NCBI GenBank assembly: GCA_902632315.1
Contig: CACPCD010000006.1
Span: 1-37,562 of the forward strand
Reading direction: 5' to 3'
DNA length: 37,562 nt
Source of the DNA: an uncultured Pelagibacteraceae bacterium
GTDB taxonomy: Bacteria > Pseudomonadota > Alphaproteobacteria > Pelagibacterales > Pelagibacteraceae
Of the stretch, positions 1 through 37,562 are shown piece by piece. The position numbers and the translations under genes were made by a program. Position 1 is the stretch's first letter. Every line of letters begins with the position of its first letter. A model generated the notes under the pieces. The model was not told the origin of the DNA. It saw only the letters and a list, made by a program, of their open reading frames with translations, and ran no database searches.

Positions 1-293
1 TCATTATAAATTGTCGGAAAATTTTCCATATCCACTATTGGGATGAAACCTCTTTTTTTTGAATATAAAAAATAATTCACAACAAAGGTAACATTTGAAA
101 ATATACCAGCACCAGGTGACCTATTTATAACTAGAAACGATTTATTTCTATTCTTTTGTCCAAAAGAATATTTTTTTAAAGGTTTTAGATTTGAAAATTT
201 ATTATTTAATTTTTTTATAGGTTTAGCTTGGTTATCAAAAAAAAAACTTTCATCGAAAAAAAAAAGTACAAATTTTCTTAATAGTCCTCTCAT
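1..293 (-). CDS. Unassigned surface-island protein, C-terminus cut off by window edge
   Basis: An open frame starts at ATG (complement of 291-293) and runs off the left edge without a stop, giving about 97 residues. Its ATG overlaps the stop of the upstream gene in an ATGA arrangement, which supports translational coupling and this start. A lysine-rich N-terminus of about 50 residues leads into a more conserved-looking block with the motifs NRSPGAG, FSNVTFVVNYF and FIPIVDMENFPTIYN. That block has the look of the start of a globular sugar- or nucleotide-binding enzyme. I recall similar wording in uncharacterised glycosyltransferase-like proteins of polysaccharide loci, but I cannot name the family. 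A glycan-modifying role is inferred from context only. Confidence 0.65.
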   Translation of the reverse strand, partial: MRGLLRKFVLFFFDESFFFDNQAKPIKKLNNKFSNLKPLKKYSFGQKNRNKSFLVINRSPGAGIFSNVTFVVNYFLYSKKRGFIPIVDMENFPTIYN

Positions 294-1495
294 AAAGTCT
301 CCCTATCTATAAATTCAACTATTTCTTTAATGCCTGAATTTTTTAAGAAAATTCTATCTTTAATTAATGATCTATTTTTATAATGAATATCTTTAAATTT
401 ATCATTATTAGTTTCAAAATTCAAAATAAGATTTTTTAATTGATCAAAATTATTAACATTAAAAGTAAAGTTATATTTTGTTGGATCAAAAATAAAGCCC
501 GTGTTCGATTTAAATTCTTTATAATCTGGAGTATAGGTAATTATGGGTCTATCTAGATATAGGAAATCGAAAATTACACCAGAATAATCAGTTATAAGCA
601 CATTACAAACATCTAATATTGAATTTAGGTCAAATTCATAATCTGAAAAAATAAAACTTTCTAAGTTTTTTACGTAATTAATTAATTCTTCAACTTTATT
701 ATTATACAAGATATTTTGATCTTTCTTATCAGAATTCATATGATTTTTGATAATCATTATAGAATTTGTTTTTTTTAATATTTCATTTAAATCATTCAAT
801 TCATTTAAATCTTTAATATCTCGAAACAATTCTAATCCGTCTGGCCTCCAAGTAGTAAAGTATCCCAAAACCTTTTTTTTACTATTTAATATTTTTTCTC
901 TAAATTTAATTTCTCTGTCTGTTCTAAATATATTTGGGTTTAGCAATTTTTTATCAAAGATAATATTCCTCGGTAAGTTAAAATTTTTAAGCTGATATTT
1001 ATTCTTTGGAAATCTTTTAATAATATTAGAAGACATCTCATTATTTGGATAAAACAGGTATTTCTTAATTTTTTTATAAAAAAAATTACCTAATTTTGTT
1101 GGAGTTATATTAATTTCTTTTAACTTTTTTGGAACAACACCATGCCATAAATGAATAGAGTTAGTAAACTCTGTTAAAAACTTATTAATGTCATCTTCAA
1201 CAAAATTGTAAAAATTTAATTTTGCTCTTAAAATGTAATATATACCATGAATAGAATTTGGCTTATAACAATAGTATTTTTTGTCTTTTAAATATTTAAT
1301 TATTTCTTGATTAGATGTAATCCATATACATTTATAATCTTTTCTGAATTCATTAAGATATATAAATAGATAGCGAGAGTTATCAGCAAATCTTCTACCC
1401 GCTCTATCCCCAAAGACTAAAATTTTTTTTTTGGGAATTATACTAAAAAAAAAAAGAAAAAATAATTTAATTAAATCTTTTAAAGTTCTAATCAT
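290..1495 (-). CDS. CDP-glycerol glycerophosphotransferase family protein (TagB/TagF-like)
   Basis: This 401-residue protein fits the Glyphos_transf family, whose members move glycerol- or ribitol-phosphate from a CDP-activated donor onto a cell-surface glycan. Visible signatures are KILVFGDRAGRRFADNSRYL near residues 24-43, an LWHG motif near residue 116 (the family's conserved HG) and VLITDYSGVIFDFLYLDRP near residues 298-316, the usual donor-phosphate region. The N-terminal hydrophobic, basic segment (about residues 7-22) could hold it at the inner membrane. Its stop overlaps the start of the next gene by 4 bases, and 49 bases separate it from the preceding GT4 gene. The exact polyol donor cannot be read from sequence. 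Confidence 0.8.
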   Translation of the reverse strand: MIRTLKDLIKLFFLFFFSIIPKKKILVFGDRAGRRFADNSRYLFIYLNEFRKDYKCIWITSNQEIIKYLKDKKYYCYKPNSIHGIYYILRAKLNFYNFVEDDINKFLTEFTNSIHLWHGVVPKKLKEINITPTKLGNFFYKKIKKYLFYPNNEMSSNIIKRFPKNKYQLKNFNLPRNIIFDKKLLNPNIFRTDREIKFREKILNSKKKVLGYFTTWRPDGLELFRDIKDLNELNDLNEILKKTNSIMIIKNHMNSDKKDQNILYNNKVEELINYVKNLESFIFSDYEFDLNSILDVCNVLITDYSGVIFDFLYLDRPIITYTPDYKEFKSNTGFIFDPTKYNFTFNVNNFDQLKNLILNFETNNDKFKDIHYKNRSLIKDRIFLKNSGIKEIVEFIDRETL

Positions 1496-1544
1496 TTGTA
1501 CAAATTATTTAAGCATTTAATTTTTGGTCTTGAAAAATATAATT

Positions 1545-2654
1545 TCATAAAAAATTATTAATTACTGATAAGTATTTTTTACAATTCGATTCATAATCAA
1601 ATCTACTCAATTTTTTGTAAGCATTAATTATTTTTTTATCATATTTCTTTTTTTTTTGACTATAATCTATAATTGATGATGCAAGTTTTTTATAATCACC
1701 AACATTAAATAAACTCCCTAATTTTCCATTCATCAAAATTTCTTTTGGACCTGTTGGACAGTTAGATGAGATTACATATTTTTTTAAAGTTTGAGCCTCT
1801 AAAATTACATTAGGCAAACCTTCAAATTTTGATGATAAAACAAACAAATCTGACCTTCTAAGATATGGATATGGGTTAGATCTATTATCTATAATTTTTA
1901 CAAACTTCTTTAATTTAAAATATTCAATTTCTTTTTCAATAACACTTTTATTCACTCCATATCCTATGATTAGCATTCTAAAATCAATTTTTTTAACAAT
2001 TATATTTAATGCTCTTATTAATGTTAAATGATCTTTTTGATCAGTAAGCCTTGCAATATTAATAATTTTAAAATTTTTGTTTCTAAAAAAAGAAAATAAA
2101 ATTTTTTTATTAATCTTACTTTTTTTGATGATTTCTGATTTATTTAGTGGATTGTAAATGAGATGAGTATTTACAGAAAATTTATTCTTAAATTCTTTTT
2201 GAAATTCCTTACTATTCACAATCACTTTATCAGCTTTCTTTATAAAAAAACTAAAAATTACTCTTTTGAAAATGTTTCTACTCCACCCGCTTGGAGATGA
2301 ATTTGATCTTGAAATAATCTTAAAATTAAGAAAATAGGCTAAAATAATTCCATATATATTGGCCTGAAAAGTAAAAACCAAAATATTTTTATCTGTGAAA
2401 TACTCTTTAATAAGTAACCAAATACAACAAATATATTTAAAATACTTTGAATATTTTTTTTTTTCATTTTTCCTTACATTTATAATTTTTACTTTTTTGT
2501 CAAAGTATTTATTAAATGAATTATCGAAGGTCATAAGACTCACATCCCCAATAAATCTAGAAACATAATTTGTTACAATAATTAAATTTTTTTCTACCCC
2601 ACCTCCTTCCATAGAAGGCATAAAAAAAATCAATCTTTTTTTACTGCGTTCCAT
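1545..2654 (-). CDS. GT4-family glycosyltransferase
   Basis: This 369-residue protein has the two-Rossmann-fold GT-B pattern of retaining GT4 glycosyltransferases. The acceptor domain starts with FMPSMEGGGVEKNL (residues 11-24). The donor domain has NIARLTDQKDHLTLIRAL, then LIIGYG, then SDLFVLSSKFEGLPNVILEA, which carries the E-x7-E nucleotide-sugar signature, and finally CPTGPKEIL. It should transfer a sugar from a nucleotide-sugar donor to a growing lipid-linked glycan at the cytoplasmic face. The ATG at 2652-2654 lies inside the end of the methyltransferase gene (25-base overlap), pointing to co-translation. Donor and acceptor are unknown. Confidence 0.88.
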   Translation of the reverse strand: MERSKKRLIFFMPSMEGGGVEKNLIIVTNYVSRFIGDVSLMTFDNSFNKYFDKKVKIINVRKNEKKKYSKYFKYICCIWLLIKEYFTDKNILVFTFQANIYGIILAYFLNFKIISRSNSSPSGWSRNIFKRVIFSFFIKKADKVIVNSKEFQKEFKNKFSVNTHLIYNPLNKSEIIKKSKINKKILFSFFRNKNFKIINIARLTDQKDHLTLIRALNIIVKKIDFRMLIIGYGVNKSVIEKEIEYFKLKKFVKIIDNRSNPYPYLRRSDLFVLSSKFEGLPNVILEAQTLKKYVISSNCPTGPKEILMNGKLGSLFNVGDYKKLASSIIDYSQKKKKYDKKIINAYKKLSRFDYESNCKKYLSVINNFL

Positions 2655-3262
2655 AAAACTCTAAAATAATTTTTGATTGTTTTGTTTCTGAGCTGTAATT
2701 TGTCAGGCCACTTTAAATTATTTTCACTTTTTTTTTTTATAATTGCCAACCCAGAGGAGAAAAAAGAAAAATTTAGTTCTAAGATTTCCTCATTACTAGA
2801 ATAAATACTCAATATCATTTCATATGTTTCTTGATTATTGATTTCACAATAAAAATTATCTCGACTTTTGTTTTTTAAGTAAGGTATATGTGAAATATCA
2901 TCAATAAAAATTAAACCATCTTTTTTAATTAGAGGATAATATCCATATATCAATTTTTTAACATGTTTAGCTTCATGCAGAGTATCAATAAACAATATGT
3001 CAATTTTTTGAGGAATCTTGGATTTTATAAATTCAAAGTCATCATCTCTACTTTGAAAAAACTTCCATCTTGTGTCATTTGATACTTTTGAACAGTTATC
3101 AATGTCTACGGAATAGAGTTGACCATTGTTTTTATTACAGATCTCTAAAAATTTAGTTGTTGACCTTCCTTTTTGAACGCCTAATTCTAAAATAATTGGA
3201 TTTTGGATTTTTGTGATAAGAGGAATTAAATATTTTTCAATCTTATAGTTAAAATCGTCCAT
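2630..3262 (-). CDS. Class I SAM-dependent methyltransferase (Methyltransf_24-like)
   Basis: This 210-residue protein has a SAM-binding motif I as ILELGVQKGRSTTKF (residues 24-38), an acidic motif II as LYSVDID (about 49-55), and DILFIDTLHEAKHVKKL followed by GLIFIDDI. That pattern matches Methyltransf_24-type O-methyltransferases related to the CmcI group. It lies upstream of and overlaps a glycosyltransferase gene, so methylation of a sugar in the surface glycan is the likely role, though this is inference. It is the first gene of a minus-strand block. The 80-base gap before it is shared with the divergent gene at 3343. Confidence 0.78.
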   Translation of the reverse strand: MDDFNYKIEKYLIPLITKIQNPIILELGVQKGRSTTKFLEICNKNNGQLYSVDIDNCSKVSNDTRWKFFQSRDDDFEFIKSKIPQKIDILFIDTLHEAKHVKKLIYGYYPLIKKDGLIFIDDISHIPYLKNKSRDNFYCEINNQETYEMILSIYSSNEEILELNFSFFSSGLAIIKKKSENNLKWPDKLQLRNKTIKNYFRVLWNAVKKD

Positions 3263-3319
3263 AATATTTATTTAATAATTAATTGTTTTATATGCAGCTT
3301 TTTCATATTACTAATACAC

Positions 3320-3325
3320 TATAAT
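3320..3325 (+). promoter_or_regulatory. Candidate -10 element (TATAAT) for the 3343-9969 block
   Basis: A perfect TATAAT lies 17 bases before the TTG start at 3343, in the short AT-rich gap between divergent genes. No good -35 hexamer is found at 16-18 bases. In such an AT-rich genome the match could be chance. Placement at the head of the long plus-strand polysaccharide block makes it plausible, and it would give a leader of roughly 10 bases. Confidence 0.4.
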
Positions 3326-3342
3326 ATTAAATTAAAAATACC

Positions 3343-4467
3343 TTGAAAAAAAAAGTTTATTATTGGTCACCTTTTTTATCACCTATAGCTACCTGTAAAG
3401 CAGTCATAAATTCTGCTTTTTCATTAGAAAAGTTTGGAAATCAACATGAAAGTTATATCTTAAATTTTTTTAAAGAATTTAATTCATTTGAAAATGAAAT
3501 TAAAAAAAAAAAAATAAATATCATAAATTTTTACAAATTTAATTTTTTTAGAAATTTACCCTATCAAGGAAAGTTTAGAAGTAGAATATCGTTTATCATT
3601 CTATTCATTTTTGGAATTTTTCCACTATTTAAAAAATTAAAGAATAATAAACCAGAATTTTTAATTATTCATTTAATCTCTTCTTTGCCTTTAATTTTAC
3701 TAATTTTTTTTAAATTTGAAACGAAGTTTATTCTTAGAATCTCTGGATTTCCAAAATTAACTTTTTTTAGAAAAATTATTTGGAAAAAGGCTTTGAAGAA
3801 GATTCATTACGTAACTTGTCCAACTCAAAATACATTGAATTATATTAAGCAATCAAATTTAGTTGATGAGTCCAAATTGAAACTTTTGCATGATCCTGTT
3901 ATAAATTTAAAAGAAGTAACTGAGAAAAAAAAAGAAGAAGTAAGTTATGAAAATTATTATTTTTCTGCAGGTAGACTGACGAAACAAAAAAATTTTCTAT
4001 TTTTATGTAAAGCTATCAAAGAGATTATAAAAAACGATTCTAATAAAAAATTTTTAATTGCTGGCAGTGGTGAAGAAAAGAAAAAAATTTTGAAATTTAT
4101 CAAAGATAACAAACTTGAGAATAATATTCTATTGATAGGATATGTTGATAATATTTTTCCTTATTTAAAAAAAGCAAAAGGATTTATTCTTACTTCACTT
4201 TGGGAGGATCCTGGATTTGTCTTAATTGAGGCAGGTATTTGTAGAACTCCAGTTCTATCTTCTAATGCGTGGCCAGGGCCAATTGAAATTATCAAAAATA
4301 ATTACAATGGTTATATTTATAAAAATAATAATATTGAAGACTTTCTAAAAAGTTTTATTATTTTTGACGATAAAAACAAAAATGATCAAATAATTTTAAA
4401 TCATTTAAAAACAATTAAAAAATTTACATTATTAAGTCATTACAAAAATATTATTAAAATAATTTAA
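3343..4467 (+). CDS. GT4-family glycosyltransferase
   Basis: This 374-residue protein starts at TTG; no ATG lies nearby upstream. It has the GT-B fold signature: FSAGRLTKQKNFLFLCKAI (about residues 207-225), FLIAGSGEEKKKI, a long hydrophobic acceptor-domain stretch (about 81-128) and EDPGFVLIEAG, the E-x7-E donor-binding motif, followed by WPGPIEII. It is a retaining sugar transferase acting on a membrane-associated acceptor. It opens the plus-strand polysaccharide block and is followed after 9 bases by the membrane protein. A 13-base A run near 3502-3514 encodes KKKK and could be slippage-prone. Substrate unknown. Confidence 0.86.
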   Translation: MKKKVYYWSPFLSPIATCKAVINSAFSLEKFGNQHESYILNFFKEFNSFENEIKKKKINIINFYKFNFFRNLPYQGKFRSRISFIILFIFGIFPLFKKLKNNKPEFLIIHLISSLPLILLIFFKFETKFILRISGFPKLTFFRKIIWKKALKKIHYVTCPTQNTLNYIKQSNLVDESKLKLLHDPVINLKEVTEKKKEEVSYENYYFSAGRLTKQKNFLFLCKAIKEIIKNDSNKKFLIAGSGEEKKKILKFIKDNKLENNILLIGYVDNIFPYLKKAKGFILTSLWEDPGFVLIEAGICRTPVLSSNAWPGPIEIIKNNYNGYIYKNNNIEDFLKSFIIFDDKNKNDQIILNHLKTIKKFTLLSHYKNIIKII

Positions 4468-4476
4468 AAAACTTAC

Positions 4477-6180
4477 ATGGTATTTGCTTTTTATTTTTCT
4501 TCATTATTGATTTTGATTTCTACTGTAGGTTTTGGATTATTAGTAAAAAAATTTTTAAATTTAAGCTTATTTGGAAACAATTTTGGATTTAGTGGTATTT
4601 TAGGTCTTTTTACACTTAGTATATTATCAAGTTATTCACATTTAGTCACCGCTCATAATTATTCTCATAATTTATTTTTAATTTTTGTAGGAATAATATC
4701 TTTTATTTTGCTTTGGGGAAAAAATAAAAACTTATTAAGTTTAGTGATTATTTTTACGATCTGTTTTATTGCAATCATTATTTCAAAAAATAATGAGGAT
4801 TTTGGATATTACCATTTACCGAATAGCATTCAATTTGCCCAACAAAAAATTCAGTTTGGACTGGGAAATTTAAATCATGGCTTTAAACATATAAGTTCAC
4901 TTTTTATGCTGATGTCACTGAATTATTTACCAAAGTTTGAATATTATCTTTTTAATTTAACAAATTTAATGTTCTATGTATTTTTCATTCATTTTTTATT
5001 TAATGAAATAAAAAAAAATAAAAAAACGAGTAATTTTACGAAAATTATTATGAGTTTGTTTTTTGTTTTGTTTTTAACAAAATTTAGCAGATTAGCAGAG
5101 TTTGGTTCTGATATTTCAGGTCAAATAATAATAACTATATTTTTATATTTAATTTTAGAGCTAATGTATAATCGTCAATTAAATTACAAAGACCAAGTCG
5201 ACTATCTTAATTTAGCAGCACTTTTAATCGTGTTTTCAATTTCTCTTAAATTTATATCAATAATTTATTTACCATTTATATTCGTAGCAGCTTATTTTTT
5301 TTTAAAAAAAAAACCAAAAATAAGTTTTTTAAAGTATCTAAATTTCAAATATCTTTTACTCATATTATTATCGATCATTATATTTATATTTTTGAATTTT
5401 ACCGCCACAGGCTGTTTAATATACCCAGTTGAAAATCTGTGCTTTTCAGAAAAAGTTTCGTGGGCACTAGATAAAAAGACTTTAGAATATTTAAATTTCC
5501 ATTATGAATTATGGTCCAAAGGTGGTCTAGGTCCAAATATTAAAGTTGAAAATCCAGAGGAATATATTTCAATGTTTAATTGGACACCTCACTGGACTAA
5601 GGTTTATTTTTTTAATAAATTTACTGATTACATTTTAGTATCTTTTTTAATTGTTGTTACTTTTTATCTGTTCTATTTTAAAAACGAAAAAAAAAAAAAT
5701 AAATTAAATGAATTAAAAAAAAAGGATTTTATTATCTTTTTAACATCTATCTTAATTTTTTTTATATGGTTCATGAACTTTCCCACTTTAAGATATGCTG
5801 GTTATATAATAGTATTTTTTCTAATTATCTTTCCATTTTGTATATTCTTTAGAAATAAGATTGATTTGAATAAGAAACAAGACCTAAAGAAATTAAGTGC
5901 AATTTTTGCGATATCTTGTTTAATATTTGTAAGTAAAAACGTTTACAGATTAGATAAAGAATTAAATATATCTTATAAAGATCATCACAATTTTAAAAAT
6001 TTCCCTTTCTTCTGGGTAAAAGATGAAAAATATGAAACTATAAATCTTAATGGACACACTCTGTATAAAGTTGAAGGTGCGTGCTGGAGCACACCATCAA
6101 CATGCGTAAGGAGTATAAGTCACTTGAAAATAATTAAAAAAGAAAATTATATAATTTATGTCAACATACACAAAAAATAG
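4477..6180 (+). CDS. Large multi-spanning membrane protein, GT-C-like or polymerase-like
   Basis: This 567-residue protein has about 11 hydrophobic segments (first at residues 3-25, then clusters through about residue 460) and a C-terminal soluble tail with cysteines in GACWSTPSTCVR. The first extracytoplasmic stretch contains NNEDFGYYHLPNSIQFAQ, with an acidic residue in loop 1 as expected of GT-C lipid-linked-sugar transferases, followed by FGLGNLNHGFKHISSLF. It may be a GT39-like or LIC_10190-type membrane protein; a Wzy-like polymerase is the alternative. No Wzx flippase or clear Wzy is seen elsewhere in the island. It overlaps the next gene by 23 bases. Function is inferred from topology and context only. 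Confidence 0.6.
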   Translation: MVFAFYFSSLLILISTVGFGLLVKKFLNLSLFGNNFGFSGILGLFTLSILSSYSHLVTAHNYSHNLFLIFVGIISFILLWGKNKNLLSLVIIFTICFIAIIISKNNEDFGYYHLPNSIQFAQQKIQFGLGNLNHGFKHISSLFMLMSLNYLPKFEYYLFNLTNLMFYVFFIHFLFNEIKKNKKTSNFTKIIMSLFFVLFLTKFSRLAEFGSDISGQIIITIFLYLILELMYNRQLNYKDQVDYLNLAALLIVFSISLKFISIIYLPFIFVAAYFFLKKKPKISFLKYLNFKYLLLILLSIIIFIFLNFTATGCLIYPVENLCFSEKVSWALDKKTLEYLNFHYELWSKGGLGPNIKVENPEEYISMFNWTPHWTKVYFFNKFTDYILVSFLIVVTFYLFYFKNEKKKNKLNELKKKDFIIFLTSILIFFIWFMNFPTLRYAGYIIVFFLIIFPFCIFFRNKIDLNKKQDLKKLSAIFAISCLIFVSKNVYRLDKELNISYKDHHNFKNFPFFWVKDEKYETINLNGHTLYKVEGACWSTPSTCVRSISHLKIIKKENYIIYVNIHKK

Positions 6181-6925
6181 CCATTTAATTTCTATAGTAA
6201 TTACTTATTATAAAAAAAAAAAATTTATAGCTAAAACTCTAAATTCAATTAAAGCACAAATTTATAAAAACTATGAAATAATATTTGTTTATGATAATTC
6301 AGATTTATCTGAAATTGATTTTGTAAAACAAAAGTTAAGTATCTTTAAAAAAAAAAAATTATTAATAAATTCAAGAAATCTTGGTGTAGCTAGATCCAGA
6401 AATAAAGCGATGCAACATTGTAAGGGAGATTACTTGGCTTTTATTGACTCAGATGATTTATGGAAAAAAAATAAATTATCTTATCAAATAAAGATTATGG
6501 AAAAGTATTCAAGTTTGTTCTCATTTACATCTTTTGATGTGATAGATGAAAGAGATAAACTACTTAAAAAAAGAATAGTTGATAATGATGGAAATTTTCC
6601 CGATCTGTTAAAGTCTAATTTTATAGGTCTAAGTACAGTTATGATACATAAAAAATTGTATAGAAAAATCATGTTCCCCAAACTTCAAACTCAAGAGGAT
6701 TTTGCTTTATGGCTTAAAATATCAAGGGAGGGTCACAAACTAAGTCACATCAAAAAATCACTTTCATCTTGGAGAAAAGTTAAGGGATCTTTATCATCTA
6801 GTATCTTTAGAAAGTTAATTGATGCCTTTTTACTTTATTATATTTACCAAAATAAAAATTTTATGTATTCAATTTATAGTGTATTAGTTTTATCATTTTA
6901 TAAACTAAAAAAAGAGATATTTTAA
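6158..6925 (+). CDS. GT2-family glycosyltransferase
   Basis: This 255-residue protein has the GT-A fold: LISIVITYYKKKKFIAKTL (residues 10-28), YEIIFVYDNS, the motif NSRNLGVARSRNKAM, and the metal-binding FIDSDDLW (DxD type, about residues 95-102). The later TQEDFALWLKISREG supplies the typical ED catalytic pair. It is an inverting transferase using a nucleotide-sugar donor. It starts inside the preceding membrane-protein gene and ends one base before gmd, so it sits in the same transcript. Two 12-base A runs (6212-6223 and 6347-6358) lie inside it. Donor unknown, though GDP-fucose made next door is possible. Confidence 0.87.
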   Translation: MSTYTKNSHLISIVITYYKKKKFIAKTLNSIKAQIYKNYEIIFVYDNSDLSEIDFVKQKLSIFKKKKLLINSRNLGVARSRNKAMQHCKGDYLAFIDSDDLWKKNKLSYQIKIMEKYSSLFSFTSFDVIDERDKLLKKRIVDNDGNFPDLLKSNFIGLSTVMIHKKLYRKIMFPKLQTQEDFALWLKISREGHKLSHIKKSLSSWRKVKGSLSSSIFRKLIDAFLLYYIYQNKNFMYSIYSVLVLSFYKLKKEIF

Positions 6926-6926
6926 A

Positions 6927-7985
6927 TTGAAAAAAAAAGCTTTGATAACAGGGGTTACAGGTCAAGATGGTTCTTATCTTGCAGAATTTTTACTCAGCAA
7001 AGGTTATATTGTTCATGGTATAAAGAGAAAATCTTCGACATTTAATACAAGTAGAATTGATCATATTTATAAAGATATTCACGTTAGATCAAATTTTTTT
7101 TTACATTATGGTGATCTAACAGACTCAAATAGTATTTTTAATGTAATAAGCAAAATTAAACCTGATGAGATTTATAATTTAGGTGCCCAAAGTCATGTCG
7201 GTCATTCTTTTGAAATCCCAGAATATACATCAGAAGCGACAGGCCTAGGTACTTTGAGAGTTTTAGAGGCAATGAGGTTTTTGAATTTAAAAAAAACAAA
7301 ATTTTACCAAGCAAGTACCTCAGAATTATTTGGAGAAAAACCAAATAGTTTGAATTCATTTAACGAAAATTCAATAATGGTTCCAAAATCACCTTATGGA
7401 GTATCAAAACTTTACTCTTATTGGATGACTAAAGTTTATAGGGAAGCATACGGTTTTTTTGCATGTAATGGAATTTTATTTAATCACGAAAGCCCTAGAA
7501 GAGGAGAAACATTTGTAACAAGAAAAATAACTATGTTCTTTGCAAAAAAAATTCTTGGTTCTAACGAAATTCTATACCTTGGTAACCTTAACGCAAAAAG
7601 AGATTGGGGTCATGCTAAGGATTACACAGAATTACAGTGGAAAATTTTACAACAGTCAGTTGCAGACGATTATGTGATAGCTACTGGCAAAACCACTAGT
7701 GTAAGAGAATTTGTGAATGAGTGTTGTAAATATTTAAGACTTAAAATTATTTGGCAAGGAAAAGGAATTAACGAAAAGGGATACATTATAAAAAATAGAA
7801 AAAAAGAATTAATCATTAAAATTGATAAGAAGTATTACAGACCTTTAGAAATTGATTATTTAAAAGGTAATCCTCAAAAAGCTTTTAAAAGATTAAAATA
7901 TAAACTCAAACACAATTTAAAAGATTTAGTAAAAGATATGCTGGACTCAGATATAATTCAGGCAAAAAAAAGTTTTAATAAGTAA
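6927..7985 (+). CDS. gmd: GDP-mannose 4,6-dehydratase
   Basis: This enzyme converts GDP-D-mannose to GDP-4-keto-6-deoxy-D-mannose, the first step to GDP-L-fucose. The 352 residues show the NADP-binding glycine motif TGVTGQDGSYLAEFLL, HGIKRKSS then NTSRIDHIY, the catalytic region QASTSELFGE, YGVSKLYSYW carrying the Y-x3-K pair, and the family signature NHESPRRGETFVTRKIT, then RDWGHAKDY. The start is TTG, one base after the GT2 stop. Its TAA stop shares its last base with the ATG of the next gene, which performs the next step, so the pair is a functional unit. Length is slightly shorter than the Escherichia coli enzyme but normal for the family. Confidence 0.95.
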   Translation: MKKKALITGVTGQDGSYLAEFLLSKGYIVHGIKRKSSTFNTSRIDHIYKDIHVRSNFFLHYGDLTDSNSIFNVISKIKPDEIYNLGAQSHVGHSFEIPEYTSEATGLGTLRVLEAMRFLNLKKTKFYQASTSELFGEKPNSLNSFNENSIMVPKSPYGVSKLYSYWMTKVYREAYGFFACNGILFNHESPRRGETFVTRKITMFFAKKILGSNEILYLGNLNAKRDWGHAKDYTELQWKILQQSVADDYVIATGKTTSVREFVNECCKYLRLKIIWQGKGINEKGYIIKNRKKELIIKIDKKYYRPLEIDYLKGNPQKAFKRLKYKLKHNLKDLVKDMLDSDIIQAKKSFNK

Positions 7986-8941
7986 TGAAAAAATCTGATA
8001 AGATTTTTATAGCTGGTCATAATGGTCTAGTGGGAAATGCATTTTTAAACCTTTTAAAAAAAAAAGGATTTAAAAATATCATTACTGTAGAGAAAAAAAA
8101 ACTAGATTTAAGAAATTCTCAAAAAGTTGAAAAGTTTTTTAAAAATAAAAAAATCGACTATATGGTTATGTCTGCAGCAAGAGCTGGTGGAATTATAGCA
8201 AATAGCCAAAATCAAAAAGATTTTTTTTTAGACAACATTGAAATCCAAAATTCTTTATTAAAACTAGCTTTGAAAAAAAGAATTAAAAGAACTATTTTTT
8301 TAGGAACATCTTGCATATATCCTAAATTTTCAAAAACACCAATTAAAGAAGAGAGTTTATTAACAGGACCTTTAGAAAAAACAAATCAATGTTATGCTAT
8401 AGCAAAAATTTCTGGGATAAAGTTATGTGAAGCTCTATATGAAGATTTTAATTTAGATTTAATTTGTCTAATGCCGACTAATGTTTATGGGCATAAAGAT
8501 AATTTTGATAAAATAAATGGTCATGTAATTCCTGCTATAATAGCCAAAATAGAAGAGGCAATTAAAAAGAATAGAAAAAAAATTAAACTATTAGGCACTG
8601 GAAAACCAATAAGAGAATTTATTCACGCTGAGGATTTAGCCTCTGCGATTCTTTTTAATTTACAAATTAGCAAAAGTAGACTTAAAAAAGTTTTTAATTC
8701 TAAGTTACCTCTAATTAATATTGGCACTAAAGACGAAATATCAATTAAACAATTGGCGTTATTGATAGCAAAATTTGCAGGTTTTAACGGTAAAATTATT
8801 TTTGATAAAACATCTCCAGATGGAACTTTCAAAAAAAATTTAGACTCTAAAATTATAAATAAATTAGGATGGTCTCACAAAATACATTTAAAATATGGAT
8901 TAAAAAAAGTTATAGAAAATAGAAGACATATTTTAAAATGA
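7985..8941 (+). CDS. fcl: GDP-L-fucose synthase (GDP-4-keto-6-deoxymannose epimerase/reductase)
   Basis: This enzyme epimerises and reduces the Gmd product to GDP-L-fucose with NADPH. The 318 residues carry the N-terminal dinucleotide motif IAGHNGLVGNAFLNLL, AARAGGI then NSQNQKDFFLDN, the serine region LGTSCIYPK, the Y-x3-K pair in CYAIAKISGIKLCEAL, and LMPTNVYGHKDNFD. The signature GKPIREFIHAEDLA is typical of Fcl/WcaG. Its start overlaps the gmd stop by one base and its stop overlaps the start of the phosphotransferase gene by 4 bases. Together with gmd it predicts fucose, or another sugar from the same intermediate, in the surface glycan. Confidence 0.94.
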   Translation: MKKSDKIFIAGHNGLVGNAFLNLLKKKGFKNIITVEKKKLDLRNSQKVEKFFKNKKIDYMVMSAARAGGIIANSQNQKDFFLDNIEIQNSLLKLALKKRIKRTIFLGTSCIYPKFSKTPIKEESLLTGPLEKTNQCYAIAKISGIKLCEALYEDFNLDLICLMPTNVYGHKDNFDKINGHVIPAIIAKIEEAIKKNRKKIKLLGTGKPIREFIHAEDLASAILFNLQISKSRLKKVFNSKLPLINIGTKDEISIKQLALLIAKFAGFNGKIIFDKTSPDGTFKKNLDSKIINKLGWSHKIHLKYGLKKVIENRRHILK

Positions 8942-9969
8942 ATTTAGAATTAATTTTAATAATATTTATTTTCTATGCTTATTTTTTATTTTTTAAAAAA
9001 TTTTCTTTGTTAAATGAAAATAGTAATATTTCACATCATAAAAGTTTTATAAAAAATAAAAAAAAACCAATTTTAATAGGTGGTATTTTTATAATCACTA
9101 TAATTATTTTATTTTCCAATTTTATATTTTTTCCAGTAAAATTATCACTTCTCCTAATTTTTTTATTAGGACTTTCCTCTGACAAAAATATTTTTCCTAA
9201 TCCTAAAATAAGGCTAATTGTTCAATTATTAATTATAATGTACGTCATAAGTTTCTATGATCTTAAAATCTTGGACTTGAGAATTGAATTTGCAAACGAT
9301 ATTTTATCAAATTCTTTATTTAATTACCTTTTTACAATTTTTTGCATTGCTATACTTATTAATGGTTCAAATTTTATTGATGGACTTAACGGTCTATTGA
9401 TTGGTTATATTATTTTAGTTTTAGTTTCACTACTTTTCGTGACAGCAAATTTTTCAGGATTATCTCTAATTGACAAAGAATTTATTATTATTCTTTTATT
9501 TTCATTATTAATACTATTTTTTATGAATCTTAGAGGATTTGTATTTTTGGGAGATAGTGGAAGTTATCTTTTATCTTTTTATTTGGGCATTTATTTAATA
9601 ATTTTTTTCATGAATAATCAATTCGTATCACCTTATTATATAGCAGCTATTCTTTGGTATCCAAGTTTCGAAAATTTTTTTTCTTTTTTGAGAAGAATAA
9701 ATTCAAAAAAAAGTGTTTCATCTGCAGACAATCGTCATTTACATCAATTACTTTATGCATATATATTAAATTCAAAACGTTTTAATAGCTATTCTAAATA
9801 TCCTAATAGTTACTGTGCAGTATTAATCCTAGTTTTTAATATTCCGGGAATTTTTTTTTCAAGCATGATTCCATTTAATACTGGAGGACAAATCCTGATA
9901 ATCTTGATAAATGTTTCTTTATATTTATTTTTTTATTTTCTACTTTCTAAAAAATTTACTTTGAAATAG
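8938..9969 (+). CDS. WecA/MraY-family undecaprenyl-phosphate sugar-1-phosphate transferase
   Basis: This polytopic enzyme would start glycan assembly by moving a (N-acetyl)hexosamine-1-phosphate from a UDP-sugar to undecaprenyl phosphate. The 343 residues contain about 9-10 membrane segments and the family's cytoplasmic motifs: LGLSSDKNIFPNPKIRL (about residues 77-93), NGSNFIDGLNGL (about 141-152), FLGDSGSYLLSFYLG (about 203-217), and the C-terminal ADNRHLHQLLY with the conserved histidines. This fits the WecA/TagO branch rather than MraY. The start overlaps fcl by 4 bases. The last 30 bases overlap the end of the convergent GT2 gene. Confidence 0.88.
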   Translation: MNLELILIIFIFYAYFLFFKKFSLLNENSNISHHKSFIKNKKKPILIGGIFIITIIILFSNFIFFPVKLSLLLIFLLGLSSDKNIFPNPKIRLIVQLLIIMYVISFYDLKILDLRIEFANDILSNSLFNYLFTIFCIAILINGSNFIDGLNGLLIGYIILVLVSLLFVTANFSGLSLIDKEFIIILLFSLLILFFMNLRGFVFLGDSGSYLLSFYLGIYLIIFFMNNQFVSPYYIAAILWYPSFENFFSFLRRINSKKSVSSADNRHLHQLLYAYILNSKRFNSYSKYPNSYCAVLILVFNIPGIFFSSMIPFNTGGQILIILINVSLYLFFYFLLSKKFTLK

Positions 9970-10617
9970 TTTTATCATTTCAATCAAAATCAAAAAACCA
10001 TCTTTAAAAGCATTTACTTTTTTTCTACCGGCAATTCTTTTAAATTCATAGGATGGTATACATTCGTAATTCATATTATGAATTTGCATTTTTATTGGGA
10101 GTTCAACACAGAATCTAAAATCATCAGATTCAATTTTAAGCTTTTTAAAAGAGTCGGTTTTACCCATTAAGTACGTATAAAGTATATCGCTTATTTTTAA
10201 TGAAAACATGATATTACCTAACTTAGAAAAAAATTTATTTCCTAAAAAAGTAATTATTGTGTCATCATCACTTCCACCTGGCTTCTCATAACGCGTTGTA
10301 TAGACAAAGTCGTTTGTTTTAATTAATTCATACATCCTAGTAAGATCTTGATGTTGAAATGATCCATCAGCATTAAATATACAAAAATACTTTGTGTCAC
10401 AAAAATTTATAGCCTCTCTTAATGAATTTCCATACCCCTCTCTAGACTGAAAAAATAATTTTATCTTATCATTTCGAATAATTGAATTAATTGTATCTAA
10501 ATCATTTTTTCTTAATGAAACGATTATCTTTAAATCTAGACTTAAAAGTGATTTAAGAACAACTGGTAAGGACTCACTCTCGTTTTTAGCAGGAATTATT
10601 AATGTCAGATCATTCAT
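9940..10617 (-). CDS. GT2-family glycosyltransferase (DPM1-like)
   Basis: This 225-residue protein begins with the GT-A motif LTLIIPAKNESESLPVVLKS and contains GYGNSLREAI and FNADGSFQHQDL, where NADGS holds the DxD-like metal site. The layout resembles dolichol-phosphate-mannose-synthase-like transferases that charge a polyprenyl phosphate, without a C-terminal membrane domain. It is the only confident minus-strand gene between 3343 and 13313, and it overlaps its convergent neighbour by 30 bases. That orientation suggests separate insertion or rearrangement in the island. It could supply a lipid-linked sugar to the GT-C-like protein at 4477, which is speculation. Confidence 0.84.
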   Translation of the reverse strand: MNDLTLIIPAKNESESLPVVLKSLLSLDLKIIVSLRKNDLDTINSIIRNDKIKLFFQSREGYGNSLREAINFCDTKYFCIFNADGSFQHQDLTRMYELIKTNDFVYTTRYEKPGGSDDDTIITFLGNKFFSKLGNIMFSLKISDILYTYLMGKTDSFKKLKIESDDFRFCVELPIKMQIHNMNYECIPSYEFKRIAGRKKVNAFKDGFLILIEMIKLFQSKFFRK

Positions 10618-10627
10618 TATTGATGTT

Positions 10628-10756
10628 TTATAAATAAAGAATTGACATTTTTTTTAGTTTTTTTTTCTGAGCTTTTTCCATGTAGTCTTTATAAGCAAAA
10701 ATTGAAGAGAATGAACTGATATCTTCTCTAGCAACCCTAACGCTATGATCAAACAT
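10628..10756 (-). pseudogene. Probable 3' remnant of a lost gene, or a 42-residue small ORF
   Basis: The 274-base gap 10618-10891 holds a minus-strand frame with an ATG at 10754-10756, a stop at 10628-10630 and 42 codons. The peptide begins MFDHSVRVAREDISSF and ends KKLKKMSILYL. Its composition is protein-like, with a helical basic C-terminus, and is richer in G and C than the flanking spacer. In-frame sequence continues about 8 codons upstream of the ATG before a stop, and no Shine-Dalgarno sequence is present, which fits a decayed 3' end better than an intact gene. The rest of the gap (10757-10891) is AT-rich with nothing I can support. Confidence 0.4.
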
Positions 10757-10891
10757 AAAAAAATTCTGAAATTTGTTAAATTATTAAGCCTTTCAAAAAA
10801 TGTATCCATAAAATTAACGAAAAATATTGAAAAAAATTATTAATATATTTGTAAATTTATTTGAAAGCATTAAAAAAAGTCTTAAGTATTC

Positions 10892-11605
10892 ATGCAAGAT
10901 TTAATTAGACTCATACTAAATATATTTGATTTTTTTACTCAACGAAAAATATTAAAAGCGATTTCAACAAGAATAAAAGAAAATAAACTTAAAATTCTTT
11001 TGGATGTTGGTTCTCATAAAGGTGAGTATATTTCAAGTTTAAATTCAAGGTTTTTTATTAATGAGACTTTTGGTTTTGAACCAAATCCAGATATATATGA
11101 TATTTTAAATAAAAGATTTAATAGTCAAAAGATAAAATTGTTTAATTACGGCATATCTCATAATAGTGGAATAATAAGTTTAAATAAGAACATAGAGACA
11201 TCTTCCTCATCTATAAATGAGCTAAATTCAAAATCTAAATATTACAAAAAAAAATATTTTTTATTGAATTTTCTTAGTTCAAAAAAAATAACTTCAAAAA
11301 TAGATGTTAAAGTAAAAAGATTAGACGAATTTTTAAATGAGTATAATATTAACGAAGTAGATTTATTAAAAATAGATACTGAAGGGTTTGAATATAAAGT
11401 TTTACAAAGTCTAGGCAGTGATATATCTAAAATAAAGATAATTCATTTTGAACATCATTTTGATGATATGATTATTAAAAATTATAAATTATCAGATATT
11501 CATAATTTACTTATAAAAAATGAATTTGAGAAATATTTTAAAATAAAAATGAAATTTAGAAAATCTTTTGAATATGTTTACATAAATAAAAAATTTAAGA
11601 CATGA
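10892..11605 (+). CDS. FkbM-family SAM-dependent methyltransferase
   Basis: This 237-residue protein matches the FkbM O-methyltransferase family. It has the SAM motif LLDVGSHKGEYISSL (about residues 35-49), FGFEPNPDIYDIL, the strand VKVKRLDEFL, and the signature VDLLKIDTEGFEYKVLQSL, which is diagnostic for the family, followed by IIHFEHHFDD. The likely job is methylating a hydroxyl on a sugar of the surface glycan, which caps or decorates it. It opens the last plus-strand segment of the island and overlaps the following GT2 gene by 4 bases. Confidence 0.88.
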   Translation: MQDLIRLILNIFDFFTQRKILKAISTRIKENKLKILLDVGSHKGEYISSLNSRFFINETFGFEPNPDIYDILNKRFNSQKIKLFNYGISHNSGIISLNKNIETSSSSINELNSKSKYYKKKYFLLNFLSSKKITSKIDVKVKRLDEFLNEYNINEVDLLKIDTEGFEYKVLQSLGSDISKIKIIHFEHHFDDMIIKNYKLSDIHNLLIKNEFEKYFKIKMKFRKSFEYVYINKKFKT

Positions 11606-12384
11606 GAAAAAATTTAGTATCAATATTGATAACTAACTATAATAAAGCAAAATTTCTAAAAAAAAATATTGAGCACTGTCTCAATCAAACATACAAAAAT
11701 ATAGAAATTTTAGTATTTGATGATTCCTCAACAGACACATCTCATAAAATTCTAAAACAATTTAGAAATAAAAAAATTTCGGTAATTTACAATAAAAAAA
11801 AAAAATATAACTCTGGACCTCTAAATCAGCTCTATGGCATTAATAATTTGTTTAAAAAATCAAAAGGTAAAATTATTTTTTTATTGGACAGTGACGATTT
11901 TTTTTTGAAAAAAAAGGTAAATTATATTTCAAAATTGTTTGAAAATAATAAGAATTTAAATTTTGTACAAGACACCGCTTTTATAAACAAGCAAAAAAAA
12001 AAAATAGAGCTAAACAAGAAAGATCACTCTGTTTCAATATGGCCGAGTTTTAATCCTACCAGCTGTATTGCTATTAAAAAAGAATTTCTCAAATATTTTT
12101 TTGAATTTTCAGAAATGAATAAATTTCCAAATTTAGAAATAGATGCAAGATTATGCATCTATGCTTTCTTAAAAAATGAATTTAAGATAATTAATAAATC
12201 TCTTACAGTTTATAATCACGATCATTTTGGAATAACATCAAACTACAGAAAATTTAGTAAAAATTGGTGGAAAAAAAGATATGAAGCTTATAATTATATG
12301 AAAATTTTAATGAAAAAAATGAAAATTAAATTTAAACCTAGTGTAGATTATTATGTTACAAAAGTATTTAATATTTTCATATGA
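11602..12384 (+). CDS. GT2-family glycosyltransferase
   Basis: This 260-residue GT-A protein has SILITNYNKAKFLKKNIEHC (residues 8-27), the motif QTYKNIEILVFDDSSTDTS, and the metal-binding IIFLLDSDDFFL (DSDD, about residues 92-103). A later acidic segment, FPNLEIDARLC, probably contains the catalytic region. It should add one sugar from a nucleotide donor. The start overlaps the FkbM gene and a 38-base gap separates it from the epimerase. Two A runs (11794-11805 and 11993-12004) encode KKKK. Donor specificity cannot be assigned. Confidence 0.86.
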   Translation: MRKNLVSILITNYNKAKFLKKNIEHCLNQTYKNIEILVFDDSSTDTSHKILKQFRNKKISVIYNKKKKYNSGPLNQLYGINNLFKKSKGKIIFLLDSDDFFLKKKVNYISKLFENNKNLNFVQDTAFINKQKKKIELNKKDHSVSIWPSFNPTSCIAIKKEFLKYFFEFSEMNKFPNLEIDARLCIYAFLKNEFKIINKSLTVYNHDHFGITSNYRKFSKNWWKKRYEAYNYMKILMKKMKIKFKPSVDYYVTKVFNIFI

Positions 12385-12422
12385 TGGAATTAATTTAATA
12401 AATACAATCAAAGAAACTTAAT

Positions 12423-13313
12423 TTGAAAGAGATAATTGTTATAACTGGTGGAGCAGGGTTTGTTGGTTCTAATTTAATTAGTTTTTTTTTAGAAAAAACT
12501 AAATTAAAAGTGATAAGTATTGATAATTATTCCTCAGGTTTTACAAAAAATCATATTAAGCATAAAAATATCTTATATTTGAAGGGGCATACTAAAAATA
12601 TTTCTTCTTTATTAAAAAAATATAAAAAAAATATAAACACAATTTTTCATTTTGGAGAATTTTCTAGAATTTATCAAAGTTTTAATTATATAGATGATTG
12701 TATTCAGTCTAATACAATTGGTACAAATGCAGTCTTTGAATTTTGTCTAAAAAATAAAGTCAAATTAATTTATTCAGCCACTTCTGCATCATTAGGTAAT
12801 AAAGGAAAAGATAAGAATTTATCACCATATGCATTTACAAAGTCTAAAAATATTGAATTGTTAGAAAATTTAAAGAAATGGTATAATTTAAAATATGAGG
12901 TTATTTTTTTTTACAATGTGTATGGGCCAAATCAAATAGTTGATGGGAAAATGGCTACAGTTATAGGTATTTTTGAGAATCATTATAAAAAAAATAAACC
13001 ACTTCCTGTAGTAAGACCAGGAACCCAATCTAGACGTTTTACGCATATTCAAGACACTATTGAGATATGTTTCAAAGCCTGGAAAAAAAATAGATGTAAT
13101 TACTACAGTATTTCAAATAAAGAAAGTTATACAATCTTAGATGTCGCTAAGCTTTTTAAGTCTAAAATTAAGTATCTACCAGAGAGAAAAGGCGAAAGAT
13201 ACGCTTCAGCGTTAACAAGTTTATCGTTATCAAATAAGATTTATAAAAACTTTGGGAAAATAAAGCTTAAGGATTACATAGAAGAATTTTTAGAAAAAAA
13301 TAAGAAAAAATAA
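12423..13313 (+). CDS. NAD-dependent nucleotide-sugar epimerase/dehydratase (extended SDR)
   Basis: This 296-residue protein is an extended short-chain dehydrogenase acting on a nucleotide sugar. It shows TGGAGFVGSNLISFFLEK (NAD-binding TGxxGxxG, residues 8-25), ISIDNYSSG, the active-site strand IYSATSASLGNKG, the Y-x3-K pair in SPYAFTKSK, then FYNVYGPNQ and RRFTHIQDT. The usual GalE motif RGDVRD is replaced by LKGHTKN. It may be a UDP-glucose 4-epimerase relative or a related epimerase; which sugar it acts on is not clear. The start is TTG at 12423. It is the last island gene before the 5S rRNA. Confidence 0.82.
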   Translation: MKEIIVITGGAGFVGSNLISFFLEKTKLKVISIDNYSSGFTKNHIKHKNILYLKGHTKNISSLLKKYKKNINTIFHFGEFSRIYQSFNYIDDCIQSNTIGTNAVFEFCLKNKVKLIYSATSASLGNKGKDKNLSPYAFTKSKNIELLENLKKWYNLKYEVIFFYNVYGPNQIVDGKMATVIGIFENHYKKNKPLPVVRPGTQSRRFTHIQDTIEICFKAWKKNRCNYYSISNKESYTILDVAKLFKSKIKYLPERKGERYASALTSLSLSNKIYKNFGKIKLKDYIEEFLEKNKKK

Positions 13314-13332
13314 GTAAAAAATACCTAAAAGA

Positions 13333-13362
13333 TTGTTTACATTAATATTTAATTGGTTATAA
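13333..13362 (+). promoter_or_regulatory. Predicted promoter of the orphan 5S rRNA gene
   Basis: TTGTTT (13333-13338) and TTATAA (13357-13362) are spaced by 18 bases. The mature 5S 5' end at about 13369 lies 6 bases beyond the -10, which is where transcription would start. The match is imperfect but the geometry is right, and an unlinked 5S gene needs its own promoter if read-through from the epimerase is weak. Confidence 0.5.
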
Positions 13363-13368
13363 ATCATC

Positions 13369-13484
13369 CGCCGGTGATTATTGCGAAAGGGTCATACCCG
13401 ATCCCATTCCGAACTCGGAAGTCAAGCCTTTCTGCGCCGATGGTACTTTGTCTTAAGATACGGGAGAGTAGGTCATTGCCGGCA
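13369..13484 (+). rRNA. rrf: 5S ribosomal RNA
   Basis: The sequence has the conserved 5S core, including CGATCCCATTCCGAACTCGG and the 3' segment GGGAGAGTAGGTCATTGCCG. The ends pair as helix I: GCCGGTGAT (13370-13378) with ATTGCCGGC (13475-13483), a 9-pair stem with two G-U pairs. The length of about 116 bases is normal. It is GC-richer than its surroundings, as expected of rRNA. No 16S, 23S or rRNA-linked tRNA is beside it; its left neighbour is a polysaccharide gene. No terminator separates it from rpmJ, which starts 9 bases downstream. Confidence 0.97.
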
Positions 13485-13493
13485 CAAAAAATT

Positions 13494-13619
13494 ATGAAAA
13501 TAAAAAGCTCATTAAAATCAATTAAAAAAAGAGACCTAAATTCTAAGATGGTTAAAAGAAGAGGACGTGTTTATATAATAAATAAAACAAATCCGAAGTT
13601 TAAAGCTAGACAAAAATAG
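13494..13619 (+). CDS. rpmJ: Ribosomal protein L36 (bL36)
   Basis: This 41-residue protein of the large ribosomal subunit begins [20 protein letters not shown] and continues [20 protein letters not shown], the alphaproteobacterial L36 form. The cysteine/histidine zinc ligands of classic L36 are absent, so it is the zinc-independent type. A longer frame opens at 13353 but would translate the 5S rRNA, so ATG 13494 is the start. It lies 9 bases after the 5S gene with no terminator or clear Shine-Dalgarno sequence, so it is probably made from the 5S transcript. The oxidase-subunit gene follows after 6 bases. Confidence 0.93.
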
Positions 13620-13625
13620 TTTTTA

Positions 13626-13736
13626 ATGGACAACGAAAATCATAAAAATACTTGGATTAAATTTACAAAATTTGTACTGTGGGGAACTGTCGCTGTTGTT
13701 TTAGTTTTAGTTCTTATGGCTGCATTCTTACTATAA
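13626..13736 (+). CDS. aa3-type cytochrome c oxidase subunit IV-like small membrane protein
   Basis: This 36-residue protein begins MDNENHKNTWIKFTKFVLWG and ends in a single hydrophobic helix, TVAVVLVLVLMAAFLL. A short polar N-terminus with HxxTW-type residues before one transmembrane helix matches the bacterial aa3-type oxidase subunit IV family, which in alphaproteobacteria is often found next to transhydrogenase genes. It would be an accessory subunit of the terminal oxidase in the inner membrane. It sits 6 bases after rpmJ and 9 bases before pntAA. Being so short it is easily missed; a generic small membrane protein is the alternative. Confidence 0.75.
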   Translation: MDNENHKNTWIKFTKFVLWGTVAVVLVLVLMAAFLL

Positions 13737-13745
13737 AGTATAACA

Positions 13746-14834
13746 ATGATAATAGCTTCAGCATCGGAAAATAAAAATCTTGAAAAAAGAGTTGCTATTA
13801 CTCCTGAGATTGCAAAAAAATATATTTCCTTAGGTTTCAAAGTTAAAATTCAAAAAAATTACGCATCCCATTTAGGTATTGATGATGGTCTTTATGGAGA
13901 ACAAGGTGTTGAAATTGATCAGGATATTAGTAATGTTTACAAGAGTGCTGACATTGTTGTTCAATTAAACTTACCATCTAATGAAAATTTATCTCAACTA
14001 AAAGAGCATCAATGTTTAATTGGTGTATTAGATCCATATAATAATAAAGAAAAAATAAACGAATTAATTAATAAAAAGGTCAACAATTTTTCACTGGAAT
14101 TATTACCAAGAATCACTAGAGCCCAATCAATGGATATTCTATCGTCTCAAGCCAATCTTGCTGGTTATAAAGCTGTTATCGAGTCCTTTTCTCAATTTGA
14201 AAAGGCAATTCCTATGATGATGACTGCAGCAGGCACAATACCTGCTGCTAAAGTTTTAGTGGTTGGTGCGGGAGTAGCAGGCTTACAAGCAATTGCAACT
14301 GCAAAAAGAACAGGTGCAATTGTTTTTGCTACAGATGTTAGATCAACTTCCAAAGAACAGGTAGAAAGTTTAGGTGGCAAATTTTTGACAGTTGAAGGTG
14401 CTGAAAATCTTGAAACAGAAGGCGGATATGCCAAAGAGGCATCAGATGACTTTAAAAAAAAACAAGAAGAATTATTAGCTGAAACATTAAAAAAAATTGA
14501 TATAGTAATTTGCACAGCTTTAATACCTGGAAAGAAAGCTCCAGTGATAATTAAAGAGGAAATGATAAAAAATATGGGCTCTGGCTCAGTCATCTATGAT
14601 TTAGCGGCTGTTCAGGGAGGCAACACTGCATTAACAGAAGTTGATAAAGTTATTGAAAAAAATGGTGTAAAAATAATGGGAGAGACAAATATATTAAATA
14701 AGCTGCCAACATCTGCATCAAATCTTTACGCAAAAAATATTTTTAATTTTATAGTAAATCTCTATGATAAAGAGAGTAAAAAAATCAATATAAACCTAGA
14801 AGATGAAATAATAGAAAAAACATTGATAAAATAA
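13746..14834 (+). CDS. pntAA: NAD(P) transhydrogenase subunit alpha part 1 (NAD-binding domain I)
   Basis: This is the soluble NAD(H)-binding subunit of the proton-translocating transhydrogenase, which uses the proton gradient to reduce NADP+ with NADH. The 362 residues begin MIIASASENKNLEKRVAITP, the alanine-dehydrogenase/PNT N-terminal domain. The NAD-binding Rossmann motif is VLVVGAGVAGLQAIATAKRT (about residues 174-193), followed by ATDVRSTSKEQVESLGGKFL. Later come ALIPGKKAPVI and VIYDLAAVQGGN. The protein stops before the membrane part, which is encoded by the next gene, as in Rhodospirillum-type three-subunit enzymes. It is the first of three adjacent pnt genes. Confidence 0.95.
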   Translation: MIIASASENKNLEKRVAITPEIAKKYISLGFKVKIQKNYASHLGIDDGLYGEQGVEIDQDISNVYKSADIVVQLNLPSNENLSQLKEHQCLIGVLDPYNNKEKINELINKKVNNFSLELLPRITRAQSMDILSSQANLAGYKAVIESFSQFEKAIPMMMTAAGTIPAAKVLVVGAGVAGLQAIATAKRTGAIVFATDVRSTSKEQVESLGGKFLTVEGAENLETEGGYAKEASDDFKKKQEELLAETLKKIDIVICTALIPGKKAPVIIKEEMIKNMGSGSVIYDLAAVQGGNTALTEVDKVIEKNGVKIMGETNILNKLPTSASNLYAKNIFNFIVNLYDKESKKININLEDEIIEKTLIK

Positions 14835-14836
14835 TT

Positions 14837-15145
14837 ATGGAAATTGATCCTTTTATATTCAGACTTAGTATTTTTATATTATCAATATTTGTTGGTTACT
14901 ATGTTGTTTGGAGTGTAACCCCTTCATTACATACACCGCTAATGTCAGTAACTAATGCAATATCTTCTGTAATTATTGTTGGAGCAATCATAGCAGCTTT
15001 AGCAACTAATGTTGAAAGTATATTTACATCTTCCAGTATTTTTGGATATTTAGCTATAACTTTGGCAGCTATAAACATTTTTGGAGGATTTTTAGTAACA
15101 CAAAGAATGTTGGCGATGTACAAAAAGAAAAAGAAAGATAAATAA
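14837..15145 (+). CDS. pntAB: NAD(P) transhydrogenase subunit alpha part 2 (membrane)
   Basis: This small membrane subunit of 102 residues has four hydrophobic segments, including FRLSIFILSIFVGYYVVWSV, HTPLMSVTNAISSVIIVGAI and ITLAAINIFGGFLVTQRMLA. The segment TPLMSVTNAISS is highly conserved in the membrane domain of PntA. It forms part of the proton channel together with PntB. It lies 2 bases after pntAA and its last base is shared with the ATG of pntB, so all three subunits are co-translated. The C-terminus ends in a short lysine-rich tail. Confidence 0.94.
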   Translation: MEIDPFIFRLSIFILSIFVGYYVVWSVTPSLHTPLMSVTNAISSVIIVGAIIAALATNVESIFTSSSIFGYLAITLAAINIFGGFLVTQRMLAMYKKKKKDK

Positions 15146-16542
15146 TGATCTCGGCAAATCTATCAGCAATTTTTTATTTAATTTCTGGAGTACTTTTTAT
15201 ATTAGCATTAAGGGGCTTGTCATCCCCAGAAACATCCAGACAAGGAAATTTATTTGGAATTATCGGTATGATAATTGCAATTACAGTCACATTTTTATCT
15301 GTTGGAAATTTTTCACATGGGTTTGTATATATATTTATTTTTTTACTCTTAGGAGGTGCTGTTGGAGCATTCATCGCCTTTAAAATTCCGATGACAGCAA
15401 TGCCAGAGCTTGTTGCTGGTTTTCATAGCCTTGTAGGATTAGCTGCTGTATTCGTCGCTATTTCTGCTTTTATTAATCCAGCAGCGTTTAATTTGGGGAC
15501 TCCTGGAGAAATAAAGCTTGCAAGTTTAATTGAAATGTCAATTGGAGCTGCTGTTGGAGCTATTACGTTCTCAGGATCAGTAATAGCATTTTTAAAGCTT
15601 CAAGGAATAATGTCTGGAGCGCCAATAACTTTTAAAGGACAACACTTACTTAATGCATCAATATTAGTTTCAATAGTTGTTCTGACTTATTTTTTATGTG
15701 CCACTCAGTCCTCGAATTTATTCTGGGTTCTTATTGCAGTCTCTTTTTTAATTGGTTTTTTATTGATTATACCTATAGGTGGTGCTGACATGCCAGTAGT
15801 AATCTCTATGTTAAATTCCTACTCTGGCTGGGCTGCTGCTGGAATAGGATTTACTTTAGAAAATACAGCTTTAATAATTACTGGAGCTCTTGTAGGTTCA
15901 TCAGGCGCAATACTATCATACATAATGTGTAAAGGTATGAATAGATCATTTTTCAATGTTATTTTGGGAGGATTTGGAGCGACAGAACAATCATCACAGA
16001 AACAAGGTAAAGAACAAAGACCTGTTAAGAGTGGTAATGCTGACGATGCCGCCTTTCTAATGAAAAATGCCTCATCGGTAATAATTGTTCCTGGGTATGG
16101 AATGGCAGTTGCACAAGCTCAACATGCTTTAAGAGAGATGGTTGATACTTTAAAGAAAAATGATATCAAAGTTTCATATGCTATTCATCCTGTGGCAGGA
16201 AGAATGCCAGGTCACATGAATGTATTATTAGCAGAGGCTAATGTTCCTTATGATGAAGTTTTTGAACTCGAGGAAATTAATAATGATTTTGCAAATGCTG
16301 ATGTAGCATTTGTAATTGGGGCAAATGATGTAACAAATCCTGTCGCTAAAACAGATCCTCAAAGTCCGATATATGGAATGCCTGTTCTAGATGTTGAAAA
16401 ATGTAAATCGGTATTATTTGTAAAAAGAAGTCTCTCACCTGGATACGCTGGAATAGATAATGATCTTTTCTACAAAGAAAACACACTAATGCTATTTGCA
16501 GATGCAAAAAAAATGACAGAGGACATAACTAAAAATTTATAG
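15145..16542 (+). CDS. pntB: NAD(P) transhydrogenase subunit beta
   Basis: This 465-residue subunit carries the rest of the proton channel and the NADP(H)-binding domain III. The N-terminal two thirds contains about nine membrane helices, with conserved FKIPMTAMPELVAGFHSLVG (about residues 79-98) and IGGADMPVVISMLNSYSGWA. Domain III from about residue 300 has IIVPGYGMAVAQAQHALREM, the GYGMAVAQAQ fingerprint for NADP, HPVAGRMPGHMNVLLAEA and VIGANDVTNPVA, then SLSPGYAGIDN. It is complete and typical. NADPH made here could feed biosynthesis, and the gapA gene in this window may also use NADP. Confidence 0.96.
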   Translation: MISANLSAIFYLISGVLFILALRGLSSPETSRQGNLFGIIGMIIAITVTFLSVGNFSHGFVYIFIFLLLGGAVGAFIAFKIPMTAMPELVAGFHSLVGLAAVFVAISAFINPAAFNLGTPGEIKLASLIEMSIGAAVGAITFSGSVIAFLKLQGIMSGAPITFKGQHLLNASILVSIVVLTYFLCATQSSNLFWVLIAVSFLIGFLLIIPIGGADMPVVISMLNSYSGWAAAGIGFTLENTALIITGALVGSSGAILSYIMCKGMNRSFFNVILGGFGATEQSSQKQGKEQRPVKSGNADDAAFLMKNASSVIIVPGYGMAVAQAQHALREMVDTLKKNDIKVSYAIHPVAGRMPGHMNVLLAEANVPYDEVFELEEINNDFANADVAFVIGANDVTNPVAKTDPQSPIYGMPVLDVEKCKSVLFVKRSLSPGYAGIDNDLFYKENTLMLFADAKKMTEDITKNL

Positions 16543-16549
16543 GTGAGAA

Positions 16550-17245
16550 TTGAAAACAAAAATTTTTTGTGACATCGCAGACTATGAATTAATAAAAAAG
16601 TTTAGCAAAAAGGCTTTAGTAAAAGGATTTACAACCAACCCTAGCTTAATGAGAAAAGCTGGTGCAAAAGACTATAAAAGCTATTCTAAAAAAATTCTAA
16701 AAATATGTAAAAAACCTATCTCTTTCGAGGTATTTGCAGATGATTTTTTAGCAATGAAAAATCAAGCTCTTCAGATCAATAAATGGGGTAGAAACGTTTT
16801 TGTGAAAGTTCCAATTGTAAATTCAAAAGGTTCTTTTATGGGTAAATTAATAAAAGATTTGAATGCAAATAATATTAAATTGAATATAACAGCTGTTTAT
16901 AATGCCCATCAGACAAAAAAAATTCTAAAATGTATTAATAAAAAAACAAAAGTGATAATATCTATTTTTGCAGGCAGGGCTGCTGATGCTGGAAAAGATC
17001 CTATACCTGAATTTAAGAGAAGTTTACTACTAGCAAAGAAATTTAAAAATGTTGAAATTCTTTGGGCAAGTGTAAGAGAGCCGTACAATTATTTACAGGC
17101 TAAGCAACTAGGATGCCATATAATTACAGTTCCGCCTGCAATTATTGAGAAAATAGAAAGTCCAAATAAAACCTTTGAGAAATTGACTATTGAGACTGTA
17201 AAAAATTTTTTAATTGATAGTAAAAAATCACAGTTTAAACTTTAG
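16550..17245 (+). CDS. tal: Transaldolase-family protein (TalC/fructose-6-phosphate aldolase-like)
   Basis: This 231-residue protein is a short transaldolase/FSA-type barrel. Motifs are KIFCDIADYELIKKFSKKAL, GFTTNPSLMRKAG (residues 26-38), the Schiff-base strand NVFVKVPIVN with lysine at about residue 85, LNITAVYNAHQT, IISIFAGRAADAGKDP and ILWASVREPYN. It would swap three-carbon units between sugar phosphates, pairing with the transketolase in this window. The start is TTG at 16550, preceded by the strong Shine-Dalgarno-like AGGTGAG at 16541-16547, which overlaps the pntB stop. The gene ends in an 18-base convergent overlap with the ligase gene. Whether it prefers transaldolase or aldolase chemistry cannot be told here. 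Confidence 0.86.
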   Translation: MKTKIFCDIADYELIKKFSKKALVKGFTTNPSLMRKAGAKDYKSYSKKILKICKKPISFEVFADDFLAMKNQALQINKWGRNVFVKVPIVNSKGSFMGKLIKDLNANNIKLNITAVYNAHQTKKILKCINKKTKVIISIFAGRAADAGKDPIPEFKRSLLLAKKFKNVEILWASVREPYNYLQAKQLGCHIITVPPAIIEKIESPNKTFEKLTIETVKNFLIDSKKSQFKL

Positions 17246-18481
17246 ACTCTTACACATTCCAATCATTATTATGTAGTTTATCCAGAATATTCCGCTGTTA
17301 AAAGTTGATAAAAAACTTCCAGAGGGCAACAAAGGTAATAAACTTGTTAATATGAATATAATGCTGGATAATTGAAATATATTTTTATACCTCAGATAGT
17401 TTTTAAAACTTATTACTAGTGAATATAAAATAAATAATAAAAATGAAAAATATCCAAAAATTCCAGTTTCTGATAAAAATTCCAAATGAATTTGATGAGG
17501 GTGGGTAGCTTGTCTTGAATTCGTTTTGCCAAACTCATCATTAATATATTTTTCTTTTCCACTTTCAAATCTGAAATTTTTTATACCTACACCAAATAAT
17601 GGATATTCATTGAAGATTTTTATTGCTGCATTATAATGTGCTCCGTATTGAGAATTTTTATAATATTCGGTTAAACCATTTTCTTTAAAAATAGTTTCTA
17701 TCTGACCATAATATCTATGTTTATAATCTTTGTTTAGATTTAGTACTCCAATCATAAGAACTATTGTGATCAAAAAGAAAAGCATTTTCTTTAAATAACT
17801 AATTTTAAAAACAATTATTGAAAAAATAAAAATAGAAATAAATAATTTGAAAAAATTAGATCTTTCACCAATTAGAAAACTTGTTATTATTATTGATACA
17901 ATGCAAAATCCTACAATAAATTTATTTGAATCATTGTTTATTAAATACCCAATGAAAAATAAGGCAAACCCATATACAAATGCACCTACAATTAACTCTT
18001 CACCAAAAAAACTTGCAACTCTTCCAGGAAGTGTAGTGAAGAAACCAAAAGTATTATAACCAAAAATAACTTCAAAAATACAATCAAATAAAACAATCAT
18101 AAATATAATTGACCAAATTAAGAATATATCTTTTAAAAGATCTGTATCATATCTTTTAAAAATTCTAATTGTTTCAACTGTTAATAAGATGATCGAAAAA
18201 ACTTTAATAACACGAGGAAACGAATTTTCGAAATTCAAACTAAAAAATAAGTTGATTATTAGGGAAAATAAAAACAATACAAAAAGATAGATTACTTTAT
18301 TATTTAAAAAAAAAATGTTTTTTTTAAAATTTATAATAAAACTCAAAGTAAAAAAAAATATAAATATATTTATAAGTAAATTTCCCAAAATTAGACTCAG
18401 TGGAAAGAAACATAAAATCACAAAATATAACTTGTCATTTTTTTCTATCGAGTTGTAATTGATTATTAAATTTTTTATCAT
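17228..18481 (-). CDS. O-antigen ligase (WaaL/Wzy_C)-family membrane protein
   Basis: This 417-residue polytopic protein has about 10-12 membrane segments and one larger periplasmic loop near residues 255-340. The loop holds NAAIKIFNEYPLFGVGIKNF and the family hallmark HPHQIHLEFLSETGIFGYF, which matches Wzy_C/O-antigen ligases that join lipid-linked glycan to lipid A core. An arginine in the family-typical position appears in GERSNFFKL. The ATG lies only 4 bases after the 3' end of the tRNA gene. A polymerase role is the alternative. It is separated from the polysaccharide island by the pnt genes, so it may be the shared ligase for variable glycans. Confidence 0.84.
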   Translation of the reverse strand: MIKNLIINYNSIEKNDKLYFVILCFFPLSLILGNLLINIFIFFFTLSFIINFKKNIFFLNNKVIYLFVLFLFSLIINLFFSLNFENSFPRVIKVFSIILLTVETIRIFKRYDTDLLKDIFLIWSIIFMIVLFDCIFEVIFGYNTFGFFTTLPGRVASFFGEELIVGAFVYGFALFFIGYLINNDSNKFIVGFCIVSIIITSFLIGERSNFFKLFISIFIFSIIVFKISYLKKMLFFLITIVLMIGVLNLNKDYKHRYYGQIETIFKENGLTEYYKNSQYGAHYNAAIKIFNEYPLFGVGIKNFRFESGKEKYINDEFGKTNSRQATHPHQIHLEFLSETGIFGYFSFLLFILYSLVISFKNYLRYKNIFQLSSIIFILTSLLPLLPSGSFLSTFNSGIFWINYIIMIGMCKSLKFKL

Positions 18482-18485
18482 TAAT

Positions 18486-18562
<77 letters not shown>

Positions 18563-18568
18563 GTATAA

Positions 18569-18775
18569 TTAAATTCTATTTTTAAGTTTATTAAGCTTTT
18601 TTACTCTTTTAATATTTTCCTGCAGAATTCTCTTTTTTTTTTCTGAAGGTTTTTCATAAGTATTTTTTAATTTTATCACTTTAAAAAAACCATCTCTTTG
18701 GAGTTTTCTTTTAAGAACTCTCAAAGCTTGTTCAACATTATTATCTTTTACTTCTATTTTAATAACTACCTCCAA
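18569..18775 (-). CDS. rpsU: Ribosomal protein S21 (bS21)
   Basis: This 68-residue basic protein of the small subunit shows the S21 pattern VEQALRVLKRKLQRDGFFKV (residues 14-33), then EKPSEKKKRI and a lysine/arginine-rich helix. The length is typical. It lies downstream of trcR (59-base gap) and directly before the initiator tRNA, so two components of translation initiation share a transcript. The N-terminal MEVVIKIEVKDNN fits alphaproteobacterial S21, so the ATG at 18773-18775 is accepted. Confidence 0.93.
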   Translation of the reverse strand: MEVVIKIEVKDNNVEQALRVLKRKLQRDGFFKVIKLKNTYEKPSEKKKRILQENIKRVKKLNKLKNRI

Positions 18776-18834
18776 AAAAACGTTTAGTTAGCATTTTTAT
18801 AATTTTATGTCTATCTAAATAATTTTTCAAAATT

Positions 18835-19401
18835 TTAAGCTCGGTTTAATTTTTCCTTCAGCTTTTTTTCTCTTTTTATTCTTCTTTCAGCTTTTTCTAT
18901 TGCCTCAATAAGATCTTTTTGACTAAAAAGATTTAAAGCAACAGGATCTTTAGGATTTAGGCTATTGTAATTCCAGTAACTTTTATTTCTAATTGAGGTA
19001 ACAGAGTTTTTTGTAATACCTACAAGTTTAGCAATTTGAGAATCTTTCAAAATATTATGTTGTTTGATCAACCAAAGAGCTGAGTCTGGTTTGTCTTGTC
19101 TTTTTGATAATGGTACGTACTTTTTTATTTTTTTTTCAGAATTTGAAATTTCTATATCAGAGCTTTTAATTTGAAGAGGTCTATCCTCATTCTCTGATGA
19201 AAGATTAATTTCTTCTCTTGATAGTTGACCAGAAATTATTGGGTTATAAGCTTTAATTCCTTTGGCAACTTCTCCATCTGCAATACCCTGAACCTCAACC
19301 TCATGTAGTTTACAAAAATCTGCAATCTGTTTAAAAGTTAGTGTTGTATTCTCGACGAGCCAAACAGCTGTTGCCATTGGCATTAAAGGTGCATTAGACA
19401 T
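18835..19401 (-). CDS. trcR: TrcR-like cell-cycle transcriptional regulator (DUF1013)
   Basis: This 188-residue protein matches the alphaproteobacterial DUF1013 family, which includes TrcR, a regulator studied in Caulobacter and Rickettsia. Two helix-turn-helix-like units are visible: TAVWLVENTTLTFKQIADFC followed by HEVEVQGIADGEVAKGI (residues 12-49), and ALWLIKQHNILKDSQIAKLV followed by GITKNSVTSIRN (about 113-144). A charged linker lies between them and a basic C-terminal helix follows. The ATG follows the rpmE stop with no gap. It may link growth or replication state to transcription; its targets cannot be read from here. Confidence 0.88.
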   Translation of the reverse strand: MSNAPLMPMATAVWLVENTTLTFKQIADFCKLHEVEVQGIADGEVAKGIKAYNPIISGQLSREEINLSSENEDRPLQIKSSDIEISNSEKKIKKYVPLSKRQDKPDSALWLIKQHNILKDSQIAKLVGITKNSVTSIRNKSYWNYNSLNPKDPVALNLFSQKDLIEAIEKAERRIKREKKLKEKLNRA

Positions 19402-19632
19402 TTAATTTTTTTTTTCTGATTTAAAATTTTGAAATTTTTTATTAAATTTACTTATTCTACCTTTATCCATTAACTTTTGCTTTCCACCTGTCCAGGCAGA
19501 ATGTGATTTTGGATCAATTTCCAACTTTAAGATATCTCCTTCAGCTCCCCATGTAGATTTAGTTTCAAACTGTGTACCATCAGTCATTTCAACTTTAATT
19601 TTATGGTAGTTTGGATGTATCTTTTTTTTCAT
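19402..19632 (-). CDS. rpmE: Ribosomal protein L31 (bL31), zinc-free form
   Basis: This 76-residue large-subunit protein begins [19 protein letters not shown] and contains [20 protein letters not shown], the L31 signature with SHxxWTG. The CxxC zinc site is missing, so it is the non-zinc type. It lies between suhB (35-base gap) and trcR (directly adjacent). The start at 19630-19632 is the usual L31 start. Confidence 0.95.
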
Positions 19633-19667
19633 TTTGAGATTTATAACAAAAGATTATTTTAAAACAA

Positions 19668-20408
19668 TTAAAACTTGCCCAATTTTTCTAAGAATTTTGC
19701 ATTTATATCAATACTTGAGGTTATAACTTTTATATTTTGTGTCTTGTTAAGGTCTATATCATTTATTGCTCCACCAGCTTCTTTAATCAAAATAATCCCA
19801 GCTGCAATGTCCCATAACTTTAAATCCTCCTGAAAATAACCATCAAATCGCCCCGAAGCCACATAGGCCATATCTAGTGCTGCGCAACCAGTTTTTCTTA
19901 TTGGTAAATCATTTACATAATCTTTTTTACCACCTGTTGCAAATAGACAATCGTTGATATTATTTTTTCGTGAAGTTCTTATTCTTTGATTGTTAAAAAA
20001 AGCTCCATTATTTTTTTCCGCAAAAAAAATCTCATCTTTTATTGGATCATAAATAAGCCCAGATACAATTTCATTATCTGTTTTTAGTGCAATCGAAATT
20101 GCAAAATGTGGAATACCATGCAAAAAATTGATTGTTCCATCAATTGGATCTATAATCCAAGTATTCGATAAATCTTTATTATTTTCCAAACCATTTTCTT
20201 CACTAATAAAGGAGTAGTGAGGTCTTGCTTTTTTTAATTCTTCAATAATTATTTTCTCAACTTTTATATCTGAATTTGTTACAAAATCTCTCGGACCTTT
20301 CTTAGAAACTTGTAAATTTTCTACTTCACCAAAATCCCTTATTAAAATTTTTGATGCTTTTTCACTAGCTTTAATCATTAAATTTAAATTTGCTGAGATT
20401 GATTTCAT
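19668..20408 (-). CDS. suhB: Inositol monophosphatase family protein
   Basis: This 246-residue metal-dependent phosphatase removes phosphate from inositol-1-phosphate or related sugar phosphates, and SuhB also binds RNA polymerase in rRNA antitermination in enterobacteria. Motifs are FISEENGLEN (metal site E, about residues 66-75), TWIIDPIDGTINFLHGIPHF (about 82-101, the D-P-x-D-G-T site) and LKLWDIAAGIILIKEAGGAI (about 197-216). All core metal ligands are present. It is 5 bases downstream of efp and in line with translation genes. Whether its main role is metabolic or RNA-related cannot be decided here. Confidence 0.92.
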   Translation of the reverse strand: MKSISANLNLMIKASEKASKILIRDFGEVENLQVSKKGPRDFVTNSDIKVEKIIIEELKKARPHYSFISEENGLENNKDLSNTWIIDPIDGTINFLHGIPHFAISIALKTDNEIVSGLIYDPIKDEIFFAEKNNGAFFNNQRIRTSRKNNINDCLFATGGKKDYVNDLPIRKTGCAALDMAYVASGRFDGYFQEDLKLWDIAAGIILIKEAGGAINDIDLNKTQNIKVITSSIDINAKFLEKLGKF

Positions 20409-20413
20409 TATAA

Positions 20414-20974
20414 TTAAATTTTCTTAATGTATTCTAAATTCCTTGTATCAATAATCACATTGTCTCCAGCCTCTATAAAAGGAGGTACTTGAACATTCAA
20501 TCCATTATCTAGTGTTGCAGGCTTATAGGATGAGGAAACCGTTTGACCCTTTAATGCTACATCAGTTGAATCTATTTTACAGGTCACTTGATTTGGAAGT
20601 CCTACTGATATTGGAGACTCGTTGTAAAAAGATATCGTTACTTCAAGATTTTCTGTTAATAATTTACCTTTTTCTCCAACAACTTCTTTTTTGATGTCTA
20701 TTTGCTCAAATGATTTAGGATTCATGAAAAAATAATTTGTTTCATCTTCATACATGTAGTTAAAATTAGTTTCTTCCAAAGATGCTTTTTCAACTGTTTC
20801 ATTTGATCGAAATCTTTCATTTAGCTTAGTGTTTTTATTAACACTTTTCATTTCTACCTGCGCAAAAGCACCACCTTTTCCAGGCTTCACGTGCTGTGTT
20901 TTAAGAACTTGCCACAGATCATCTTTGTATTCCAAAAGCATTCCAACTCTTATTTCACCGGCATTAATTTTCAT
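20414..20974 (-). CDS. efp: Translation elongation factor P
   Basis: This 186-residue protein rescues ribosomes stalled on polyproline. It has the KOW-like first domain with HVKPGKGGAFAQVEMKSV (residues 28-45); the lysine in PGKGG (residue 33) is the modified position in other bacteria. The OB-type domains follow, with MYEDETNYFFMN and TLDNGLNVQVPPFIEAGDNV near the C-terminus. The ATG overlaps the thiE stop by 4 bases. No epmA/epmB modification gene is seen in the window. Confidence 0.95.
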   Translation of the reverse strand: MKINAGEIRVGMLLEYKDDLWQVLKTQHVKPGKGGAFAQVEMKSVNKNTKLNERFRSNETVEKASLEETNFNYMYEDETNYFFMNPKSFEQIDIKKEVVGEKGKLLTENLEVTISFYNESPISVGLPNQVTCKIDSTDVALKGQTVSSSYKPATLDNGLNVQVPPFIEAGDNVIIDTRNLEYIKKI

Positions 20975-21585
20975 TTTAATTTTCTTATTGCATCTTTTGG
21001 TTTTAATTTATCATTTTTCCAGATGAAGCTTGAAATAGCTAAAAAGTTAGCATTATTCAATAGAAGTTTTTTATAATTATCAGAATTGATACCTCCAATA
21101 GCTACAATTGGAGTTTTTGTAATTTTTCTAGCTTTTTTAAGTAAATTAATTGATGCTTTATATTTTACTTTTTTTGTTTTTGAGGAATTGAAAGCTCCAA
21201 ACGCCAAGTAATCAGCTTTATTTTTAATAGCAGATTTTGCTAAGCTAATTGAATTGTGGCAAGTAATTCCTATTATTTTGTTACCAATAATTTTTCTAGC
21301 TTTTAAAAGACTCATATCATTTTGACCCAAATGACAACCGTCAGCATCTAATTTTTTAGCAAGAAAAACATCATCATTTATTAAGAATTTTACATTTAAC
21401 TTTTGACATATTTTTTTAATTTTTTTACCAATAATTAATTTTTTTTTAAAGTTTACTTTTTTAAGTCTTAGTTGAAAAAAACTTACCTTTTTTTGTTTTA
21501 GTACATCAACCAAATTTAAATAAAAAATTCTATCAATTTTTAGTGGTGATATAAGGTAAATAAATTTTTTTTTATTATATCTCAA
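20971..21585 (-). CDS. thiE: Thiamine-phosphate synthase
   Basis: This enzyme joins HMP-pyrophosphate and thiazole-phosphate to give thiamine phosphate. The 204 residues form a TIM barrel with FFQLRLKKVNFKKKL (diphosphate-binding QLR-K), FLINDDVFLAKKLDADGCHL (metal-binding DD), GQNDM, IIGITCHNS, AFGAFNSSKTKK and PIVAIGGIN. It is compact and lysine-rich. It overlaps fba by 11 bases and efp by 4 bases, so it is co-expressed with central metabolism, and there is no room for a TPP riboswitch directly upstream. The product is the cofactor of the transketolase in the same string. The loop GAFNSSKTKK departs from the usual GPxFPT pattern. Confidence 0.86.
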   Translation of the reverse strand: MRYNKKKFIYLISPLKIDRIFYLNLVDVLKQKKVSFFQLRLKKVNFKKKLIIGKKIKKICQKLNVKFLINDDVFLAKKLDADGCHLGQNDMSLLKARKIIGNKIIGITCHNSISLAKSAIKNKADYLAFGAFNSSKTKKVKYKASINLLKKARKITKTPIVAIGGINSDNYKKLLLNNANFLAISSFIWKNDKLKPKDAIRKLK

Positions 21586-22582
21586 GATCTTTAGACCATT
21601 TTCCTTGAGCAGCTAGTGAATTCATTTTTGCACGATGATTAAAAACTTTTTGTGTGCCTTCAATATTTTGAATATTTTTTGACCAAAGTTTAAGGGCACT
21701 TTGTTGAAGAGCTCGGCCATAAGAATAACTCATAATAAAATTTGTATTATTATTTTTATTAATTAAATCTAAATTTTCTGTTGCTTCAACTTCAGATTGA
21801 CCCCCAGATAAAAAAGCTATTCCAGGTACTTCTGAGGGGACTGAATTTTTTAGACATTTTAAGGTTAAATTTGCCACTTCTTCATTTGAAATTTTATCTT
21901 TAGATTTATTTCCAGCTAAAATCATATTTGGTTTAAGTATTATTCCTTTCAAGTCAACTTTATGTAAGATTAACTCATCAAAACATTTTTTAATAACCTC
22001 TGAGGTTTTTTCATAACAGTCATTTGCTGAATGTTCACCATCCATCAATACTTCTGGTTCAACTATTGGAACCATGTTACATTCTTGAACTAGCGCTGAA
22101 TATCTGGCTAATGCATGAGCATTAACATGAATTGCAAGTTTGCTTGGATAGTTTTTTGAAATATTATAAACACCTCTCCATTTTGTAAATTTTGCTCCAA
22201 GTTTATGATATTCTATCAGCCTTTCTCTTAAACCATCCAACCCCTCTGTAATTTTTTCCTCCGGAGAGCCAGCTAAAACTTTAGCTCCAGTATCAACTTT
22301 AATTCCTGGAGCTGATCCCATTTTTGAGATTAATTCTGGGATCTTATTTTTTTTTGACGAAGTTTGTTTTATTGTTTCATCGTATAGGATTACTCCCCCG
22401 ATGCAATCAGACATACCTGATGCACTGAATAGAGTTTCTCTAAACAGCAATCTATTTTCTGGTGTAGAGGGCACTTTAACTCCTTCTAATCTTTTGGTCA
22501 TTGTGCCAGTGCTTTCGTCAGCGGCCAAAATACCTTTTCCTTTTTCTAAAATTTTAAGGGCTATATTATTTAATTCTGACAT
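21575..22582 (-). CDS. fba: Class I fructose-bisphosphate aldolase
   Basis: This 335-residue Schiff-base aldolase splits or forms fructose 1,6-bisphosphate without a metal. It resembles the animal/plant class I enzyme: KGILAADESTGTMTKRLEGV (residues 16-35), RLLFRETLFS, GVILYDETIKQ, GAKFTKWRGVYNI (about 129-141), the Schiff-base lysine in DLKGIILKPNMILAG, and GIAFLSGGQSEVEAT. It sits between pgk (1-base gap) and thiE. With no phosphofructokinase in view, its flux direction is open; gluconeogenesis is plausible. Confidence 0.94.
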   Translation of the reverse strand: MSELNNIALKILEKGKGILAADESTGTMTKRLEGVKVPSTPENRLLFRETLFSASGMSDCIGGVILYDETIKQTSSKKNKIPELISKMGSAPGIKVDTGAKVLAGSPEEKITEGLDGLRERLIEYHKLGAKFTKWRGVYNISKNYPSKLAIHVNAHALARYSALVQECNMVPIVEPEVLMDGEHSANDCYEKTSEVIKKCFDELILHKVDLKGIILKPNMILAGNKSKDKISNEEVANLTLKCLKNSVPSEVPGIAFLSGGQSEVEATENLDLINKNNNTNFIMSYSYGRALQQSALKLWSKNIQNIEGTQKVFNHRAKMNSLAAQGKWSKDLEI

Positions 22583-22583
22583 T

Positions 22584-23762
22584 TTACTTTAGAGCTTTTA
22601 TACCAGGAAGTTCTTTTCCTTCAAGGTATTCTAAGAATGCACCACCAGCAGTTGAAACAAAATTAAAATTTTCGATTGTATTAATTTGGTTTATTAAAGC
22701 AATAGTATCTCCACCCCCTACTACAGAGTAAATTGATTTATCTTTATTTTTTTTTGATATTGCTTTTGCTATTTGATGACTACCGTTTGCAAAGTTTGGA
22801 TTTTCAAAATAACCTGCTGGACCGTTCCATAAAACAGTTGCACTATTTTCAATTATATCTTTAATTATACTTACACTCTTTGGACCAATGTCTAAAATTA
22901 AATCATCGTTTTTAACATCATTGAGTTTTTTGATTTCAGCGCTGTCTTCCATATTTTTTCCAACAACAACATCTTCAGGGTAAACAATTTTACATGAGTG
23001 ATTTTTTGCAGTTTTAAAAATATCATCAATAATTGGCTCACAGTTATCCTCTTTTATTGATTTTCCAATAGGATTTCCAAGAAAATTCAGAATGTTATTT
23101 GCCATCCCTCCTACGATAATAATGTTATCAAACTTTGGTATTAGATTTTTTATTATACCAATTTTAGTTGAGATTTTTGAACCTCCAATTATGCAAGTGA
23201 CAGGTTTCCTAATTTCTGTTGTAACTTTCTTTAATGCGCTTATTTCAGCCTCTAATTGTAGTCCTGCATAAGACGGCAAAAATTGTGTAATTTTACTTAT
23301 AGAAGCATGAGCTCTGTGAGAACAGGAAAAGGCATCGTTGACAAAAATGTCAGCAAAGCTCGATAAATGCTTTGAGAAATTTACATCATTTTGTTCCTCT
23401 TGATTAAAAAATCTAATATTTTCAAAAAAAACAATTTGCTCTTTTAAGTCATTGAATAAGTCACTTCTTTTTAATTCAAAGATATTCTCTTGTACCAATC
23501 TTATTTTTTGATTAAATTTTTTTTCTAAGAATTCACAAATTGGCTTTAGAGAAAGGTCTTTATTAATCTTTCCCTGGGGACGGCCAACATGAGAAACAAC
23601 TAAAATCTTAGATTTTTTCTTAATCAAAAAATTAATTACTGGCAATACTTTATTGATCCTTGTTTCATCTTGAATTATTCCGTTTTTTATTGGAACATTA
23701 AGATCTAATCTTAATAAAACTCTTTTCTTATTCAGATTTTCTTGATCTTTTATATATCGCAT
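22584..23762 (-). CDS. pgk: Phosphoglycerate kinase
   Basis: This 392-residue enzyme transfers phosphate between 1,3-bisphosphoglycerate and ADP in the cytosol. Signatures are RVLLRLDLNVPIKNGIIQD (residues 14-32), VVSHVGRPQGK, VFFENIRFF, FVNDAFSCSHRAHAS, CIIGGSKISTKIGIIKNL, VLWNGPAGYFE, and the ATP-site VVGGGDTIALI then STAGGAFLEYLEGKELPGI. It is full length. The first base of its start codon is shared with the end of gapA, whose product it uses, so the two are coupled. Confidence 0.96.
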   Translation of the reverse strand: MRYIKDQENLNKKRVLLRLDLNVPIKNGIIQDETRINKVLPVINFLIKKKSKILVVSHVGRPQGKINKDLSLKPICEFLEKKFNQKIRLVQENIFELKRSDLFNDLKEQIVFFENIRFFNQEEQNDVNFSKHLSSFADIFVNDAFSCSHRAHASISKITQFLPSYAGLQLEAEISALKKVTTEIRKPVTCIIGGSKISTKIGIIKNLIPKFDNIIIVGGMANNILNFLGNPIGKSIKEDNCEPIIDDIFKTAKNHSCKIVYPEDVVVGKNMEDSAEIKKLNDVKNDDLILDIGPKSVSIIKDIIENSATVLWNGPAGYFENPNFANGSHQIAKAISKKNKDKSIYSVVGGGDTIALINQINTIENFNFVSTAGGAFLEYLEGKELPGIKALK

Positions 23763-24763
23763 TAAGAAATCTTATGAAGATATTCTGCTATATCACACAT
23801 TCTATTTGAAAAGCCCCATTCATTATCATACCATGCAGAAATTTTACCCATATTTTTTCCTACAACATTTGTCAAACTTGCATCAACAATCGATGATGCA
23901 GAGTTATGATTAAAGTCTATTGATACAAGTTTTTCTTGGGTAATTTCAAGAATCTTATTTTTCTTACTAAAATTTTGAAATGCTAAATTAATTTTTTCTA
24001 TACTTAAATCCTTTTTTGTGCAAAAGACTAGTTCAATCAAAGAAACGTTTGGAGTAGGCACTCTCATCGCAACACCTTCTAATTTTCCTTTTAAAGAAGG
24101 TATGATCTCACCAATTGCTTTTGAAGCTCCAGTTGAAGTTGGAACTATAGATTGGCTTGCAGACCTTGCTCGTCTTGGATCTTTGTGTGAATTATCTAAA
24201 ATTCTTTGATCACTCGTAAAAGCATGAATAGTTGTCATGAAACCTTTTTCGATTTCAAAATTTTCATTCAAAACATGAGCTATTGGAGCAAGACAATTTG
24301 TTGTACAAGATGCAGCAGAAATGATTTTATCATTTTTTTTAAGTTCTGACTCATTTACTCCAAAAACAATTGTTTTATCAGCATTTTTACAAGGTGCTGA
24401 AACAAGAACTTTTTTTGCCCCATTAGTAAGATGTGATTCTAATTTATCTTTCGAATTAAATTTACCTGTGCATTCAAAAACATAATCTACATCATATTTT
24501 TTCCAATTAATATTGTTCAAATCTGCTTCTTGAGTAAAAGTAATTTTTTTTTTATTGATAATTAAATGTTTATCATCGAAACCTATAACTGCTTTAAATT
24601 TTCCATGAATTGAATCATATTTTAATAGAGATGAGCAAGCCTCAGAGCTTGTTCTATTATTTATATGTTTTATTTCTATATTTTTATTATTATTTTCAAT
24701 AATAGATCGAACAATCATTCTACCTATCCTTCCCATCCCATTAATACCAACTTTTATTTTCAT
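23762..24763 (-). CDS. gapA: Glyceraldehyde-3-phosphate dehydrogenase, possibly NADP-linked
   Basis: This 333-residue enzyme interconverts glyceraldehyde 3-phosphate and 1,3-bisphosphoglycerate. It has [18 protein letters not shown], the active-site [17 protein letters not shown] with catalytic cysteine, [43 protein letters not shown] and [14 protein letters not shown]. In the cofactor loop the usual NAD-selecting aspartate after IN is replaced by asparagine and followed by arginine (INNRTS, residues 34-39), which may favour NADP. The start overlaps the tkt stop by 4 bases. This is a complete phosphorylating GAPDH. Confidence 0.95.
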
Positions 24764-26703
24764 AATTTTTTTTTAATTTTATCGATAATATTTTCTGAGT
24801 TTAGTCCAAAATAATCATATATTTTTTTATGTGGAGCGCTTTTTCCAAAATCATTTATTCCAAAATTTAATCCATTTTTACCAGTATATTTTTTCCAGTA
24901 ATCTGTTTCTGATGCTTCTATAGACACAACAAGATCAGTTTCAGATAAAATTTTATTTTTATAGCCTTCACTTTGTTGGTCAAATAATTCATGACAAGGC
25001 ATTGATATTACTTTTGAATAAATACCATCTGTGGCTAATTTATGACCCACTTCCATAGCTAAGCTAGTTTCCGAACCAGTTGCTATTATTGTCAAATTTA
25101 TACTATCTCCGGTTCTTAAAATTTCATAAGCACCATAGGAAGACATATTTTCGAATGTATCTTTTATTCTTACGGGATTTGTCCCCTGTCTAGTTAATGC
25201 AATTACACTTGGTGTGTTTTCATTTTCGAGCGCTAATTGCCAACATTCAAATGTCTCAATTAGATCTGAGGGCCTAAATACATTTAGATTTGGAATGGAT
25301 CTTAAACTTGACAATTGTTCTATAGGTTGGTGTGTTGGTCCGTCTTCACCTAGACCAATGGAGTCATGCGTGAACACATAGATTACTTTTTGCTTCATCA
25401 TTGCTGCAAGTCTAATTGATGGCTTACAATAATCGCTAAATATTAAAAAAGTCCCTCCGTAAGGAATTAAGTTACTATGAAGCGCAATTCCATTCATTAT
25501 TCCACACATTGCATGCTCTCTTACACCGTAATGAATGTAGTTTCCTGAAAAATTACCTGGTTTTATTATTCTATGATCTTTGGTTTTAGTATTGTTTGAA
25601 CCAGCTAAATCAGCAGAACCACCAATTAAGTTTGGCATTTTGGCAATAATATTCAAAAAAATTTCTGATGATTTTCTTGTGGCTAATGGTTTTGGCTCTT
25701 TTAAATAATCAATTTTAATTTTTTTAATTGTATTTTTGAAACTGTCTATATTTTTACTTTTGATAAAAATTTTATTTTTTTTACTTTCATTTTTTTTTGC
25801 TTTTTGAGAAGCTTTCTCTCCAATTTTTCTCCATTCACTCAGTAATTCTCTTGGAATTTTAAAAGGCTCATGGTTCCACTTAAGCTTTTTTCTAACAAGT
25901 TTTATTTCATCTTCACCCAAAGGACTTCCGTGCGATGAAGCTTTACCACTTTTATTTGGAGATCCGTATCCAATTTTTGTTTTACAAGAAATAGCTATAG
26001 GCTTTTTTGATATTTGTGCTTTTTTTAGTGCTCTTGATATTTCTTTAAAACTATGACCATTTATTTTTAAATAATTCCATCCATAACTTTTAAATCTTTG
26101 TTCATGATCCTCAGAAACTGCTAAACTAGTGGGCCCATCAATTGAAATTGAATTATTATCAAATAATAAAATAAGATTTTTTAATTTTAAATGTCCAGCC
26201 AAGCTTAATGCCTCATGACTTATTCCCTCCATCAAACATCCATCGCCAGCCAAGACATAAGTTTTATGATCAATAATTCTTTTACCAAATTTTTTTTTTA
26301 AAATTTCCTCAGCGATAGCAAAACCGACCGCATTCGAAATTCCTTGTCCTAGGGGACCAGTAGTAGTTTCTATACCAGTATTAGGATGATATTCAGGATG
26401 ACCTGCGCAAATTGAATCCAGTTGTCTAAAATTTTTTATATCATTTAATGAAACACTTTTATAACCAGTCAAATAGAGAAGAGAATAGAGCAACATAGAT
26501 CCATGACCTGCTGATAGAACAAACCTATCTCTACTAATCCAATTAGGATTTTTAGGGTTAAAATTTAAGAACTCTTTGAAAAGAACAGTTGCCACATCTG
26601 CCATACCCATAGGCATTCCAGGATGACCTGAGTTAGCTTTTTGTACTGCATCAATTGATAAAAATCTTATACAATTAGCTAATTCTATATATTGTTTGCT
26701 CAA
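24760..26703 (-). CDS. tkt: Transketolase
   Basis: This 647-residue thiamine-diphosphate enzyme moves two-carbon units in the pentose phosphate pathway. Motifs in order are [19 protein letters not shown] (about residues 23-41), [40 protein letters not shown], the ThDP-binding [20 protein letters not shown], then [40 protein letters not shown] and [10 protein letters not shown]. It is full length. The start is TTG at 26701-26703; no in-frame ATG lies close upstream. It heads the long minus-strand string, and its cofactor synthesis gene thiE lies four genes on. Confidence 0.96.
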
Positions 26704-26743
26704 AAAATTATCCTGTCTAGACTAAGAAGATTCTATTTAATAA

Positions 26744-26749
26744 TATAAT
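26744..26749 (+). promoter_or_regulatory. Perfect -10 element (TATAAT) just before the 26759 gene
   Basis: TATAAT ends 9 bases before the ATG at 26759, in the 55-base gap between tkt and the divergent gene. Initiation about 7 bases downstream would give a leader of only a few bases. No convincing -35 is seen. The surrounding sequence is very AT-rich, so chance matches are possible. Confidence 0.4.
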
Positions 26750-26758
26750 CATATATAT

Positions 26759-27082
26759 ATGAATTCTGTGAACGAAAAAGAAAAAAAACTTAATTTTGCT
26801 CTTACAAAATTAAAAAATCTAAATTTAAAAAACCCTGACATAAAAAAAAACATTGAGAATTTGAGCACTCAGAAAAATCAATTAAAAATTGAAAAAGAAG
26901 AATTGGAGGAAAAATATAAAACTCTAGAAGAAGATTATAATAATTTAAGTAATAAATTAAACGAACTCCAAAACAGGGAAAAAATTGAGAAAAAAAAACA
27001 GTTAGAATTTTCTGAGAAAATTGATGAATTAAATCAGGAAACAGATACTTTATTGGATGAAATAGATAAATGGCAAATGTAA
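26759..27082 (+). CDS. Coiled-coil protein of unknown function (DUF4164-like), zapA partner
   Basis: This 107-residue protein is almost entirely a charged coiled coil (about residues 25-100, with heptad-like KEELEEKYKTLEEDYNNLSN) and no membrane segment or signal peptide. Its position directly before zapA, with a 13-base overlap, and its size resemble the DUF4164 proteins found upstream of zapA in alphaproteobacteria. That match is from memory and context rather than clear motifs. A role with the division ring is inferred. It is the first gene of the plus-strand string after a divergent promoter region. Confidence 0.62.
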   Translation: MNSVNEKEKKLNFALTKLKNLNLKNPDIKKNIENLSTQKNQLKIEKEELEEKYKTLEEDYNNLSNKLNELQNREKIEKKKQLEFSEKIDELNQETDTLLDEIDKWQM

Positions 27083-27513
27083 GCATCAAGTTTAACGGTA
27101 AAGAATTCTTACTATCTTGTGAGGATGGACAAGAAGAACAGTTAGAGGAATTATTGATACAAATAAATCAGAAATTTAATCATATTAAAAATGATTTAGG
27201 AAATTTAGGTGAAAATAAATTGTTATTAATTACAGCAGTTAAAGTGATGGACGAGTATCACGAAACTAAAAAAAAAGTAGAACAAAAAAAAGATGAATTA
27301 AAAAACTTATCGAAAAAATTTAAAGAATTAAAATCCCTGATATATGAATATCGCGATAGAAAAGAGGAAGAAATAAATGAATTAAATATAAATCATTCAA
27401 AATTGAAAAGTGAAATTGAAATTAATCAGAAATATTATGAAAAACTTATAGAAGATACAACAAATGAAATATCAAGTTTTGTTGAAAAAGCAAACTTAGA
27501 AAATCTATCTTAA
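27070..27513 (+). CDS. zapA: Cell division protein ZapA, with extended coiled coil
   Basis: ZapA binds and bundles FtsZ filaments at mid-cell. Residues 1-60 show the ZapA fold: VSIKFNGKEFLLSCEDGQEE, then LIQINQKFNHIK and KLLLITAVKVMDEYHETKKK. From about residue 60 to 140 the protein is a long charged coiled coil, making it 147 residues, noticeably longer than the roughly 110 of enterobacterial ZapA. The ATG lies inside the preceding coiled-coil gene. A 10-base gap leads to the folate gene, leaving no room for 6S RNA, which often lies here in other proteobacteria. Confidence 0.82.
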   Translation: MANVSIKFNGKEFLLSCEDGQEEQLEELLIQINQKFNHIKNDLGNLGENKLLLITAVKVMDEYHETKKKVEQKKDELKNLSKKFKELKSLIYEYRDRKEEEINELNINHSKLKSEIEINQKYYEKLIEDTTNEISSFVEKANLENLS

Positions 27514-27523
27514 AATATCTTTT

Positions 27524-28069
27524 GTGAAAAAATCAGAAATAAGAAAAAAAATTATAAAAAAAAGAAGAGCGAATTACTCAAATAAATTTAAGATTGATCT
27601 AAAATTTATTTTAAAAATTTTAAAAAAAAAAAAATTGCAAAACAAAGTTGTTGGTGGTTATTATCCTCATAATTTTGAAGTAGATGATATTGAAATATTA
27701 AAAAGATTAGAAAAAAAAAATTTTGAAATTTGTTTGCCGAAAATAAAAAAAAACTATCAAATGGATTTTTTTAAATGGTCAACTAAAGATCCACTTATTA
27801 TTAATAGAATGGGAATTCCTGAACCAACATCAAATAATTTGAAATATCCTGATATTTTATTGGTTCCGTTGGTAGCTTTTGATAAGAACTTAAATAGAAT
27901 TGGATATGGTGGTGGATTTTATGACAGATATATTAAAAGATTAAAATTGATAAAAGATATTATTACAATTGGAATAGCTTTCTCTTTTCAAAAAATAAAT
28001 AAAATCTATGTCGATAGAAATGATATAAAAATGGATTTCATAATAACAGAAAAAAATAAATTTAAATGA
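27524..28069 (+). CDS. fau: 5-formyltetrahydrofolate cyclo-ligase
   Basis: This 181-residue enzyme uses ATP to convert 5-formyl-THF to methenyl-THF, returning a storage or inhibitory folate to the one-carbon pool. It has the N-terminal basic helix KKSEIRKKIIKKRRANYS, GGYYPHNFEVDD, the segment INRMGIPEPTS, PDILLVPLVAFDKNLNRIGY and the ATP-site signature GYGGGFYDRYI (about residues 128-138). The start is GTG at 27524. A 13-base A run (27622-27634) encodes KKKK. It overlaps the next gene by 4 bases. The zapA-fau order is common in proteobacteria. Confidence 0.91.
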   Translation: MKKSEIRKKIIKKRRANYSNKFKIDLKFILKILKKKKLQNKVVGGYYPHNFEVDDIEILKRLEKKNFEICLPKIKKNYQMDFFKWSTKDPLIINRMGIPEPTSNNLKYPDILLVPLVAFDKNLNRIGYGGGFYDRYIKRLKLIKDIITIGIAFSFQKINKIYVDRNDIKMDFIITEKNKFK

Positions 28070-28869
28070 AAATATTATTTTTAGGAGATGTTGTAGGGTC
28101 ATCTGGTACTTCAATGATTATTGAGAATTTATCAGATCAAATTAAAAATAATGAAATTGATTTCGTAATAGTTAATGCTGAAAATTCTGCTGATGCGGGT
28201 GTTGGGCTTACCCAAGAAATATGTGAAAATTTTTTTAAATGTGGTGTAGACGTAATAACAACTGGCAATCACGTTTGGGATCAAAAAGATATTATGAGTT
28301 TTATTGATAAAGAAAATCGACTATTAAGACCAAAAAATCTTTTTGAACCAGCTCCTGGAAAAGGTTTTGAAATATTTACATCAAAACAAAATTTTAAAAT
28401 AGGTGTTCTTAACTTAATGGGAAACGTTTTTATGAAAAAATGTGAGGATGTATTTGATACTTCGAAAAAATTTATTGAAAAATATTCTTTAAAAAAAGAT
28501 TATGATTTTCTAGTAATCGATTTTCATGGAGAAATAACAAGTGAAAAAAATGCTATCGGTCATTATTTTGATGGACTGGCCACTTTAGTGGTTGGAACTC
28601 ACACTCATATTCCAACAAATGATGCACATATATTAAAAGGTGGAACCGCTTACCAAACAGATGCAGGTATGTGTGGAGATTATGACTCTGTTATAGGAAT
28701 GAATAAGGAAAATTCTATAAATAGATTTTTAAAAAAAGACTCAGTCAAACATTTTCCAGCCACAGGTAAAGCTACTATGTGTGGGGTAATTGTTGACTGT
28801 AATACTGAAACAGGTTTAGCAAAAAAGGTAGATAGTTTTATCTTTGGAGATCAATTGAAAAATATATAA
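28066..28869 (+). CDS. YmdB-like metallophosphoesterase (TIGR00282 family)
   Basis: This 267-residue protein belongs to the calcineurin-like YmdB group, studied in Bacillus as a 2',3'-cyclic nucleotide phosphodiesterase. Metal ligands are visible: MKILFLGDVVGSSG (D8), VNAENSADAGVGL (E39, N40), TTGNHVWDQ (N68, H69), VIDFHGE and VGTHTHIPTND (HxH). Ends match the family: AYQTDAGMCGDYDSVIGMNK and FPATGKATMCGVIVD. It is soluble and complete. The ATG overlaps fau by 4 bases and yebC follows after 4 bases. The physiological substrate here is unknown. Confidence 0.9.
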   Translation: MKILFLGDVVGSSGTSMIIENLSDQIKNNEIDFVIVNAENSADAGVGLTQEICENFFKCGVDVITTGNHVWDQKDIMSFIDKENRLLRPKNLFEPAPGKGFEIFTSKQNFKIGVLNLMGNVFMKKCEDVFDTSKKFIEKYSLKKDYDFLVIDFHGEITSEKNAIGHYFDGLATLVVGTHTHIPTNDAHILKGGTAYQTDAGMCGDYDSVIGMNKENSINRFLKKDSVKHFPATGKATMCGVIVDCNTETGLAKKVDSFIFGDQLKNI

Positions 28870-28873
28870 ATTT

Positions 28874-29596
28874 ATGGCAGGACATTCTCATTGGGCAGGA
28901 ATTAAACATAAAAAAGGAAAAGCCGATAAACAGAGATCAAAAATTTTTTCAAAACTATCTAAAGAAATTACTGTAGCTGCTAAGTTAGGTGATAAGGATC
29001 CTGCGATTAACCCAAGGTTGAGATCAGCAATACAGGCTGCAAGAAGTGCCAATATGCCAAAAGACAATATTGAAAGAGCTATAAACAAATCATCAATAAA
29101 CTCTGAATTGAGTTTTGAAAATCTAAGATATGAAGGTTTTGGTCCTGAAAAAGTAGCAGTGATTGTAGAGGCTTTAACTGATAACAAAAACAGGACTGCC
29201 TCCAACATTAGAACTATATTTCAGAAGGCAGGGGGTAGTCTTGGCACACAAGGATCTGCGTCTCATAATTTTACTCAACTTGGTGTCATTAAAATTGACA
29301 AGAAGGTTATTTCTGATGAGCATATTTTTGAGTTAGCAACAGAGGCTGGTGCAGATGAATGTAAATCTAATAATGAATTTCACGAAATTCACTGTCCTAT
29401 AAATGAAATTTATAATATTAAAAAATTGCTAGAAAAGGAAATAGATAAATTTATATCTACTAAAATTGAGTGGCGACCCTTAAATAGTGTAGAAATTTCT
29501 AAAGAAAGAAATAATGATCTAATTAATTTTTTTGAGTCATTAGAGGAGGATGACGATGTACAACATATTTTTACAAATGCGGAATTTAAAAAATAA
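28874..29596 (+). CDS. yebC: YebC/PmpR family protein (TACO1-like)
   Basis: This 240-residue protein starts with the fixed family sequence MAGHSHWAGIKHKKGKADKQ, then KIFSKLSKEITVAAKLG, and contains NMPKDNIERAINK and NIRTIFQKAGGSLGTQGSAS. The family was first described as transcriptional regulators; more recent work links it to translation of proline-rich stretches, which would fit the efp gene in this window. In many proteobacteria yebC is followed by ruvCAB. Here a RuvC-like gene follows after 3 bases. Complete and typical. Confidence 0.95.
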   Translation: MAGHSHWAGIKHKKGKADKQRSKIFSKLSKEITVAAKLGDKDPAINPRLRSAIQAARSANMPKDNIERAINKSSINSELSFENLRYEGFGPEKVAVIVEALTDNKNRTASNIRTIFQKAGGSLGTQGSASHNFTQLGVIKIDKKVISDEHIFELATEAGADECKSNNEFHEIHCPINEIYNIKKLLEKEIDKFISTKIEWRPLNSVEISKERNNDLINFFESLEEDDDVQHIFTNAEFKK

Positions 29597-29599
29597 ATT

Positions 29600-30094
29600 A
29601 TGTTAATAATTGGAATAGATCCCGGTTTATCTGGCTCAATTTGTTTTATGAGAGATGGCAAAATCCTTGATGTGATAGAAATGCCAACAATGACTGAAGG
29701 AAAAAAAAATAAAAGACAGGTAAATGGTTCTCAAATTTACAATGAAATATTAAAAAGAATAGATAAAATTGAAATTTCTGAGGTCAGAGCAGTTATTGAG
29801 CAAGTTTCGGCAATGCCAGGACAGGGTGTAACTAGCATGTTTAATTTTGGTCAGTCATTTGGGATTCTTAAGGGTATTTGTTCAGCTATGCAAATACCTG
29901 TTTATTTTGTGAGACCTGCAAAATGGAAAAAATATTTTAATCTTATCAATTCAGAAAAAGACGCAAGCCGGACAAGAGCAATAGAAATATTTCCCTATTT
30001 TTCAGCACAATTGTCAAAAAAAAAAGATTCTAATAAGGCAGATGCAATTTTAATAGCTAGTTTTTATTATGAAACTCACCAAAATGAGGATTAA
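29600..30094 (+). CDS. RuvC-like Holliday-junction resolvase, non-canonical (phage-like) type
   Basis: This 164-residue RNase H-fold nuclease has LIIGIDPGLSGSICFM (catalytic D7), AVIEQVSAMPGQGVTSMFNF (E67) and C-terminal KKDSNKADAILIAS (D143 and D148 candidates). The segments KRQVNGSQIY and FVRPAKWKKYF match the RuvC-like proteins common in phages and some alphaproteobacteria rather than classic RuvC. It should cut branched DNA junctions. It sits 3 bases after yebC, the place of ruvC in related genomes, but ruvA, ruvB and ybgC are absent and tolQ follows. Its stop lies in a palindrome. Confidence 0.8.
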   Translation: MLIIGIDPGLSGSICFMRDGKILDVIEMPTMTEGKKNKRQVNGSQIYNEILKRIDKIEISEVRAVIEQVSAMPGQGVTSMFNFGQSFGILKGICSAMQIPVYFVRPAKWKKYFNLINSEKDASRTRAIEIFPYFSAQLSKKKDSNKADAILIASFYYETHQNED

Positions 30095-30107
30095 TCTTAA
30101 AGATTAA
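30091..30107. promoter_or_regulatory. Perfect palindrome ahead of the tol operon, possible operator
   Basis: TTAATCTT, one base, then AAGATTAA: 8-base arms around a single A. It overlaps the stop codon of the RuvC-like gene and lies 39-55 bases before the tolQ ATG. The arms are too close to form an RNA hairpin, so a dimeric repressor site is the more natural reading. In AT-rich DNA it may be chance. Confidence 0.3.
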
Positions 30108-30145
30108 AGACAAAATCATGACACATTTAAGTGAAAGAAGACAGC

Positions 30146-30820
30146 ATGGAAGCTGATATTTCAACTCAAGCTGTTGGTTTGGCATCAAGTGCCGATTTTT
30201 CTTTGATGAATCTATTTATTCGTGCAGATATTGTTGTTAAGTCTGTAATCATTTTACTGATTGCTTGTTCAATATATTCATGGGCAGTAATAATTGAAAA
30301 ATTTAGATTGTTTAAAAAAATTAATCAATCAACTGAGGAATTTGAAACTAAATTTTGGAATTCAAAATCAGCAGAGACTTTTTACAATAATTTGCCGGCT
30401 AATATTGAGGATCCTATGGCTCTAGTTTTTAAGGATGCAATGCAGAATTTATTAAAAAGAAGGTCAAAAACAGATTTAAATAATAGAATGACAACAATGC
30501 TAGAGACAGGCATTGAAAGACAGATGTCAAAAATAAGTAAAGGTTTTACTTTTTTAGCCACGGTGGGTTCTACAGCACCTTTTATAGGATTATTTGGAAC
30601 AGTTTGGGGAATAATGAATTCATTTCAATCTATAGCAATTTCAAGAAATACAAGTTTAGCTATTGTAGCGCCAGGAATTGCTGAGGCATTATTTGCAACT
30701 GCACTAGGCTTATTAGCAGCTATACCTGCAGTAATAGCTTATAATAAGTTTAATAACGACTCTCAAAAATATTCTTCAAAATTAGAAAATTTTTCTAAAA
30801 GATTTCTTACAATAATTTAA
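30146..30820 (+). CDS. tolQ: Tol-Pal system protein TolQ
   Basis: TolQ is the inner-membrane stator subunit of the Tol-Pal complex, which uses the proton gradient to help outer-membrane constriction. From ATG 30146 it is 224 residues; a GTG at 30131 would add five, but the ATG gives the better family N-terminus. Three membrane helices are visible: VVKSVIILLIACSIYSWAVI, then FLATVGSTAPFIGLFGTVWG, then IAPGIAEALFATALGLLAAI with typical wording. The loop between the first two is about 100 residues. tolR follows after 4 bases. Confidence 0.93.
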   Translation: MEADISTQAVGLASSADFSLMNLFIRADIVVKSVIILLIACSIYSWAVIIEKFRLFKKINQSTEEFETKFWNSKSAETFYNNLPANIEDPMALVFKDAMQNLLKRRSKTDLNNRMTTMLETGIERQMSKISKGFTFLATVGSTAPFIGLFGTVWGIMNSFQSIAISRNTSLAIVAPGIAEALFATALGLLAAIPAVIAYNKFNNDSQKYSSKLENFSKRFLTII

Positions 30821-30824
30821 AGTA

Positions 30825-31241
30825 ATGGCATTTAAATTAAATCGTTCATCAAAAGAGCCAATGAGTGAAATTAATGTAACGCCATTTGTGGATGTGATGT
30901 TAGTTTTATTAATTATTTTTATGGTCACAGCCCCTCTATTAACTGTTGGAGTTCAAGTTGACTTACCAGAAAGTTCTGCTGACTCTCTTCCTGAGGAGAC
31001 CGAGCCTTTAACACTTACAATTAATTCTAAAGGAGAAATTTTTATTCAAGAATCTAAAGTTGAATATGAAAAAATTATTGCAAAAGTGCTTGCAGTGTCA
31101 AAAAATAGAACAGATACAAGGATTTATGTAAGAGGAGATAAAACAATTAATTATGGAAGGGTTTTGGAAATCATGGGTCTACTGTCTGGTTCAGGTTTCA
31201 CAAAGGTTGCATTAATATCTGAGCCCTATAAGGAGAGGTAA
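30825..31241 (+). CDS. tolR: Tol-Pal system protein TolR (ExbD family)
   Basis: This 138-residue stator partner of TolQ has a short cytoplasmic N-terminus, one membrane helix with INVTPFVDVMLVLLIIFMVT (residues 16-35) and a periplasmic domain. Aspartate 23 in FVDVMLVLL is the proton-path residue of the family. VQVDLPESSA follows the helix, and IYVRGDKTINYGRVLEIMGL is in the periplasmic fold. Its last codons contain AAGGAGAGG (31230-31238), which may serve as a Shine-Dalgarno sequence for tolA. Confidence 0.95.
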   Translation: MAFKLNRSSKEPMSEINVTPFVDVMLVLLIIFMVTAPLLTVGVQVDLPESSADSLPEETEPLTLTINSKGEIFIQESKVEYEKIIAKVLAVSKNRTDTRIYVRGDKTINYGRVLEIMGLLSGSGFTKVALISEPYKER

Positions 31242-31247
31242 GTAGCT

Positions 31248-32057
31248 TTGAATAAGAGCCTTATAATTTCCTCCATCTTACATGTTGTTTTAATAACAAT
31301 TACAGCAATTAGTTTGCCATTTTTAGCAAAAAAACCTTTAGACCTCCCCCCTATAGTTTCAATAGAACTGATTCAAATAACTGATAAAACAAATATACCA
31401 TTCGCCCCGAAAGCAAAAAAAATAATTGAAAAAATTAAAAAAGAAGAAAAAAAATTAGTTTCTGAGCAAGCACCGCCAAAAAAAGTAAAAAAGATTAAAC
31501 CTGATGCAGTTCCAATGCCAGATGACAAATTAAAAAAAGTTGAAAAAATTAAAGAGGATAAACAAAATCCAGAAAAAATTGATGATGAAGTAAAACAGGT
31601 CTCAGAGTTTGAAAAAAAGGAATTGTTTGATCCAAATAACATAGCAGCCTTAATTGATAAATCTAAAATTGAAAGTGCCGAGAGCATAAAAAAAACAAAT
31701 AAAATTACTCAGGATCAACAAAGAAGTGTTGAAAATGCCGGACTTTCACTTAGTGAAGAGGATGCTTTAAAGGCTCAAATTTTTGGATGTTGGAGTATTC
31801 CATTGGGTCTACCTTATAATGAAGATTTATTAGTTAGGATAAAACTTGAATTAAATCCAGATGGAACAGTATCTCAATCAGAAATATTAGATCATGCAAG
31901 AATGAATAGACCAGGGCAAGGATTCTATAAGGTATTAGCTGAGAGTGCACTTAGAGCTGTAAAATTATGTCAACCACTGAGAGTTCCCACAACTGGCTAT
32001 GAAAGATGGAAAGAATTGCAATTAAATTTTGATGCAAGAGAGATGTTAGAAGGGTAA
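31248..32057 (+). CDS. tolA: Tol-Pal system protein TolA (short form)
   Basis: TolA spans the periplasm from TolQR to Pal. The 269 residues show an N-terminal membrane helix (SLIISSILHVVLITITAISL), a lysine/glutamate/proline-rich linker (about residues 55-125), and a C-terminal TonB-like domain from about residue 175 with IFGCWSIPLGLPYNEDLLVR, then LELNPDGTVSQSEILDHA. It is shorter than the roughly 420-residue enterobacterial protein. The start is TTG at 31248. Identity rests on these features and its place between tolR and tolB. Confidence 0.88.
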   Translation: MNKSLIISSILHVVLITITAISLPFLAKKPLDLPPIVSIELIQITDKTNIPFAPKAKKIIEKIKKEEKKLVSEQAPPKKVKKIKPDAVPMPDDKLKKVEKIKEDKQNPEKIDDEVKQVSEFEKKELFDPNNIAALIDKSKIESAESIKKTNKITQDQQRSVENAGLSLSEEDALKAQIFGCWSIPLGLPYNEDLLVRIKLELNPDGTVSQSEILDHARMNRPGQGFYKVLAESALRAVKLCQPLRVPTTGYERWKELQLNFDAREMLEG

Positions 32058-32065
32058 TATAAATT

Positions 32066-33406
32066 ATGTTAAGAATTTTAATTATTTGTTTTGTAATCCT
32101 TTTGCCTAATAAACTATTAGCCTTAATAGAGGTTGATATTACAAGAGGTAATCTAAACCCTTTACCCATAGCAGTATCACCTTTATCAATTGATGAAAAT
32201 TCTAGAAAAAATTTTGAAAAAATTTTAAATAAAAAAGATATTGGCTCTGAAATTGCAAAAGTTGTAGAAAACAATTTAAAAACCTCCGGACTTTTTAATC
32301 CATTAAATAAAGATGCATTTCTTCAAGCACCAGAAATCGCAAATTTAAAACCAAGATTTGAAGATTGGAATTTAATTAAAGCTCAGGCTTTAATAACTGG
32401 TAAAGTAAATTTTGTTGAAGAAAAATTGAGAGTAGAATTTCGATTATGGGATGTGCTTGCAGGAAAAGAGATGATGGCTTTAGCTTTTACGACTGTCCCA
32501 AATAATTGGCGCAGAGTAGGCCATATTATTACTGATAAAGTTTATGAAAGGCTAACAGGAGAAAAAGGATATTTCGATACTAGAATTATTTATGTTGCAG
32601 AGGAAGGTCCAAAAACTCGAAGAATTAAAAAATTAGCAATCATGGATCAAGACGGTGCTAATAATAAATTTTTAACTCTTGGAAATGAATTAGTTTTAAC
32701 ACCAAGATTTAATCCAACAAGCCAAATGGTAACTTACTTATCTTATTTTAAAAATTTACCAAGAGTATACTTGCTAGATATTGAAACTGGCATGCAAGAA
32801 GTTGTAGGTGATTTTCCTGGGATGACTTTCGCACCAAGATTTTCGCCAGATGGGAAGAAAATAATTATGAGTTTTGCAAAAGATGGTAATTCAGATATTT
32901 ATACAATGGATTTAGAAAATAGAATTGTTGAAAAAATAACAAACCATCCATCTATTGACACATCCCCATCTTATTCTCCAAATGGTAAGTACATATGCTT
33001 TAACTCTGATAGAAGTGGTTACCAGCAAATTTATATTATGAAAAGTGATGGAACAGGCGTTAAAAGAATTTCTTTTGGAAAAGGATTATATGGCACACCA
33101 GTTTGGTCTCCAAGAGGTGATTTAATTGCTTTTACAAAATTACATAAGGGCAAGTTTTATATTGGTGTGATGAGAACAGATGGAAGTGGGGAAAGATTGT
33201 TAACAGAAAATTTTTATCAAGAAGCTCCATCTTGGTCCCCAAATGGAAGGGTCTTGATTTTTTATAGAGAGACTGAAACAGATGATAAAGGAGAAGGTTT
33301 TTCTGCAAAATTATGGTCTATAGATTTAACAGGGTATAATGAGAGGCTAGTTAATACACCAACAGATGCCTCAGACCCATCATGGTCATCTTTATTAAGT
33401 AATTAG
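32066..33406 (+). CDS. tolB: Tol-Pal system beta-propeller protein TolB
   Basis: This 446-residue periplasmic protein binds Pal and TolA. A signal peptide covers about residues 1-19 ([19 protein letters not shown]). The N-terminal domain is TolB-type (about 20-160), and the C-terminal part is a six-bladed propeller with repeats such as [52 protein letters not shown] and [11 protein letters not shown]. It follows tolA after 8 bases, and 84 bases separate it from the pal start. Confidence 0.95.
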
Positions 33407-33490
33407 CCAATATTATCTTGATTTTTTATCTTGAAACTTCTATTTAGTTGTGAAAAAGTTATTAAAAGAAATATTGATCAAGGAGCAATA

Positions 33491-33967
33491 ATGAAATTAA
33501 ACAAAATTCTAAAAAACGCCTTTTTGATAGTTGTTGCATGTGTGGCGCTATCGGCTTGTGCTACGTCAAAGAAATCAGGACAAATGCAAGGTGATGTATA
33601 CACTGGAACAGACACGGTCGAGTATTTAGCTTCTGGTGTTCCAGATAGAGTTTTCTTTGCAACAAATGAGTCAGTTTTAACAACTGCTTCAAGAGAAACT
33701 TTAAGAAAACAAGCTGCATGGTTGAGAAAAAATTCTAATATAACAATTGTGTTAGAGGGTCATGCTGATGAAAGAGGTACAAGAGAATATAACTTAGCAC
33801 TTGGCGAAAGAAGAGCTAACGCTGCTAAAGATTACTTAATGACTTATGGAATTTCCTCAGACAGAATTTCAGTTTTAAGTTACGGTAAAGAGAGACCTGT
33901 TGATTCAGGATCAAATCCTCTGGCTTGGTCAAAAAACAGAAGATCAGTTACAGTAAAAGCCAACTAA
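33491..33967 (+). CDS. pal: Peptidoglycan-associated lipoprotein Pal
   Basis: This outer-membrane lipoprotein of 158 residues holds on to peptidoglycan. The start ATG 33491 is fixed by AAGGAGC (33480-33486) at good spacing and by the signal peptide that follows; a longer frame from TTG 33431 would bury the signal. The lipobox is ALSAC, with lipidated cysteine at residue 23. The OmpA-like domain has VFFATNESVL and IVLEGHADERGTREYNLALG (about residues 87-106), then RANAAKDYL and SYGKERPVD. It is followed by a strong terminator, so it ends the tol-pal transcript. Confidence 0.95.
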   Translation: MKLNKILKNAFLIVVACVALSACATSKKSGQMQGDVYTGTDTVEYLASGVPDRVFFATNESVLTTASRETLRKQAAWLRKNSNITIVLEGHADERGTREYNLALGERRANAAKDYLMTYGISSDRISVLSYGKERPVDSGSNPLAWSKNRRSVTVKAN

Positions 33968-33979
33968 TATTTTATTAAT

Positions 33980-34018
33980 AGACCCCTAATCGTTTATTTG
34001 TTTAGGGGTCTTTTTTTT
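33980..34018 (+). terminator. Rho-independent terminator after pal
   Basis: GACCCCTAA (33981-33989) pairs exactly with TTAGGGGTC (34002-34010), extended by A33980-T34011, around a 12-base loop. Eight T (34011-34018) follow. It is by far the clearest intrinsic terminator in the window and separates pal from cpoB. Confidence 0.93.
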
Positions 34019-34044
34019 GCCATTATTTTAATCATAAATTAATT

Positions 34045-35031
34045 ATGAAATTGTTATCAAAAATTATTATTTTCAATTATGCACTCATAATTAATTCTTT
34101 TATTTTTAGCGTTTCATTTTCTGATAATCATAATATTTATGAAGTATTAGAAAATCTTCAAAAAGATATAAACACACTTGAGAAAGCAATCTACTCTGGA
34201 ACTGTTAGTATAAATAATAGTAACGATAACAACTCTAATTCAAATTTAAACAATAATTCTGAAGATGTTTTAACCAGGCATTTATTAAAACTTTCAGAGA
34301 TCGAGAGTCAATTTCAGCAACTGACAAATAAGTTTGAAGAAATAAATTTTAAATTAGATAAACTTTCCAGTAGAATGTCTAAAGTACAAGCAGACAATCA
34401 AATCAGGTTTCAGGATTTAGAAAACTCACTTTATAGTGAGGGTGATAAAAAAAAGATTACAAAAAAAGAAGATGATGAAATTTTACCTGGCTCATCACAA
34501 CCTCAAGATCTTGGATCAGTATCTTATAAAGATACAGAAACAGGTGAAGCTTCTCAACAAACACAGTCTATTGATACTACAGCATCGATTGTAACAGAAA
34601 CTTTTCAGACAGAAGAAAAAATTCTTCCAGATGAAACACCTGACGAACAGTATAAATTTGCAACAAGTTTTTTAAAAGTTGGAGACTATACAACTGCAGA
34701 AAGAGCATTTAGAGAATTCGTTATTGCTAATCCTGAGCATGATTTGGCGGGTAATGCACAATATTGGTATGCTGAAACATTTAGAATAAGACAATTGTAT
34801 ACTGATGCTGCGTCAGCATATTTAGAGGGATATCAAAAATATCCTAAAGGTGAAAAAGCTCCTATAAATTTGTTAAAGCTTGGTGTATCTATGGTTCAGA
34901 TTGGAGAAAAAGATCAAGGGTGTAAAATGATAAATGGTGTTGAAAAACAATATCCAAAAGCAAATCAATCTGTGATCCAAAAAGCGAAATATGAGTCTCA
35001 AAAATTCGAGTGTAATAATCAAAATTCCTAA
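34045..35031 (+). CDS. cpoB: Tol-Pal associated periplasmic protein CpoB (YbgF)
   Basis: This 328-residue protein has an N-terminal signal-like segment (about residues 1-26), a coiled-coil region (about 30-130, with an asparagine/serine-rich stretch near 55-75 and SEIESQFQQLTNKFEEINFK), an acidic linker, and C-terminal TPR repeats from about residue 205 (DEQYKFATSFLKVGDYTTAE, GNAQYWYAETF, LKLGVSMVQIGEKDQGCKMI). This is the CpoB layout, which links Tol action to cell-wall synthesis during division. It follows the pal terminator, so it probably has its own promoter or depends on read-through. Confidence 0.88.
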   Translation: MKLLSKIIIFNYALIINSFIFSVSFSDNHNIYEVLENLQKDINTLEKAIYSGTVSINNSNDNNSNSNLNNNSEDVLTRHLLKLSEIESQFQQLTNKFEEINFKLDKLSSRMSKVQADNQIRFQDLENSLYSEGDKKKITKKEDDEILPGSSQPQDLGSVSYKDTETGEASQQTQSIDTTASIVTETFQTEEKILPDETPDEQYKFATSFLKVGDYTTAERAFREFVIANPEHDLAGNAQYWYAETFRIRQLYTDAASAYLEGYQKYPKGEKAPINLLKLGVSMVQIGEKDQGCKMINGVEKQYPKANQSVIQKAKYESQKFECNNQNS

Positions 35032-36019
35032 TATTTTAAAAGTTAAATTAAGAAATAAAAGAATAAATAAGTTATATCAAAAATTTAAAAAGTCTCTTAA
35101 TCTTAATGAAAATTTTTCAGTTGCTGTCTCTGGAGGTCCTGATAGTCTTGCATTAGCCTTTTTAGCCAGAATCTATTCTATTGAAAAAAAACTTGAAGCT
35201 AAATTTTTTATTGTAGATCATCGATTAAGACCAGAATCAACAAAAGAGGCTAAAAAAGTCAAAGATTTCTTGAAAAAGATTTTTGTAAAAGCTGAAATTC
35301 TAACCTGGAATGGAAAAAAAAAATCAAAAAATATCCAATTAAATGCTAGAATTGCAAGATATAGATTATTATTTCAAAAATCAGAAAAATCTAGGATAAG
35401 AAATATTTTAGTCGGCCACCATCAAGATGATTTGTTTGAAAATTTTTTTATAAGAATGACCAGAGGAAGTGGGTTAAAAGGCTTAATTTCTCTAGATAAA
35501 AAAACAAAAGTAGAGGATAAAAATATATTGCGACCGCTATTAGATCTTAAAAAAAGCGATTTAGTCTTCATCTCAAAATTTGTTTTCAATTTTTATGTAG
35601 ATGACCCAACTAATAACATTGAAAAATTCCAAAGAACAAAAATAAGAAAATTTTTAAATTTACTTCAAAAAAATGGACTTGATAACAATAAGTTATCTAA
35701 GACAATTCAAAATTTAAAGAGATCAAATTATGTTGTTGATTTTTACGTCAATAAAAACATTACAAAAAATTCATTTTATTCAGATAGATCCAATAAACTT
35801 TTCCTAAAAAAAAACTTTTTTCAACAACCATACGAGATCGTTTTTAGGTCATTATCAGAATCACTAAGACTAATAGGAAAAAATTATTATTCGGCTAGAG
35901 GTAAAAAACTAGATAGATTGATCTGCAATTTTGAAAATAATCACCCTCTTAAGGTAACTTTAGGTGGTTGCATCATTGAAAAAATCAATCAAACAGTGAT
36001 TATCTCTAAAGAAAATTGA
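34991..36019 (+). CDS. tilS: tRNA(Ile)-lysidine synthase
   Basis: This enzyme adds lysine to C34 of tRNA-Ile(CAT) so that it reads AUA, a heavily used codon in AT-rich genomes. The 342 residues contain the PP-loop FSVAVSGGPDSLALAFLARI (about residues 42-61), VDHRLRPESTKEA, NARIARYRLL, VGHHQDDLFENFFIRMTRGS, and NILRPLLDLKKSDL then FYVDDPTNN. It is shorter than the Escherichia coli protein, with a reduced C-terminal domain. From ATG 34991 it overlaps cpoB by 41 bases; a later non-ATG start is possible, since the N-terminal 30 residues carry no family motif. Confidence 0.92.
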   Translation: MSLKNSSVIIKIPNILKVKLRNKRINKLYQKFKKSLNLNENFSVAVSGGPDSLALAFLARIYSIEKKLEAKFFIVDHRLRPESTKEAKKVKDFLKKIFVKAEILTWNGKKKSKNIQLNARIARYRLLFQKSEKSRIRNILVGHHQDDLFENFFIRMTRGSGLKGLISLDKKTKVEDKNILRPLLDLKKSDLVFISKFVFNFYVDDPTNNIEKFQRTKIRKFLNLLQKNGLDNNKLSKTIQNLKRSNYVVDFYVNKNITKNSFYSDRSNKLFLKKNFFQQPYEIVFRSLSESLRLIGKNYYSARGKKLDRLICNFENNHPLKVTLGGCIIEKINQTVIISKEN

Positions 36020-36082
36020 AATTTTAAGATATAATACAAATTTGTCACTTGTTAAATCCATAATAATTCTTATTTTAGGGTT

Positions 36083-37562
36083 ATGAATATGAAAAATATA
36101 GCTATGTGGGCCATAATTGTTTTTCTTACAATTGGTCTTTATAATATGTTTAAAAATCCTCAGTCAAATATCAAAGGAGGAAATAAAGTTATATTTTCAG
36201 AATTTTTAACTTCAGTCGATAATGGAGAGGTTTTAAAAGTTGAGATACAAGGAAATAATATTAAAGGTGTTTACTCTAATGGTAATAGTTTTTCAACTTA
36301 CTCACCAAATGATCCAAATCTAATTGAAAAACTTTCAGATAAGGGAGTTAGTATTTCAGCTGCTCCAATCGAAGAAAAAATGCCTTCTTTATTTGGTGTA
36401 CTGCTTTCTTGGTTTCCAATGCTTTTGTTAATTGCTGTTTGGATATTTTTTATGAGACAAATGCAAGGTGGTAAAGGTGGTGCAATGGGCTTTGGAAGAT
36501 CTAAAGCAAAAATGATGAATGAAATGAAAGGCAAGGTAACCTTTAATGATGTGGCAGGAGTAGAGGAAGCTAAAGAGGAAGTCGAAGAAATTGTTGAGTT
36601 TTTAAAAGATCCAAAAAAATTTAGTAGGTTAGGTGGAAAAATACCTAGAGGTGCGCTTCTTGTAGGCCCTCCAGGAACAGGAAAAACTTTATTAGCAAGG
36701 GCAATTGCTGGTGAAGCAGGTGTTCCTTTTTTCACTATCTCTGGATCAGATTTCGTAGAGATGTTCGTAGGTGTTGGAGCATCAAGGGTGAGAGACATGT
36801 TCGAACAAGGAAAAAAAAATTCGCCCTGCATAATATTTATTGATGAAATTGATGCTGTTGGAAGAAGCCGGGGTGCAGGTCTAGGTGGAGGTAACGATGA
36901 AAGGGAGCAAACCCTTAATCAGCTTCTTGTTGAGATGGATGGTTTTGATACTAATGAAGGTGTCATTATAATCGCAGCAACAAATAGACCTGATGTTCTT
37001 GATCCTGCATTATTGAGACCAGGTAGATTTGATAGACAAGTTGTAGTTTCTAATCCAGATATAATTGGAAGAGAAAAAATTTTAAAAGTTCATGTTAAAA
37101 AGATTAAGATGGCTCCTGATGTAAATTTGAGAACTATAGCAAGAGGAACTCCTGGATTTTCAGGTGCTGATCTTGCTAATTTAGTAAATGAGTCTGCATT
37201 ATTAGCGGCTAGAAAAAATAAAAGAATTGTTACTTTAAATGAATTCGAGGAAGCTAAAGATAAAGTAATGATGGGAGCTGAAAGACGGTCAATGGTCATG
37301 ACTGAAGATGAAAAAAAATTAACAGCATACCATGAAGGTGGACATGCTTTAGTATCTTTTAATATGCCTAGTTATGACCCAATACACAAAGCAACAATTA
37401 TACCAAGAGGTCGAGCTTTAGGTATGGTAATGAATTTGCCTGAAAGAGACAAACATGGTCATTCAATTAAATATTTGAAAGCGAGATTAGCAGTCTGTTT
37501 TGGTGGCAGAGTAGCAGAGGAAGTAATTTTTGGGAAAGATAATATTTCAACAGGCGCAGGTG
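36083..37562 (+). CDS. ftsH: ATP-dependent zinc metalloprotease FtsH, 3' end beyond window
   Basis: This open frame has 493 codons and no stop before the right edge. FtsH is a membrane AAA+ protease that degrades misfolded and regulatory proteins. Visible are a first membrane helix ([16 protein letters not shown]), a periplasmic domain, a second helix (about residues 108-127), Walker [10 protein letters not shown], Walker [13 protein letters not shown], the pore motif MFVGVG, the [23 protein letters not shown], and the zinc site HEGGH. The first ATG is 36083; a second at 36089 is better spaced from AGGG at 36077-36080 and may be the true start. The final part, including the third zinc ligand region, lies outside. 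Confidence 0.96.

Follow-up and report, generated by a model that had tools for sequence, protein, structure and literature searches.

The window, by which we mean the whole 37,562-nucleotide stretch of Pelagibacteraceae DNA analysed here, carries between yebC and tolQ a predicted gene for a MOC1-like Holliday junction resolvase of the RuvC superfamily (29600..30094, + strand, 164 aa, ATG start). The gene very probably encodes the housekeeping junction resolvase of the Pelagibacteraceae, a stand-alone, RuvAB-independent, MOC1-like enzyme of viral type that occupies the ruvC slot after the loss of ruvC, ruvA and ruvB. We also lean, with less assurance, towards a broader proposal in which this slot was refilled on three or more occasions, each time by a different virus-type resolvase: the MOC1-like protein of the Pelagibacteraceae, a PD-(D/E)XK nuclease of their sister family and the MOC1-like protein of another alphaproteobacterium, G263. 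The outcome would be a RuvAB-free pathway of RecG and a viral resolvase, similar to that of chloroplasts (MOC1 and no RuvAB), in a group reported to be highly recombining.

The resolvase ORF starts 3 nt past the stop codon of yebC (28874..29596), which is preceded by a ymdB-like gene (28066..28869). Downstream, tolQ (TolQ/ExbB type) begins at 30131 and ends at 30820. It is followed in the same direction by genes at 30825..33967 that we take, from gene order, to be tolR-tolA-tolB-pal. All of these genes lie on the + strand, and the two flanks of the slot, yebC and tolQ, are supported by Pfam. The source assembly comprises 916,519 bases in 41 contigs and is 82.6% complete. In this genome, the region between the resolvase gene and tolQ contains no ruvA, ruvB or ybgC. 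The initial annotation described the locus as a yebC-ruvC-ruvA-ruvB-ybgC-tolQ order reduced to yebC, a RuvC-like gene and tolQ. The reduced slot is indeed present, but no single genome examined here has the full order. A part of it, ruvC-ruvA-ruvB-tolQ, is found in the alphaproteobacterium G417, where yebC and ybgC do not adjoin it, and E. coli has yebC-ruvC-ruvA-ruvB with yebB and yobI inserted between ruvC and ruvA. No relics of RuvA or RuvB were detected in the slot in 13 loci searched by tblastn (E 0.1). The number of promoter- and terminator-like sites in the resolvase gene region corresponds to chance. The gene itself contains a hairpin of 10 pairs with a T-rich stretch behind it (29872-29899), in a region where terminator-like sites are at this chance number.

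The protein falls outside the canonical RuvC family. Pfam RuvC (PF02075) gave no match up to E 1, and the NCBIfam RuvC model NF000711 reached 16.8 bits, where its cut-off is 163. The YqgF/RuvX family models of Pfam and NCBIfam also gave no match up to E 1. PHROG 1770 (Holliday junction resolvase) matched residues 1-159 at E 2.5e-36 with 126.1 bits, in agreement with the original description of a non-classical RuvC-like nuclease. In databases, the gene is likely annotated already as a RuvC or MOC1 domain; one phage relative carries cd22992 MOC1 in its own record.

Among solved structures, plant MOC1 chains are the only solid matches of the protein. A PDB search with the single sequence retrieved plant MOC1 at E 8.9e-14 (residues 3-155), while a profile of 32 rows of relatives reached 2.2e-28 for NtMOC1 and 0.12 for the best RuvC. 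The AlphaFold model of the resolvase (mean pLDDT 90.8, pTM 0.88) found MOC1 6jrf as its best Foldseek match (6.3e-13). In VIA-align it superposes on the MOC1-junction complex 6kvo with Z 23.1 and an rmsd of 1.7 over 159 residues, and MOC1 entries take the first nine places by Z (21.2-23.1). E. coli RuvC (1hjr) ranks after MOC1, with Z 16.9 and an rmsd of 2.6 over 149 residues, and other RNase H-fold proteins (TEFM, IscB, RuvX) reach Z 14 and below. When the model was compared with a viral structure library, the best matches stood at 2e-10, several of them named junction resolvases or RuvC. By sequence and predicted structure, the nearest characterised relative of the protein is chloroplast MOC1, which the initial annotation had not named, and not RuvC.

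Four acidic residues align with the catalytic tetrad of NtMOC1 and form a predicted D-E-D-E/D site. D7 (codon 29618..29620, + strand as for all codons given here) aligns with D116, E67 (29798..29800) with E175, D143 (30026..30028) with D253 and D148 (30041..30043) with E258. The conservation of D7, E67 and C-terminal aspartates had been noted before, and the alignment now places the latter at positions 143 and 148. The phage-type motif AMPGQGVTSMFNFG proposed at the same time was also found in the protein; AMPGQG is common to it and several PHROG 1770-type phage resolvases. Position 143 is not always Asp: it is Gly in 6 of the 32 rows of alignment A4, and the 20 rows of the wider alignment A2 contain 14 Asp, 5 Gly and 1 His. 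Among the 10 phage rows in the alignment, several have no acid at this position. Position 148 is Glu in 3/32 rows of A4 and 5/20 rows of A2.

The predicted base-recognition loop, M72-P-G-Q75 (29813..29824, + strand), differs from that of the plant enzyme. Its first and last positions correspond to Y180 and D183 of NtMOC1, which are described as opening the junction and reading cytosine, respectively (PMC7078210). M72 and Q75 are invariant in 32/32 rows of A4 and are kept in 16/20 and 15/20 rows of A2. As these residues replace the Y/F and D of plant-type MOC1, the protein is not plant-type in this loop, and the cut of MOC1 after cytosine need not apply.

We found the MOC1-like gene in 87 of the 147 genomes sampled from the order, namely in 87/94 genomes of the family of the window (f1) and 0/53 of the other family (f2). 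The titles of the best named profile matches suggest that f1 corresponds to the Pelagibacteraceae. The best 80 of 555 profile matches in public genomes are all titled Pelagibacteraceae or Pelagibacterales (SAR11) and are up to 96% identical. The seven misses in f1 look like assembly gaps: G040, G126, G129, G140 and G113 are without yebC too, and in G123 and G097 yebC is cut at the contig end. The 87 matches include G142, where only 63 residues are present at the beginning of a contig, and G137, where frames are broken across the operon. In the latter (locus L053) tolR, tolB and the resolvase gene are split, probably by assembly indels rather than decay.

The setting of the gene is highly conserved. 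In the 80 named SAR11 loci it is followed by tolQ in 80/80 and preceded by yebC in 79/80 (the remaining locus is at the end of its contig), and so the arrangement is not due to chance. An assembly error or contamination at the slot is ruled out by the adjoining tolQ in all 80 loci. In some of them the gene overlaps yebC by one base. The yebC-gene-tolQ order is also kept throughout 20 loci from six genera, with frames broken only in G137. Three genera have room for a ybgC-type gene before tolQ. In L042, L043 and L054 the gap between the resolvase gene and tolQ is similar in size to such a gene, and the gene of L041 matches thioesterase models. A ybgC-type gene at this place fits the order ruvC-ruvA-ruvB-ybgC-tolQ minus ruvA and ruvB. 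The dN/dS ratio of the window gene against five relatives is 0.04-0.08, and the median is 0.069 over 41 pairs (of 66 among 12 loci, with pS between 0.05 and 0.55). These values point to strong purifying selection on the resolvase gene.

Canonical RuvABC was not detected in the order. No RuvC exceeded the family or full-length cut-off in 147 genomes, and the sole PF02075 match is the MOC1-like gene itself in G134, with 20.4 of 22.2 bits. RuvB exceeded its full-length cut-off in 0/147 genomes (at most the best 14 candidates per genome were scored) and RuvA in 0/97, so that neither partner of a canonical RuvC was found. Among 14 control genomes, the same models were passed for RuvC in 8, RuvB in 10 and RuvA in 10. 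The genome of the window, at 82.6% completeness, has no match to RuvC or RuvA_N. RuvB_N, a short model, gave three matches, the two over its cut-off being ClpX and DnaX and the one below it FtsH; full-length RuvB gave four weak matches, none over the cut-off. The weak RuvA matches examined in the order (three of 8) are of RecR type: L260 is RecR according to NCBIfam, L261 has the RecR HhH domain and L262 contains a Toprim domain only. The initial annotation left it open whether ruvAB had been lost or moved, and suggested searching the genome for ruvA, ruvB and a classical ruvC. With none over the full-length cut-offs, ruvAB looks lost, and its relocation is rejected, as the RuvB_N matches in this genome and the RuvA matches examined are other proteins.

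RecG is widely retained. At E <= 1e-130 it was found in 127/147 genomes (88/94 in f1 and 39/53 in f2), mostly at full length, and was not found at this threshold in the remaining 20. No genome passes the curated cut-off, the best score being 656.2 of 659.4 bits. In the 82.6% complete genome of the window RecG was not found (best match 1.7e-6).

The sister family carries a different nuclease at the same position. We searched for yebC in 14 of the 53 f2 genomes and read the 10 loci in which it was found (L062, L063, L065-L072). In 10/10, a gene of ~125 aa without sequence kinship to the MOC1-like gene lies between yebC and tolQ (for example L062:2318-2698), and a MOC1-like gene is present in none of these slots. 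Two of the proteins were scanned and match PF24608 PDDEXK_15 (phage putative PDDEXK endonuclease) with 32.7 and 31.2 bits, above the cut-off of 27. They stay below the cut-off of archaeal Hjc (PF01870; 14.5 and 12.8 of 21.1 bits). PHROG 244 matches both, at 2e-20 and 8e-20; this family is labelled RusA-like, in contrast to the PDDEXK_15 assignment by Pfam. The columns invariant in five f2 rows include E14, D50, E60 and K62, which fits a PD-(D/E)XK site.

The only match of the f2 nuclease in phage records is a gene of Roseobacter phage CRP-810, annotated as a Holliday junction resolvase and 53% identical. Relatives are encoded by 109 viral-contig stretches, with up to 58% identity among the best 80 of the 109, and the profile gave a single weak match (E 2.6e-4) in 385 genomes of the class. 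One slot thus holds two unrelated viral-type nucleases, both with phage relatives annotated as junction resolvases, which is the strongest indirect evidence for the function of the MOC1-like protein. It is improbable, in our estimate, that the protein instead serves another purpose, such as an anti-phage role or competence, while YqgF/RuvX resolves the junctions, or RecG removes them with no resolvase involved. The slot itself, the strong purifying selection, the retention across the family and the second resolvase-type nuclease of the sister family all speak against such a use. It would draw some support from YqgF, which is described as nearly universal in bacteria (PMC1193525), and from a table of the SAR11 core that lists a putative Holliday junction resolvase without more detail (PMC3686209), an entry that may be either protein.

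Outside SAR11, the relatives of the MOC1-like gene are mainly phage genes. Phage records contain 124 relatives at E 0.01, with up to 42.8% identity over 92% of the length, and viral contigs contain at least 579 stretches when searched with the profile; a viral scan with the single window protein found 4. The profile gave 11 matches in the 385 genomes of the class, consisting of five SAR11, four other strong and two weak ones. The weak matches are G417, a canonical RuvC according to NCBIfam, and G229, which resembles RuvC in sequence and tree position. The phylum set, 398 genomes, gave 8 matches (two SAR11, three strong, three weak). The strong non-SAR11 copies are those of G702, G455, G805, G542, G339, G390 and G263. 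In the first four, phage-type genes (for integrase, terminase, primase or helicase) are found no more than about 5 kb from the copy. G263, a genome of 1.2 Mb from another alphaproteobacterial family, has its copy (L355:4986-5483) in the order yebC-gene-ybgC-tolQ-tolR, with ybgC, tolQ and tolR identified from their translations.

For the trees, a 75% identity filter reduced 80 viral loci to 22. The canonical RuvC rows, used as outgroup, comprise G417, assigned by the RuvC model, E. coli, assigned by annotation, and four others assigned by sequence and tree place. In a second tree the long rows L086, L087, L088 and L096 were omitted, L353 supplied the same gene in place of L097, and 55 leading residues were trimmed from L264. 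The six canonical RuvCs form a separate clade (100/100) apart from all MOC1-like rows. This answers the tree test called for initially, placing the window protein outside canonical RuvC with the rooting open. The SAR11 sequences group together (99/95), and their clade is joined to three viral rows (93/96, not starred) within the MOC1-like group. The viral rows were picked by likeness to the window protein, and their nesting with SAR11 is therefore partly a sampling effect. A single clade of MOC1 and SAR11 was weakly rejected (p 0.039). AU tests did not reject a split with SAR11 and canonical RuvC together on one side (p 0.594 and p 0.431 in two runs), and hence the tree does not settle the root or the direction of transfer.

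This last result, together with the position in the ruvC slot, would suit an old, fast-evolving RuvC inherited vertically in the Alphaproteobacteria, with ruvAB lost later and no viral donor: the distant outgroup joins the SAR11 branch without significant loss. Such a history, raised initially as an old alphaproteobacterial variant, is nevertheless highly improbable. The protein matches MOC1 and phage resolvases, the canonical RuvCs keep to their own clade, and strong matches occur in only 9/385 genomes of the class, 5 of these being SAR11. The data support the other initial suggestion, a replacement in place by a viral-type resolvase. Given the distant outgroup, the unrejected SAR11/RuvC side and the choice of viral rows by likeness, we base the virus-to-bacterium direction on the distribution of the gene and not on a rooted tree.

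The number of entries into the slot is a separate question. A single MOC1-like gene may have entered before the order and the G263 lineage split, the sister family later swapping to a PD-(D/E)XK nuclease; the function would be the same and the history different. Two findings speak for such an early entry: neither family of the order has RuvB or RuvC, and G263, although from another family, has its MOC1-like gene in a yebC-X-ybgC-tolQ setting. The G263 copy, however, groups with that of G455 (96/92), which has an integrase and a phage-type primase nearby, and a single clade of G263 and SAR11 is rejected at p 0.023, though the G263 row is a long branch. We regard the single entry as possible but rather doubtful, and prefer repeated refilling of the slot.

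In both trees, plant MOC1 joins a protein of Microcystis phage Mae-Yong1326-1 (L084:1477-2055; 85/79 and 95/81). This grouping, in which the two plant rows stand on a long branch, hints that the chloroplast resolvase may have come from a cyanophage.

We infer junction cleavage, a dimeric enzyme, a partnership with RecG and a virus origin. In the proposed mechanism, RuvABC would have been lost and the RuvC slot then refilled by virus-type resolvases working with RecG. RecA would produce a four-way junction, to which a dimer would bind. Each subunit would open the crossover with the loop that follows E67 (M72...Q75) and nick one strand via a metal site formed by D7, E67, D143 and D148. The junction would be moved by RecG rather than RuvAB.

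Of the known systems, MOC1 (6kvn/6kvo, 6jrf, 8kfr) is similar in its fold (Z 23.1), its domain length and its four catalytic acids. It differs by an identity of only about 27% and by Y180/D183 in place of M72/Q75, and the SAR11 gene is a bacterial chromosomal one in the ruvC slot. The PHROG 1770 phage resolvases share the family match (2.5e-36), up to 42.8% identity and, in several cases, AMPGQG, but they reside in phage genomes and several rows have no acid at the D143 position. The resolvases of Salmonella phage epsilon15 and Pseudomonas phage FBPa19 are presumably members of this family. E. coli RuvC, which acts within RuvABC, has the superfamily fold (Z 16.9) and a slot adjoining yebC, whereas the SAR11 protein is under every RuvC model cut-off and, in the order, neither RuvA nor RuvB passes its cut-off to serve as a partner. 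RusA, from an E. coli prophage, has a fold unrelated to that of the SAR11 resolvase. It is comparable as a phage-type resolvase that is able to replace RuvABC together with RecG; it is not normally expressed in E. coli (PMC5055574), while in SAR11 the gene is a fixed occupant of the ruvC slot. In Firmicutes, RecU is another non-orthologous resolvase in place of RuvC (PMC1193525). Firmicutes keep RuvAB, in contrast to SAR11, and according to the same source such replacement, which leaves RuvAB in place, is why RuvAB is more widespread than RuvC. RuvAB is described there as a near-universal core of bacterial recombination. Plant organelles are without RuvAB, and chloroplasts use MOC1 (PMC6981420); SAR11 would therefore have reached a similar set independently.

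The SAR11 order is very abundant in the ocean. If our reading is true, a free-living cell can entrust the late step of recombination to a viral enzyme, with a whole order living without RuvABC. This bears on why SAR11 recombines so promiscuously, and it makes a phage origin of chloroplast MOC1 a testable idea. A 2025 study of SAR11 recombination reports that RecBCD, the RecF pathway and MutSL are absent; the string "ruv" does not occur in the main text of this source (PMC12374537). In the literature searched, with subscription papers and preprints outside its scope, we found no account of a loss of RuvABC, or of its replacement by a MOC1-like or Hjc-like enzyme, in SAR11. Displacement by a non-orthologous resolvase is known as such. 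What appears new here is its coupling with the loss of RuvAB and its repetition in the same slot.

Two other features of the window lie upstream of the resolvase locus. ORFs that by their sequence resemble glycosyltransferase, epimerase and methyltransferase genes form a run over 290-13313, which ends before a 5S rRNA at 13370-13484; the run may be a variable region for surface polysaccharide. An Rfam pntA RNA motif is located at 13622-13683 (61.9 bits, gathering 54), 62 nt before an ORF at 13746 that we take to encode the transhydrogenase alpha subunit.
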